From: Astropecten irregularis | Taxonomy: Eukaryota > Echinodermata > Asteroidea > Paxillosida > Astropectinidae | Length of the DNA: 64,000 nt | Direction: 5' to 3' | NCBI GenBank assembly: GCA_963971285.1 | Contig: OZ020244.1 | Span: 34,286,001-34,350,000 of the forward strand | In this document: positions 1 to 64,000 of the stretch, one piece after another | Position numbering within the stretch: the stretch's first letter is position 1 | How the letters are laid out: each line of letters begins with the position of its first letter | Made by a program: the position numbers and the translations under genes | Notes under the pieces: generated by a model | The model's database searches: none | What the model was told of the DNA's origin: nothing | Seen by the model: the letters and a program-made list of their open reading frames with translations, nothing else

Positions 1-396
1 TTTATTAAAGGCTACCACAAATAATTTGAAAGACTTGTACATCAAGGAACGTTTCTGACGAAGAATTATTCATAATTGGTTAATTGAGGGGGGATGGGAG
101 GGTGGGTTCAGTCAAAACACAATGCAAGGGTCAAACCATCACACCCTGCTTTCCGTTTTATTCTCCAAACTTCATAAGAAGCCGGAATTTTTAGAAGCAA
201 AAAGAAAAAGACAAAACAAAAATGATCCTTTCAATTTGAATGAGTCTCCTATAAAATAAACGGAGAAGAAAAAAAATTCACGAAAATTTGGCTGTCTACA
301 CTGACTGGAAAATATGATGTCAACAAGGCAACGCACACACCCAGCTGAGGGAAACGTGCTCCGGAGACGACGTTAAACTATCCTGCTTCCAGACTC
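1..396 (-). other. possible 3' end of a minus-strand transcript
   Basis: Read on the - strand, a pyrimidine-rich stretch ending TTTTAG at about 397 is followed by an open 24-base segment (396-373) coding E-S-G-S-R-I-V and a TAA stop. The AT-rich sequence then runs to an AATAAA on the - strand at positions 6-1. This arrangement suits a short terminal exon plus 3' UTR. It could belong to a gene whose 5' exons lie further right (for example the candidate at 14.0 kb). Seven codons are too few to identify a protein, and chance is a real alternative. Confidence 0.15.
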
Positions 397-639
397 CTAA
401 AAGATGCAAAACAGCTTGTTATTAGCTCAGACACATTATTGCCTGTGGGGAGTTGGGGGACTGGTTTGGGGGCAACTCGCAGGGCGGATAGCTGCTATTC
501 CTGCTGACAGACTTGTTGCTTCCTTCTGCCAAACTAGCCCAGAACGTAGGGAAAATGTTTGTGTTTGTTATTTCTCAACACAGGAGGGTTTTAATTTATC
601 AAGACAAATGTTGTGTTTTCTTTTCCTCATACTTGTACT

Positions 640-1180
640 TGAATGTCCAAGTACTCTTACTCGAACTACGATTCTTGTACTGGGGTATGAAAATACAAGG
701 AACTTGACATCCAAAAATTGTACTCGAGCATCTACTCGTACTCAATTTACAGTACTCGATAAAAAAAATATTAAAAAATCGACCACAAAGAACCGATATT
801 TGATACGGTTCTAACAAAAAGAAGGTTGAATGTATGGGACCATTAATGAATGACCCATTCTCTGTCTGTGGGCGTACTTAACGAATGAAGAAGTATGCAG
901 TGGTACGAATGGTCACACAATTGAATACTTTGACATGTTTGGCATAGTTAGCCTGGTTCCCGGACCCGAAAATTATAATGATGAATGTACCATACAGAAA
1001 TTACAGGCAAAAAAAGAAGTACTTAGAAGTAGCTGTACTTGTACTCGGAAGATAAGTACTTGTACTCATATTTATTAAGAAATTGTACTCGGAAAACAGT
1101 TCTTGAACTCGGCTGGCAAAGTACTCGACCTGTCTTGGTACTCAACAGTCAAAGTACTTGGTACTTGTAAAAATATACTC
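640..1180. repeat. motif-laden repeat of TACTYG / ACTTG words
   Basis: Dozens of copies of a degenerate hexamer close to [GT]ACT[CT]G (TACTCG, TACTTG, GACTTG) occur in two clusters at about 640-770 and 1010-1170. A less repetitive middle separates them. No coding frame is credible. Similar word-rich DNA lies at 34985-35165 and, as GACTCGA, at 39271-40095. Subterminal arrays of short transposase-binding words are known from hAT-like elements, so this may be a decayed non-autonomous element. Ends were not resolved. Confidence 0.5.
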
Positions 1181-1287
1181 CCAAGTAATCTACTGAAAAT
1201 TTCTACAACCTGAGTGCTGAGACTTAAGTCACAAAGAATGCATTTTCAACACCAACACACAATGACCAAGCACGTGAAAACTGTCCA

Positions 1288-1429
1288 ATGGGAGACTTTT
1301 GAGAACCAGTCTTCAAGTCAACAGTGCACACACACGCAATTGTGAGCATGCGCGTGTCGTATTGCGCTTGCGCTGTTGTGCGTGCGCGTGCACTGTTGAC
1401 TTGAAGACCGGTTCTCAAAAGTCTCCCAT
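1288..1429. repeat. E-family palindromic MITE
   Basis: A hairpin of about 142 bp. The left end ATGGGAGACTTTTGAGAAC.. matches the reverse complement of the right end through roughly 37 bases, down to GTCAACAGTGCA. The loop is made of alternating purine-pyrimidine DNA (GCGCGTGTCG, GTGCGTGCGCGTGC). Related copies are at 18367, 23808, 50843 and 56824. Confidence 0.8.
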
Positions 1430-1824
1430 TTCTCACCATGATATTCATAAAACTAGGGTTTCAATAGTCAAAAGATTGATGACAAGCACAAAGAACTCTT
1501 AATGTAAGCAATGTGTTACTGTAAAAACAGTTCCTAATACACCTCATGGTTACACATCAATTTAAAAAAGCTCTGTTTTTGACCTATTTCAAAGATAATC
1601 ACTAACGGGCAATAAATAAACTATTGCTGTAGACTAGATTACGCCCAAAACAAGTTTAGCTATTAAAATGTACTTTGACGTATGCCTGGTATTAAAAATA
1701 GTACTGTATCTATAAATAGATCATTCTGCCCAAACCCATCACTGAGGAGTATGTATGGTACATTCTTTGGACACAATCCAAGTTGGGACAAGATCTGCAT
1801 TGGGTTACATTGTCTGGACCCTAC

Positions 1825-1983
1825 AATAGCGCTCCGCACTAGTGACGTCACAAAATCCCCGGAAGTCAGATAAACATTGTCTCATGCACGCAGTCTACAT
1901 GCACGCGCACACCACATGTTTGCATGGTTGCAATGTTTGTCTGAGATCCGGTGCTATTTTTAGCGCAAGTGCAGAGTGCTATT
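1825..1983. repeat. D-family palindromic MITE
   Basis: The ends are AATAGCGCTCCGCACT and AGTGCAGAGTGCTATT in inverted orientation. Just inside the left end is TGACGTCA, a perfect CRE-like octamer. A second, inner inverted pair, CCCCGGAAGTCAGATAAACATTG and CAATGTTTGTCTGAGATCCGG, brackets a GC-rich centre with ATGCACGCGCACAC. Other copies lie at 35545, 38261, 40203, 48852, 59069 and 60213. Confidence 0.8.
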
Positions 1984-2076
1984 CTACAATCTTCTAGTCC
2001 ATACTCAGACATGGATCCTAGTTTGTTCCTGCATGTACATGTAGTTTGTAATACATAAAAATGTATTAAGAATTAA

Positions 2077-2412
2077 AGGTACAGTACAGGATTGGTAACA
2101 TACACAAACAGAAATGTTCACAGATTTACATATCACTTTCAGGATATGAAGATCTATGGTGCTGGTAGAAACATACAGTTACAATATTTCCGCCTGAAAT
2201 GGTGTATTTATCCAGAAATTAAACAAAGACCAAAAACAGTTTCGATCTCGGGGTAAGATCAAAACTGTTCGTTATGTTTTTAAGAAAAATTGAGACGGTT
2301 TTACGCTATTTTCTCGCAACTCAGATGTCCGATTGAGCTCAAATTTGTATGTACATGTTGGATAAGATAAATTGTGAGAGCTGTTCTGTGACCTTATAAC
2401 TAATCATGTACA
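2077..2412. repeat. C-family MITE, TTAA-flanked
   Basis: Flanked by TTAA on both sides (2073-2076, 2413-2416). The internal part shares long stretches with family B (CAGAAATGTTCACAGATTTAC, TATTTATCCAGAAATTA). The ends and right half differ, including GATCTCGGGGTAAGATC and GATGTCCGATTGAGCTCAAAT. TTAA duplication is typical of piggyBac-type (and Kolobok) elements. No coding capacity. Confidence 0.7.
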
Positions 2413-2632
2413 TTAAACTTTTAAATTCATGCAAGTTTGCCTCTCAAAGTGATAATTGAAGCCACGCCCCTAGTCAAAAATACATGCAGATGATGGTTGT
2501 TTTGTTTCCAGTACACATATTTATCCCATTCAAGGGCTCATGCATGTTTGGAGCTGTAATTTCATTAGAGTAAATCTTATATGTTGCAAGTGGACTTTTA
2601 AACAGCATCATGTCCATGTTAAACGTTGTATC

Positions 2633-2976
2633 ATACTTTGGTAAGAGACCAAAACAGAAATGTTCACAGATTTCTTTCAGGGTATGAAGATGGTGGTGGT
2701 AGAAACCTACAGTTAAAATATTTTCCCCTGAAATGGTATATTTATCCAGAAATTAATAAAACAACGACCAAAAATCTTTTTGATCTTTTAAAAGATAAAA
2801 AATAACAGAGAAAAGACGTAAGAACTACTGTGGCCGTTTTTCACTGTTTTCTCAAAAAGTGGGCACCGCACCGTATGGGACTGAAATTTTCACAGATTAC
2901 TTTTACTGTATCTTCCTTGATATTTATGCCCATGATTCTGTATTTCTTTGACAAAAACCAAAGTATGATACTACCT
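2633..2976. repeat. B-family MITE, TTAA-flanked
   Basis: Flanked by TTAA at 2629-2632 and 2977-2980. The right end, CCAAAGTATGATACTACCT, is the inverted terminal repeat shared by all B copies. The centre has the B-family palindrome around TTTTGATCTTTTAAAAGATA. Not coding, although a shadow reading frame crosses its right half. Confidence 0.8.
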
Positions 2977-2980
2977 TTAA

Positions 2981-3929
2981 CTCAATTGGTCGTGCTCAAC
3001 CCATGGCATAGGAAACGCTTCAAATAGGGTTGTTCCTTCGGCAAACACTGAATTTGGACGATGATCTCCGTACGTATAAGGTCTGCCAGGACTCAGTATG
3101 TGAACCAAAATGTCTCCGGCAAGGGAATGATCAAACTGAACAGAAAATGAATAATATACCCACCAGGAGAAAAGCCATGAGCAAGGAAAGCATAGTGATC
3201 CATTGGGTGCGTCTAACGTAACATAGAAAAATCCAGTTGAGATCCTCGGTCGACCAGGACTATAGAATCAAGGATGAAGGCTGCTACCCACACTATCAAC
3301 CTCTTGCACAGGAGGGCCTTAACCATGCACTGTTCCATAAAAAAAAAAACCTGAGCGCACTGAGTACATGTATAGTGACAGGGCCTCTTGGGCTATTTAC
3401 GACCCTCTTTGATTCAAAGAGGATGCTGGGGATATTTTTATCTTGGCTGATTTTTTTTTTTTCTTTTCCATGGGCTCGTTTCGTTTTATTATTACAGAAA
3501 CTTACAAGTTAAGCTGAACTCGCTGCACGACAGGAAGCAGCTAATAACAACGAGGCAGTTAGTTACCAGTCATCATTTACAGTAAGAGTTACGAGGCTAC
3601 TTTGGGTTTTTTTTTTTTATTACTGTTATTTTTAGAAGTGAGAATGGAGTGCAGTCTACACACACGTGTGCTTTATTGATGAGAATTGGACAACATTTTT
3701 GAGTTTTGTGTGGTGAGGCACAAACCTGCCTACGGAGGAAGGAGTGGGCATATTGAGTGGCAAGAGTCTGGGTCTGGAAAATCGGCTTTGAAGTTTGTTA
3801 CTTTTTAAATTGTATATTTCGCCCATTTTTGATTACGGTAGTTTCTCATACCGGTTTCAAGCTGAAGACTTTCACTTACACGACGTACTAATTAAGAGCT
3901 TATGATTGCGGAGTAATTGACGTTCAAAG
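2981..3929. other. no gene recognised (2.98-3.93 kb)
   Basis: Several short open frames are present, but none has a recognisable motif or a supporting splice context. There are T-runs near 3450 and 3607. Nothing else is supported. Confidence 0.5.
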
Positions 3930-4256
3930 AAATTCGCCCCCACTCGTGAAAACGTTTTTTTCCGGATTTGATCCAAAACTGATCCAAACATGCACAAATT
4001 CATCCCTTTGTGAAAACGGAAATTCACGTTTTCGCTGAAAGTGCCCCAAAGCCCCAAAGAACAACGTTCTTTTTTGATAATTCGCCCCTTCGTGAAAACG
4101 TAAAACAGCACTTTTGGTGAAATTCGCCCTTTACCGATTTTCATGATCTTAGTGATTTAATTTGATTTGGCCAAAATAATTTCGCCAAGATGTCCGTTAC
4201 AATACCCCTAGTCGATTTTGGCCAAAAAAAAGAATTCGCCCCTTTGTGAAAACGTC
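3930..4256. repeat. irregular repeat of AATTCGCCCC..GTGAAAACG
   Basis: The composite word AATTCGCCCCTTCGTGAAAACG, or parts of it, recurs at about 3930, 4000, 4080, 4120 and 4234, in the same orientation but at irregular spacing. This resembles a motif-laden subterminal region rather than a regular satellite. The minus-strand frame across it is a by-product. Confidence 0.5.
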
Positions 4257-5029
4257 GACGAAATGGCACCACTCTGACCTTTTATGTTTGAACCCACTGG
4301 CACTACAACAAGCCCAAACCACTGTGACATTTTCTTTCTCCCTACTCGACTCCCGCAATTTCTGGACTCCCTGAGTCCCTGCGCCTGATTACTTCCATGC
4401 AGTGAAATGAACAGGCATGCTTTTGAATGAAGCCTTGAAGGGAACTGCTAATAAAAAAAAGAGGGGTTTTCCTTTTGGGGGTTGACCACGGAGCTGGAGA
4501 GTTGGTCTTAATCAGCTTCGGATGTAATGCAAAAGTGTGGAGTCCCCTGATGAGAAGTGAACAAAAAACTTTTTTCTCCCCCCCTTCTTTTTTTTTTTGG
4601 CTCCCCCCAAAACTGAGGATTTACCGGCTAAACCTTGGCCTAAGAGATAGCAGCACATGTGGCGCCAGGGAGTTGTGCTGCAGGCTTTTAAAAGGCCATT
4701 TGATCAAATTTATTATCCGATAATGTCCCTGCAGAGGAATCTGGTCGAACAATGATTTGGGGGATTGGTGGAGGTGAGACGGTGGGGGAGAAAATGGAAT
4801 TCGTCACCAATGTTAAAATTGGTGAAATTCTTAAACAAGTTGTCCAGCTTGGAAAGAAAGACACAAACTTTGTTTTGGCAAACTGTATATTCCAGACCAT
4901 TTTAAAAGAGATTTAAAAGAAAAGTGACGGGGATGGGATTCGAACCCATGGCAGCCAGGATATAATGTACTGCAATTGCTTTCACTGAAGCTCATTGCAC
5001 ACAAGCATCAGTCACATACATGTAGGTCT
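4257..5029. other. no gene recognised; tRNA-like B-box on the minus strand
   Basis: Mostly unstructured. At about 4930-4960 the - strand reads GGGTTCGAATCCCATCCCC, a good pol III B-box / T-loop. No matching 5' acceptor strand or D-arm could be folded, so it looks like a tRNA-derived fragment rather than a tRNA gene. Confidence 0.3.
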
Positions 5030-5032
5030 CAG

Positions 5033-5162
5033 GGGTTGATGTCACAAAGCCCTACGATCAATCGTAACTCAAGTTACGAAGGATAACCCGTCATATCCTA
5101 CAATATGCATCATAAGTCCTATGATTGATAGTAAGTTATGAAGAGTTTGGTAAAATTGACCC
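5033..5162. repeat. H-family MITE with CAG target duplication
   Basis: The left end is GGGTTGATGTCACAAAGCCC and the right end GGTAAAATTGACCC. The inside is palindromic around TACGATCAATCGTAACT..GATTGATAGTAAGTTA. CAG flanks both sides (5030-5032, 5163-5165). Other H copies are at 53926 and 63331. Confidence 0.7.
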
Positions 5163-5479
5163 CAGGACAATCAGTGCCACTTGTCTATCTGTATCACCTT
5201 GATTTACTTCTTGAATTTTCCACAAGCTTTCATGCAACTCCATAAACATGTGAATCAACGTCACAACTACTGTACACGTACTGTACAAAGGTTGACAGTG
5301 ATCCCAAATCTGGTTTGATAAAGGAAACTATAATGTATACCGTACTGTAGCCATGAAACCAAAAACAAGCAATTATGTGTATGCAGGACCCAAAGAGGGC
5401 CATCCATAAAATACGTAAGCAAAAATGCTGATCTTTTAGATCCCTTCCTCCCCTCCTGTACGCATGACGTATGCAGCAA

Positions 5480-5495
5480 CCCCCCCCCCCCCCCC
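5480..5495. repeat. poly-C tract (16 C)
   Basis: An uninterrupted run of 16 C that lies beside CTCCTCC and can form a G-quadruplex on the opposite strand. Run length is probably polymorphic and error-prone in assembly. Confidence 0.9.
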
Positions 5496-6565
5496 TCCTC
5501 CATGTACATGTACGAATACGCATTACACATAGGTTACTGTTATTGGGACGTCACTGCCAAATTCTGAGATGAATGACTATAAAAGTGATAATAGGGGCTG
5601 ATTTGGGGCCCAAATCCATCACTAAATGGAAAATTGCTATGCAAAGTAGCGATTGATTTTCAGTTTAGCGAGGGATTTGAAGTTTTTACTTTGGCAAGCG
5701 AGACCAAGCACATTATTTTCCTTGCCAAACATAAGAATTTCACCTCAATATGTATTTTCGGGCATTACAATTGGGTTGGGCGGCAATGAGAAGCCAAAAG
5801 TTACTTTTAAATGTCAGGAGTTCCTGAATTTAATGTTCACAGAATTTTCCTGCGTCTTTAGGAGAGTTTTAAAAAGTTTTCAGGAGACTTTATGTTTGCT
5901 GCAGCTCGCTCCAAAAGTCTCCCATTAGTTTGAATTAATTGGAACTAAACTGAAGCCATGAAACCAAACACATGCAATTATGTCTATACATGGCCAACAT
6001 GTCAGTTAATGACCGAAGTCCATTACAGCACTGTTTCTCAAACTAACTCCCTACTGCTCATGGTACATGTACCGTAAATAAGATTCCTTTTGTTAAAGGG
6101 AGGAGGCTAGTTAGTTGTGTATTAAGGAACGTCTAAGGAACTGTGTAAGGAATACATTTAGTTAATTTAATAAGAACTCTAATCCACCATGGTCATCATT
6201 TCTCTGATCTGGATACATCCTTAATCCTAAGAAATCCTCCAATTATTTAAAAATAACTTTTTTTTTTTTTAATATGTCCAATTCTTTTTTGTACAATGAT
6301 TGTGCAAGTAATCAGCATGAAAGGTGATTGAATCATCAGTCCTCAATTTATAAACTGATTATTGGACAAAATTCATCATCCATTTTCAGTCCTTTTCAAT
6401 TCTGGAGGTAAAAAAAAAAACAATAAGACACCATTCATCCTCAATCCTCCCAAATCCATGGGCAGAAAAATGACAAACTTTGGGCCTGCTAGTTCCAGGA
6501 ATGCTATCAGTGATCCTGTGCTCATCAAAAGCTGCTCCGGATCGCATTTTAGCATAACCATGTGT
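5496..6565. other. no gene recognised (5.5-6.56 kb)
   Basis: Low-complexity T/A runs at about 6258-6270 and 6410-6420 and short unsupported open frames. No splice-supported exon was seen. Confidence 0.45.
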
Positions 6566-6758
6566 CCTGCCTCCTGATTTAATAAAAACAGGGTTAACAA
6601 ATAACCAAATTTCCATGTGTTGTGTAGGGCCTATCACTTGTGATTGTTCTTTGGCTGTCGTTCACTAAACCATGAATATCAAATGAAATTTTAAACGGTG
6701 GTTTGTTTTTTGGGGGCTAAGCAAATTTGTGTGCTTAGCAGCTCCATGAAATTGGCCA
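6566..6758. repeat. G-family element, truncated
   Basis: Matches the inside and right end of the G copy at 20622 (AATAAAAACAGGGTTAAC, TTGTTCTTTGGCTGTCGTTC, GCTTAGCAGCTCCATGAAAT). The left terminal repeat is missing, so it is an old or truncated copy. Confidence 0.65.
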
Positions 6759-6835
6759 CTGAAAAATTGGGGTGCCTCATGTCTGTCACCTTGATTGACT
6801 GTGATTTTTCGGCAATCATTTATATGGGTACGTTC

Positions 6836-6908
6836 AGACAGCGTTTTAGTTAACCGGCAACTGCGGGGGGGTTAAGTTGTCAAGTTAAAATGATGTCTGA
6901 ACGTACCC
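6836..6908. repeat. small hairpin with GGGTACGTTCAGAC ends
   Basis: Left GGGTACGTTCAGACAGCGTTT and right ATGATGTCTGAACGTACCC form an inverted pair of at least 16 bp around a short loop with GTTAACC. This is a miniature palindromic element of about 73 bp; no other copy was seen here. Confidence 0.65.
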
Positions 6909-7076
6909 TATGACTCTTTTAATAAGCATGTGAATCAACGTCCCAACTCCAAAGTTGTCCGTCACGCTGGAATTGCCCATTATTGAAAGAACCAACAAGA
7001 GTGAATCAAAACAGGTTTCTGTTTCTCAGAGGAACTGGCTCACCAAACCTTCTAAAAAAAAACAGCCAAAATGAGT

Positions 7077-7094
7077 CCCCCCCCCCCCCCCCCC
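7077..7094. repeat. poly-C tract (18 C)
   Basis: A pure C run, a second G-quadruplex candidate on the - strand. Confidence 0.9.
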
Positions 7095-9247
7095 GCCCTT
7101 GACAGTAACCCCAGGCTATGGGTCCCCTAGCCCTAAAACCAACCCTGGTTTATTATCTGAGACACAGGGGACCCCATTATGCCTCACTTCCATTGTCAGA
7201 TAGAGTCTATAAAATATAGCCCAGGTATTGCTTCCATTGTCCTGTGCTAAAGAGCTGATAGAGTCTGAGACCCAGCAGGTATTTTTATAACCTACGAGAT
7301 TATTTCTGGGAAGTTGAAAAGTGGTCAGAAAGTTCTCCACACTGGGAAAAAAAAACTAAACTAAACAGGACTTTTCTGCCTCATCATGTCTGCCTGTCCC
7401 TTTACAGACGTCAAAAGTGACGTCAAATCCGGGACCGGGATTGAGATTAGTTGGGATCCTTCCTCTTTGTTCAGTTATCTGAGATTATATATATAGCACA
7501 TACATGAAAGCATCAAGTTTACCTGGAGGCAGAAATCTGACAATTACAATTTCTCCTGCTCATTAGTAAAAACTAATTAATTAAAAAGGGACAACTGACA
7601 AATGCACCTCTCTTCGATCGAGACCATCATTTACTGATTTATAAAACTGCACTCACAGCGGGTCGCCTTTATTGAAATCATTTTACTCTTGACCATTTTA
7701 TACTAGCATATTTAAGGAAGAATGAAGAAAATTGACTCAGGACTTCAACATTTCCATTTTTAACAAGGATTATAAATGATTTATGATCCTGAAAATTACC
7801 CCCTAAAACAGACCTGGTGATTATTTTCCCGTATAGCTAAGAAGTCAATTTACAAGCAAATCTTAATGGCAATGTCTGACTTTTGTTCCGAGTTTAAAAG
7901 GCTAACCCAATAGAAATGTTGGCTCCATGAAACTTCTTGAACCCACCAAAGTACGGCAATGCAGTAAATTACAGTGTGTAGCTGTGCGTAACCCATTATA
8001 GACCCAAACAATATCGCCCTAGATGCAATGTAGCGCATGGTACGTTCAACCTGTATACCTAAAAGTGTAACTTATGGTTTTGTACCTTTTGACAAACAAT
8101 GCTGTGTGTATTGAACAGTGTTGAGTTCTTGGCATCAAGTAGGGCATCAAAATGTAGCTTAAGATGTGCTCTAAACACTCATACTACTCATATAACCCCA
8201 AACCGATTAGATTGAAAGGTGGTAAGGCATCAAAATCAACGGAAGTTACTTTATCTACATCTGTTGTGATATATTCTTCTAATGTCAATCAGGAGAAATA
8301 AAACCCAAAGGGGTCTGAGCCTATCCTCCATAAGTGAACAGTTGCAATTTCGTCAAAGACCAAACCAATCAATCCAAAACAAAAAACAAAAAACAACTGG
8401 CATTTAATTTTTTTCAACAAATCCTGAAGCCAAAGCCTTCAATCAAGTCATTTTGATACATGGGAGGAAGGTAATGTTTACTACAACCACCGAAGGATGG
8501 TGTGGGCAGATCAGCCTAATTAGGCCAAAAAATATGGCCGTTCACCAAGGGCAGGTCAGTAAAAGTCCACTGGGGATGTTTTCTGTTCCTGTGCAAATAC
8601 CCGATGCACGCGTTCAAGCATGTGACTTTGCAGTTCAGAGAAACGTGCGTTGCAATATACCTCTAGGATACGGAACAATATCCAGAGGCTTCGAGATGCT
8701 CAATCAATTAAAAGGGTAATTAGTTTGAAACAAATTCATTAATAAGCATTCATGTAAATTTCTCTTTTGTATTGCTTAAAGCAGCGTCTGAATGCACGCA
8801 CCGCACCGCATCTGCATTGATTATGCGCAGCATTAATTAATATGATGGTGGTGTCCTGCAGTGCTGTCTCCTTAAGTGAACTGTGGCGGAAAGGTGATGA
8901 ATATCTCCTGCTAGTTAGTACACTTGTTGTATACAGCTTTATAAATTACTTGCATTTGATGAATTGATCAAAATATTGAGGCACGTGTCTACTTAGGTCA
9001 AAGTCACAGAGTCACTAGAGGAAGCAAACATGACACCATTTTCACATTTTGTTCTTCTTCCTTGCACTGGTGTCCAAACTACATGTACGTGACGATTTGG
9101 ACGATGTGAGTATTTTGTCAAAACACTAAGAGCAAAAAAACCTTGTTAATGATGCTGGCTAGAGGCTACTAGCTATAGGCGGAGTACGTTTCGGCCTCAG
9201 ACTCAGGCCACAAACAGAATTGAGGGTTTGTGGCAACACCGTGCAGA
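7095..9247. other. no gene recognised (7.1-9.25 kb)
   Basis: Single-copy-looking DNA with a few open frames below 90 codons, for example 8453-8719 on the + strand. None has a recognisable domain, a signal peptide or flanking splice signals. No repeat family of this window is present. Confidence 0.45.
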
Positions 9248-9776
9248 TAGTCAATCTCTGAGTGGGTGGCTGGAGGTTCTGAAAGAAACTGGTTAAAGTA
9301 ACCACTTCCTTTCAGAACCTCCAGCCACTTGTAAAGAGAGTGAGAGGAGGTTCTGAAAGGAACCAGATATTTTAACCAATTCTTTTCAGAACCTTAAGTT
9401 ACCTTCACAGAGAGTGATAAGAGATTCTGAAAGGAACCAGATACTTTAACCAGTTCTTTTCAGAGCCTTCAGTCACCTACACTGAGAGTGATAAGAGGTT
9501 CTGAAAGGAACTTGGGGCCGATTTCATAAAGCTCTGAAACGCGTCGCATCTATGCAGTGAGTCCAAAGAGAAAGGATGCGTCTTAACTTTGCGACGCGTC
9601 GTAAGTTTTATGAAATCGGCCCTAGATACTTTAAACTGGTTCCTTTCAGAACCTTAAGTTACCTACAAAGAGAGTAATAAGAGGTTCTGAAAGGAACCAG
9701 ATACTTTGAACTGGTTACTTTTAGAACCTCCAGTCACTCACACAGAGAGTACTGGAAGTCCTGAAAAAAAAAAAAA
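9248..9776. repeat. tandem array of hairpin units (GAGGTTCTGAAAGGAACCAG)
   Basis: About five units of roughly 95-100 bp. Each starts with GAGGTTCTGAAAGGAACCAG, continues through ATACTTTAACC, and ends with its inverse (CTTTTCAGAACCT), followed by a spacer like CAGAGAGTGATAA. Every unit is thus a hairpin and the units are tandem. An F-family element interrupts one unit (9514-9621). Confidence 0.8.
9514..9621. repeat. F-family MITE inserted in the hairpin array
   Basis: The ends are GGGGCCGATTTCATAAAGCT and TTTTATGAAATCGGCC. The inside has an inverted pair of ACGCGTCG words. The flanks are CTT on the left and CTA on the right. Neighbouring units without the insert read GGAACCAGATACTTT, so the insertion point is visible. 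Confidence 0.8.
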
Positions 9777-10036
9777 CCAGTTACACTGACCGATTTTCTT
9801 TGCCCCTTTACTTGCAAATTCTGGATAAATGTTCAATCCTCTAAGGAGTGCAGACATGAAATAAGACTACTGTCTAGAAATCAGCCCCCCCCCCCAGTAA
9901 AAAATTGTCTTTCCATTTCAACAGCCAATCCGGACACGGTAACAATACCTTAAAAATAGCAGGGGATCTGTGAGATTGGGGCCTAAAGAATACTGAAATA
10001 AGTCCTGCGGTCTATTTAAAAAAACTCGGGACTACA

Positions 10037-10150
10037 TTAGCGAGCAACTGACTTTTCTTTTTTTATACATTTTAATGCATAATTTGAGACAGCTGGCATC
10101 TTGTCTGTCTGGATGAAATCCTCGCGGACAATGCGTTCCTTAATAACTCC
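10037..10150 (-). CDS. candidate terminal exon, unknown protein
   Basis: On the - strand a GGGGGAG acceptor-like site at 10151 is followed by an open frame of 37 codons (V-I-K-E-R-I-V-R-E-D-F-I-Q-T-D-K ..) and a TAA at 10039-10037. The amino-acid composition looks like real protein, with alternating charged and hydrophobic residues. The upstream tract is G-rich rather than pyrimidine-rich, which weakens the acceptor. No family is recognised. It could belong with the exon candidate at 14.0 kb; chance is a serious alternative. Confidence 0.2.
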   Translation of the reverse strand, partial: GVIKERIVREDFIQTDKMPAVSNYALKCIKKEKSVAR

Positions 10151-10384
10151 CTCCCCCACCCCCACAAAAAAGCCAAGTTATTATTCTTTTTTGAGGTCTA
10201 TCAGATCAGATATGCTGTATAAAGAAAAGTGCAGTACATCAGCTTCATACAGCTACATATTTTACAGGGTACATCACGTGCAATCATTCTAGAAGATGTT
10301 GGAAATGGAATATATATTGTGTGGAATCACACTTTTATTGTATCAATGTAGAAACCAATCATTTGAACTTGAAGCAGTTTTTAA

Positions 10385-10725
10385 AGGTAATATCATACTT
10401 TGGTTGTTATCAAAGAAATACAGATTCATGGGCACAAATATCAAGACAGTAACAGTCATCTGTGAAAATTTCACTCCCATACGGTGCCCACCTTTTGAGA
10501 AAACAGTGAAAAACAGCCACAGTATTTCTTAAGTCTTTTCTCTTTTATTTTTGATCTTTAAAAAGATCAAAAAGATTTTCGGTCATTGTTTTACTCATTT
10601 TGGGATAAATACACCATTTCAGGCGAAACATTGTTAACGGTATGTTTCTATCACCATCATCTTGATACCCTGTAATTTATAGGTAAATCTGTGAACATTT
10701 CTGTTTTCATTTCTTATCAAAGTAA
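10385..10725. repeat. B-family MITE, right end truncated
   Basis: TTAA at 10381-10384 followed by AGGTAATATCATACTTTGG, then the usual B body in inverted orientation relative to the copy at 2633. The right end stops in TTCTTATCAAAGTAAGG without a complete terminal repeat. Confidence 0.75.
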
Positions 10726-10742
10726 GGTTGTCGGGTCAAGTC

Positions 10743-10866
10743 AAGGGCTTGTTTGTTAAACGCACAGGATCACAAATTCTACTGATCCGGATCCCATTAT
10801 AGCGTACCCTGCATAGGACGTGGATCTGCAAATCTGGGATCCCCTGCATTAAACAAACAGGCCCTT
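10743..10866. repeat. hairpin element with AAGGGCTTGTTTGTTAAACG ends
   Basis: Left AAGGGCTTGTTTGTTAAACG and right TTAAACAAACAGGCCCTTA form a terminal inverted repeat of nearly 30 bp, including GGATC / GATCC words. Size about 124 bp. A single copy in this window. Confidence 0.7.
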
Positions 10867-11229
10867 AGTCTCCCACAAACCTACAGTAGACAGCTTGAAA
10901 AAAAACCCAAATCTACTAGGCCACTTGGGCTCTAGTAGCTCACAGCCAAGAAGGTACAATGGTACAAACTGATCAAAGCACAATGTCACTCCACTCAAAA
11001 AAACAATGATGAGGTGACATCGCAATTGAGGCTATTACAGACAACACAGAAAATTGCCAGTTCTTTAAAAATAAATTCACAAAGTGAAAAAAACAAAACA
11101 TTTTTAACAAATGAAACAGAAATATGGATTTCAAGTGTTACATTCTGAGGTTTTCATTGATAAGTGCACTCCAAATAAACTACTTGACCAAGAAACTCAA
11201 CTAATTTGGTTCAGGAGAATGCAACTTAA

Positions 11230-11656
11230 AGGTTGACTGTAATCAAAACTCATATGAAATTAAATACATCTGAATTGTTATAAAACTCAACCTGGCTATC
11301 ATTGTTTGTGCTAAAAAATATTGTATTTAGAAAAAGGCAGTATTTTAGACCCAAAATTTAGCACCCCACTTTTCGCGACGAAAAACCTTGCTTACGTCAC
11401 ATGCAGAACGCCACGCAGTATACTTTGGTGTGAGCCTATACTAGTTCTGTATGTGACATCACACTCTATTGTTGTATGGATGGATTCCCAGGAGGGCTTT
11501 TTTAGGGGGTGGAGCATACATGTACTGATTTTGTAACTTTTTAGTCAAAATTAAGCACTTACATAAAAATATAAATTTATATAGTAATTAATTATGCATT
11601 AAGCAATAATTTTAAAGCTCTTTCCCCCCTATACTAATTTGGATTACAGTAAACCT
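11230..11656. repeat. A-family MITE 1, TTAA-flanked
   Basis: Ends AGGTTGACTGTAATCAAA and GGATTACAGTAAACCT, with TTAA at 11226-11229 and 11657-11660. Contains CACCCCACTTTTCGCGACGAAAA and GTGACATCACACTCTATTG, shared with the other A copies. Length 427 bp, non-coding. Confidence 0.85.
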
Positions 11657-11660
11657 TTAA

Positions 11661-12192
11661 AGGTTTACTGTTATAAAAACTCATATGAAGTTAAATACAT
11701 CTGAATTGTTATAAAACTCGACCTGTCTATCATTGTTTGTATTAAATAAAATATTGTATATTATAGAGAAAGGAGGTCAGACTCATAATTGAGCACCCCA
11801 CTTTTCGCTACGAAAAGCCTTACTTACATGTACGTCACATGCAGAATGCCACGCAGTATACTGCGGTGCAAGCCTATACTAGTTCTGTAGGTGATGTCAC
11901 ACGCTATTGCTGCAAGGGTTAGTTCCAATGAGGACTTTTTTTAGGGGGGCGGGGCATACATGTACTGATTTTGTAACTTGTTGGTCAAAATTAAGCACTT
12001 ACATAAAATATAAATTTATAAGTTTCAATGAGGACTTTTTAGGGGGCGGGGCATACATGTACTGATTTTGTAACTTGTTGGTCAAAATTAAGCACTTACA
12101 TAAAATATGAATTTATATCAACATTAATTATGCATTAAGCAATCATCTTAAAGCACTTTCACCCCTGTCCATAATTTGATTACAGTAAACCA
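11661..12192. repeat. A-family MITE 2, sharing a TTAA with copy 1
   Basis: Starts AGGTTTACTGTTATAAAAAC directly after the TTAA that ends copy 1, and ends GATTACAGTAAACCA before TTAA at 12193-12196. It carries an internal tandem duplication of about 90 bp (roughly 11925-12110, each with GGGGCATACATGTACTGATT) that copy 1 lacks. Confidence 0.85.
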
Positions 12193-12206
12193 TTAAGCAT
12201 AAAGGA

Positions 12207-12640
12207 GGCCTTAATTTTTAAGGAGAGTGAGAGTGATCACTCTCCTCCGCTCTCCTTAATGTTTCCCAAGGAAAAGTGAAAGTGAAAAAGAGCTCCTTAA
12301 CAATTTAAGGAGACCTGCCTTTTTCAAAACATCAGCTGACATTCTATACCCTTTATGGAAAATATAAAAATGTTTATATTTTGTATAATCTTTTTCAAGA
12401 GGACAATCACAATTATGCATCTTTTTTTTTACATCGAACACATGCGAACACGTGGTTTAGAGAGAGCAAACTGCTCTCTTAGTTTACTGTTATGAATAGG
12501 CCAGGTATGTTGATTTAAGGAGTTGGATTTGCAGCTCCAACTTGATTTTTGTTACTGAGAGCAAATCACCCTCCTAAATTCTCTACATTGATTTAAGGAG
12601 AGTGATTTGCAGCTCTTCTCATGTTTATTAAAATGAAGGC
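12207..12640. repeat. region of AAGGAGAGTGA inverted words
   Basis: AAGGAGAGTGAGAGTGATCAC is followed by its inverse CACTCTCCTCCGCTCTCCTT, and the words TTTAAGGAG, GAGAGCAAA and GCAGCTC recur up to 12640 in both orientations. Probably a palindromic element with arms spread over about 430 bp; its limits are approximate. Confidence 0.5.
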
Positions 12641-12937
12641 CTGCATAAAGTAGTATGTGACTGCTTAAATGTCTGCAGCTATTGGAACAATTGTTCATTA
12701 TATAAGATTGAGAAAAAAGCAATTACCTTAATTAGAGCACAAATAAAAAAAAAAAACAATCAACACAAAACAGGGTTAAAAGCTAGGATCCATCATGAAC
12801 CAAGACACTGATGATCGTTCAACCCTGAAATTGTATGTGGGACATTCCAACATCATTAAATGATGTTGCAGTTGGAACATACCAACACATGTATAAAGTC
12901 ACTGACATCATTTTGGTTTTGTTTCGTTCTGTTTTAA

Positions 12938-13297
12938 AGGTAGTATCATACTTTGGTAAGAAACCAAAACAGACATGTTCACAGATTTACATATAACTTT
13001 CAGGGTATGAAGATGGTGCTGGTAGAAACCTACCGTTAAAATGTTTCCGCCTGAAATGGTGTATTTATCCAGAAATTAGTAAAACAACGACCGAAAATCT
13101 TTTCGATCTTTTAAAACATCAAAAATAAAAGAGAAAAGACTTAAGAAAGACTGGGGCCGTTTTTCACGATTTTCTCAAAAAGTAGGCACCGTATGGGACT
13201 GAAATTTTCACAGATTACTTTTACTGTATCTTCCTTGATATTTTTGCCCACGAATCTGTACTTCTTTAACAACAAAAACCAAAGTATGATACTACCT
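12938..13297. repeat. B-family MITE
   Basis: TTAA at 12934-12937, AGGTAGTATCATACTTTGG start, right end CCAAAGTATGATACTACCT followed by TCAA (one change from TTAA). Full length (360 bp). Confidence 0.85.
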
Positions 13298-13964
13298 TCA
13301 AAAAGGCTGCGAGAGATTTCAACTCTAAATTTGAAGGAAAGCTAAAAGATAGATTATGTATAGGCCTAAGTTTCCTTATAAATGAAACATGGACACTGGA
13401 ATGAGCCATTATGGTTAAATATCTAAATAACCCCCAAAGGTGATTTAATACTAAGCTAATGCAACATGTAACCTTGAATGCCATCATCCATATTTATGAC
13501 GATGCTTGCGTACATATATTTGAACAAACTTTTCACCTGAGATATCATCGGGGTGAATAACCCCTTTCACTCGAGTAATCACTAACGCGTGGCTATTTAT
13601 ATCCGACTATTTATATTTTTCTAAAAATATCAACAGATTATCATGAATTATTCATTTTGTTTTTCAGTCTGAAGTGGTGTCCCTTGTACTAAAGTAAATA
13701 CTGGCCCATTTCGCAGCAATTGAAGTCACTGTTATCATGGGCCCAATTAGCAGCAATGAATAACCTCAGATGTACAGGTTTTTAAGTGGACGGCAAAGTG
13801 AGCAAACACAAGTAAAGTATAAAAAGAATGCCAGCATCGGTTAGTAAGTAGTGTAATTCTCTTAAATTATGCGATCCATTCTAACTCTAAGAGATTGAAA
13901 TGCATTACAAAACACACGCATAGGAATGAAAAAAAAGAAAAAAAGACAAGAAATGTTGCTGTAC

Positions 13965-14075
13965 CGTTTTGAAGTGACCTTGCTTGATGAACTCTGCGGC
14001 ACAGACTCCATAGACTTGAGCCAGTTGAAAGGTCAGGTCCCGCATTACTGAGAAGGTAAACTCCTGCTGATTCAT
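13965..14075 (-). CDS. candidate coding exon, unknown protein
   Basis: On the - strand an ATG at 14075 opens a 37-codon frame (M-N-Q-Q-E-F-T-F-S-V-M-R-D-L ..) that ends at a GTACAG donor after 13965. A TAA lies in frame 24 bases upstream, so the ATG could be a true start. Alternatively the CAG at 14066-14064 is an acceptor and the exon is internal (14063-13965, phase 0), although no pyrimidine tract precedes it. The residues look protein-like, with an amphipathic helix containing L-A-Q-V-Y-G-V-C-A-A-E-F. As an internal phase-0 exon it would be compatible with the last known exon of the minus-strand gene at 36.4 kb. No family is recognised. Confidence 0.35.
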
Positions 14076-14089
14076 AGTTGGATCTTTTT

Positions 14090-15540
14090 TGAATTACCGG
14101 TATTTTTTTTTAGGGGGTGGGGGCAAACAAATCCCAAGAATTGAAGAAGCAAGCAGGTCTAAGAAACACTCCTCCAGAGACCGGTAAAGGAGGGCCCTCT
14201 GAGAAAGTCCTGATGATGAAGATTTCAAATCTCGGAGCAGGTGGACTGTCGTTATCCTCGGATCCGGAAAGAGGTCTCCGATATCCAAATGATGACTTTA
14301 GTTCGGAGAAGTTGGAGTTAAGTCAAAGACTAGCTTGATGGGCCTTTGGTTGGAACATGCTCAATCGCATTGGCACTGTACGGCATTCTGGCAAGCCACA
14401 TTACATGTGCTTGTCCGTGTTGTGCGACAGCAGTACATCAGCTGTGCTTATTCTCCAATGCTCTGGGAATGAGGTGGAGCCGTACGCAGCCCACAGATGA
14501 AGACTATTCTGACCCGATTGTCATGCTTACAGCAGCTCACAATCCTTCCCTCCCCCGGCCCGCATACCGATCCTGGTTTCAGGATTGATCTGCCAGGCCC
14601 AGCATGCACGCAAGCCCGTGAAGACTTCCTCCGCAAAAGCTAGCCAAAGAAATTGCCGGTTTGTATATTATGTCGCGAGACCAGCTGACTTAGTGATGGT
14701 GGAGGGAATGTGTGTTCAAGGACACCACCACCACACAGGGAGTATTAAGGGGGGATGGTGGCGTGCGTGCGTGCGTGATGGTAGGTTTTAGGCAGAAATC
14801 AGGAGGAGATGGGGCTAGTGCTGCAGTGCAGGACACAGGGTACCACAGCATAAACATCCCCTGCTGGTATCAAACCCAGACACCTTTTTCTTTCACAACT
14901 GCAGGCATGCTTGATCAGCGTATGGTAATATGCAGAACAGACTACAGATTGAAAATATCATGTAACAATTCCATATAATAATACCACCAACCAACCCCCG
15001 GACCAATGGACGAAAGACTCTGACTGGCTGAGATTTACAGCGGTGACCTGACCCCGGACTGAGCGACAAAGGGATACCAGTTACTGATTGCCAGGGACAA
15101 AGGCAACGATTTGGCCTGAGGCTATAAACACACCAAGATTACTTACCAGAAAACCAAATGAACAATTCAACAGTCCCATTCAGACAAGGCTCTTGAACAG
15201 AAACAGGAACAAAGACAATTCATGAGTCATTTAACCAGGAGATTAATGACAGAGAAAGGAAGGGAACAAATGCACCCAGAAATCAAATTTCATCTCGTGG
15301 AAGCTTAACACAATAACAGAAGCACATTGTGCATGTTGTATGTTTTTGCACTCTAACTTGGTGCAATTTTCATTTCTTTAGGTACATGTAAGTGCTGTGT
15401 ACTTAGGCCTGATACAAGAGTTGTTTGGCAATTCATCACAAGTCGCCTCACACATGGGATGTGTCACAGGGCTGGTACTATATGTATATTAAGCTCTTGA
15501 GCAAGAAGCTATTAAAACATACAATATAACAAAAAGCAAT
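14090..15540. other. no gene recognised; GTGC microsatellite near 14.76 kb
   Basis: More GC-rich than its surroundings at 14.1-14.9 kb, with several overlapping open frames of up to 88 codons on both strands but no recognisable domain. A short (CGTG)n-like tract lies at 14761-14777. If the candidate start at 14075 is real, this stretch is its upstream region. Confidence 0.4.
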
Positions 15541-15581
15541 CTTTGTATCAATTTTTCTTTGTTCACTTTTCAATGACTTAA

Positions 15582-15840
15582 AGGTTTACTGTAATCAAAA
15601 TACATATGAAGTTATAAATACATCTTTATTGTTATGAAACTCAACCTATCTATCATTGATTTGCTAAGAAATATTGTACATAGAAAAAGGAGGGCCTGTA
15701 TTTTCGACCCATCATTTAGCACCCCACTTTTCGCGACAAAAACCCTTGCTTACGTCACATGCAGAACGCCATGCAGTATACTGTGGTGCAAGCCTATACC
15801 AGTTCTGTAGGTGACGTCACATGCTATTGTTGCGTAGATC
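15582..15840. repeat. A-family MITE 3, truncated
   Basis: TTAA at 15578-15581 and the left end AGGTTTACTGTAATCAAAA; homologous to copies 1 and 2 down to GTCACATGCTATTGTTG, then lost. The DNA left of the TTAA (TTTTTCTTTGTTCACTTTTC) also flanks the tRNA-like units, so this copy sits in or beside that family. Confidence 0.8.
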
Positions 15841-15875
15841 GGTAAAGGGACTTTCATGGCTTCTGACTGCCAAAC

Positions 15876-16001
15876 GAACAAAGATAATTGACTATTGTGG
15901 TCACCACCAACGTAGGGTGGATAGCTCAGTTGGTAGAGCGCCTGTACGGTATTCAGGAGGTCGCCGGTTCGAATCCCGCTCCAGTCAATTTTTCTTTGTT
16001 C
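15876..16001 (+). repeat. tRNA-like unit enclosed in inverted repeats
   Basis: GAACAAAGATAATTGACT on the left and AGTCAATTTTTCTTTGTTC on the right are inverted. Between them is a tRNA-like sequence: A-box TAGCTCAGTTGGTAGAGC, an imperfect anticodon arm and B-box GGTTCGAATCCC. The near-identical flanks of four copies (here, 34338, 34664, 41663) show a mobile family rather than independent tRNA genes. The loop position before the anticodon is C instead of the usual U. Confidence 0.75.
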
Positions 16002-17149
16002 ACTTTTCAATGACTTTAAATTCAGTCAGTTTCCCTTGTGGTTATTTGATGTTTAAAACAAATCTCAGTATAGTAAGAGAAAAGTTATTTTTGTTACACC
16101 CAATTACCTACCTCCCCCCCAAAAATAAATCATGATACCAACATATATACATGTACTGCATCTTGATTGGTCAACTGTACCCTTATACAACAAGCAACTG
16201 TGTATAATGTGACTGATTGTATAGATTATAAATATAAATACACAGTACAGTACATGTATGGTTTCATGCCATTACTTAAGGTCTTAAAAGGAATTCTATA
16301 TTAATGTTTCATTCCAGGACAAACTAGTTCTGCTTTAAACTTTAGAGGGCCAGGCACGTTTCGATCCTAGCAGGATCTTTTTTGAAGGATAAATGGCAAG
16401 AGGACCAAATATTTTTGTTACAGTTACAAATAACCCCCGCCCCCTCAAAAAAAAGAAAGAAAAAAAAAGAAAAAAAGAAAAGAAATAACATAAAACAAAA
16501 AATCAGCACAAAATAAGAATTTGCCATTTTCAATTACCATGAAAAATAATCAACTTTTTCTTTGGGGGGTGGGGGACACCTAACGACAAACAGCCAATAT
16601 TCCTTCAAAACCCATTTACATATGTAAAGCTAAATATCAAGCACACGTGTATCTCGTGTATCTCGCGTGCTGCCCCTGAAGAATTCATAAAGAAAATGGG
16701 GGAAGGAAAAAAAAAAAAAAAAAAAAAAAAACCAAGACACGTGGCACCTACCACAATCTAAGATGGATATCAGAGAGAAGAACACGTGAATGCCTGTCAC
16801 ATGGATTTCACGCATTTCACCCTTACAAAACATCCGATATTTACTTGCAAATTCACCATCATATCAAAATCATAAATATATGTATTTTTTATTTTTATTT
16901 ATATACATATCGCCAAGCGATTCCGAGCCACTCGGGACACGTGAATAATTATATTGATGCCAGTATTAAAATGCATATTTAGTGGAGTAATGAGCATTTG
17001 GGTCCAGCAGTTTCACGTGAGTGGTCAGGACTGCTGATTCGGGTGAAGAGAGGGCAAGGCTGTGAGGTGACTATTATATAATGTAGTAAACTGGAATAGG
17101 ATCAGCCAGTTACCCCCTTGCCTTGACACACATCGAAGGGGAGGGGTTA
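16002..17149. other. no gene recognised; A25 tract at 16707-16731
   Basis: Contains A/G-rich low complexity at 16445-16500, a 25-base A run, and AT-rich DNA near 16860-16910. No splice-supported exon was seen. Confidence 0.5.
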
Positions 17150-17194
17150 ATAAGCATTGATATTCTGTTTTTAGTCCAAAACAAGAGAGCCAAT

Positions 17195-17482
17195 ATTTTT
17201 GGGGGCTAGAAGAGCCATTATTTTTTTTGGGGGGGCTAGAAGACCCCAAAATTATGGGGGCTAGACCCTTCTTCTAACACTCACTAACACTCGCTTCTGC
17301 TACGTCTTATAAGGGGTAGAAAAACATGCACCTATAGCCTACACAAGGCGTTTTTTATGTAATTGGAGCTTAATATCTGAAAAGATCCAATATTTTCCAG
17401 ATTTTTTTTTTCAACTGCATTTTTTTGGGGGGGGGGGGGGGGGCTAGGGGGGCTAGAAACAACTAGCCCCCCCCCCCCCCAG
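17195..17482. repeat. G-tract/C-tract region with GGGGGCTAG words
   Basis: GGGGGCTAGA recurs about five times. At about 17427-17480 a run of about 17 G followed by CTAGGGGGGCTAG meets its inverse CTAGCCCCCCCCCCCCCC after a short loop. Both G-quadruplex and perfect hairpin folds are possible, and the tract lengths are likely unstable. Confidence 0.7.
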
Positions 17483-17699
17483 AACCGCCACTGAACAAGA
17501 CCGCCTGAGTCAAACTTCTACTCCTATGGGTAAAGTGTACCGTCTCTATTGTAAACATTTATTCCAACTTTAAACAGGCTCCCATAATAGCATTGTTATA
17601 GTTTTCAGCGGAAGTATAAATATTTACCAATGTTGCATTTTTTTTTTCATTCAAGTTTGAACAAAAATTTGTGAAGACATCCTGTGCAATCAAGATTAA

Positions 17700-18056
17700 A
17701 GGTAGTATCACACTTTGGTTTTTATCAAAGAAGTACAGATTTATGGGCAAAAATATCAAGACAGATACAGTAACAGCCATCTGTGAAAATTTCAGTCCCA
17801 TACGGTGCTCACTTTTTGAGAAAACAGTGAAAAACAGCCACAATATTTCTAAAGTCTTTTCTCTTTTATTTTTGATCTTTTCAAAGATCAAAAAGATTTT
17901 CGGTCGTTGTTTTACTAATTTCTGGATAAATACCCCATTTCAGGCGGAAACATATTAACGGTATCTTCCTACCACCACCATCTTCATATCCTATAAGTTA
18001 TAGGTAAATCTGTGAACATTTCTGTTTTGGTTTCTTACCAAAGTATGATACTACCT
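17700..18056. repeat. B-family MITE, intact TTAA flanks
   Basis: TTAA at 17696-17699 and 18057-18060, terminal repeats AGGTAGTATCACACTTTGG and CCAAAGTATGATACTACCT. Length 357 bp, the same as the copy at 48208. The open frames on both strands here are repeat by-products. Confidence 0.9.
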
Positions 18057-18366
18057 TTAATGGACAAAAGATGGTACAGTGATGAAGATCTATATCTACA
18101 TGTACCCACGTACACGTGTAACTGCCAGGGGATGTTTGTAGCATATCTTGCCTACAATCTGGTGGAATGGTCCACAACTGCAGAGCTTTTAACTCAGTGT
18201 GTATTTAATAGGTGGGAAAAGTTTCTACTTGTACAGTCACAGGTCTGGTGGTCAATAGACCAATAGGCACGAGCGTTATATGTGGCCTGGTGCAATATTG
18301 TCCAATGAGAAATGTCGGTCCATGGAAATGGTGTCACGTGGAGGCTAGCAGTGCCAGTTACAGCCT

Positions 18367-18482
18367 ATGGGAGACTTTTGAGAAGCGGTCTTCAAGTCAA
18401 CAGCGCAGGCGCGAAACAAGGCGCGCATGCTCACAATTGCGTGCGCTGCTGTCTTGAAGACCGGTTCTCAAAAATCTCCCAT
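18367..18482. repeat. E-family palindromic MITE
   Basis: ATGGGAGACTTTTGAGAAGC at the left and GGTTCTCAAAAATCTCCCAT at the right, with the GTCAACAGCGCA arm and a GCGCGCATGC loop. Shorter than the copy at 1288. Confidence 0.8.
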
Positions 18483-18711
18483 TGTGTTGGGGCTACTTGT
18501 TTGATTTGAGTCAAATTTTCGCTTATTGCATTTGTCATATTTTGAAGGCTTTTTCAAAGCTAAATAGCACCACAGAGAATCGCTGTCTTCTCCTTTTGAT
18601 GGCCCAAATTTCACTGACGGCAACATCAAGTCAAAATCTCCGGTTCTCATCAGAAACTTCCCCGCGCCCAAGCGGAATTCACACTGTAAACCATTCAAAT
18701 TGTAAAGCATG

Positions 18712-18859
18712 TGGCCGATTTCATAAAACTTACGATGCATCGTAGAGTTAAGACGCATCCTTACTCTATGGACTCACCGCATAGATGCGACGCATCGCAG
18801 CTACAACACGTCGCAAATCGAGTTGCGACGCGTCACAGAGCTTTATGAAATCGGCCCCA
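18712..18859. repeat. F-family MITE
   Basis: Starts TGGCCGATTTCATAAAACTT and ends AGAGCTTTATGAAATCGGCCCC; the inside carries GATGCATCG and GACGCGTC words in inverted order. It is inverted relative to the copies at 9514 and 38963. Confidence 0.75.
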
Positions 18860-19193
18860 GGTCCATACTTCATGCAAATTTGCAAAGCCTAGCGTATTTT
18901 CGTGCGTCACAATGGTAAAAATAGTGCATTTTGTTTTTTCATATGTACATGTGCGTCATAAAAACCTCACTATCCTAATATTCACATGGCTTATGATTGG
19001 GACACGCTGGAATTTCTTATAGTATACTCTGGAAAACTTGTGTTTTTGTGTTGCTGATATTCTAGCTAGCCCAGGCATTTTTTTTTTTAATGTTTGTGTT
19101 GCTGGACATTGTATGGCGGGCGGTTTTTGCTCGACATTGTACACCGGGCTATTGTACGCCCTTATGCATACATACATGTGAGCCCCGATTTAA

Positions 19194-19690
19194 GGTACTA
19201 CATGATTAGTAAAGGTCACAGGACAGCACGCATACTTTGTCTGATAAAACATGTACATGAAATAATAAACCTGTGAAAATTTGAGCTCAATCGGACATCT
19301 GAATCACGAGAAAATAGCGAAAACCTGACTCAATTTTTCTCATAAAAACATGAAGAATGATTATGATCTTACCCCAACATCAAAACTGTTTTTGGTCTTT
19401 GATTTACCAATTTTCTGGATAAATACAGCATTTCAGGTGGAAATAGTTTTAACGGTATGTTTCTACCAGCACAATCTTCATACCTTGAGTGAAAGGGGAT
19501 AACTAAAACAACTCAAGTGAGGGAGTCTGTTCCAAAAGTCATTAGGCGAAAAACAATCTTTGGAAAAGACACTAAATCTTGATTTCCTTGAAAAACACAG
19601 CATCTGATGAACCAAGATTTCCCATGGTGACTGTTTGCAATGTTTACGAACTGTTGAGTCCATTTTCTGTCTCAAACTAAATCATAGTTT
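19194..19690. repeat. C-family long variant
   Basis: After TTAA (19190-19193) the sequence follows family C (GGTACTACATGATTAG, GAGCTCAATCGGACATCTGA). It continues into a second module, GAGTGAAAGGGGATAACTAA .. CCCATGGTGACTGTTTGCA, that also follows C at 25403 and recurs alone at 36800-36970. The right limit is approximate. Confidence 0.6.
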
Positions 19691-19794
19691 TTTTCTACAG
19701 GATGTTAGGAAACACATTCATACAGTAAAACCTAAATAACTCGAACCTCAGGGGAATGAATGTAAACTTCAAGTTATCCAGACTTTAGCCCTGT

Positions 19795-20190
19795 CCGCAC
19801 TGGACTTTTCTTCCCAGGGATTTATCCGAGCCGATGGGTAAATGAAAAATGGGCAAATATTACCGGTGTCCGCACTTGGACTTTTGACTCGGGTAACTTA
19901 ACCGTGCACGCATGGAAGAATTACCGAGCTGTTAATACTAGGCTCGAGCTGACAATAGTAGGCTCATGCAGGTACCCGACTTGCACTGTCCGCACTGGAC
20001 TTTTCATCTCAGGTAAAGTGTCTCGGGCATTCTACCCGGGCAGAAGTTGGCCGGTAGAAATACCCGAGCGGCTCGGGCAAAGTAACTGAGAGGTAGACTT
20101 CCTGAGACGTCCGCACTGGACTTAAAATGGGTAAAGTACCCAGCGTCTCGGTTACTTTGCCCAAAAAAAGTCCAGTGCGGACATGGCTTT
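19795..20190. repeat. MITE with CTGTCCGCACTGGACTTTT ends
   Basis: Left TAGCCCTGTCCGCACTGGAC and right GTCCAGTGCGGACATGGCTT are inverted. The motif GTCCGCACTGGACTT recurs internally at about 19870, 19988 and 20110, and CTCGGGTAA words accompany it. About 395 bp. Confidence 0.75.
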
Positions 20191-20621
20191 AGACTGATGA
20201 ATGATTTGAAATGTCAAGCTGAATTGTGCACATGGAGTAGGGGGCGGTCGACCCACAATGCAAACTGTGGCATGTTACGTAGTACGTTACAGAGGCAATA
20301 AACAATTTGTTGGTTCCAGGGATGTTCTTGTTCTGGGAGTCAGGGACCAGGGGCCAATTTCACCATGATTTCCCAAAGCACTTAGATTGATCTTAAGCGC
20401 GAATGAATCCTAATAGCTACAAAGCAAAATGTGATGTCACAAATACAAATCACTAATGGAGATACTGAGAGCACATCTTAAAATTAATCTTATGGGCACT
20501 TTGTGAAATCCAGTCCAGCTCATAATTATTGATGTCTTGAACAATGAAGTTTCCGCTGAAGTTTTCTCCAGGTATATTTTGCTTGGAAGTACATGTATCT
20601 GTGACACCAAGCCATCACCTA

Positions 20622-20860
20622 GGCCGATTTCATAGAGCTGCTTAGCACAAAAAAATTGCTAAGCATGACATTTCTGCCTTAATAAAAACAGGATTAACAA
20701 CCAAATTGCCTTTTGTTGTGTATCACTTGCAATTGTTCTTTGGCTGTTGTTCGCTGACCATGAATATCAAATCAAATTTTCAATGGTGGTTTGTTTTATT
20801 GGGCAAGCCATTTTTGTGCTTAGCAATTTTTTCATGCTAAGCATCTCTGTGAAAGTGGCC
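20622..20860. repeat. G-family MITE
   Basis: Left GGCCGATTTCATAGAGCTGC and right GCATCTCTGTGAAAGTGGCC. CTTAGCA / TGCTAAGCA words lie inside both ends. Flanks are CTA and CTG. Confidence 0.75.
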
Positions 20861-21117
20861 CCTGAATGCAATGGTCATCTAGCTCAATGCATTGAGGTTT
20901 TTCTAATAGTTTCTCCTACGTTGTTTGTGCTGTAGGCCTATGCCAACTACAAATTACAGAGAAAAATGACTGCTTTTATGTCAAAGAAATTAATTTCAAA
21001 GGTCACAATGAATATTGATATTAGAAACAACAATGATGGACTTCTTTTAGATTGTTAAATTCCATCAAAAGGCTGAGCTAGCCTTACAGTACTTAAACCA
21101 ATACTGTATTAACAGCA

Positions 21118-21607
21118 ATTAATAATAATAATAATAATAAACAGTTCTTATAGCGCATACATATATCACAAAAAGTAAATTTAAGTCTCTATACGCTTAG
21201 GGAAAATAGGAGAGTAAATGAAACAAAAGAGTATAGTATAGACAATGGAAAATGACAATGACATACATTGGCATACAATAATTACTGTAATAGGTTTATA
21301 CTAAAGTAATGGGTTTTTAAAAGACTCTTGAATGTGTTAATTTGATCGACTTCCTTAATAGTTTCTGGTAAGTTATTCCATAATTCTGCCAGTTGGAAAG
21401 ATCTTGCACCATACAAATTAGTTGATATTGAAGGAGTGAGCAAAAGAGATTTGGATTTGGAACAAAGATTTCTAAATGGAGAATACTTTGATTATCTGTT
21501 GTTGTAAATAAGCAACTAGTCTTTGACGGATTTTTCATTTTCATTACATTCGTTGAACATTTGTTTTCAATGTCGTTTTGATAATCATACCATTTATGTA
21601 ACATCAT
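21118..21607 (-). mobile_element. 3' end of a non-LTR retrotransposon (LINE)
   Basis: Read on the - strand, about 21487-21283 codes N-L-Y-G-A-R-S-F-Q-L-A-E-L-W-N-N-L-P followed by I-N-T-F-K-S-L-L-K. This is the typical C-terminal end of reverse-transcriptase ORFs in CR1/L2/Rex-type LINEs. The frame closes with a TAA near 21283. The element then ends in TATAAGAACTGTT followed by (ATT)n at 21141-21118, the 3' tail style of L2-like elements. The body upstream (right of about 21.6 kb) is missing, so this is a 5'-truncated copy. The superfamily is inferred from the tail; the RT origin is fairly secure. Confidence 0.7.
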
Positions 21608-21932
21608 ATTAATTTTTCAGTTATAAAAGTGAAATAAAAGAAGAGGAATAAATGTGTTTATAAAATCATAGAAATACAACTGAACTTAGATATTTTTGGC
21701 CATGGTATCAACATAAAAAACAGAAGTCAGCATACAGGTCTACCATATTACATTCCGTCTTTTGTAACATTCACAAATTAATATTTCCCCCCTAGGTGAG
21801 GTTTTAATCCCAATGTTTGATTATATTCTCTGAACATTCTTCATCAGATTCCATAATTTATGTCAGTGGTTCACTGACTTGTTAGATTTTAATGTGTTCA
21901 CCAACTTCACCAACTTCCTTGTGTGTCCTCTG

Positions 21933-22169
21933 GGGCCAATTTCATAGAGCCACAAAAATTTGCTTTTATGGAAAAGTCTTCCTTGATCAAACAGGATTAC
22001 CAACCAAATTTTCATGAGATGTTTACTGCTTTCTGACTTGTATTCGGCCATTTGTTTGCTCAGCATAACATTCACAACGAGATTTGGCTGGCATACTGAT
22101 TTTATTTACCAAGGTTTCTGGTGCTCGAAAGCAAATTTTGGTGCTTATAAGCAGCTCTATGAAATTGGC
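21933..22169. repeat. G-family MITE
   Basis: Left GGGCCAATTTCATAGAGCC and right GCAGCTCTATGAAATTGGCCC, flanked by CTG and CGG. Contains AAACAGGATTACCAACCAAAT, shared with the copy near 37120. Confidence 0.75.
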
Positions 22170-22170
22170 C

Positions 22171-23060
22171 CCGGGTCTTAAGCTCGTCGCTCACTTTCCC
22201 TTTCTTTTCTTACAACTGCACATCTAGAGACGTCGACCGGTAATTCCCATATTGCGCTTTATAAAATACTGTTTATTATCATTACATGTATTATTCTTGC
22301 TGACCAAACAAAATATTATGCATGCCATATTTTCATGTTTTTTTTTTTTTTTTTCCCAGATTTTGGTCGGCTAATTTGAGATTGAATCCTGGGGGGAAAG
22401 TCTCATCTCAACAAAGCAAATGGGTACAGACATGTAAATAATTTTCTTTAAAAAGCTACACGCTCAAGGGTCCACAAATATCCTCTTCTGCAAAGGTGCA
22501 TATTTACGGAATCAATGATGGAGCCTTATCCGTATATCAACAGAGATGATAATCATTCGTCAATGTACACGTGAAATGCACATCACGTTTTACAGGATCT
22601 ACAATACCTGACCTTCATCGGACATTGGGGCCAGGTTCGGTCAGCTGAGCTGAGAGGCAGGAGCACAAAATATACTCCCTTGTGCAACCCCTCCGAGAGA
22701 GACAGGGTACCAGCCCAAATTTCATTTGACCTACAGAAATACTGCCAGTGATTGGTTCTTGCCCGAAAGGCTTAACTTTTGTTCTTATTAGAGCACAAGA
22801 GGTTGTCGAAAGCCTAAAAGGTCTGGTGCATCCTCAAGATCTGGTGGGTGTTTTCAATGGAGTTTGAGTTGGAGGTCAGACACGGAGGAGTGCCTGCAGC
22901 CTTTATACGCTAGTTCTGACACTGAGCATTTGTTTTTGTTTACAATTACACTGCAGATACACTGTACTTTCTCTTGATTTATGAAAGTTCACGACAAAAT
23001 GCCAGTGAAGATTGCATTGTAAAAAAATGTACAATAAGCTGAATCAATGTGGATCGGTTT
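22171..23060. other. no gene recognised (22.2-23.06 kb)
   Basis: TTGCGCTTTATAAAATACTG followed by TTTATTATCATT at about 22253 resembles the 3' tail of another LINE or SINE, on the + strand. A T-run occurs near 22340. The remainder shows no repeat or exon that I can support. Confidence 0.4.
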
Positions 23061-23067
23061 GCGGAAA

Positions 23068-23143
23068 CACCATGTAATAATCGTTCGTACTTTCGCACTT
23101 CTATATCATTCGCACTTCTCTATCGTTCGCACTTCTCACAATT
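23068..23143. repeat. short tandem repeat of CGTTCGCACTTCTC
   Basis: About four imperfect copies of a 16-17 base unit (TCGTTCGTACTTTCGCACTTC, TCATTCGCACTTCTC, TCGTTCGCACTTCTC). Confidence 0.6.
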
Positions 23144-23360
23144 AGGTCTCAACATTTCGACTAGTCTGCTCTAGTCCTCATCAAGCTGAATCAAGTGCCC
23201 TAAAAACTCAAAAAGATACCAACATGTTTTGCGATCCCGGCATTGTTGGGAAACCCTCACGCAGTTGTCATCACTTTGACCTCAAGTGACACAAGATAAG
23301 CAGCCGCTGTCATAAATGTCTGTGTACATTCGGAAGTACGATTTGCTGCATTTATATCCT

Positions 23361-23538
23361 TAGTCTAGCGTGCTAGATGCTGTTGATGCGCGATATCCTG
23401 CTACCGCGAGAGGGCGTTTCATGACCAGCCGCTTGCCATGCATGACTTGACTAATCGACAAGTCGTGGCTGGTTATGATACGCTCTCCCGTGGTGGCGGG
23501 ACATCAGGCATGATCAATGTCTAGTACACTAGATTATT
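23361..23538. repeat. hairpin element, long arms (about 80 bp)
   Basis: Left TAGTCTAGCGTGCTAGA continues through CCTGCTACCGCGAGAGGGCG and TTTCATGACCAGCCGC. The right side inverts this (GCTGGTTATGATACGCTCTC, CTAGTACACTAGATTA). Almost the whole 178 bp is stem. Confidence 0.75.
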
Positions 23539-23807
23539 ATATCCTAGGAAAATGTACCAACTGCAAGAATTCTTTTTACCCAGGACTGGCCAGGAGTAAA
23601 CAGGTACTATGTACAAGGAGGGAGACGAAGAGGCAGACAGAAAAAGAGAGATAGGAGAATAACATCACAGAATGGACAGGGCTCAGTCTGAGATTGCACA
23701 AAACAGAGAAGGTTGGAGAAAGGTTCTTGACAGAGTTTCTGTGGTGCCAGTCCCGAAAGTTAACCAGACTTAAATGTGGGGAAAGAGATGGCTCTACTAC
23801 GAATTCA

Positions 23808-23911
23808 ATGGGAGACTTTTGGAGAGTTGGTCTTGAGTCAACAGCGCACAAGTAAACCATGCTTGCGCAATTGTGAGCATGCGCCCGTTGTATTCTCCAA
23901 AAGTCTCCCGT
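23808..23911. repeat. E-family MITE, short copy
   Basis: ATGGGAGACTTTTGGAGAGT at the left and CTCCAAAAGTCTCCCGT at the right; the GTCAACAGCGCA word survives only on the left arm. The longer frame on the - strand across it is spurious. Confidence 0.7.
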
Positions 23912-24154
23912 TACAAACAGCAGCAGCAGCCAGGTGGGTGGCACATTCCCAGAAAGTTGAGAGAGTTTCAGAAGTGACGATTGACCTTCGTGACCAAGAA
24001 AAAGACATACCGGTACTGTCAAGTGCAAGGACATTTGTGCTACACAAACACAAATCACTGTTATAAAGGACATCCAAGATGATTCAGCAAAGTCGAGCAA
24101 AACAGACCCAATTTCTCTGTTTATTACAATCACAATTCCACTTCTTGTAGTTAA

Positions 24155-24516
24155 AGGTAGTATGATACTTTGGTAAGGAACTAAAAACAGAAATGTTCAC
24201 AGATTTACGTATAACTTACAGGGTATGGAGAAAAAAAAATTATACCCTGGTATAAACATACCGTTAAAATGTTTCCGCCTGAAATGGTGTATTTAACCAG
24301 AAATTAGTAAAACAACGACCGAAAATCTTTTTGATCTTTTAAAAGATCAAAAATAAAAGAGAAGAGACTTAAGAAATACTGTTTTTCACTGTTTTCTCAA
24401 AAAGTGGGCACCGTATGGGACTGAAATTTTCACAGATGACTTTTACTGTATCTTCCTTGATATATTTGCCCATGAATATGTATTTCTTTGACAAAAACCA
24501 AAGTATGATATTACCT
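24155..24516. repeat. B-family MITE
   Basis: TTAA at 24151-24154, TTGA after the right end; AGGTAGTATGATACTTTGG start. Contains GATCTTTTAAAAGATC. Confidence 0.85.
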
Positions 24517-24741
24517 TTGAATACTCTATATCACAGATTCTCTTTCCCTGAAGAAGAAGCATGCATGCACACTTTAAATATATGCAAACAATGTCTTGCT
24601 AACTCCTCAGACATGCTTGCAGTATGCGTATAATTTCTCTATAAACTTTAAGCCAAAGCTGTTTTTATTTTGCCATGAACTTAAATGCCCCGGCAAATGC
24701 TCATCAACTGTTTACTATAAACTACAAGAGAAAAAGAAACA

Positions 24742-25062
24742 ATGTCTGTCAACCCCGTGAGATTAAAACTCTTGCTGGAGATGAGCATAGCATTCATCGT
24801 GATCACGTCCAGTCCATCGGAAGCTTCCATGATCAAACATAAAGGAGAAAGCATCTTAGGAATGAGCGGTATGAGCATGATGATGAAGGATGACCTACCC
24901 ACCAGCTGTGGGCCTGACTGCCAGGCATTGGCTGACGGCAACCTTGGCCTTTTGTTGGGTTATTTCCAAGCCAGCAGGACACAAACAGAGCCCGGCGGCT
25001 GCATAGTTACATTAGTACACATATATACTCATGTAGCGGCATGCTACGGATGTTATCAATAA
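24742..25062 (+). CDS. small open frame with signal-peptide-like start (doubtful)
   Basis: A 106-codon frame beginning M-S-V-N-P-V-R-L-K-L-L-L-E-M and continuing A-F-I-V-I-T-S-S-P-S-E-A could be a cleavable signal peptide. It is followed by a short Cys-containing stretch (S-C-G-P-D-C). AATAAA overlaps the stop codon. There are no flanking splice signals, paralog or recognisable family. The region is not one of the identified repeats. More likely a chance frame than a gene, but worth a transcript check. Confidence 0.12.
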   Translation: MSVNPVRLKLLLEMSIAFIVITSSPSEASMIKHKGESILGMSGMSMMMKDDLPTSCGPDCQALADGNLGLLLGYFQASRTQTEPGGCIVTLVHIYTHVAACYGCYQ

Positions 25063-25402
25063 AACCAATTTGCGTGACAGTAGCTGATTGGCATGAATGC
25101 CTGTGAAGAGCCTAACAGATACGCAGTCAGTGATAGCTTTACAAGCGTGTTTGTATCACAAACCATGGAGGTATACCTCCATGCACAAACAAATCCCTAA
25201 TTTCCAGAATCAATCAAAATAAACAAAGCTAAGGCAAGTGAGCAAATGATTTAAAAAACAACAGCTTCCAAGAACCATTAATCTTTAACACGTGTATGTT
25301 GTCAGCATAAATTTACATTTATGTACATTGTATATTTCCTTTTTCTTAAATCAGAATAAACTTTTTTGGGTGTAATGCTTTAACTTTCATTTCATAGATT
25401 AA

Positions 25403-25855
25403 AGGTACAATACATGATTGGTAAAGTCACAGGACTGCACTCATACTTTGTCTGACCAAACATGTACATGAAATAATAAACCTGTGAAAATTTGAGCTAA
25501 ATCGGACATCTGGGTCACGAGAAAATAGCGAAAACCCGACTCAATTTTTCTTATAAAACATGAAGAATGATTTTGATCTCACCCCGAGATCAAAACTGTT
25601 TTCGGTCTTTGGTTTACTAATTTCTGGATAAATACAGCATTTCAGGTCTTCATACTTTGAGTGAAAGGGGATAACTAAAACAACTCAAGTGAGGGTGTCC
25701 TTTATGTTTCTTCCAAAAATCGTTCGGATGGAAAAGACACTAAATCTTGATTTCCTTGAAAAACCCAGCATCTGATGAACCAAGATTTCCCATGGTGACT
25801 GTTTGCACTGTTTACGAACTGTTTAGTCTATTTTCTGTCTCAAACTCATCAATTT
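25403..25855. repeat. C-family long variant
   Basis: TTAA at 25399-25402 then AGGTACAATACATGATTGG, followed by the same two-module arrangement as at 19194. It abuts the tandem duplication at 25870. Confidence 0.6.
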
Positions 25856-27219
25856 TTCTTTTGGAGGCCTTGCAATTACTCTCTTTAAATGTACATCATT
25901 CATACAAATTCATACATCTAGTCATTTATTTCACAAACTCTAACAAGAATTCCACCACCATGGTCATAGACAAGGACTTCAAAATAAACTCATTTCAATG
26001 CACTAATGTAATCCTGTCAACAGAGGGCTCACTGCTCTCTTAAGCCTTTAATCTTTCATAAAAAAAAAATCAATAAAAAAAACATAAAGAAAAATAATTC
26101 AACCTCCGAAAAAAGATCCTGCTAGGATCGAAACACATCAGGCCCTTCTTACTCCAAGCATTTGATAAATTTCAGATCATTATTTTTATAGCTGATGAGC
26201 AATTTGCAGTGCAGTTTAATACTTAGTATAAAAAAAATTCTACTCTAACATACACCAAGATTTTTAAAGAGATCTCCTCAAGAAACTAATTTAAACTGTC
26301 AATCACAATCATGAAAACTTGAATACCAGTAACAAGCTTTTACTTTGGACGGCCTAACATGTAATTTGTTATTCCTCCTGCTAGGATGGAGATATTAGAC
26401 TCTCCAAGAGAAACTAAAACTATTTAATTGTTGTCAACAGAGGGCTCACTGCAATTCAATTACAAGCACAAACATTAATGACCAGTTAAATGCCTTTCAT
26501 AAAAAAAAATGACATTGCATTTATACCACATCACAGCTACACAGGAGGAATAACAAATACACGTACCTACTGGGCCAGCATGGAAAAAGGCAATATCTAT
26601 CTACAGTGAATTACCAAATTAGCCTCAGATTCACACAGACAATGTAAAGGATGTCCCCAGATTATAAAGTTAAGGAAATAATGCATGATGAATGCTCATG
26701 AACACAAAGGTATTCAATTAAACTTCATCCGGTGACAAATGAAAAGTTTCATTCTCCAAAGCAAAGATCAAAACCTAGGGGATCATGCTACAACCTGTTG
26801 TGGATACCGTACTTGAGAAATGTTGGCTTAACATCTGGCCCTACATTGTTTTTAATGTGAAGAGTTGCTTCATGGAAACTGGTAGCAGGTCGGTTATGGA
26901 AAAAGGACATTTTGAGGGGTGTGTTTTTTCTTGGGGAAATTATTAAAAAATTTAATTGGCTGACAAACAAAAAATTGAAAAGGATTAGTTACATGAGGGT
27001 TCAAAGCAAACTAGGTACCATTTGCAGTATTGCACTGGTCAAAACTGAGAGACTCATGGATGAGGATTTTTGAACTCTGAAGTTGACGGTGTTTGCACTA
27101 TTTTGTCAATGGGGGTCATGAATATTTGAGTTTGGTAAACCTCATAGGTAACCTGTTATTATTTTCTTATTTGCCCATTCAACCGTGACTAATAGAGGGC
27201 AGCATAACATGGCCAATAG

Positions 27220-27702
27220 GGGTGCACCACACTAAATAGCTCAAAAATCAATGCGCCGAGCTGATTATCATAATGTGTGTACCCTCAAATGTTTTTTAAA
27301 TATGCAATTTGGGGGGTCGTGCAATTAATATATTGTGTAGTTTTGACTGGTTATGACAACCTGGGGGTTCAGTGCTTCAGCCTGTTGTGTAGACTTGAGA
27401 AATTTTGGCTTAAAATGTGGAACTACATTGTTTTGAACGTGGTAGGTTGCTTCATGAAAACCGGCTGCAAGTTGGTTCGGGAAAATGGAAATTTTGGGGG
27501 TGTTTTTTTCTTGGGGCAATTAGCAAAAAATCTGATCGGCTAACTATCAAAAAATTGAAAGGAATCGGGCAGATGAGGGTTCAAGCTTTGTTTTGAATTA
27601 TTGCACTAATCACTGAGAGACTCCTGGATGGGATTTTTTTAACTGTGAAGTTGACGTATTTTACACTAAAGTCAATGGGAGTTTATTTAGTGTGGTGCAC
27701 CC
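27220..27702. repeat. I-family MITE in duplication copy 1
   Basis: Ends GGGTGCACCACACTAAATA and TATTTAGTGTGGTGCACCC, a perfect 19-bp inverted pair. 483 bp, non-coding. Left-hand neighbour DNA (CCATTCAACCGTGACTAATA) recurs to the right of the third copy. Confidence 0.9.
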
Positions 27703-27934
27703 TATAGTACACAAGATGGCGGCGCATCGGAAGCCATTTTGTGATAGCGCCACCACTCTGTTTTTAGAGGCGAGAACGGAAAAAAGCTGTATAAGACCAA
27801 GTTTTTCATCAGATTTTGTTAAATATTTCCCGAAAACATCATTTTTAATACGCATAAAACCTTGTATTACACAAATACACTGTCTTTTCTACACACTACA
27901 AGTTTTGTTTAGACGAAGGTGGCCCAACTTTTAA

Positions 27935-28130
27935 CCCCAGTAGACCCAAAATTATAACCCTAGCTGGCCGAAATTCCAACCCCATCCCCTAAATTGTAAC
28001 CCTAGCCCCCAAAATTCAACCCTATGACCAGTTCTTAACCCTAAATCTCTCTGATTCCAACCCTAACCCCAGCCGGGGCCCCAGACCTAGACCCAACCCT
28101 AGCAAGCCCCGCCCACCCGCTGACAACCCT
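27935..28130. repeat. degenerate AACCCT-rich minisatellite
   Basis: Six or more units of about 20 bases with the core AAATT..AACCCTA followed by C-rich DNA. Repeated in copy 2 at 30296-30491. It resembles telomere sequence (CCCTAA) only in the core word; the spacing is irregular. Confidence 0.6.
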
Positions 28131-28230
28131 AATGGCTTCTTTCTCACTTTTCAGAGGGGAAATGATATTCTCAAGAGCAGCGAAATTTGGTGAAATGTAA
28201 TATGCATTGATTAATCCCATAAAAAGTTCA

Positions 28231-30591
28231 TTGCAATTACTCTCTTTAAATGTACATCATTCATACAAATTCATACATCTAGTCATTTATTTCACAAACT
28301 CTAACAAGAATTCCACCACCATGGTCATAGACAAGGACTTCAAAATAAACTCATTTCAATGCACTAATGTAATCCTGTCAACAGAGGGCTCACTGCTCTC
28401 TTAAGCCTTTAATCTTTCATAAAAAAAAAATCAATAAAAAAAACATAAAGAAAAATAATTCAACCTCCGAAAAAAGATCCTGCTAGGATCGAAACACATC
28501 AGGCCCTTCTTACTCCAAGCATTTGATAAATTTCAGATCATTATTTTTATAGCTGATGAGCAATTTGCAGTGCAGTTTAATACTTAGTATAAAAAAAATT
28601 CTACTCTAACATACACCAAGATTTTTAAAGAGATCTCCTCAAGAAACTAATTTAAACTGTCAATCACAATCATGAAAACTTGAATACCAGTAACAAGCTT
28701 TTACTTTGGACGGCCTAACATGTAATTTGTTATTCCTCCTGCTAGGATGGAGATATTAGACTCTCCAAGAGAAACTAAAACTATTTAATTGTTGTCAACA
28801 GAGGGCTCACTGCAATTCAATTACAAGCACAAACATTAATGACCAGTTAAATGCCTTTCATAAAAAAAAATGACATTGCATTTATACCACATCACAGCTA
28901 CACAGGAGGAATAACAAATACACGTACCTACTGGGCCAGCATGGAAAAAGGCAATATCTATCTACAGTGAATTACCAAATTAGCCTCAGATTCACACAGA
29001 CAATGTAAAGGATGTCCCCAGATTATAAAGTTAAGGAAATAATGCATGATGAATGCTCATGAACACAAAGGTATTCAATTAAACTTCATCCGGTGACAAA
29101 TGAAAAGTTTCATTCTCCAAAGCAAAGATCAAAACCTAGGGGATCATGCTACAACCTGTTGTGGATACCGTACTTGAGAAATGTTGGCTTAACATCTGGC
29201 CCTACATTGTTTTTAATGTGAAGAGTTGCTTCATGGAAACTGGTAGCAGGTCGGTTATGGAAAAAGGACATTTTGAGGGGTGTGTTTTTTCTTGGGGAAA
29301 TTATTAAAAAATTTAATTGGCTGACAAACAAAAAATTGAAAAGGATTAGTTACATGAGGGTTCAAAGCAAACTAGGTACCATTTGCAGTATTGCACTGGT
29401 CAAAACTGAGAGACTCATGGATGAGGATTTTTGAACTCTGAAGTTGACGGTGTTTGCACTATTTTGTCAATGGGGGTCATGAATATTTGAGTTTGGTAAA
29501 CCTCATAGGTAACCTGTTATTATTTTCTTATTTGCCCATTCAACCGTGACTAATAGAGGGCAGCATAACATGGCCAATAGGGGTGCACCACACTAAATAG
29601 CTCAAAAATCAATGCGCCGAGCTGATTATCATAATGTGTGTACCCTCAAATGTTTTTTAAATATGCAATTTGGGGGGTCGTGCAATTAATATATTGTGTA
29701 GTTTTGACTGGTTATGACAACCTGGGGGTTCAGTGCTTCAGCCTGTTGTGTAGACTTGAGAAATTTTGGCTTAAAATGTGGAACTACATTGTTTTGAACG
29801 TGGTAGGTTGCTTCATGAAAACCGGCTGCAAGTTGGTTCGGGAAAATGGAAATTTTGGGGGTGTTTTTTTCTTGGGGCAATTAGCAAAAAATCTGATCGG
29901 CTAACTATCAAAAAATTGAAAGGAATCGGGCAGATGAGGGTTCAAGCTTTGTTTTGAATTATTGCACTAATCACTGAGAGACTCCTGGATGGGATTTTTT
30001 TAACTGTGAAGTTGACGTATTTTACACTAAAGTCAATGGGAGTTTATTTAGTGTGGTGCACCCTATAGTACACAAGATGGCGGCGCATCGGAAGCCATTT
30101 TGTGATAGCGCCACCACTCTGTTTTTAGAGGCGAGAACGGAAAAAAGCTGTATAAGACCAAGTTTTTCATCAGATTTTGTTAAATATTTCCCGAAAACAT
30201 CATTTTTAATACGCATAAAACCTTGTATTACACAAATACACTGTCTTTTCTACACACTACAAGTTTTGTTTAGACGAAGGTGGCCCAACTTTTAACCCCA
30301 GTAGACCCAAAATTATAACCCTAGCTGGCCGAAATTCCAACCCCATCCCCTAAATTGTAACCCTAGCCCCCAAAATTCAACCCTATGACCAGTTCTTAAC
30401 CCTAAATCTCTCTGATTCCAACCCTAACCCCAGCCGGGGCCCCAGACCTAGACCCAACCCTAGCAAGCCCCGCCCACCCGCTGACAACCCTAATGGCTTC
30501 TTTCTCACTTTTCAGAGGGGAAATGATATTCTCAAGAGCAGCGAAATTTGGTGAAATGTAATATGCATTGATTAATCCCATAAAAAGTTCA
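28231..30591. repeat. 2361-bp tandem duplication, copy 2
   Basis: Direct repeat of 25870-28230. The homology ends at 30591-30593; bases TT are shared at the breakpoints, so microhomology is minimal. Contains the second fresh I-family copy at 29581-30063. Confidence 0.9.
29581..30063. repeat. I-family MITE in duplication copy 2
   Basis: Same as 27220-27702, carried along by the tandem duplication rather than inserted separately. Confidence 0.9.
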
Positions 30592-31034
30592 TTATGTGTC
30601 TCAGTATGGATACTGGGGCAGAAATATTCCACTGAACAAACGAAACGCCCCCCCCCCCCCTAAAAAAAACAAAACACGTGCCAACCTTGACCTTACACCA
30701 CTTTTCCGTGTGAAATGACACCCTCACCTTGATTAATTAAATTATATGTAATGGCCGGAGCATCATTGCATCCTAAAATAGGCATAAAATAACTTTGTGA
30801 GAAAATAATATGTGGATTCAGAGCCCGACTTTCCATGGGGTGTACACAATATTATAAGGGAGAATGTGCACGTTTGTATGGCCACCACGGGTCAACGACC
30901 TAACACATTAAGCCGTGCCGTAGAAAAACGCAATCATATTTTTCAATTTTGTTTTCACATATGAGATCAGTGTCATAAACTCTACATTTTGAGCCTAATT
31001 GGACAACCAATTTTGAAAGTTTACCCCCCTTACA
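30592..31034. other. no gene recognised (30.6-31.03 kb)
   Basis: A C-run at about 30649-30660, then AT-rich DNA without recognised repeat or exon. Confidence 0.5.
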
Positions 31035-31517
31035 GGGTGCACCACACTAAATAGCTCAAAAATCAATACGCCGAGCTGATTATCATAATGTGTGTACCCT
31101 CAAATGTTTTTTAAATATGCAATTTGGGGGGTCGTGCAATTAATATATTGTGTAGTTTTGACTGGTTATGACAACCTGGGGGTTCAGTGCTTCAGCCTGT
31201 TGTGTAGACTTGAGAAATTTTGGCTTAAAATGTGGAACTACATTGTTTTGAACGTGGTAGGTTGCTTCATGAAAACCGGCTGCAAGTTGGTTCGGGAAAA
31301 TGGAAATTTTGGGGGTGTTTTTTTCTTGGGGCAATTAGCAAAAAATCTGATCGGCTAACTATCCAAAAATTGAAAGGAATCGGGCAGATTAGGGTTCAAG
31401 CTTTGTTTTGAATTATTGCACCAATCACTGAGAGACTCCTGGATGGGATTTTTTGAACTGTGAAGTTGACGTATTTTACACTAAAGTCAATGGGAGTTTA
31501 TTTAGTGTGGTGCACCC
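31035..31517. repeat. I-family MITE, third copy
   Basis: The same 483 bp and the same 19-bp ends as the copies at 27220 and 29581, with about five visible single-base differences. It lies outside the tandem block, so it is a separate, recent insertion or copy. To its right, CCATTCAACCGTGATTATAG repeats DNA found to the left of copies 1 and 2. Confidence 0.9.
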
Positions 31518-31775
31518 ATAGCCAATGGGGTAAACTTGAATATGGTGCCCTCATAGGTGACCTGTTATTTTCTTATTTGCCCATTCAACCGTGATTATAG
31601 AGGGCAGCATAACATGGCCAATGGCCAGCAGGGTAACTTGAATATGGTGCCCCTATTTGTGGTTCTCCAGCTGTGAATTTGAATTCAATGCCAAATATTC
31701 CTCACGATTAGACTGAATAGAAAGAGTACAGGTAAAGGTACACTGTTATGGTACCTGATGAGCATTACTAGAAGC

Positions 31776-31985
31776 CTTTTCACACTATGAACGTTCGACC
31801 CGTGTTGGAATCTACACGGGTCCGATCCGTGTTGAAATCTAGTTTTTCTACACGGGTCCGATCCGTGTTGAATTCTTAAAATTTCAACACGGGTCACTTT
31901 CGATCAGTTTTCACACTACTCAGTGCAAGACCGGCATTTGCAATGTTTCGAACCGTGTATTGCGTGATCGTTTCACACTACACAC
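31776..31985. repeat. MITE with TTTTCACACTA ends and ACACGGGTCCGATCCGTGTT words
   Basis: CACACTATGAACGTTCGACC on the left and GTGATCGTTTCACACTA on the right. The palindromic word ACACGGGTCCGATCCGTGTT occurs twice and related GACCCGTGTTG forms twice more. Confidence 0.6.
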
Positions 31986-31989
31986 AGGA

Positions 31990-32790
31990 TCGGGCTTTCA
32001 ACACACGTACAAAAATAAAATTCCCCATACAGTATTGCTGTGCGTTAGGCCTTCACTCTCCAATATGGAGGCGCCCAGTAATTTTCAGACGATGTTCGTG
32101 TTGTTCATGTATTCCAAGTTGTAGCCTTTGAGAAAGATCCTGCAAGGATCAGGCCCTCCTAACTCTAAGCATTTGTTGTATTATTCCATGGTTTCTCTGT
32201 ACATTTTCAACAGCCTATTTATCTTAATAATATAGTGTATTAACATCCAACTCATTTCACAGAGCAGGTATCAACATGTAACGACCAGAGCAATGATTTG
32301 CAAAAAGCCATTTGACAGGTTCTTCCAAAAGCACGTTTGTCTCAATTTGTGAGGCTACTTTGAAGAATATCTTTATACTGAACATAGTACGCAATAAATG
32401 CACCAGGCTTTCCCACACTAATGACAACAACCGAAATTGTAGTCTGTAAAAACACCAGCCATTAGCCATGCAGTATTACAACATTTAATCAGCAGGGAGC
32501 AAAAGGAAACGAAAATAATTTTTTGTTTTCTTACTAAGGAGGGTATCTTCAAGTTACACTGACAGGAGCACTATTGGCTTGTTACTAAGGGTTCAATATA
32601 CTACATGTCTGCATTAAAGCCATTATGCAAAATGGAAGATAAAAAAAGATATATCTATGATCATACTCCATGGAGACAGTCTCTAATTGGTGGGAAATCC
32701 CTGAACTGATGGAAAACGGAGGCTGTCGTTAAAGGGTTTTTAATGAACGTTTTAAAAATATTCTTGAAATAACCACAAAACGATCCCTGG
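31990..32790. other. no gene recognised (31.99-32.79 kb)
   Basis: AAAGATCCTGCAAGGATCAGG at 32133 is a fragment of a repeat also seen at 26112, 28474 and 38935. Otherwise no repeat or exon is supported. Confidence 0.45.
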
Positions 32791-32798
32791 GGTGTGGC

Positions 32799-34292
32799 AG
32801 TGTTCTCCAACTTTGAAAATTAAAGGGTGGTGCTGAGCGCGTAGCGCGAAGCACTAACGGCGTGGGGTCCGGGGCCCGCTTAAGGGCCCCGGGAAAATTT
32901 GGATTCCAGATGCTCTGTGATGCATTCTAAGGCAATTTCTGTCCACTTTAACCAAATTTTTTTTATGTGCAAAAGTTGTCAAGATTTTTATAAGACTTCC
33001 ATTTATTAAGCACAAAATTATTAAACAGAACATCAAATAAAAGATCAGTACCGACTCTTTGTTCCAAAATGTCATTTTTCAGTTATTGATCTAGGAAGCT
33101 AAAATGTGTTAGAGCAAGCGTTTTGTTTTAGGGTTATTAATTAATAAGATTTACCCTATTAACAATTTTAACAAACATATCTAATTTTATTCACGTCCAA
33201 AATTAGACAAGAGACTTGGTCCCACATTCGAATAATAATTTGGAAAATCAGTTTAAAACCGAAGAAAATATGTCTAATGGTCGAGCAAAAATATTTAAAC
33301 CTCAAAATTCCAAAAACATTGGAATAAAACTTAAAAGTGGCCACAGCTTAAACAAATTACTTAGGTAGACCAGTTTTTAATTTTCGATACCATATTTTAT
33401 GGGCCTAGGTAGACATTATATTCAGTAAATTTCACAGAGAAATCAAGAGAAAATTACATTCATTCCAAACGAAACGTGATGACAGATGACAATTTATAAG
33501 TAAATCTTAGCTAAGAGCGAAAATCATCCAATAACAGGTGAGCATTAAAAGTTTCCGTGTACCAAGGTACGTAACGTTGCTATCGTGACCGAGCGGACCG
33601 TTGACCGGTCGCACGAAGCATTAGTCCCACGGCCATCACACGGCACATCGCGGTAAGTTAAAATCCCGTTGTGGCAAGATTAGTGTCAACTAACAAGTTA
33701 CAGTTGCAATCGCAAACTCAACTTTTTGTATTCATTTGTCACTCATAATTTCCCAAAATTACTTCTTATTTCATGTGAATGTACGATAAATCATCGAAAA
33801 TGTAGTTTGAATAAAGCAAGCTCATTCAAAATGTCGAATTTTCGGAAGAATTTCGTCTAAGTTTCGCGTAAACGTAACCAGATTTGTGACCACGTGCGCA
33901 GACCGTATGCAGCAAAAGTAGGTCTATTGCAGTGCAGAACGTATGCAGCAAAAGTAGGTCTCTTGCAGTGCACGTGTTTAGCAAGGCCGGTCGACTCGCT
34001 GTCTCCCCTTAGTACATGCGTTTAATATATAACAATTCGAGGTGCCTCGCGTCGAAAATTTGACAGTTCGTGCGAAATCATTGGAAAGTTTCGATGGTTA
34101 GAATCGAAAATAAAGTGATTCTCATTGTTCCCAGATTATTTATGTAGTAATTATTTACTGTACATTAAAAAATGTAAACGTTGCGGCATGATTTTAAAGC
34201 GTGGCGGCGATTTTTAAGCATGGCAGTAAAATGGCGGCTGCCGCAGAAAGCGTGGCGGTGCGCCACGTCCGTTCTACACGTTGGAGAACACT
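32799..34292. mobile_element. hAT-like non-autonomous element with 8-bp target duplication
   Basis: Perfect 13-bp inverted ends AGTGTTCTCCAAC / GTTGGAGAACACT, flanked on both sides by the 8-mer GGTGTGGC (32791-32798, 34293-34300). An unoccupied copy of the same site is visible at about 34608-34640 (GATCCCTGG-GGTGTGGC-GGTGTGTGCG), which fixes the insertion point. Eight-base duplications and ends of this type are characteristic of the hAT superfamily. The 1494 bp contain no long frame, so mobility would need a transposase supplied elsewhere. A roughly 41-bp direct repeat (GTATGCAGCAAAAGTAGGTC twice) lies at 33903-33975. Confidence 0.9.
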
Positions 34293-34337
34293 GGTGTGGC
34301 GGTGTGTGCGTGGTGTTATGGCTTCTGACTGCCAAAC

Positions 34338-34464
34338 GAACAAAGATAGTTGACTATTGGGGTCAACACCAACGTAGGGCTGGATGGCTCAGTTGGTAGA
34401 GCGCCTGTACGGTATTCAGGAGGTCGCTGGTTCGAATCCCGCTCCAGTCAATCTTTCTTTGTTC
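34338..34464 (+). repeat. tRNA-like unit enclosed in inverted repeats
   Basis: GAACAAAGATAGTTGACT left and AGTCAATCTTTCTTTGTTC right. The tRNA-like part folds best here: acceptor GGCTGGA with TCCAGTC, D-arm GCTC/GAGC, B-box GGTTCGAATCCCG. It belongs to the larger repeat whose left part (GGTGTGTGCGTGGT) was hit by the hAT-like element. Confidence 0.75.
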
Positions 34465-34663
34465 ACTTTTCAATGACTTAAAAACTCAGTCAGTTTCCCT
34501 TGTCGTTATTTCACGAATATATTAATTAAAAAGCCGTATCCTAGGCTGTTTGAGTGATCCCCCATGTGCCGTTCCCAGGTTGCAGCATTGTTGCGTGTAT
34601 CATTGAAAAGATCCCTGGGGTGTGGCGGTGTGTGCGTGGTTTTATGGCTTCTGACTGCCAAAC

Positions 34664-34790
34664 GAACAAAGATAGTTGACTATTGGGGTCACCACCAACG
34701 TAGGGCTGGATGGCTCAGTTGGTAGAGCACCTGTACGGTATTCAGGAAGTCGCCAGTTCGAATCCCGCTCCAGTCAATTTTTCTTTGTTC
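34664..34790 (+). repeat. tRNA-like unit, second copy of the pair
   Basis: Nearly identical to 34338-34464, with a few changes in the A-box to T-arm part (GAGCACC, AGGAAGTCGCCAG). Together with its upstream flank it supplies the empty site for the hAT-like insertion. Confidence 0.75.
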
Positions 34791-34984
34791 ACTTTTCAAT
34801 GTTTTAAAAATATATTAATTTGATTTTCCTCCGCATCTGTTTTTTTTTCTTTCTCGAAATAAATCGCACCCCATTAGCATTTAGTTTTTTTTTTAGAAGA
34901 GTGGCACAGCGTCCAACTTCAAATTGAATAAACATCTTTATGAAACAAAACAAGTGCATTTTTTGGCACTGAGCGTTGGTACTG

Positions 34985-35165
34985 TGCATGTACTCGGCGA
35001 GGACTCAAACTTTTGAACTTGGACTCGGCCTTGAATGTACTCGTACTATACTTTGGACTTGGGACTCGTCAGCAATACTTGGACTCAGCCCAGTACTCAT
35101 CCCCTTGAAGTACTCGGAGTTCTCTGTACTCAGACTTGAGGACTTGACTACAGCACAACACTGTT
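34985..35165. repeat. motif-laden repeat of RACTYG words
   Basis: GTACTCGG, GACTTGG, GGACTCGG and TACTCGTAC words fill 180 bp. The right end CTACAGCACAACACTG resembles a hAT-type terminus in inverse (CAGTGTTGTGC). Compare 640-1180 and 39271-40095. Confidence 0.5.
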
Positions 35166-35544
35166 AGTAGGACACAACATTCGTCACCCAGAACTACTAG
35201 CATGTGAAGTAATTCTTTGTGAATCACGCCAAGGAAAACAGGGTTGAAACCAAAAACTAGATTAGCATGCTGAAGAGGGACACCGATCTAGACAACACCG
35301 AGGAGCTAAAGACTGCCATGTTGGATAGAATGGCTTAGAGGGGATATGTTCATGGTGACTGAGTAGACATTGGCTATTATAAAATCACATGTCTTCTCGA
35401 CATAGTAGTAGTTTTGATGTGTGTGTGGACGGGCCCAATATGTTCATTTTGTAATGGAGTGCCACTAGGCTATTTTTTGAAATTAGGCAAGAGGAAATCA
35501 ATTAAAATGTCAGGTTAAAATCCAGTAGACCCTACAGATGACGT

Positions 35545-35718
35545 AATAGCGTTCCGCACTAATGACGTCACACCATTCATGCACGCGCACACATACCCCA
35601 ACCATGGAGGAAGCTCTATTTCTTCCTCCATGCCCCAACTCACCACACGTTTGCATGGCCGGTTGCAATGTTTGTCTGAGATTCGGTGCTATTTTTAGCG
35701 CAAGTGCGTAGCGCTATT
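35545..35718. repeat. D-family palindromic MITE
   Basis: AATAGCGTTCCGCACTAATGACGTCA at the left and AGCGCAAGTGCGTAGCGCTATT at the right. Carries an extra insertion with CCATGGAGGAAGC / CTTCCTCCATG inverted words. Confidence 0.75.
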
Positions 35719-36162
35719 GCCATACGGAATACATATGAGCAGACTGTGGATTCTAGGAACTAGAAACACAATGCCCTGCAAATAGAGGGCGGTATTGTGG
35801 ATGTGGGCAAAGCACTCTGGGAAACATAAAGTTGCTAGGGCTGGCGCTGAGTGTGCATACTACATACGGACATACAACTGAACTATGAATACATGTAAGT
35901 ACTAAACTTTACACCGCTGGAACAAGATACTCAATAGTAACATTCCATGGACCGTTGTGCAGCAGCATCATTATAACAACTCGAAGTAAGGATTTTTTCT
36001 AGAAAAAAAGTAACTTAATTAATCTTTGCGGGCCGGCAGGTTTATACGAATCTATCTACGCGTGTCAACGCGTGTGGTAAAATTACCCATTGTGCTTTGC
36101 ACGCGCATGCGTAGTGCCGACAACATTATTTTTTGATAAGGTCCATGGGGGAGGAGTCCATA

Positions 36163-36250
36163 TTTGGATACAAAATGGCAGATCATATATCAATACACAA
36201 TACTGCATTCTCCTACGGTACACATATTGAGACGCCATTTTGTATCCAAA
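36163..36250. repeat. 17-bp perfect inverted pair
   Basis: TTTGGATACAAAATGGC at 36163-36179 and its exact inverse at 36234-36250, separated by 54 bp. Confidence 0.7.
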
Positions 36251-36372
36251 ACTTAACGCTGTTGCTATTCTCTCTGTTAATAGACTCTAGTCCATGCATC
36301 ATTACGATTCACGGACTAAATGGCATTATTGGTTGAAGTTGTTTTTATGTGAGATTGAATAAATAGACTCAC

Positions 36373-36438
36373 CGCTGTGTAGCTCTGGATGCTAATGTTG
36401 TCCCCATCGCCGTCAATATCGTCATTCCGTCTGCCTTT
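36373..36438 (-). CDS. unrecognised gene, exon 5
   Basis: CCTCAG acceptor, GTGAGT donor, 66 bases, phase 0 to 0. Codes K-G-R-R-N-D-D-I-D-G-D-G-D-N-I-S-I-Q-S-Y-T-A. It shares GACAACATTAGC with exon 4 at the DNA level. Confidence 0.65.
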
Positions 36439-39400
36439 CTGAGGAAAAAATATGACAGCACCAGTAACATCCAGTTAATACCACATTCAATCTTTATTAG
36501 CCATTAACAAAATCAATCAAAGAAATTAATTTAAAAAAAAGTTTTGTTCAAAGATGCAACGTCCATGTTGAAGTTAAAATACATTGCAGTCATTGTACCC
36601 TACCGATCTGTACATTAACTGGTTTATAATGCTTTATGTGATAAACTTAACAACCAAGAAAAGTGGTTCTGAATTCCATGATGTGCATGTCTTCTCGAAG
36701 AGGTAGCCAGTGACCAATTTCATAGAGCTGCTTTAAAGGGAGCATAAAGGATTTGCAAAGATGTACGTTTTGGCTGAATTCAATTAAACAGAAATGCTAA
36801 AAAGATCATTCGGACGAACGATCTTTTTAAAAGACACTGAATCTTGATTTGCTTGAAAAACCCAGCATCTGATGAACTAAGATTTCCCATGGTGACTGTT
36901 TGCACTGTTTACGAACTGTTGAGTCCATTTTCTGTCTCAAACTCAAGCATTTTTTTTGGAGGCCTTGCAAATCCTGTACGCTGCTTTTAAGCACCAAAAA
37001 TTCAAAACTGCTTAAGCACCAAAACCCTTGGTAAATAAAATCAGCATGCCACACAAAACTCCTTATGAATGTGAAACAACGGCTGAATACGAGTCAAAAG
37101 CACTAAACATCAAATGAAAATTTGGTTGGTAATCCTGTTTGATCAAGGAAGACTTTTCATGCTTAAGCAAATATTGTGCTTAATCAGCTCTATGAAAACC
37201 CCAGAGCATAATGATCACAAACATGTTTCTCAGAAAAAATTGCCAAAGTTTCAATTGAGTTATAAACCCTTCCTTCCCCTCCGTAAAAAAACAATAACAT
37301 TTGGGCAATTCCAGTGTAATGGACATGACAATCACACAGTTTTGCCTTATTCAAAGGATCACAAATTAGGATTGGCAGTTTGCAAATTGAATATTTTCAA
37401 TTTGAGTAACAATTTTGATTAACAATTTTGAGTAACGGACATGACACCAAATGCCACTTAGTGTCATGTCCATTACGGTCACAAGAAGTGCATTTTTTCT
37501 ACAACTATTCAATGAAATTACATAAAATTTACTACATATGTCACTGATAGTTAAAAATTAAAATTTTTTGCAAACTGCCAATCCTCTGAATAAGGCAAAA
37601 ACTGTGTGATTGTCATGTCCATTACACTGGAATTGCCCAAATGTTATTGTTTTTTTACGGAGGGGAAGGAAGGGTTTATAATTCAATTGAAACTTTGGCA
37701 ATTTTTTCTGAGAAACATTCTGCCATTCAATATAATTTGGAGCTAATTTATGTTTCAGATGTTTTACCTTCCTGAGATTCAGACTGCTGACGCTAATGTT
37801 GTCAAAGTCAGCATCCGCCACACTGCGTTTTCTCTGATTGAAACAAAAGAGAACATTCAATGTAAATGAAGGGATGTATTAATTAAGACTTGTTCTAATT
37901 ATTATAATTGAGAGATAAGGGACAGTGCGCGTGATCATGCCAGCATACGAGAGCATGTCTACCTGTTCTAGTAAATGATAACATTTACTTTTGGAATAAA
38001 AGAATAATAATAAGAAAAGTGGATTAAAAGAGATTAAATGCTAAGATTCAGAGTCAGTCGGAGATTGTTCGGGATAGGAGGAAGACTGCTGAGTTTACAG
38101 CAGGTTGAATTAAATTCACGAAGTGCGCACATAAATTAAATGATTCCATTGTTCATTGCCTCTTTCTTACTTTCTTCGGCTCAATTGAAACCCTGACTCA
38201 AGAAGCAGCCCCCAAGTCTCGCAAGAGATAACTCTACATAAACAATCAGCAAGACTGGCCAATAGCACTCCGCACTGATGACGTCACATGAGTGTACAAA
38301 ATCCCCGGATGTCAGACAAACATTGACTCACACATGCAGTGTACACCATGCATGCATTCGCGCGCACACACCACACATTTGCATAGTCGCAATGTTTGTC
38401 TGAGCTAGTGTGTTATTTTTAGCGCAAGTGTGGAGTGCTATTAACAGAAGTTGAAGTCGGTTTGTAGTAGGACGCTCTCTGATATATCATAAAAGGGACA
38501 ACGTCTCAGCCTCATTTGTGACCTTAAATTAAATAAAAGAATTGATATTCGGTAAATAATTTCCACCCACAAAACAATGCATTAGCAAGCCCGGAAATAA
38601 ACGGAGGCCTTGGAGGCCATGGCCCTAGTTGCCCTGGTTTTTGGCATTGGTGCCCCCTTCAAATGTTTCCATACACATTACGATTTTCCAATGGAAGTGC
38701 CACTTGCAATGGAAAATTAGCCTTGCCCTGACCAAACGTTATTTCCAGCCCTGCATTTGGTTGCCATCCAAATGTATCAGCAAAATCCATCAATGAGGGC
38801 AGCAAACAAATCTCAATAAAATGGTAACATCACTTTTGTGATCCAATTTCCTGCCAAAAAATGCTTGACAATGACAAAAGTGTGGTTTCTTTCACTTGCA
38901 TGTTCTTGTCCACTCGTCATTTAGCCCTTCAGAAAGATCCTGCTAGGATCGAAACGCATCAGGGGCCGATTTCATAAAGCTCTGCGACGCGTCGCAACTA
39001 TGCGGTGAGTCCATAGAGAAAGGATGGACTTAACTCTTAACGTCTTAACTGCGACGCATCGTAAGTTTTATGAAATCGGCCCCAGGCCCTCCTAACTCCA
39101 AGCAATGACAAAAGACGTTAGACTCTGCTGCTTGATGACACAAGTCAGAATAAAGTGGTTTGTTTTATACCTTACTGCCAATACTGCTGAATCGGATACT
39201 TTCATCCACGCCCTTCTTTCTTTTCCTCAGAGTCTGACAAAATACACAAAAATGCATGATTAGCAAAATGCAGAGTTGTAATGACTCGAGTCAATGACTC
39301 GACTCGAGTCTGACTCGAGTCACATTTTTTGGCGACTCGACTCGAGTCCCGAAGGCTAAATGACTCGACTCGACTTGAGTCATTGTGAGCAAATGACTCG

Positions 39401-42400
39401 ACTTGACTCGACTCGAGTCTCTCATCAGAATGACTCGACTCGACTCGAGTAAGGCTAATAATGACTCGAGTCCCCCCTACCCGCCCCCCAAAAATAAAAC
39501 TTTGCGAAATATTTTATTTGAACTTACGCGCATCGCCATCGCGACTTTGTATACATGGGGTATAGAAGTATCAGCTTCCATGCACGATGCTTACAGTATG
39601 CATCAAATTACACTGGTTCCCGTTCCCTACCGTTATCTCCTCACGTCTACGTCACTCAAATTTGTGTATTGGCCATCGGGAAGGGAACCAGTCTAGCGAC
39701 AAACATACACCATGTCGCCATGTCGCGTTACGTACTCCCTCCCACTAGCACTATCTTGTGGTTTTGTAAATCCACGACTAAACCAGACTAAAGTTTCACA
39801 ACTGTGATATGTGCATGTAAATGTGTTTCATCACAGGTTGTGACCCGGATGTACCAGTAAATTAAAAAACAAAGCAAACAAATTCCAGTCTCTTGGTGTT
39901 TGTTTATTTCTAAATATTTGTGACTCGAATTGACTCGATCTAAATAATTGACTCGACTCGACTCAACTACACACTGTGACTCGACTCGACATTCATGACC
40001 AATGACTCGACTTGACTCGACTCGACTCGAGTCACTTCTTTAAAATGACTCGACTCGACTCGAGTCACAAAAAACAGTGACCCGTTACAACTCTGGCAAA
40101 ATGTTGAGGAAATAGAAAGTCCTATCTCTTGAATTGTTGATCAATTGATGAATTGATAACTCAGCTAGGGATGTTCCACAAACTGGCTTAGTAGGTTTTA
40201 CTAATAGCGCTCCGCACTAATGACGACGTCACATGAGTGATTTGGCCAGCGCGCGCATGTACAAAATCCCCGGATGTCAGACAAGCATTGACTCACACAT
40301 GTAGTATACACCATACATGTACCATACACGTTGCAATGTTTGTCTGAGATCCGGTGTGACGTCACAGCATTTAGCCTGCTATTTTTAGCTCAAGTGCGGA
40401 ACGCTATTAATTAATAACCACTTTATTTGTCACATGCTTTCAGTGCACTTACTCTCATAAGGGTTTTCCCAGACTTTGGTTTGGCAAACTTGCTGTCATT
40501 GTTACTTTGTGAACTTGGCCTGTGACAAAGGGAGAGTGAGAGAACAAAAAATGAAACTTTTATAATGTAAAAGTAGTACTTACCCTTCCTTTGTTGGATA
40601 CCTATTGGTCATACTAACTGCCAACCAACCAACAACTCATACTGAAAATTACCAACAAGAACCAACATAAGTCGTCTGTAACTGTAAATATGCTAATGAA
40701 GCAAGATAGCAAACAAGATGGTGACCAAAAGTACTACTACAACAAACAAAACACTTCAGTTTTGGACCCAGTTAAAAAAAAAAAGAATAGACACATGTCG
40801 TTACTTCACTGATTGATAGTTTATAAAAATTTCTGTTAATTTTAGCGATATAAATGTTAATTTCAGTTGTTGTTTATAGTTGATGTCAGTCGATTTTAGG
40901 ATGACTCTTAGTTATAGATCTAATGTCATGTAGACACCATAAACGATAGATCTACAAAGATCTTTCAAATGAGATGTTGCACATGATCAGGTGGTTAAAT
41001 AGTATCCACAAGTGAAACGTGTTCAGAACCTTTTAACATAGCAGGTAGCAATATTTTAAAAGTAATATTTCAAAATCCCGAACTAGGAACCGCTGACTCT
41101 TAACTTTATAGTGAAATAAAAGTTAAAGAAAATGTGCGGGCATCACCGGAATGTCTCAACCTTTAGTAGACCAAAAAACTTAGGTGCTGTACTCAATTAT
41201 TTATTTTTAGGACTGGGCTGGTTGTAATAACACCCCAGAGAATTGTACTTTTTCATATGTCATGCGAGGTTTGTCTCACATGATCTACAATTCTGGCAAA
41301 CGTTTTCCCTGAAATTTTGAAAAGAGAAGCTTTGGGATAATTTCAATTTTCAAGCCAATTGTTGATATCTTTGTCGTCATAATTTGGGGACACTTTTCAG
41401 TTTTCAGCACAAGTACAGTTTGCTTGGGGGTGTAAAATCTTGTATGACATACAATTCTCTGGGGTGCTGCTAGTACAACTATGGAATCCCAGAATAAAAA
41501 AAAGGGAGTACATTGCTGAAGTTACTGGGTCTAGTTTCAACAGGTTGTCATTATCCATGACAAACCTTGACATGTACATGTAGTGTTGACATGAAATAAA
41601 TCAGGCCTGGAAATTAAAATTTGGGACAAATTAAAGTCAATCCTATAGTATTTAGAAAAGTGAACAAAGACGGGGTTACCTCAGTTTAGTACACTCAGGT
41701 TAACTGGTACCCAGACCCAGTCGTATTTAGGTGAATTAGTTTACTGTAGAAGCTGGGTACCAGCTACCCCGAGTGTACTAACCCCAGGTAACGCCACAAA
41801 GACAAATTTGACTGGAGTGGGATTCGAACCAACGACCTCCGAAATACTGTACTGGCGCTAATAATAACAAATGAGTTAGTTACCTAGCCAAGTTGGTAAG
41901 AGTGCCAGTGCAGTAGTCAGTATGGTATTCTGGAGATCACTGGGTCGAATCCCGCTCCAGTCAATTCTTCTTTGTTCACTTTTCAAAGACTTAAAATTAA
42001 CCAGTCTGTTTGTCATGTTTGTGGTTATTTGATAACAAAAAATTGTGTAAATAAATAAGTAAATAAAAACAAACACATGAATGGTAGAAAGCAGATAGGC
42101 CTAGCAAGTACTGCATGTGCTGGACAATTATTTCTAGCTTTGTTTTAGTCTGAGTAACTTGGACCCTAAAAATCGCCTTTTTTAACATTTGGACATGATC
42201 TTGCGATAGTATCGCCAGATTTTTAGGATCCAAGTTACTCGGACTAGCTTCGTTTATGGTGGCCATATGGCCAGATCCACCATGGATCTAGTCTAGAGCA
42301 GAGGTAGTCTACCTCCATGGATCCACTTACTAATTTACTGCACACTTGGCCTAACTTACTCGATTTTTGGAATGAACTGGAAAATTAAAACACTGAAGTT

Positions 42401-42691
42401 CACACTCTTTTTAAATCCGAAATTAGTAAAACAAAGGACAGGCCATCTCTTTACTTCGTGCCACTTCGTCATTCACCTGTTTTTATCGGGAGATTCAGTC
42501 GAATTGTTGTTGCAAAAGTCTGTCTCGTCATCAAACGACGAAGCACAACCTGTCAAACTTGGCCTCCGTCCGCGTGCTCTGGGACTGCTCCCTGTTTCGC
42601 TGCCCGATCTCGCACGGAACTGCATGGCAGCGATACGCGGCGACCGTCTCACCTCAACCTGGGGTTTAGCACTTGTCGATGTTTCATTCAT
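36373..42691 (-). CDS. unrecognised gene, 5' part (exons 1-5, 159 codons, incomplete)
   Basis: On the - strand five segments join in frame: 42691-42477, 40519-40453, 39233-39171, 37833-37768 and 36438-36373. The ATG at 42691 has G at -3 and an in-frame TAG upstream. Exon 1 ends in phase 2 and exon 2 restores it; all later junctions are phase 0. Each junction has AG and GT. Exon 1 codes a low-complexity segment with R-R-S-P-R-I-A and R-G-R-R-P-S-L. Exons 2-5 are short and alternate basic clusters (L-R-K-R-K-K, a possible nuclear localisation signal) with acidic, serine-rich stretches (D-F-D-N-I-S-V-S-S). This suggests a disordered, probably phosphorylated nuclear or regulatory N-terminus. No stop follows exon 5, so the gene continues to the left beyond what could be traced, perhaps to 14.0 kb. 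No family was recognised. Confidence 0.65.
36800..36975. repeat. fragment of the C-long second module
   Basis: AAAAGACACTGAATCTTGAT .. CCCATGGTGACTGTTTGCAC .. TTTTGGAGGCCTTGC matches 19560-19675 and 25735-25870 but without the C-family left part. Confidence 0.6.
37223..37718. repeat. 500-bp inverted repeat, arms about 150-160 bp
   Basis: The left arm (37223-37385) and right arm (37567-37718) are nearly identical in inverse orientation, apart from a short indel near the inner end. Both contain GTAATGGACATGACAATCAC. The spacer itself has a smaller palindrome around GGACATGACAC / GTGTCATGTCC. It lies in intron 4 of the unrecognised gene and would form a long double-stranded RNA in the pre-mRNA. 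Confidence 0.85.
37768..37833 (-). CDS. unrecognised gene, exon 4
   Basis: Acceptor CAATCAG, donor GTAAAA, 66 bases, phase 0 to 0. Codes R-K-R-S-V-A-D-A-D-F-D-N-I-S-V-S-S-L-N-L-R-K. A 500-bp inverted repeat begins 49 bases downstream of its donor. Confidence 0.65.
38261..38442. repeat. D-family palindromic MITE
   Basis: AATAGCACTCCGCACTGATGACGTCA at the left, AGCGCAAGTGTGGAGTGCTATT at the right. Inner pair CCCCGGATGTCAGACAAACATTG / CAATGTTTGTCTGAG. In intron 3 of the unrecognised gene. Confidence 0.85.
38963..39082. repeat. F-family MITE with CAG target duplication
   Basis: GGGCCGATTTCATAAAGCTC at the left and ATGAAATCGGCCC at the right, with CAG on both sides. The same site without an insert is present at 26112-26160 (AACACATCAGGCCCTTCTTACT), which confirms the three-base duplication. 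Confidence 0.9.
39171..39233 (-). CDS. unrecognised gene, exon 3
   Basis: Acceptor TTTTGTCAG, 63 bases, phase 0 to 0 with donor GTATAA. A nearer GTAAGG five bases upstream is a stronger donor sequence but would break the frame into exon 4. Codes T-L-R-K-R-K-K-G-V-D-E-S-I-R-F-S-S-I-G-S-K. A hAT-like element lies only 37 bases upstream of its acceptor. Confidence 0.6.
39271..40095. mobile_element. hAT-like non-autonomous element full of GACTCGA words
   Basis: Inverted ends CAGAGTTGTAAT / CGTTACAACTCTG, flanked by a perfect 8-bp direct repeat GCAAAATG (39263-39270, 40096-40103). The outer 200 bp on each side are packed with ACTCGACTCGAGTC words in both orientations. The 420-bp centre is ordinary sequence. 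The 8-bp duplication and motif-laden subterminal arms fit a hAT-type element. 825 bp, no transposase frame. It sits in intron 2 of the unrecognised gene. Confidence 0.88.
40203..40408. repeat. D-family palindromic MITE
   Basis: AATAGCGCTCCGCACTAATGACG at the left and AGTGCGGAACGCTATT at the right. It has a second GTGACGTCAC near the right arm that other copies lack. Confidence 0.8.
40453..40519 (-). CDS. unrecognised gene, exon 2
   Basis: Acceptor TTGTCACAG and donor GTAAGT, 67 bases, completing the split Arg codon of exon 1. Codes P-S-S-Q-S-N-N-D-S-K-F-A-K-P-K-S-G-K-T-L-M-R. Confidence 0.6.
40584..40613 (-). CDS. candidate 30-base microexon between exons 1 and 2
   Basis: Between a GGCAGTTAG acceptor and a strong AAGG|GTAAGT donor lie 30 bases that keep the phase of the exon 1 / exon 2 junction. 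They would add about ten residues (S-M-T-N-R-Y-P-T-K-E-G around the junctions). Inclusion may be alternative. The evidence is splice consensus and phase only. Confidence 0.25.
40620..41660. other. intron 1 of the unrecognised gene, no exon recognised
   Basis: AT-rich DNA between exon 1 and the microexon candidate. No repeat family is recognised up to 41.66 kb; a shadow frame at 41397-41579 has no support. Confidence 0.4.
41663..41977. repeat. two tRNA-like halves in a palindromic unit, split by a nested hairpin
   Basis: The outer ends GAACAAAGAC..AAATTTGACTGGAG and CTCCAGTCAATTCTTCTTTGTTC are inverted. Just inside them are B-box words in opposite orientations (GGATTCGAACC on the left, GGTCGAATCCC on the right), so two tRNA-like halves face each other. 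A separate hairpin interrupts the left arm (next entry). Confidence 0.7.
41672..41795. repeat. hairpin element nested in the tRNA-like unit, 8-bp duplication
   Basis: Ends GGGGTTACCT / AGGTAACGCC, long arms containing TTAGTACACTC and CTGGTACCCAG inverted. The 8-mer ACAAAGAC is present on both sides (41664-41671, 41796-41803). It interrupts the GAACAAAGAC-AAATT arm that is continuous in the other copies. Confidence 0.85.
42147..42245. repeat. hairpin element with AGTCTGAGTAACTTGGACCC ends
   Basis: Left AGTCTGAGTAACTTGGACCC and right GGATCCAAGTTACTCGGACT are inverted, with CTAAAAATCG continuing the stem. About 99 bp, loop with TTTTTTAACATTTGG. Confidence 0.7.
42477..42691 (-). CDS. unrecognised gene, exon 1 (start)
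   Basis: ATG at 42691, frame open for 71 codons and two bases to a CAG|GTGAAT donor. An upstream TAG closes the frame 30 bases before. Serine-, arginine- and proline-rich (S-P-R, R-R-P-S), then acidic (F-D-D-E-T-D-F). It is more GC-rich than the DNA on either side, as expected for coding DNA. Confidence 0.6.
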
Positions 42692-44189
42692 GTCTGCTGA
42701 CAATGGATTCTGAGACTTCTAAACTACTGGAATGTCACAATTTGCTTGGAAGATCTGTCACACCATTACAAATTACAAATGCTTTTTTGTCAATTCAATG
42801 TTTATGTGCTCATACAAAAAATATCGACCAATCACACACGAGTGAATTGGAGGTCTGGTACCTTGCCATAAGCAATAGTAATGGGCAGGTAGAGGACGAA
42901 TATCTGACTATTCATATTCGAATAATTGATAGTTGTTGGTATCGATAAATGAGATTCGAATAAGTCAATACAGTTCATTCTGACATTCTCATTGAATGAT
43001 ATTTATTAATAGTGCTCTCAAAGAAAACAAACAGTAACGAATTATCCAAGTTAATGATCCACACAAACCAATTACTGTACTACTACAAATGACAAAATCA
43101 TGATAATCGAGCAGTTTGTAGGCATTGTGTAACTAATTAGTGGAAACGATCGGCAATTAGTGCATGGTGGGTTGTACTACTTAGAAAAAGAACTTAGGCC
43201 CAATGAACAATAGAAACAAAATGGAGACAAAACATCATGTTTTAAATAATTTATAAAAGCAGAGAGGAGAGTAATAATTAATGGTGATACATTTCACAGT
43301 TGGCGGAAGTTGAATGAGATATTTCTTATTAATATAAAGAACCAACTTACAATTTATGCACCTCAATTTTCCTATAAAAGGTAACCAATCAGTCCGCCAC
43401 AACACCGATTTGGTATGTATCAGCTACTTTAAAGAAGTGTTGAACTAAATACCGGTGACGGAGACTGACTTAAAGATATTTTTGTTCCCACCTAACATTA
43501 ATTGTTTGCATAAAGTCAATTCAATATTCGGATTTGGTATCGACTTTGGATGAGTGCCAGAATTGAATAGAATCTCGACCTGCCGAAAAAGAAGTAGGCC
43601 TAATGCCGATCGCTTTTGAGAGCATGGATGAATTAGGCGAGGGAAGCCACTGACACGAACTACTTTTGATTGTACACAAATGTTTTAACAAAACAAAACA
43701 AAACAAAGACGTAGGCCTAGCTGACATGATAATAAAGCAACACTTTAAAATATAATTTAGTCAGGGGAACCAACATTTTGAATTGACACCAAGCCAATTA
43801 ATTCACCAAAATCTCCAGACGGGCAGAGCTAATGGGCGTGCAGTGGGATATCATCCAAAAAATTACGAAAAACTTATAAAAGCTACATGCTTTTATAAGA
43901 ATGTTATCTTAAAGTTGAAACCTTCGTAATCACCTTTTTTAGAATTGATTGTGCTCCGTCACAGCATTATTATATAAAGATATTTACCATTAGGCCCAAT
44001 TGAAAAACGTGTTTCACCAGTCGGGACCGTCTGACGTACATGTAAACTTGCATGACCAAATTCAGTTAATGCTATAATAGCTCGAAACAATAAAGCGAGT
44101 ATGCTTCGACTTTTATCCAATTGTATCCAGACGATTTATTTCTTCAAAGCCTTAATCAATATCAAGTAGGCCCTATGAATAATGTTTAA
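42692..44189. other. upstream of the unrecognised gene; no further exon seen
   Basis: Begins with the presumptive promoter / 5' UTR of the minus-strand gene. AT-rich beyond; ATTCGAATA words at 42895-42965. No recognised repeat or exon. Confidence 0.4.
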
Positions 44190-44552
44190 CCAGTCACATC
44201 ATGCTTTGGTAAGAAACAAAACAGAAATGTTCACAGATTTACGTTTAACTTTCAGGGTCATGAAGATGGTGCTGATAGAAACCTAGCTACCGTTAAAATT
44301 GTTCCGGCTGAAATGGTGTATTTATCCAGAAATTAGTAAAACAACGACCGAAAATCGTTTTGATCTTTTAAAAGATCAAAAATAAAAGAGAAAAGACTTC
44401 ATACTGTGGCCGTTTTTCACTGTGTTCTCAAAAAGTGGGCAACGTATCGTATATGGGACTGAAATTTTCACAAAATTGACTGTTACTGTATCTGTCTTGA
44501 TTGCCCATGAATCTATTTCTTTGATAGAAAACTAAGTATGATGATATTATCT
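44190..44552. repeat. B-family MITE, diverged
   Basis: TTAA at 44186-44189 and 44553-44556. The left end is altered (CCAGTCACATCATGCTTTGG) but the body with TTTGATCTTTTAAAAGATC is B. Confidence 0.8.
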
Positions 44553-44556
44553 TTAA

Positions 44557-46963
44557 TGGTCCGGCGAACGTGGCCTTGGGGTCCTCCCTTAATGCTGTGT
44601 GAGTGTATCACTACAGCAGTGCAATTTAATTTTGAATAAGCAGCTTGTGTTTCATTTTTATCTTTTTATTCCATATACTAGTAATTAAAGTTCTTATTTT
44701 CTTTATTCAAGGACGGTGAACTACCCTTATTACAAATCGTTAAAATGGCAGAACTTTCAGAAACTTGCGGGAATATCCTTTTGCCAATCAGAAGATCAAA
44801 CTAGCTCGAAGGTGCCGTTTGTGGATGATGTTTTGCTATAAGTTAGTGCGCCATAATTCTGATGTAATAGTAGTCTTGTCCAAGACGTTGATTATGCGCT
44901 AGTCCCTCCAAACAATTACCCACCCCACGTGAACAAAGTGGACCATTCCACCGCCCTACGAAATATCAACGTCTTGTTGGTTTACTCTGGTGTCACGTGA
45001 CGAAGACTGAGCGTGACCTCTGTGGGTAGAAATTGCATATTCATTGAGGTCAACAACGGGGTGCAATGCGCTGTTTTGGTCAGCGTCCAATCCACGCACG
45101 TGGTATGGCGTGATATACCGTACCGTGTGCATATCACGTAATGACGGTCGTTTGAAACTCAGCCGCAACCGGCGTTATTGCCATGGAGCAATAACAACAG
45201 ATAGCTCCATGGTCATTACCAAAGGCATGGCTTGATTATACTTCGATCAACTGTCATGCGGCACAAAAAGATTCGAGAAATTGTAGGATACTGTGAATAA
45301 GCCGTATTTTACAGCTTTTTGGGTTATCCTCGGGCTTTTGTTATTCGTTATTTATTGTGTATTTTCATGTGTACAGTACTTTTGTTTGTTGCCAAAATAA
45401 ATGAATGAATGAAGGGATGAATGAAATAATTTCACTGAATTATGATACCATGGAGTCTGTTCCCGGGCTCCATGAAGACACGGAATGATTTCGAGGGGCA
45501 CGGTTAGTAAATTTGTTCCATTCCCAAGTTGTCTAAGAGCCTTGTTGTTCTCCGGAAAACTCTCGAATCCCCGACATTTGTGTTGCAAAATCCAAGGCCT
45601 CCAAATTCAATACGATCCGTCAGCAGCCATGGTACGATATCAATGAATAGAAGGCCTACATACGGCACATGTAATTTACAAGTACTGTAAATGCACGTGT
45701 GTATGCGTACTGTATATAATGCTTGCGACGTCGTTGCGGTACTAGACTTCATCCCCATGCAAATTTTCTAAATATATTAATGCAAATAAGGCTACGTCAT
45801 GATGCGCCGACTTCGCGGGGGGTTATTGCCCGGAATTTTCCGGGCAGTTTGGAGTAAATGGACAAGACGGTATTACAGGCTTGTGTGTGTGGCGTAGACG
45901 TTATTTCGGGTCGTTTGTTTTGTTGACACGTACACGTACGTGCGATCTGTTGGCCAGGTACAACTACGTTATACCGTCTTGAACAAGACTAATGTAATAG
46001 GGGATGTTCATACCAACTTGAATACCAGAGCACGTGCACGGTTGGCGTTTCTCGCCGCGCCGCCCAAAGCACCCACTCGACATGCAGCCGCCGCGCGCCG
46101 GCTTCAGTTATTTGCGCATTCCAGTACAAACGGTATAATTATGGGTAGTAATGAACTTTCCACCTTTTTGTTTTAAAAGGGTCGGTTAGCTCAGACACTT
46201 ACGTCGAATATGGTTGAGTCGTGCTTATAATGAATTCTGCTGTAATTGTAAACTCCTTTCGCTGCCGCGTCTAGTAGGCCTATGCCCCCTAAAAGAAGAG
46301 AGCGGTCTTTTCTTCATCTAGAAGCCATGCGACCGACGAAAAGTAAATTTCTGTCATAAACACAAGAAAAGACGCTCAGTTACTGGGTCTAATTTAATCC
46401 ATGGAAAAAGGTTCAACACGGGGCACTTTATCAAAATTCGGCAAAATTATACCAGCATACAGTGTTATGACTTTATGATAATGACCTTTCGTCAATCTCA
46501 TGGCTTGAAGATGAAGGCCGCCCTCTATAATTGAGTTCTCTCACTCAACGCGGCAGTAAGGAAGTTGGCTATCCAGGCGCAACTGGAGTACGTCATGAGT
46601 AATACAGTGTATGACGCACACTCATGAATATCTCACGTTTGCATAGATTTGTTTCAAGTCGGTTATCGCTCTTGTTTGGCTACTTATGTGCGCCCTCTGT
46701 TGTCCGCAGCCGTTCATGCCTAATTCTTTAGTACAGAGATTGGCACGTTAATGGCAAATGAGGGCGCCCAATAACGAGAGATACGGATAACAAGCACAAA
46801 TGTCCGACCTGTGTCAAGTCTATCAATGATTCATGAATAATAAAATATTAATAATGTACTCCACTTGATCCCGCATAGCTTAGCATTTCTCTTGTATATG
46901 CCACGTCTTTTTAAGCAACACTTCGGCGTATGTGTAATTTGCACGTCATTTTCTACTGGCAAA
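44557..46963. other. intergenic; upstream region of SEC13
   Basis: 44.86-45.24 kb has E-box (CACGTG) and palindromic words (GCCATGGAGC..GCTCCATGGT). 45.8-46.1 kb is the most CpG-rich part of the neighbourhood. The last 500 bp before the SEC13 start lack recognised repeats and probably contain its promoter, but no TATA box or initiator could be assigned. Short frames here (for example 45504-45758 on the - strand) have no support. Confidence 0.4.
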
Positions 46964-46966
46964 ATG
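46964..46966 (+). CDS. SEC13: SEC13 exon 1: start codon only
   Basis: The coding part is the ATG itself, directly followed by a GTAAGA donor, with A at -3 (CAAAATGG). Met1 is therefore separated by an intron from Val2. The choice rests on the exact fit of exon 2 to the family's second residue and on phase 0. Confidence 0.85.
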
Positions 46967-49900
46967 GTAAGATTACGAGGAAATTTCTCAAGAATTAGTT
47001 TTCAGAACTAAATCATATGAATCGACTGATTTGTTTGTTCAAAAGTAAGGTAGATCGATGCGTTTTGTAATCTTCAAAATGGTATTAGAAGTTAAAATAA
47101 AATTGCCAACCACCGGTCCGCGGTCGTACTGACTGTAGGCCTACGTGCAAATGCAATGCAGCCAGTGTAGCAGTACCGCGCTCGGCATTGAAACATTTCC
47201 TCTTTCTTGAGTTTGAATTGAATGTGAATCATTGCCAGTGGTCTAGTGAATAGTGAAGTAGGGCCTAGTAATTACTATGTTGGTCCCATTTGTCTTTTTC
47301 TTTCCAGGTTTCCGTCATTAGTACAGTGGATACTGCCCATGAGGACATGATTGTGAGTATTTTTGAAATCCTAGAATTTAGAAATGCTCCGCAAATGTCC
47401 CCAAATGATGACAACATAGACATCGCAAATCAGCTTGAAAATCTCTTCTCCGATTGTCAGGGATGAAATGCAGCCTATTTATTTGTACTCACCATCATTC
47501 CATGTGATGAAGATTGATGTTTTCTGATTGAAAACCGACGACCACGATTGGAAGGCGGCAATTTTGTGTGGCTCTGCTCCACACATTTTTGCCGGCCGCG
47601 TGAATGCGCAGTCACACAAATAGATGAGATTGTTCGATATGACGATATTTATCGATATCGCAATATTTTTTTCATATCGAAAATCATATCGGGCCCCGGA
47701 AAAAATATCGAAATATCGGCAGTATCGCGATATTTATATGCTGGCGCAACTTTATACCAAAAAATCAGAGTAGCTCATGAGCGGACGTACGTGTAAAGCT
47801 TGACACACTTTTTGTGACGACCAAAACAAATAGATTACATGTACTGCAAAATTTGTAGCTGGTTTGGTTGCAATGCTAAAAGCAGACTTACCGCAAAATC
47901 CAACAGTAATCCATGCGGTCCAACAATAATGATTTAAAAATTGAATGAAAAACATTTAATGAAAACAAGCTTTGGGCTTGGTTTTAAACATGCACTGCCA
48001 CCGATAAGCACTTTGTTTAAAATGAACAGATCAAATCTTCAAATTCAACTGTGGCAAATCAATTTAACAAATAAGGGAAGAAACATCTATGATTGAAATC
48101 AATCAAGGAGACAAATAGCCATAGTATTGAAACAAGTAAAAGACATATATGAGGGAATTACAAGAAAATAGACATTATGTCAAAGCTACCAAGTAGCACT
48201 TCATTAAAGTTAGTATCATACTTTGGTAAGAGACCAAAACAGAAATGTTCACAGATTTACGTATAACTTACAGGGTATGAAGATGGTGCTGGTAGAAACA
48301 TACCGTTAAAATGTTTCCGCCTGAAATGGTGTATTTATCCAGAAATTAGTAAAACAACGACCGAAAATCTTTTTGATCTTTTAAAAGATCAAAAATAAAA
48401 GAGAAAAGACTTAAGAAATACTGTGGCCGTTTTTCACGATTTTTTCAAAAAGTGGGCACCGTATGGGACTGAAATTTTCACAGGTGACTGTAACTGTATC
48501 TGTCTTGATATTTTTGCTCATGAATCTGTACTTCTTTGGCAAAAACCAAAGTATGATACTACCTTTAAACTCGTCAAACCAACCCAGATTGCCAATGACT
48601 GCTTAGTACCTGAATCTAATTATGCATATTTTGTATTACATCATAACCTACACAGCATGATGCCCAGATGGACTACTACGGTATCCGTCTAGCCACTTGT
48701 TCCTCAGATCGCTCCGTCAAGATTTTCGATGTCAAAGGAGGGCAGCAGACGTTAGTAGCTGATCTCAGAGGGTAAGGAGGAAGCTCAAGATCGACTGGAT
48801 TCTTCCATGAAAATTTGTTTTCCTGATGTACATCGTGTATAATGTAATAGGCTATAGCGCTGCGCACTTGCGCTAAAAATAGCACCGAACCTCAGACAAA
48901 CATTGCAACCGGCCATATGCAAACTTGTGGTGAGTGGGGGTATGTGTGCGCGTGCATGCATGGTGTGACGTAATTAGTGCGGAATGCTATGGAATGGGTA
49001 TGACAACTTGAACTTAACCTTGTAAAGTAAGCTCCTTCAGACCTGTACATAGAACTTTACACTGACAATGGACAATAATTATGTCCCATAGCTTGCCTGC
49101 TGGCCCAATTTCTTAAAGCTGCTTAGTGTGGAATCTTGTTGGAGCAGTTATTTCCGCTTAGCAAATAATTGAGACGACAACCAGTCGCAAGCAATAGACA
49201 TTGCACAGATTTAATACGGGCGTTTCACACGAGGGCAGCTGCAGGGAGAGGCCGATTTACGCGGTGCATGATGGGAAATTGTTGACATTGGAGATTTTTC
49301 CCCTATACGTTCAACGTTATTGCTAATTTTTGGGTCGTTTTGTGCATTTATTTCACGTGTTATCACAATGGTTTATGTTTGCGAATCTTTCGGATGCATA
49401 GCACACACATCCAAACTGGAAAACATTGAGAAATACCTATGAAAGATATACGGTGGGTTAAATGGCGAAGACGATTGAACGTATAGGGAATTAGCAATAA
49501 CGTTGAACGTATAGGGGAAAAATCTCCAATGTCGACAATTTCCCATCATGCACCGCGTAAATCGGCCTCTCCCTGCTGCCCTCTTGGTGGCTCTCTAAAT
49601 TGTGAAATGCCCGTATTGGTTGGTAACCTTTTGCTTGCTTGAAAAAACCTTTACTGTGTTTCGCAGATGTATGTTCCAATACCGTTTGTTTGTTTGATTG
49701 TAATTTTGCTGATTATTTTTGGTGGGATTTTTCTTTCCTTAGACACGAGGGACCCGTGTGGCAGGTGGCCTGGGCCCACCCTATGTTTGGCAACATCCTA
49801 GCGTCATGTTCCTACGATCGTAAGGTCATTATATGGAAAGAGACCGGCGGCGTGTGGGAAAAGCTGTTTGAACACACCAACCACGATTCATCAGGTGAGG

Positions 49901-52900
49901 AACTAGTATGGCAATGGCTTGTGTTGCTCTGTTTCTGCCATGTGGGACCACAGAGCAATGGTTTTAGAATGAGCAGTGTAGCATGGGTATACAGTGGAAT
50001 GCCAATATAACAAACACCGCTGTACCGCACATTTGGCTATACCGAACATCCTTGACTCCCATTTTTGTGTACAATACACACCGAATACGGATCTTTAATT
50101 CACCATAACGAACAACCACTATGACGGACAATATCTGTGCATCCCACCATGTTCGTTATAGCAGCGTTCCACTGTACATGTATGTAATAATCGCATGAAA
50201 TGCTATATTAAAGGTAATATCATACTTTGGTTTTTGTCAAAGAAGTACAGATTCATGAGCAAAAATATCAAGGAAGATACAGTCACAGTCAACTGTGCAA
50301 ATTTCAGTCCCATATACGGTGCCCACTTTTTGAGAAAATCTGGAAAAACGGCCACAGTATTTCTTAAGTCTTTTCTCTTTAATTTGTGATCTTTTAAAAG
50401 ATCAAAAAGATTTTCGGTCGTTGTTTTACTAATTTCTGGATAAATATACCATTTCAGGCGGAAACATTTTAACGATAGGTTTCTACCAGCACCATCTTCA
50501 TACCCTAAATGTTATATGTAAATCCGTGAACATTGATGTTTTGCTTTCTTACCAAAGTATGATACTACCTTTAATTCTTGACATTCAAAATATGTTGACA
50601 CCTATCTCAAGTGATAGCAGGGTCCGAGTCATTTTGGATTTTTTTTACCTATTGTCCTGTTGTTGTGCAGTGAATTCTGTCCAGTGGGCATCTCAGGAGT
50701 TTGGCCTGGTGCTGGCTTGTGCCTCATCGGACGGTTCCGTGTCTGTACTCACCTACACTGACGGCAAATGGGAATCGCAGAAGATCAAAGATGCACACGC
50801 TGTAAGTACGGATATTCAGAAAGCATAATTAGTTAGCATCAAGGGGAGATGAATCGGTTAATGAATCGGTCTTCATGTCAACAGCGCACTCGCACGCAAT
50901 TGTGAGCATGCGCGCGTTGTTCTGCGCCTGCACTGTTGTGCATGCGTGTGCGCTGTTGACTTGAAGATCGGTTCTCAAAAGTCTCCCATTCCAATATAAA
51001 GCTTGATCCTTCCCTTGACCGTCATTTTGGGTCTATCTCTCCTCCCTTAAAGACTTGTCTTCGGAAATAGTTAGTTCAACTTCTCGATACATCACCATTT
51101 TTTTGTTACCTCTAATAGATCGGTTGCAACGCGGTGAGTTGGGCACCGGCCGTCGAGCCTGGTTCCCTGATTGAGCCCCCTTCCACACAGAAGCTCGTTC
51201 CAGTCAAGAGATTTGTAACGGGAGGCTGCGACAATCTTGTCAAGATCTGGAAGTAAGTTTGAGAGAGAGAGAGAAAGAATCTTCAATCTGAATGTCCATG
51301 ATTTAGTTGACCTCTAAATGTGGCTTCTGTAGTTTTATCAGTGGTTTAAATGAGTAGCAGCTCGAACATGCGTTGAAAGTGTCAGCAATGTCTAGCAGGT
51401 TAGCCTTAATGGATCTTGACCGAGCCTGCAATCTTTGAGGTCTCTGGTTAGAATCCAACCGTGGACACGGTGTGGTTTTTGTTGTCAGTACCTACCTTTT
51501 GGATGTTTTCATGTCTTGCATCCAAAAACTACCTCTTACTGCCTTCCTCGACATTTCCCTGCAAATTCTTGGCTTGGACAGTAATTTATTTTGCTTTTCT
51601 AAGAATCCTTAATAGCCCTGTCGAGAAAAAGTTTAGCCGTTGGGGATTGTCTTTGCACTTTTTCTAAAGGTGTGGGGTGCTGTGGCCTAGTGTCTGGTGT
51701 GTCGAACCCAAAGTCTTGTGGTCAATCTACAGATTTTGGGTTCGAATCCAGCCATGGGTTAATGGTGCTTGCGTCCTTGTGCAAGACGCTTTGTCACATA
51801 TTGCTTCTCTCCACACAGGTGTAAATGGGTACCTGCGAGGGTAGTGATGGCTTTGTGTGCTTGATTAGCCTCTGTGCGCTCTGTGGTTGCCAGTATGGGG
51901 CCGTATGCTCCCCAGGGAGTTGAGATGGTTTCAGGAATGTAAATTATGATGGCCCGATGACCAGGGATGATAATAATGTACAGCGCTTTGGATCTTCTTG
52001 GAAAGGCACTTTATAAATGCCCGTTATTATTATTAAAGCATATTGGATCTGTCCTCCAAATTTTGTTCTTAAGAGAGGAGAATGGTGAATGGCGAGAGGA
52101 ACATAAACTAGAGGCCCACAGCGACTGGATACGGGACGTGGCGTGGGCGCCCTCCATCGGTCTACCACACAGTACGATAGCCAGCTGTTCGCAGGATGGA
52201 CGAGTCATTATCTGGACCAGTGATGAGAGTACTGGTACAGCCTGGACGCCTAAAGTGAGTCGGTAGTCCGTTAGATCTTAAACAGGGAGAGCAAGTACTG
52301 TCATTATTTAGTATTCATTAAAACTGATTACCTTTTGAGACGGAAGTTCCTCATTTCTGAATACCATGTACACATCTCCATTACGTTGTCATTAATCATA
52401 ATCCCCTTTGGCATTTTGTCTGTGAACCCTCCTGGGCCCAATTTCATGGAATCCGTTACGGCCTATTTTTGTGCTTACGGTCACTGCTTTGCTTGAAATC
52501 TATTTCATGGAATCCGTAAGCAAGATTTTTGGTTAGCGAAGAATTTCTACGGTAACAGTGATTATTTTCTGCTAACGCGCTGTCATATGGATTGTGCAGA
52601 AAAACCTTGCTTACCGTTACCAAAAAGAAAACTCTCCCGTGAAATATGCTAACCGTTACCCAAAAAGTCTGCTACCATAAGCGAAGAATTTTGGCTAACG
52701 GTAACGGATTCCATGAAATTGGCCCCTGGATGCACCAATATTCAACTCTCTGCAAGTTTATACATGAGGTAAAATGTCTTTCAAATTGTCACAAAATATA
52801 CGCATAGTTTATTAGGAGTTGTTTATAGTGTATAGTACAGTGGAACGCCACTGTAACTTGGCTTCAAATTTTTGTGTTCTTTAATTTAAATCATTAAAAC

Positions 52901-53908
52901 GAACAACCACTGTAACAGACAATATCTGTGCATCCCGCCATGTAAAGGGTTAATACAAGAATCAAATAATGCTTACTAGTCCACTGACATATTTACTTTT
53001 GATAAAGTTCCTTCTTGAAATGCGAGGTCATTATAACCACACTTTTTGCATAACACAGGCAGTTTTAGTATTACTGCACTTTGCAGCGCCTAATTCTTCT
53101 GTTCTTCATCAATTTGTAGATTTTGAACAAGTTCAGCGATGTGGTGTGGCATGTAAGCTGGTCGGTAACAGGGAACATTCTAGCCGTGTCTGGTGGAGAC
53201 AATAAGGTACGACTACAGACTCACCTCTAGAACTGGCCTGCAAACTCTTGGTGCTGTTTGTCAAATAGTCAGCTGAGAACCAGCCAGAAACAAGTACATG
53301 TTGCATAGGACGTTTAGCTGGTAACCTGCAGTTGCAGAGCAAATTAGAGCTGTAATCTTTGGGTACTGTTTGTCAAATAATCAGTCGAGAACCAGCCAGA
53401 AACAAGGACATATTGCATAGGACTTTTAGCTGGTAACCTGCAGTTGCAGAGCAAAGAGATGTAATCTGTGGGTGCTATTTGTGAAATATTCAGCTGAGAA
53501 CCAGCCAGAAACAAGTACACGTTGCATTGGTCTTTTGGTTGGTAGCCTCTATACCTGGACTGTAATCTCTGGGTGCTGTAAGGCCGAGAACCGGCCAGAA
53601 ACAAGTACAAGTTGCATGGGATTTTTAGCTGGTAACCTGTAGCTGCAGAGCAAAGAGCTTCAGTGCACAGCAAAATATGCATGCTCAGCATATTGTAACA
53701 GTCTACATTGGCAATTTGACAATAAAATGGCTTGAAAATCACACAAACAAAAATTGAAAAAAACATTAACAATGTTTGTCTTCGTCTTGGCTTGTTACAG
53801 GTCAGTCTATGGAAGGAATCTCTGGAGGGACAATGGATCTGCGTCAGTGATGTAGATAAGGGAGAAGGACAAAGCACAGTGCCGACAGACACACAACCCG
53901 AACAGTGA
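46964..53908 (+). CDS. SEC13: SEC13, WD-repeat coat and nucleoporin scaffold (9 exons, 318 aa)
   Basis: Joined from 46964-46966, 47308-47352, 48656-48771, 49743-49894, 50671-50801, 51119-51252, 52074-52254, 53120-53206 and 53801-53908. All introns are GT-AG and all phases agree, giving 318 residues against 322 in the human protein. Sec13 is a six-bladed open beta-propeller that pairs with Sec31 in the COPII cage at ER exit sites. It also pairs with Nup96 in the Y-shaped Nup107-160 complex and belongs to GATOR2. Diagnostic stretches: H-E-D-M-I at the N-terminus, [43 protein letters not shown] and V-V-W-H-V-S-W-S. The C-terminal tail (after I-C-V-S-D-V) is polar and variable, as in the family. 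Introns 2-8 all contain repeat DNA; intron 1 does not. Confidence 0.97.
47308..47352 (+). CDS. SEC13: SEC13 exon 2 (residues 2-16)
   Basis: Acceptor TTTCTTTCCAG, donor GTGAGT, 45 bases, phase 0 to 0. Codes [15 protein letters not shown], the N-terminal strand and D-T-A-H-E motif of blade 1. Confidence 0.95.
47628..47745. repeat. ATATCG-rich palindromic words
   Basis: CGATAT, ATATCG and TATCGATA words fill about 115 bp of SEC13 intron 2, with inverted partners either side of a GGGCCCC centre. Probably the remains of a hairpin element. Confidence 0.5.
48208..48564. repeat. B-family MITE in SEC13 intron 2
   Basis: TTAA at 48204-48207 and 48565-48568; 357 bp, intact ends. It ends 91 bases before exon 3. 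Confidence 0.9.
48656..48771 (+). CDS. SEC13: SEC13 exon 3 (residues 17-54, start of 55)
   Basis: Acceptor CACAG, donor GTAAGG after a split Gly codon. Codes H-D-A-Q-M-D-Y-Y-G through [14 protein letters not shown], the rest of blade 1. Confidence 0.95.
48852..48990. repeat. D-family MITE in SEC13 intron 3
   Basis: Inverted relative to the copy at 38261: starts TATAGCGCTGCGCACTTGCGC, ends TTAGTGCGGAATGCTAT. CAGACAAACATTGCAACCGG inside. Confidence 0.8.
49213..49617. mobile_element. hairpin element in SEC13 intron 3 with THAP-like start in its loop
   Basis: Arms of about 110 bp: AATACGGGCGTTTCACAC .. CGATTTACGCGGTGCATGAT .. CCCCTATACGTTCAACGTTA, repeated in inverse up to GAAATGCCCGTATT. The loop contains a short frame at 49368-49442 on the + strand reading [10 protein letters not shown] then a stop after 24 residues. 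The Met-x-x-x-Cys-x4-Cys start is like the first half of a THAP zinc finger, which occurs in several transposases. This is a resemblance over ten residues only. Confidence 0.7.
49743..49894 (+). CDS. SEC13: SEC13 exon 4 (residues 55-105, start of 106)
   Basis: Acceptor TTTCCTTAG, donor GTGAGG. Completes Gly55 and codes blade 2 (H-E-G-P-V-W .. K-V-I-I-W-K-E), ending with H-D-S-S and a split Val codon. Confidence 0.97.
49992..50174. mobile_element. pogo/Tigger-like MITE, TA-flanked
   Basis: Ends CAGTGGAATGCCAATATAAC and GTTATAGCAGCGTTCCACTG, flanked by TA on both sides. CAGTGGAACnCC..TATAACGAAC ends with TA duplication are typical of pogo-type Tc1/mariner elements. 183 bp, SEC13 intron 4. Confidence 0.8.
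50212..50570. repeat. B-family MITE in SEC13 intron 4
   Basis: TTAA at 50208-50211 and 50571-50574; AGGTAATATCATACTTTGG start, 359 bp. Only 100 bases before exon 5. Confidence 0.9.
50671..50801 (+). CDS. SEC13: SEC13 exon 5 (residues 106-149)
   Basis: Acceptor TTGTTGTGCAG, donor GTAAGT. Codes [22 protein letters not shown] (blade 3) to I-K-D-A-H-A. Confidence 0.97.
50862..50991. repeat. E-family MITE in SEC13 intron 5
   Basis: The right end GGTTCTCAAAAGTCTCCCAT is intact; the left end is scrambled (AATCGGTTAATGAATCGGTC) and lacks the outer bases. Loop with GCATGCGCGCGTTG. Confidence 0.75.
51119..51252 (+). CDS. SEC13: SEC13 exon 6 (residues 150-193, start of 194)
   Basis: Acceptor CCTCTAATAG, donor GTAAGT. 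Codes [12 protein letters not shown] (blade 4) to C-D-N-L-V-K-I-W and two bases of a Lys codon. Confidence 0.97.
51668..52037 (+). mobile_element. tRNA-headed SINE in SEC13 intron 6
   Basis: The head has an A-box-like TGTGGCCTAGTGTCTGG and a B-box GGGTTCGAATCCAG. A body follows with GGTGTAAATGGGTACCTGCG, and then an L2-like tail GGCACTTTATAAATGCCCG plus (TTA)n. A CAGCGCTTTGGATCTTCTTG segment precedes the tail, as in many invertebrate SINEs that borrow a LINE 3' end. The tail ends 36 bases before exon 7. Confidence 0.8.
52074..52254 (+). CDS. SEC13: SEC13 exon 7 (residues 194-254)
   Basis: Acceptor TTGTTCTTAAG, donor GTGAGT. Codes [18 protein letters not shown] (blade 5) to V-I-I-W-T-S-D. Only 36 bases separate its start from the tail of a SINE. 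Confidence 0.97.
52435..52725. repeat. G-type MITE in SEC13 intron 7, CTG duplication
   Basis: GGCCCAATTTCATGGAATCC at the left and GGATTCCATGAAATTGGCCC at the right, with CTG on both sides (52432-52434, 52726-52728). GGTAACGG / CCGTTACC words fill the inside. The same element starts at 63477. Confidence 0.85.
52836..52946. mobile_element. pogo-like MITE, right end lost, SEC13 intron 7
   Basis: CAGTGGAACGCCACTGTAAC at the left, and CGAACAACCACTGTAACAGA and CAATATCTGTGCATCCCGCC shared with 49992-50174. The right terminal repeat is missing. Confidence 0.7.
53120..53206 (+). CDS. SEC13: SEC13 exon 8 (residues 255-283)
   Basis: Acceptor AATTTGTAG, donor GTACGA. Codes [14 protein letters not shown] (blade 6) to V-S-G-G-D-N-K. 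Confidence 0.97.
53236..53665. repeat. tandem repeat of about 110 bp in SEC13 intron 8
   Basis: Four imperfect copies, marked by GAGAACCAGCCAGAAACAAG at about 53275, 53390, 53495 and (as CCGGCC) 53588, each with TAGCTGGTAACCTG. The 190-codon minus-strand frame across it is a repeat effect. Confidence 0.8.
53801..53908 (+). CDS. SEC13: SEC13 exon 9 (residues 284-318 and stop)
   Basis: Acceptor CTTGTTACAG. Codes [18 protein letters not shown] then a polar tail ending Q-P-E-Q and TGA. Confidence 0.97.
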   Translation, partial: VSLWKESLEGQWICVSDVDKGEGQSTVPTDTQPEQ

Positions 53909-54700
53909 AAACCCATGCAAGCCCGGGATCGATTTCACGAAGCCCTACGATCGATCGTAGCTTGAAGGGTAACCCATCGTAGTGGGCCTATCCTACGTAG
54001 GGCTGCAATGCATCGATAAGTTCTAAGATTGATATTAAGTTAATACGATGAGTTTGGTGAAATCGACCACTGGTCTCACTGTATTATTATGCATAACATT
54101 CTATGACTGGGATACACCTCAAGTGGGTTGGGTTGATAGGGATCACACTTGTATTGTCCTTGTTCAAGTAATAGCAAGGATGACAGGGAAACATGGATTC
54201 ATAAGCTTGATATTAAAAACGCTTAGCAGATTTGAAGCTGTCCAAACAAGTAAACTTACCACGTTATTAAACATGAAGGCCGGCTGTCCGATAGATTCTG
54301 GCCGTCTTTTTCATCATCTTCCTATAGTCCATTTATGCAAATGATTGGAGCAGTGTAGGACTTGTGCATATGATCTTTTTTGTTTTCTGTGTCGTTTTTT
54401 TGTGGTTGTATTTTTGACATATTAATTTTGTTTTTATTGTGGGGGGGGGGAGAAAGAAAGAATGTAAATTCTGAGACAAGTGTTCATGCTGGTAGGATAA
54501 AAAAGGAAGGATATAGTGGTATATGTGCACGCTCTTTTAAAAGGAAACTCCTCGTCAAATTATTTGGGCGAAGTAGAAGTTTACTACTGGAGTTTCATTG
54601 CCATAATATTTTTTGGGGGGACACTTGCCAAATTACTTGATAGAAATGTGTCCGTGTTTGTTTGTCGCATTATGAAGAATAAAAAAATTGTATATATTAA
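53909..54700 (+). other. SEC13: SEC13 3' UTR with poly(A) signal
   Basis: AATAAA at 54678-54683 is followed by a T/GT-rich stretch (about 54710-54765), a reasonable cleavage context. That gives a 3' UTR of about 790 bases. An H-family MITE starts 17 bases after the stop codon. No other AATAAA was noticed in between. Confidence 0.5.
53926..54069. repeat. H-family MITE in the SEC13 3' UTR
   Basis: GGATCGATTTCACGAAGCCC at the left and TTGGTGAAATCGACCA at the right; TACGATCGATCGTA and CTACGTAGGGCTGCAATGCAT inside. CTG follows the right end, CCG precedes the left. Confidence 0.8.
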
Positions 54701-54769
54701 ATTGCAAGTTTCTTTCGTGTTATTGAATGCGATACTCTGTGTGTTGTTTATACAAGTTTCCCTTTTTAA

Positions 54770-55126
54770 AGGGCATGTTCAACGTTGGTAACAAACCAAA
54801 TCAAATATGTTCACAGATTTACATATAACTTTCAGGGTATGAAACATAGGTGCTGGTAGAAACATAACAATATTGCCGTCTGAAATGGTGTATTTATCCA
54901 GAAAGAATAAAACCAAACCCCAAAAACATTTTTGATCTCAGTGTAAGATCAAAAATTTTTCTTTAATTATGTCTTATAAGAAAAATTGAGTCGTGTTTTT
55001 GCTATTTTCTCGGGACTCTGATGTCAAATTGAGCTCAAATTTTCACAGGCTTATCATTTCATGTACATGCAGGATTAGACAAAGTGAGTGCTGTTCTGTC
55101 ACCTTTAACAACGTTGTGCACGCCCT
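54770..55126. repeat. C-family MITE, TTAA-flanked
   Basis: TTAA at 54766-54769 and 55127-55130. Ends AGGGCATGTTCAACGTTGG and CAACGTTGTGCACGCCCT. The body has CAGATTTACATATAACTTTC as in B and TGAGCTCAAATTTTCACAGG as in C. Confidence 0.8.
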
Positions 55127-55790
55127 TTAAATAAGATCTTAAGATCCACTGCCCAGTATGGCTCAATCGGCCAGTGTGTACAACCAAGGATGGTACACCG
55201 TACATGTGTCTTATTTCTCTATGCTACGACGAAGAACCCAGTACAGTACATAATTATACTAACCTATGAGGATGAATATTGAAATATCATGCTCAGATGT
55301 ACTGAAGAGTGCCTAGCCTTATTCCTCCAAGGTCTATTAGGGGAAAAATGTTCCAGTAAGGTATACTAAAGAGGACAATGCCTAATCATTAATTTGGAAA
55401 AACAAAACATAATGCAATTGTGCATGGGATTCTTAAATTAGGCCTAGATTCAGATTGTAGACTGTTAAAAGAATCTAGACCCAAAAAGGTATACAGAGAT
55501 GATTTATAGTGAGTCTGATATTGTTGAACAATTTGAAAACAAATTTTTGAGGGCGATTCCAAAATGGACTTTAATTTATGCTTCACGAAGGTGAAGTTTG
55601 TTTATGTCGTCTGTTTATGGCAACATCATTTGGAACTAGTATCAGAAACATAAAACATTGTGACTGTTTACGATTTCGGATATCTTATCCAAAGACATTT
55701 GCACTGCAGACATTTTTATCAAATTCTTTCTCCAAAAGGACAGGGCCTCGCCTGCTGATGCACAAAAGCTATAAAGCTGGCAGCGGACTA
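55127..55790. other. no gene recognised (55.1-55.8 kb)
   Basis: Unique-looking DNA between a C element and the minisatellite. No exon or repeat can be supported. Confidence 0.5.
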
Positions 55791-55793
55791 CTC

Positions 55794-56764
55794 GTGTCCA
55801 CATGCTGGATCGCTCTTGTACCCACATGCTGGATCGCTCTTGTACCCACATGCTGGATCGCTCTTGTACCCACATGCTGGATCGCTCTTGTACCCACATG
55901 CTGTGGATCACTCTTGTACCCACATGCTGTGGATCGCTCTTGTACCCACATGCTGTGGATCACTCTTGTACCCACATGCTGGATCGCTCTTGTACCCACA
56001 TGCTGTGGATCGCTCTTGTACCCACATGCTGTGGATCGCTCTTGTACCCACATGCTGTGGATCGCTCTTGTACCCACATGCTGTGGATTGCTCTTGTACC
56101 CACATGCTGTGGATCGCTCTTGTACCCACATGCTGTGGATCGCTCTTGTACCCACATGCTGTGGATCGCTCTTGTACCCACATGCTGTGGATCGCTCTTG
56201 TACCCACATGCTGTGGATCGCTCTTGTACCCACATGCTGTGGATCGCTCTTGTACCCACATGCTGTGGATCGCTCTTGTACCCACATGCTGTGGATCGCT
56301 CTTGTACCCACATGCTGTGGATCGCTCTTGTACCCACATGCTGTGGATCGCTCTTGTACCCACATGCTGTGGATCGCTCTTGTACCCACATGCTGTGGAT
56401 CGCTCTTGTACCCACATGCTGTGGATCGCTCTTGTACCCACATGCTGTGGATCACTCTTGTACCCACATGCTGTGGATCGCTCTTGTACCCACATGCTGT
56501 GGATCGCTCTTGTACCCACATGCTGTGGATCACTCTTGTACCCACATGCTGTGGATCGCTCTTGTACCCACATGCTGTGGATCGCTCTTGTACCCACATG
56601 CTGTGGATCACTCTTGTACCCACATGCTGTGGATCACTCTTGTACCCACATGCTGTGGATCACTCTTGTACCCACATGCTGTGGATCACTCTTGTACCCA
56701 CATGCTGTGGATCGCTCTTGTACCCACATGCTGTGGATCGCTCTTGTACCCACATGCTGGATCG
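55794..56764. repeat. minisatellite, 37 units of 24/26 bp
   Basis: From 55805 to 56756 the array is four 24-bp units (CTGGATCGCTCTTGTACCCACATG), three 26-bp units (CTGTGGATC..), one 24-bp unit, then 29 units of 26 bp, without other indels. Variation is mainly GATCGC versus GATCAC, plus one GATTGC. The unit has no stop in any frame and its length is not a multiple of three. All six frames therefore stay open, producing the longest frames of the window (up to 447 codons). These are not genes. Confidence 0.95.
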
Positions 56765-56823
56765 GGTTATTAAGAAGCCAAGATGTCAATTTCCTGCCAA
56801 ATATCGGCCTGCACTTCTCAATG

Positions 56824-57006
56824 ATGGGAGACTTTGGAGAATCGGTCTTCAAGTCAACAGCGCACGCGCACGCAATTGTGAGCATGCACGCGTTGTTTTG
56901 CGCCTGCGTGTGCGCTGTTGACTTGAAGACCGGTTCTCCAAAGTCTCCCACTGTGAGCATGCGCACACGCTGTTGACTTGAAGACCGGTTCTCCAAAGTC
57001 TCCCAT
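56824..57006. repeat. E-family MITE with a duplicated right arm
   Basis: ATGGGAGACTTTGGAGAATC left arm; the right arm GACTTGAAGACCGGTTCTCC..AAGTCTCCCA occurs twice (ends at about 56951 and 57006), separated by CTGTGAGCATGCGCACACG. Confidence 0.85.
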
Positions 57007-58154
57007 TAACAACACACTTGTACCATTAAATACACACCACACACGACTGAGATGACAAATCAGTTTTTATTAATTTTTTTCTCACAATATTCTCCGTCCA
57101 TGTTTAAAGGACAATACAGTAAAGGATCATGAAATGTTGAGGTTTTTCATTTTGTTTGTTTGCAGTGCCTTCGATAAGGAAAACGATACATGTAAATATA
57201 ATACAGTCATTTGAGATTTTAGCACCACTGCAGTACACAATAAAGCCTACCGATTAATTTATCTCTGCTATCTAGTCGTGTTTTCTCGGGAATCAGATGT
57301 CAAGGGAATAATTTTATGAAATTGGCCCATGGAGACTCGCCCACAATTCCCTAACCCTCCATAGAAATGCACTGACTAAATATTGACAAGGTCTAAAACA
57401 CTACATTTTGCCCGGAGAACAGGATTCAAATACTTCAGCACTTGGATATCACTACAAAGCTTTTAACTATACACATAATATATCTCTCTATGCGACAAAA
57501 ACACCAAAATTTGGACATAATGCATGATCTCAATATATAAATCCATTAATTTTTTTTTTTTTCCATTTTTTATCATTTCTTATTTTTTTGTACAAATTTC
57601 AAGATTTGAGTCATTTCATCCTTTTTTTTGTTTTGTTTCGCGTTGCATATAGATGTAAAAACCCAATGCAACAGTCTTCATTCATTTCAACTTCTCACCA
57701 AAAAAAACCCCCAAAAAACAAAAAACATGTGACAATTTGTCAGCAATTTCCATTGTAATTTGATGAAGATACAATGCATATTTAACATGATTCCAAACAC
57801 AGTAAGTTACCACTTACATCCAAGATGTACGGACACACATGTATTAAGTGGATAGGGAGGGAGGGTACATGGTACCTCAAACTGATATATATACAAAGGC
57901 CACGCATACAGGGCCCCCAATCTCTTCCAAAAAACCACTTTACACTAAACAAGTAAAAAGAAAAATCTGAAGTTTTAGTAGCATATACGTATACATCAGG
58001 AGGAAGATAGTAAACAATAGTTTAATAAGGCTTGGGTGGATCGAAAAAGGTGGAATTTAATGGAAGAAACCAAAAATTAAAAAAACTTTGGAAGGACAGT
58101 TTATTTGCATCATGTGAAAGCTGCAACCCCCAAAACCCAGAAGCTGCAAGCTAT

Positions 58155-58455
58155 GGCTGTGTCCGAAACGTACATCCAGAGCTATGGCTAGGTCTATTGT
58201 CTTGGTGTCGCCGCATATTTCCAATGGAGTGGAGACCTAGACCTAGCTCTAGACAACAGATTCAGATGCAGTCTATGGCTAGGTCTATTGTCTTGGTGTC
58301 GCCGCATATCTTCAATGGAGTGGAGACCTAGACCTAGCTCTAGACAACAGATTCAGATGCAGTCTATGGCTAGGTCTATTGTCTTGGTGTCGCCGCATAT
58401 TTCCAATGGAGCGAAGTCCCTGACCTAGCTCTAGTCAACAAATTCCGACACAGCC
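58155..58455. repeat. MITE with GGCTGTGTCCGAAA ends and a 91-bp tandem repeat
   Basis: GGCTGTGTCCGAAACG at the left and AATTCCGACACAGCC at the right are imperfect inverted ends. Three copies of a 91-bp unit (TATGGCTAGGTCTATTGTCT ..) start at 58183, 58274 and 58365; each contains GTCTCC/CTAGGTCT inverted words. Confidence 0.8.
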
Positions 58456-59068
58456 TTTCTTTTATAATAACTTAATGTTTTATCCAAACTGTGAATTCCA
58501 TTCAAGCCTGAAGGAAAAGTGACTGAAAAATGTGGGTAGATTTTTGAAAGTTGCATGGAAGATTGAAATGATTTCGGCTACTTTTCATTAATAGTAAAAA
58601 AAATAAAAACTTAGCGACCAATGATTCTACCAACACCAGTGCAGCTGTCTTCAAATCAACGTGCATGTACTGATTTGCATAACTCTACTTGTTATTGTTA
58701 TAGCCAAAACCAAAAACAACAACTTCATTTAGTGGTGCAATCATTTTCTGTTCCCTAAACTCATCTGACCACAACCTACAAGTGCAAAGGTCTTTGTAAA
58801 TAGGACACGCATTGCATAGTTCAAATTGTTCTCATACTGGACTATGGGGGAGGGTAAATCTAGGTTCAGCTAAGAATACAACCAATGGTACTTTCACTAC
58901 TGTTGAAAAAGTTTGTGAACAAATCCTACTATATTGTTTTCTTGGCGATGAAACACCTTTAAAAAAATGTATTGCTCGATATAAAATCATGCACCTCTTT
59001 AGATTCCAAAGAGGTTGAAATTTGATGATTGTATTTCTCCCTTGAAGAAGAAAGAGCAAAAAGCGCTC

Positions 59069-59216
59069 TGCACTTGCGCTATAAAAATAGCACTGGATCT
59101 CAGACAAACATTGCAACCATGCAAACGCATGTGCGCGTGCATGTACACTACGTGCGTGAGACAATGTTTGTCTGACATCCGGGGATTTTGTGACGTCATT
59201 AGTGCGGAGCGCTATT
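59069..59216. repeat. D-family MITE
   Basis: AGCGCTCTGCACTTGCGCTA at the left, GTGACGTCATTAGTGCGGAGCGCTATT at the right; CAGACAAACATTGCAACC inside. Confidence 0.8.
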
Positions 59217-60212
59217 GAACGATGTCAACTTTCCTTGATATTTTCATGAGCTTTAGGTGAATTTCTGATCGAGGGGACTTTCATTTTAAAACGAAATTCT
59301 ATTATCTTCTGTTTTTTCTTCCCCCAAATATCATTACAATCTAATACATGCCTTACTGCAATAAAAGACAATTCCTTCATTTAAAAATCAAACAAAAACC
59401 CTTTCCTTATTCAAATAAGGTTGGTATAAAGTGCATATGGGATTGATACAGAAATAAGTTAAATACCTCTTAACAGCTACATATACAGGATCATTGCGTA
59501 TAATCTTAAACAAGAAGTCAGACTTACTTAAGAAGACAGAATAACTTTTCATCATTAAAAAGGGAGCAATCTTATTTAAAATTAAAAATTGTATCAACCT
59601 TCGTGACATTATGGGTATAACATAAATTAAAATGCAAATCTACAAAATGCCTGCTAAACTTGTGAATAAAAAAAAAACCACACAAACTAGTACTTTTAAT
59701 TTAGCATGTTACAAAAAAAAAATTCTCATAAGATTGTTATGCAGTTTAAAAATGGAAATAAAAATTCTTAAAAAAAAAAAACCCACCAACAACTAAAAAA
59801 TGTCCAAGCTTTTATAAATACAAACAATATTAATCTGTCTTTTAATTTCAGAAGCTGACACGCACGCACTGCGGGAATCATTTACATAGTATATACAGAG
59901 ATTTAGAATCATTCGTACGTGCTTATCATGGCCGCCATTTGACCAAAAACACAATAGTACTATTACGATAATAATATTAATAATAATAATGATGGTAAAC
60001 ACACAAGACAAACGTACAAGTTGGCAAGGCATTTCTACATTATCAAAGAAGACTGTGTGTACGGTATGTAGCATGTCATGATCCTATTTATGGTAGCGTT
60101 AAGTTAGTTTTATACACACAAACGGAATCCTATGAAAGTACTGATAATGAGAAATCTGAATTTGTTTTAACTCGGGGCATTCAAAATCCATCGCAATCTA
60201 TCTCTGAACAAA

Positions 60213-60348
60213 AGTACTGCGCACTTGCGCTAAAAATAGCACCGAACCTCAGACAAACATTGCAACCGGCCATATGCAAACGTGTGGTGAGTAGGGGTAT
60301 GTGTGCGCGTGCATGCATGGCGTGACGTCATTAGTGCGGAACGCTATT
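60213..60348. repeat. D-family MITE
   Basis: Left end damaged (GTACTGCGCACTTGCGC), right end TGACGTCATTAGTGCGGAACGCTATT intact. Very like the copy in SEC13 intron 3. Confidence 0.8.
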
Positions 60349-60679
60349 GTAAAGGATAGTTGGGAGAGTGGTAGCACTGTTTATATGGGACTTGCTCAAC
60401 CAAAGTTTGTTCATAATTTCACATGTACACTGTATGTGGAAGTCAAGAATATGCCATGCTTCATAGGGATGCTACAGAGCATTCAGGAAGGGTCCTTGAA
60501 ATCTTTCTTATTTGTAGAATGGACCCTTCCGGCATGTCAATCAAACTGTGCGCATTGACCAATTGGAGTTGTTTGTTGTCCATTACCTCGGTCAAACTCG
60601 GTCACATGCTGCGTGTAAAACACGTAGCGTTGCTAAGGTGGGAGGGGCTAACGGTCCATTCCACAAGAAGGGAGGGCAT

Positions 60680-60822
60680 AATCACTTCGAACTTTTGCTT
60701 AGCACAAACTGGTAATCAAACCAAATTCCTGGTCATGTACATTGCCTACAGCTGGTACCCAACTCATTTTCCTCTTTAATACACAGCTTGAAAACCTGCT
60801 AAGCACAATGAAATCGGGCCTG
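60680..60822. repeat. G-family remnant
   Basis: GCTTAGCACAAACTGGTAATC .. CCTGCTAAGCACAATGAAATCGGGCC; the left terminal repeat is missing. Confidence 0.5.
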
Positions 60823-61642
60823 GGTGCATCTTGAAATTACTGTTTATATAAACTAGTACTTGTATTAAAAATGAATGATCCTTCATGGGTTAGTCATTAT
60901 ACCCAGGCCATATCAGAAGGCCTTGTATTAAACAAATTTGCTTCTCAAAAATGGGCAACATTTTAACAATTTCACCATTTACTCCTCTGAAAGAACACAA
61001 ACAAAACAGAAACGACAAATAACACAGAAGAGTAAATTGCTTTGATCAAAACTTTAAAATTTTGTTTAAAAAAAGCAGGTTAAAAAAAAAATCATATATT
61101 TATGGAAAACAGATAAAATTCTTGGAAATGGATAAAGAAAAGCACCGCTTGAAATAGTGGTCCCATTCCGGAGTATTCATGGATTTTGTTTATATAAAAG
61201 AGACGACGATGCATGCATACGGGAAGTTCACATTAATGGATCATCACCTGCCAAATAGTACCACATTCAACGATTCAGACAAATAATCTCGGGACACTTT
61301 GTGCACCCTCAGATTCATAAAAAGACACCAGCGCCATCATTCCATTCACGTAAGAATTAAAAAATTAATTCATAAGTATGCTACAAAAACAGCCTAAAAA
61401 AAGATTAATCTCGAACCATGATTCTCTCTGGTCAAGACCACACACTTTTTAAAAAAGAAAAAGAAAAATCAAAATCAAAAATGTACAGAGGAAAAAAAGG
61501 AAATTGTACAAAACAAATTTACACAGTTTAAATCTGGTTTTTTGTTTCTTTCTTGTTATCTACAAACTCGCCTTATACTTTTGTTTTCGTATTTTTTTTA
61601 ATACTACACGCCGTCCATAATGCAGCTGTACAGTAATATTCT

Positions 61643-61755
61643 TTATAGACAGAACGGCATGATATTTTGACACAACATGCACACCATACTCCTTTTACAT
61701 AGCAATGTTCCCGACATGAACTGCACGTCATACAGATGTCTCATTGCTGCTTCCA
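61643..61755 (-). CDS. candidate terminal exon with a very strong acceptor
   Basis: On the - strand a pyrimidine tract of about 35 bases ends in CTTCTTCTGCAG. It is followed by 113 bases open in only one phase (two bases of a split codon, then E-A-A-M-R-H-L-Y-D-V-Q-F-M-S-G ..) to a TAA at 61645-61643. The first 20 residues look protein-like; the tail (C-K-R-S-M-V-C-M-L-C) is less so. No family is recognised. Simple-sequence CT runs can mimic acceptors, so the call is tentative. Confidence 0.3.
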
Positions 61756-61942
61756 CTGCAGAAGAAGAAAAGAAAGGATCGGCAAAGAAAGAGAAAAACA
61801 AAAAGCGGAGAAGGGTAATGAAAATGAAAAAACAATGCACGTCATGAACAATAAAAAAAAAAAAAAAATCTGTTTTAAATGTCGAAATCAAATGAACAAA
61901 ACGAGACCATGTATAGAGGGTGTGCAGTCATGTGATCAGGAC

Positions 61943-62140
61943 GCCATTTTGGACGGCAACGCTGTACTCATGTATAATGCACGTACGTGCAGTGCATGTA
62001 ACCCACATGTGTTCGCGTAGCTTGCAAATCAACCGGACGCGTACGCAGACGCAGAAGTGCGTGCATATAATGATGCTGTCTGGTACGTATGCGTGCGCGC
62101 ATACGCGACTTGCGTGCGTACGCGTGCCGTCCAAAATGGC
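61943..62140. repeat. inverted-end element with CGCCATTTTGGACGGC
   Basis: CGCCATTTTGGACGGCAACG left and CGTGCCGTCCAAAATGGCCG right are inverted over about 19 bases. The inside has alternating GCGTACGC / GTACGTGC words. About 198 bp. Confidence 0.7.
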
Positions 62141-62267
62141 CGATAAGCTGTCAAGTGACGTCACGTGCACACTCTCTATTGGGACACAAAAACACAATCA
62201 TTAAGCGTAAATGTATCCCTCTCCAGCTAGTCTGCATAGGTGAATCTGCATTGGCACTATATGTTAC

Positions 62268-62452
62268 CTCAGCACAATTTCCATGACCTGCTTAGCAGGA
62301 AAACAACGCTTAGCATAATTGTCGTACTGAGCTGAAAATGGCTGACCATGAGAGCCAGTCACACTACATCGCATGTGACTTTGGCTGGTAACCAGCCACT
62401 CAGCAAATTTGTGTGATTTTAATAGCAGACGCATAAAACTGGTCCCAAGCCA
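62268..62452. repeat. G-like element, diverged
   Basis: CAATTTCCATGACCTGCTTAGC at the left and GACGCATAAAACTGGTCCC at the right, with GCTTAGC words inside. Old copy. Confidence 0.4.
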
Positions 62453-62499
62453 CATCCACTACCAACTCAGTTTCCATAGTAGTTACAACAAGCAACTAC

Positions 62500-63330
62500 G
62501 AAGAATAACTTAAAGTGGCATGTATTTAGCAAACCACCTTGAAGAAATGCGACACCATAATGCATGGTGACACAAACCCCATCCCAAGTGCGGCAAGATT
62601 TCTCAGCCCGTTTCGTGTGCTTAAAACCTTGATTCAAATTAAGTACCCGAAATGAGACAAAAATGGAAAGCGACGTTTGGAATCAGCAAAAAATCTCAAC
62701 AGCATGAAAAACAAGAAACAAATAAAAATGGCAAAAAAAACAGAGATAAATCAGACACAATATGAAATGATTTTTCAGCAAGGTTTTTTTTTTTACAGTA
62801 GGATAACAGCTGCAAGGACAAGGTAACCATTTTTTTCACATGTACTGCTTGACAAACATTTCTCATACAAAAAAAAACAGAATGAAAACAAAACGTCAGA
62901 ACGATTTGTCTGAATCACAAATACTTATTTTACTATGAAACAGGTCACAAAAACTGCTTCCATTCACAAAAAAACACCAACGACTGGTTTTACACTTCCA
63001 CAAATTCCGGGATATGTCAAATCCATAATAAGGCCTTGAAAACAGGAATCACTTTAAGGTGTGATCCTAGATCACATACTGTGAAAGGTGATTCATCCTT
63101 TTTCTTTTTTTTTTTTTTTAAACAAAAAATGCGACCCGATATCCTACAATTATTTCCATTTTCCGGAGGTTGCAATGCAGGTTCAGAAGATGATCCTATA
63201 AGGAGGAAACAATGAGGAAGTAATGGAGAGATTGTCAAGGAAAGAAGGAAGCAAATCAGGAGTTTGGGACGTCTTTACGATGTGAAGTGTTAGGAGAGTA
63301 GAGTGGTTTATAGCAAATTTGAGAGACCTA
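62500..63330. other. no gene recognised (62.5-63.33 kb)
   Basis: A- and T-rich with runs at 62730, 62787 and 63105. No exon supported. Confidence 0.5.
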
Positions 63331-63473
63331 TGGTCGATTTCACGAAGCCCTACGATCAATCGCAACTTGAGTTACGAAGGAAGGATAGCCCATCGTATTC
63401 TACGTAGGGCTGCAATGCATCATAAGTCCTGCGATTGATAGCAAGTTACGATGACTTTGGTGAAATCGACCCC
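63331..63473. repeat. H-family MITE
   Basis: TGGTCGATTTCACGAAGCCC at the left and TTTGGTGAAATCGACCC at the right; CTA before, CTG after. The CTG is also the left flank of the next element. Confidence 0.8.
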
Positions 63474-63476
63474 TGG

Positions 63477-64000
63477 GCCCAATTTCATGGAATCTGTTAC
63501 GGCCTATTTTTGTCCTTACGGGCATTGGTACTCATGAAATCTATTTCATGAAATCTGTAAGCAAGACTTTTGCCACTTAATGGTAATATCATACTTTAGT
63601 TTTTATCACAGAAATACAGATTCATGGGCAAAAATATATAGGAAGATACAGTAACAGTCATCTGTGAAAATTTCAGTCCCATACGGTGCCCACTTTTTGA
63701 GAAAACAGTGAAAAACAGCCACAGTATTTCTTAACTCTTTTTCTATTAGTTTTGATCTTTTAAAAGATCAACAAGATTTTCGGTCATTGTTTGACTGATT
63801 TTTGGATAAATACAGTACACCATTTCAGGCGGAAAAATCTTAACGGATGTTTCTACCACAATCATCTTCATACCCTTTAAGTTATACGTAAATCTGTGAA
63901 CATTTCTGTTCTAGTTTCTTACCAAAAGTATGATAATACATTGTACCTTTAAGCAGTAAGTGAAGAATTTCTAGGCTAAACTTGATTTTTTGTTCTACTA
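63477..64000. repeat. G-type element split by a B element, runs off the window
   Basis: GGCCCAATTTCATGGAATCT starts directly after CTG and follows the copy at 52435 up to GCAAGACTTTTGCCAC. A B element then interrupts, and GCAGTAAGTGAAGAATTTCT resumes at 63953. Confidence 0.75.
63581..63948. repeat. B-family MITE nested in the G-type element
   Basis: TTAA at 63577-63580 and 63949-63952, TGGTAATATCATACTTTAG start. Contains GATCTTTTAAAAGATC. Confidence 0.85.

What the first reader, a model, noticed from the sequence alone, without database searches (positions are those of the whole stretch)
36373..42691. Unrecognised minus-strand gene built from short, similar phase-0 exons
Five exons join without a phase error, with a supported start codon. 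Exons 3, 4 and 5 are 63, 66 and 66 bases, all phase 0 to 0. Each codes the same pattern: a basic cluster, an acidic stretch, then (D)-N-I-S-x-x-S or I-R-F-S-S. Exons 4 and 5 still share GACAACATTAGC at the DNA level, which suggests exon duplication. Symmetric exons of this kind can be skipped freely, so the number of basic/acidic modules may vary between isoforms. No known family was recognised.
Basis: partly seen in the sequence, partly recalled or inferred. Interest (0 to 1): 0.7.

Follow-up and report, generated by a model that had tools for sequence, protein, structure and literature searches.

The report
Front end of a NET1-type RhoGEF gene
The five short exons look real, but they are most likely the front end of a known kind of gene (a NET1/ARHGEF3-type activator of the GTPase RhoA), and the repeated small exons may carry its signals for entering the cell nucleus.

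Summary
"No known family" does not hold. The gene leaves the window on the left: exon 6 lies 4.5 kb beyond the edge, exons 7-13 further on, all joining in frame to 583 residues with RhoGEF and PH domains. Its best solved relatives are NET1 (E 1.9e-112) and ARHGEF3 (2.6e-107); the next family is at 9.7e-24. No second such gene was found in this genome. The modules resemble a basic/acidic segment of the NET1 N-terminus (recalled sequence), a terminus reported to hold nuclear localisation signals (PMC2386254, PMC3044157; passages), though the passages do not say in which segment. Exons 4 and 5 are alike; exon 3 resembles the human segment but not exons 4 or 5 directly. Skipping these phase-0 exons would lower the count of NLS-like motifs from three to none; that idea is untested. 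A new member of a known family, of low to moderate interest.

The parts
42477..42691 (-). Exon 1: start codon, MNETSTSAKPQVEVRRSPRIAAMQFR...; phase 0 to 2
   Evidence: upstream in-frame stops; part of the best chain
40453..40519 (-). Exon 2, 67 nt, phase 2 to 0, Ser/Lys-rich linker
   Evidence: its codon score is negative (-5.6)
39171..39233 (-). Exon 3, 63 nt, phase 0-0, TLRKRKKGVDESIRFSSIGSK; NLS-like KRKK at residue 98; weak donor (score -0.1)
   Evidence: 14 of 5000 shuffles reach its score with the recalled human NET1 segment
37768..37833 (-). Exon 4, 66 nt, phase 0-0, RKRSVADADFDNISVSSLNLRK; KRKR motif completed across the exon 3/4 junction
   Evidence: 2 of 5000 shuffles reach its score with the recalled human NET1 segment
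36373..36438 (-). Exon 5, 66 nt, phase 0-0, KGRRNDDIDGDGDNISIQSYTA; KKGR motif completed across the exon 4/5 junction
   Evidence: 0 of 5000 shuffles reach its score with exon 4, but 437 of 5000 with human NET1
1..36372 (-). In-window part of the predicted 40,828-nt intron 5; exons 6-13 of the model lie left of the window (window-relative -4456 to -23034)

Best explanation
The five exons are the N-terminal, non-catalytic part of this animal's NET1/ARHGEF3-type RhoA guanine-nucleotide exchange factor (the stated confidence is for this identity). Shown by sequence: 13 predicted exons joining in frame to 583 residues with an N-terminal basic/acidic region, a conserved linker (STRRSRTLVKVTSLASLVSPV), a DH domain, a PH domain and a C-terminal -ATDV. 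Inferred (about 0.6): exons 3-5 encode nuclear localisation signals. Importin binding to the KRKK/KRKR/KKGR clusters would hold the exchange factor in the nucleus, away from most RhoA; loss or masking of the clusters would release it to activate RhoA elsewhere. Inferred and untested (about 0.15): because each of exons 3-5 is phase 0-0, skipping them sets the strength of nuclear retention.
For: Linking exon 6: score 69 against the recalled human NET1 linker, next best 37 for that query in stop-free six-frame segments of 84 kb; splice sites and phase 0-0. Model of 584 codons with stop, 12 introns, no frame error. Pfam RhoGEF E 1.7e-36 and SOS1/NGEF-type PH E 1.5e-16, both over their curated cut-offs. 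PDB: NET1 4xh9 E 1.9e-112, ARHGEF3 2z0q 2.6e-107, NET1 3eo2 5.2e-69, next (ARHGEF11) 9.7e-24, of 56 sequences matched. Exons 1-5 against recalled human NET1 1-85: 3 of 1000 shuffles reach the score. Exon 4 and exon 3 against the human segment: 2 and 14 of 5000 shuffles; their scores (40, 33) exceed the maximum (25) of 528 control pairs from the rest of the protein. Three K-K/R-x-K/R motifs in residues 1-240, all in exons 3-5 or on their junctions. Passages: the amino terminus of NET1 holds multiple NLSs and its deletion gives cytoplasmic active NET1 (PMC2386254); two NLSs within the N terminus (PMC3044157); deleting the NLSs moves NET1 to the cytoplasm and activates RhoA (PMC3044755, which does not say where they lie in the passages seen).
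Against: No transcript was available: the join across the 40.8-kb intron 5 is predicted, and the other four window introns are 1.2-2.0 kb. In the unconstrained six-frame search with the 42-residue human query, exon 4 ranked third (40, behind chance hits at 42 and 41) and exon 3 (33) lay among chance hits. Exon 5 against the human segment is weak: score 21, 437 of 5000 shuffles, below the control maximum of 25. The alignment of exons 1-5 with NET1 1-85 is gap-rich. For the NLS reading: the passages seen do not place NET1's NLSs in the segment that matches exons 3-5; the recalled ARHGEF3 has no such segment, yet a review reports overexpressed ARHGEF3 in the nucleus too (PMC8841341). Import and skipping were not tested.
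Confidence: 0.88

Rival explanations
1. Exons 1-5 are a separate small gene for a basic/acidic disordered protein that ends inside the 40.8-kb interval, and the RhoGEF has its own first exon.
For: Intron 5 is about 20-30 times longer than introns 1-4. Phase-0 terminal candidates exist, e.g. 22644-22615 (score 10.4) and 34328-34194 (5.6); a candidate first exon that would join exon 6 in phase 0 lies at 18873-18778.
Against: Exons 1-5 resemble the recalled NET1 N-terminus (3 of 1000 shuffles), and order, strand and phase fit NET1. Terminal candidates in phases that cannot join score as high or higher (20.3 at 9352-9169), so these scores carry little weight.
Confidence: 0.08
2. NET1-type gene, but exons 3-5 are not NLSs: they are another regulatory or protein-binding segment, for example akin to the mTORC2-binding N-terminus described for ARHGEF3. 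(Not exclusive of the gene identity above.)
For: ARHGEF3 residues 1-125 bind mTORC2, and ARHGEF3 is reported in the nucleus (PMC8841341, passages) although its recalled N-terminus lacks a counterpart of exons 1-5; the modules also share Ser-rich ends.
Against: Three K-K/R-x-K/R motifs fall on these exons or their junctions and nowhere else in residues 1-240; NET1's NLSs are reported in its N-terminus.
Confidence: 0.35
3. The five-exon chain is a chance assembly of splice-like sites.
For: Real 6.5-kb windows give chains scoring up to 39.5 against 52.0 observed.
Against: None of 40 shuffles and none of 20 real windows reaches 52.0; similarity to recalled NET1.
Confidence: 0.02

Closest known systems
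Human NET1 (neuroepithelial cell-transforming gene 1), long isoform
   Same: DH-PH core (E 1.9e-112); linker (score 69 against the recalled sequence); N-terminal basic/acidic SSL-type segment (recalled); C-terminus of PDZ-ligand type (-ATDV here; -ETLV in NET1, recalled)
   Different: One such basic/acidic segment in the human sequence as recalled, against three exons here; exon 1 poorly conserved; only about 10 residues after the PH match here, a longer tail in NET1 (recalled)
Human ARHGEF3 (XPLN)
   Same: DH-PH core (E 2.6e-107); LQRSMSFR here against LQRSISFR (recalled; alignment)
   Different: No counterpart of exons 1-5 in the recalled ARHGEF3 N-terminus: the local alignment begins only at exon 6

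Membership tests
NET1/ARHGEF3 subfamily of Dbl-type RhoGEFs | DH (RhoGEF) domain | tested here: met
   PF00621, residues 249-426, profile 1-180 of 180, E 1.7e-36, 126.5 bits against cut-off 27.6
NET1/ARHGEF3 subfamily of Dbl-type RhoGEFs | PH domain directly after DH | tested here: met
   PF22697, residues 453-570, E 1.5e-16, 61 bits against 27.7; the general PH model PF00169 stays below its cut-off (20.9 against 25.1)
NET1/ARHGEF3 subfamily of Dbl-type RhoGEFs | closer to NET1 and ARHGEF3 than to other RhoGEFs | tested here: met
   56 PDB sequences matched; first three NET1, ARHGEF3, NET1 (E 1.9e-112, 2.6e-107, 5.2e-69), fourth 9.7e-24; no tree was built
NET1/ARHGEF3 subfamily of Dbl-type RhoGEFs | conserved pre-DH linker (SNKRVxPLxRVTSLANLIxPV, recalled) | tested here: met
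   exon 6, score 69 (NET1) and 55 (ARHGEF3), human sequences recalled
NET1/ARHGEF3 subfamily of Dbl-type RhoGEFs | N-terminal nuclear localisation signals (NET1) | tested here: inconclusive
   three NLS-like motifs in exons 3-5 and similarity to the recalled NET1 N-terminus; import not tested
NET1/ARHGEF3 subfamily of Dbl-type RhoGEFs | C-terminal PDZ-binding motif | tested here: inconclusive
   protein ends -ATDV, which fits S/T-x-hydrophobic (motif rule recalled); binding not tested
NET1/ARHGEF3 subfamily of Dbl-type RhoGEFs | exchange activity on RhoA/RhoB | not testable with these tools
   needs a biochemical assay

The most novel reading that the evidence does not exclude
In this animal lineage a basic/acidic NLS exon of NET1 was copied in tandem into three frame-neutral exons, two of whose basic clusters are completed only across the exon junctions, so that alternative splicing dials the number of nuclear localisation signals (3, 2, 1 or 0) and thereby the share of a RhoA activator kept in the nucleus.
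Probability: 0.15. Interest if true: 0.5.

Novelty: new member of a known kind. Interest (0 to 1): 0.27.

Why it matters
It turns an apparently unknown gene into a relative of a medically studied RhoA activator. Only one NET1/ARHGEF3-type gene was found here (with a 146-residue piece); together with the N-terminal likeness to NET1 this suggests that the N-terminal region predates the split that gave vertebrates both NET1 and ARHGEF3 (the split is recalled knowledge; no tree was built). If the three module exons are alternatively spliced, the gene would offer a natural series for asking how NLS number sets nuclear retention.

Tried and rejected
A nuclear or mitotic protein such as sororin, from the RRSPR motif (recalled lead): two requests with PF09666 did not complete, and the lead was dropped, untested, once the RhoGEF exons appeared. 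A DBF4-like zinc finger at about 8.6 kb minus (zf-DBF, E 0.016, 15.7 bits against a cut-off of 24.8): the frame around it is broken by stops, rejected. Pfam scans of the three minus-strand frames of window 1-36.4 kb gave otherwise only a TipE match at E 0.68, far below its cut-off. Phase-0 exons inside intron 5: a 33-nt exon GKRICDIEYSK (24547-24515) and terminal candidates; no homology support was found for any. A short-isoform first exon inside intron 5: 18 ATG-to-donor candidates (donor score over 2), best scores against the recalled short NET1 and ARHGEF3 N-termini 16 and 19, i.e. no likeness.

Module number in other species, transcripts and splice isoforms could not be looked at: no other animal genomes or RNA reads were at hand. 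No paper on duplicated NLS exons in NET1 appeared in the rows listed; two searches listed only 20 of 32 and 10 of 66 papers, the library is partial, and no search was made for exactly that, so this is not proof of absence.

Full report
What was claimed. A minus-strand gene of five short exons at 36373-42691, unrecognised, with repeated basic/acidic phase-0 modules in exons 3-5.

The observation. The exons, splice sites and phases are as stated and give 159 residues. In-frame stops precede the ATG. I built a simple exon scorer: codon preferences from 1817 codons of kinesin exons of the same genome and generic splice matrices recalled from memory. Exons 3, 4 and 5 are among the best-scoring of their region; exon 2 did not make that list, its codon score being negative (-5.6). 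So the gene is more than chance, though the margin over real DNA is moderate.

The modules. Exons 4 and 5 are alike: 0 of 5000 peptide shuffles and 6 of 5000 codon shuffles reach the observed score. Exon 3 is not alike to exon 4 (1839 of 5000) or exon 5 (3110 of 5000). The introns around them share no DNA beyond dispersed repeats. 'Exon duplication' is thus supported for 4 and 5, and only indirectly for 3.

What it is. The 159 residues alone match nothing in Pfam at E up to 1 or the PDB at E up to 10. In the own genome they give six rows: five are the exons themselves and the sixth (E 5.0) is noise. No terminal exon could be found with confidence in the window. I therefore fetched the contig to the left. 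The exon scorer showed strong minus-strand exons there, including RSMSFRTSHSPP...KRRDSVLWSETVQSNINEGLTKRQIKRQE and LPTLTNVYTAYCTNLLAAKVLLDEKRQDKKVHDFLERCQESPFSRRLDLWNFLDVPRRRLIKYP, which I recognised as NET1/ARHGEF3-like. I then searched stop-free six-frame segments of 84 kb with the recalled human NET1 and ARHGEF3 linker. One segment stood out: STRRSRTLVKVTSLASLVSPVSSVKKVGIALQ, score 69 with NET1 (next best 37) and 55 with ARHGEF3 (next best 38). It lies in a 102-nt phase 0-0 exon with good splice sites. Two last exons lie further left. Together 13 exons, 584 codons with the stop, no frame error, G000:C1:34262966-34328691; introns of 1957, 1219, 1337, 1329, 40828, 8538, 822, 3225, 607, 374, 1233 and 2505 nt.

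Family. Pfam finds RhoGEF (residues 249-426, E 1.7e-36) and a SOS1/NGEF-type PH domain (453-570, E 1.5e-16). Of 56 PDB sequences matched, the first three are NET1 4xh9 (1.9e-112), ARHGEF3 2z0q (2.6e-107) and NET1 3eo2 (5.2e-69); the fourth, ARHGEF11, is at 9.7e-24. With a 146-residue DH/PH piece the own genome gives this locus twice (two exons) and one remote match (29% identity, E 4.2e-5) elsewhere, so no second NET1/ARHGEF3-type gene was found; a strongly diverged one could be missed. Exons 1-5 against recalled human NET1 residues 1-85: 3 of 1000 shuffles reach the score, in a gap-rich alignment. Exon 4 and exon 3 resemble the human segment FTLKRKRREKDDDVVSLSSLDLK (scores 40 and 33; 2 and 14 of 5000 shuffles; maximum of 528 control pairs 25); exon 5 only weakly (21; 437 of 5000). 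The human N-termini were recalled and could not be held against a record here. Against: an unconstrained six-frame search with the human N-terminal query ranks exon 4 third, behind two chance hits, and leaves exon 3 among chance hits.

How it probably works. Papers, seen as passages only: NET1 sits mostly in the nucleus, and deleting its NLSs moves it to the cytoplasm with activation of RhoA (PMC3044755); its amino terminus has multiple NLSs (PMC2386254), or two (PMC3044157). A review tells of two isoforms, Net1 (longer) and Net1A, and of JNK, CRM1 and Rac1 control of Net1A export (PMC7913530). ARHGEF3's residues 1-125 bind mTORC2, and overexpressed ARHGEF3 is also seen in the nucleus (PMC8841341). 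None of these passages places an NLS in the segment that matches exons 3-5. In this protein, in residues 1-240, the motif K-K/R-x-K/R occurs at 98 (exon 3), 115 (across the exon 3/4 junction) and 137 (across the exon 4/5 junction) and nowhere else; residues after 240 were not scanned for it. Skipping exon 3, 4 or 5 leaves 1, 2 or 2 motifs; skipping 3+4, 3+5 or 4+5 leaves 0, 0 or 1; skipping all three leaves none. Dense basic hexamers (4 or more K/R in 6) also occur three times after residue 240, so basic residues alone do not prove an NLS. I infer that exons 3-5 are NLS exons; whether they are skipped in real transcripts is unknown.

Verdict. A real gene of a known family whose recognisable half lies outside the window. 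The possible tandem multiplication of an NLS exon is a minor and untested novelty.

Noticed in passing
47308-52254, + strand: Exons of a SEC13-like WD40 gene (identity recalled; WD40 E 5.2e-9 in one of two plus-strand frames scanned; exons), head to head with the NET1-type gene, whose start codon is at 42691.
   Followed up: partly
about 25901-30560: A tandem duplication with offset 2361 nt: 23 hundred-base steps are over 85% identical, and the six of these that were printed are 100%. Very recent, or an assembly artefact.
   Followed up: partly
15915-15987, 34378-34450, 34704-34776, + strand: Three tRNA-Thr (anticodon GGT) genes inside the predicted intron 5 of the NET1-type gene, on the opposite strand.
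   Followed up: no
55798-56759: A 26-nt minisatellite of 37 copies, open in several frames; it gives a Pfam 'Galanin' match of 11 residues just below the cut-off, probably spurious.
   Followed up: no
37223-37718: A 121-nt inverted repeat, 99% complementary, in intron 4: possibly a young fold-back transposable element.
   Followed up: no
39283-40074: An interspersed run of GACTCGACTCGAGTC-type palindromic repeats in intron 2.
   Followed up: no
18873-18778, - strand: An ATG-to-donor open stretch (MKYGPGADFIKLCDASQLDLRRVVAAMRRIYA) that would splice in phase 0 to exon 6: best scoring of 18 candidates for a short-isoform first exon, with no homology support.
   Followed up: partly
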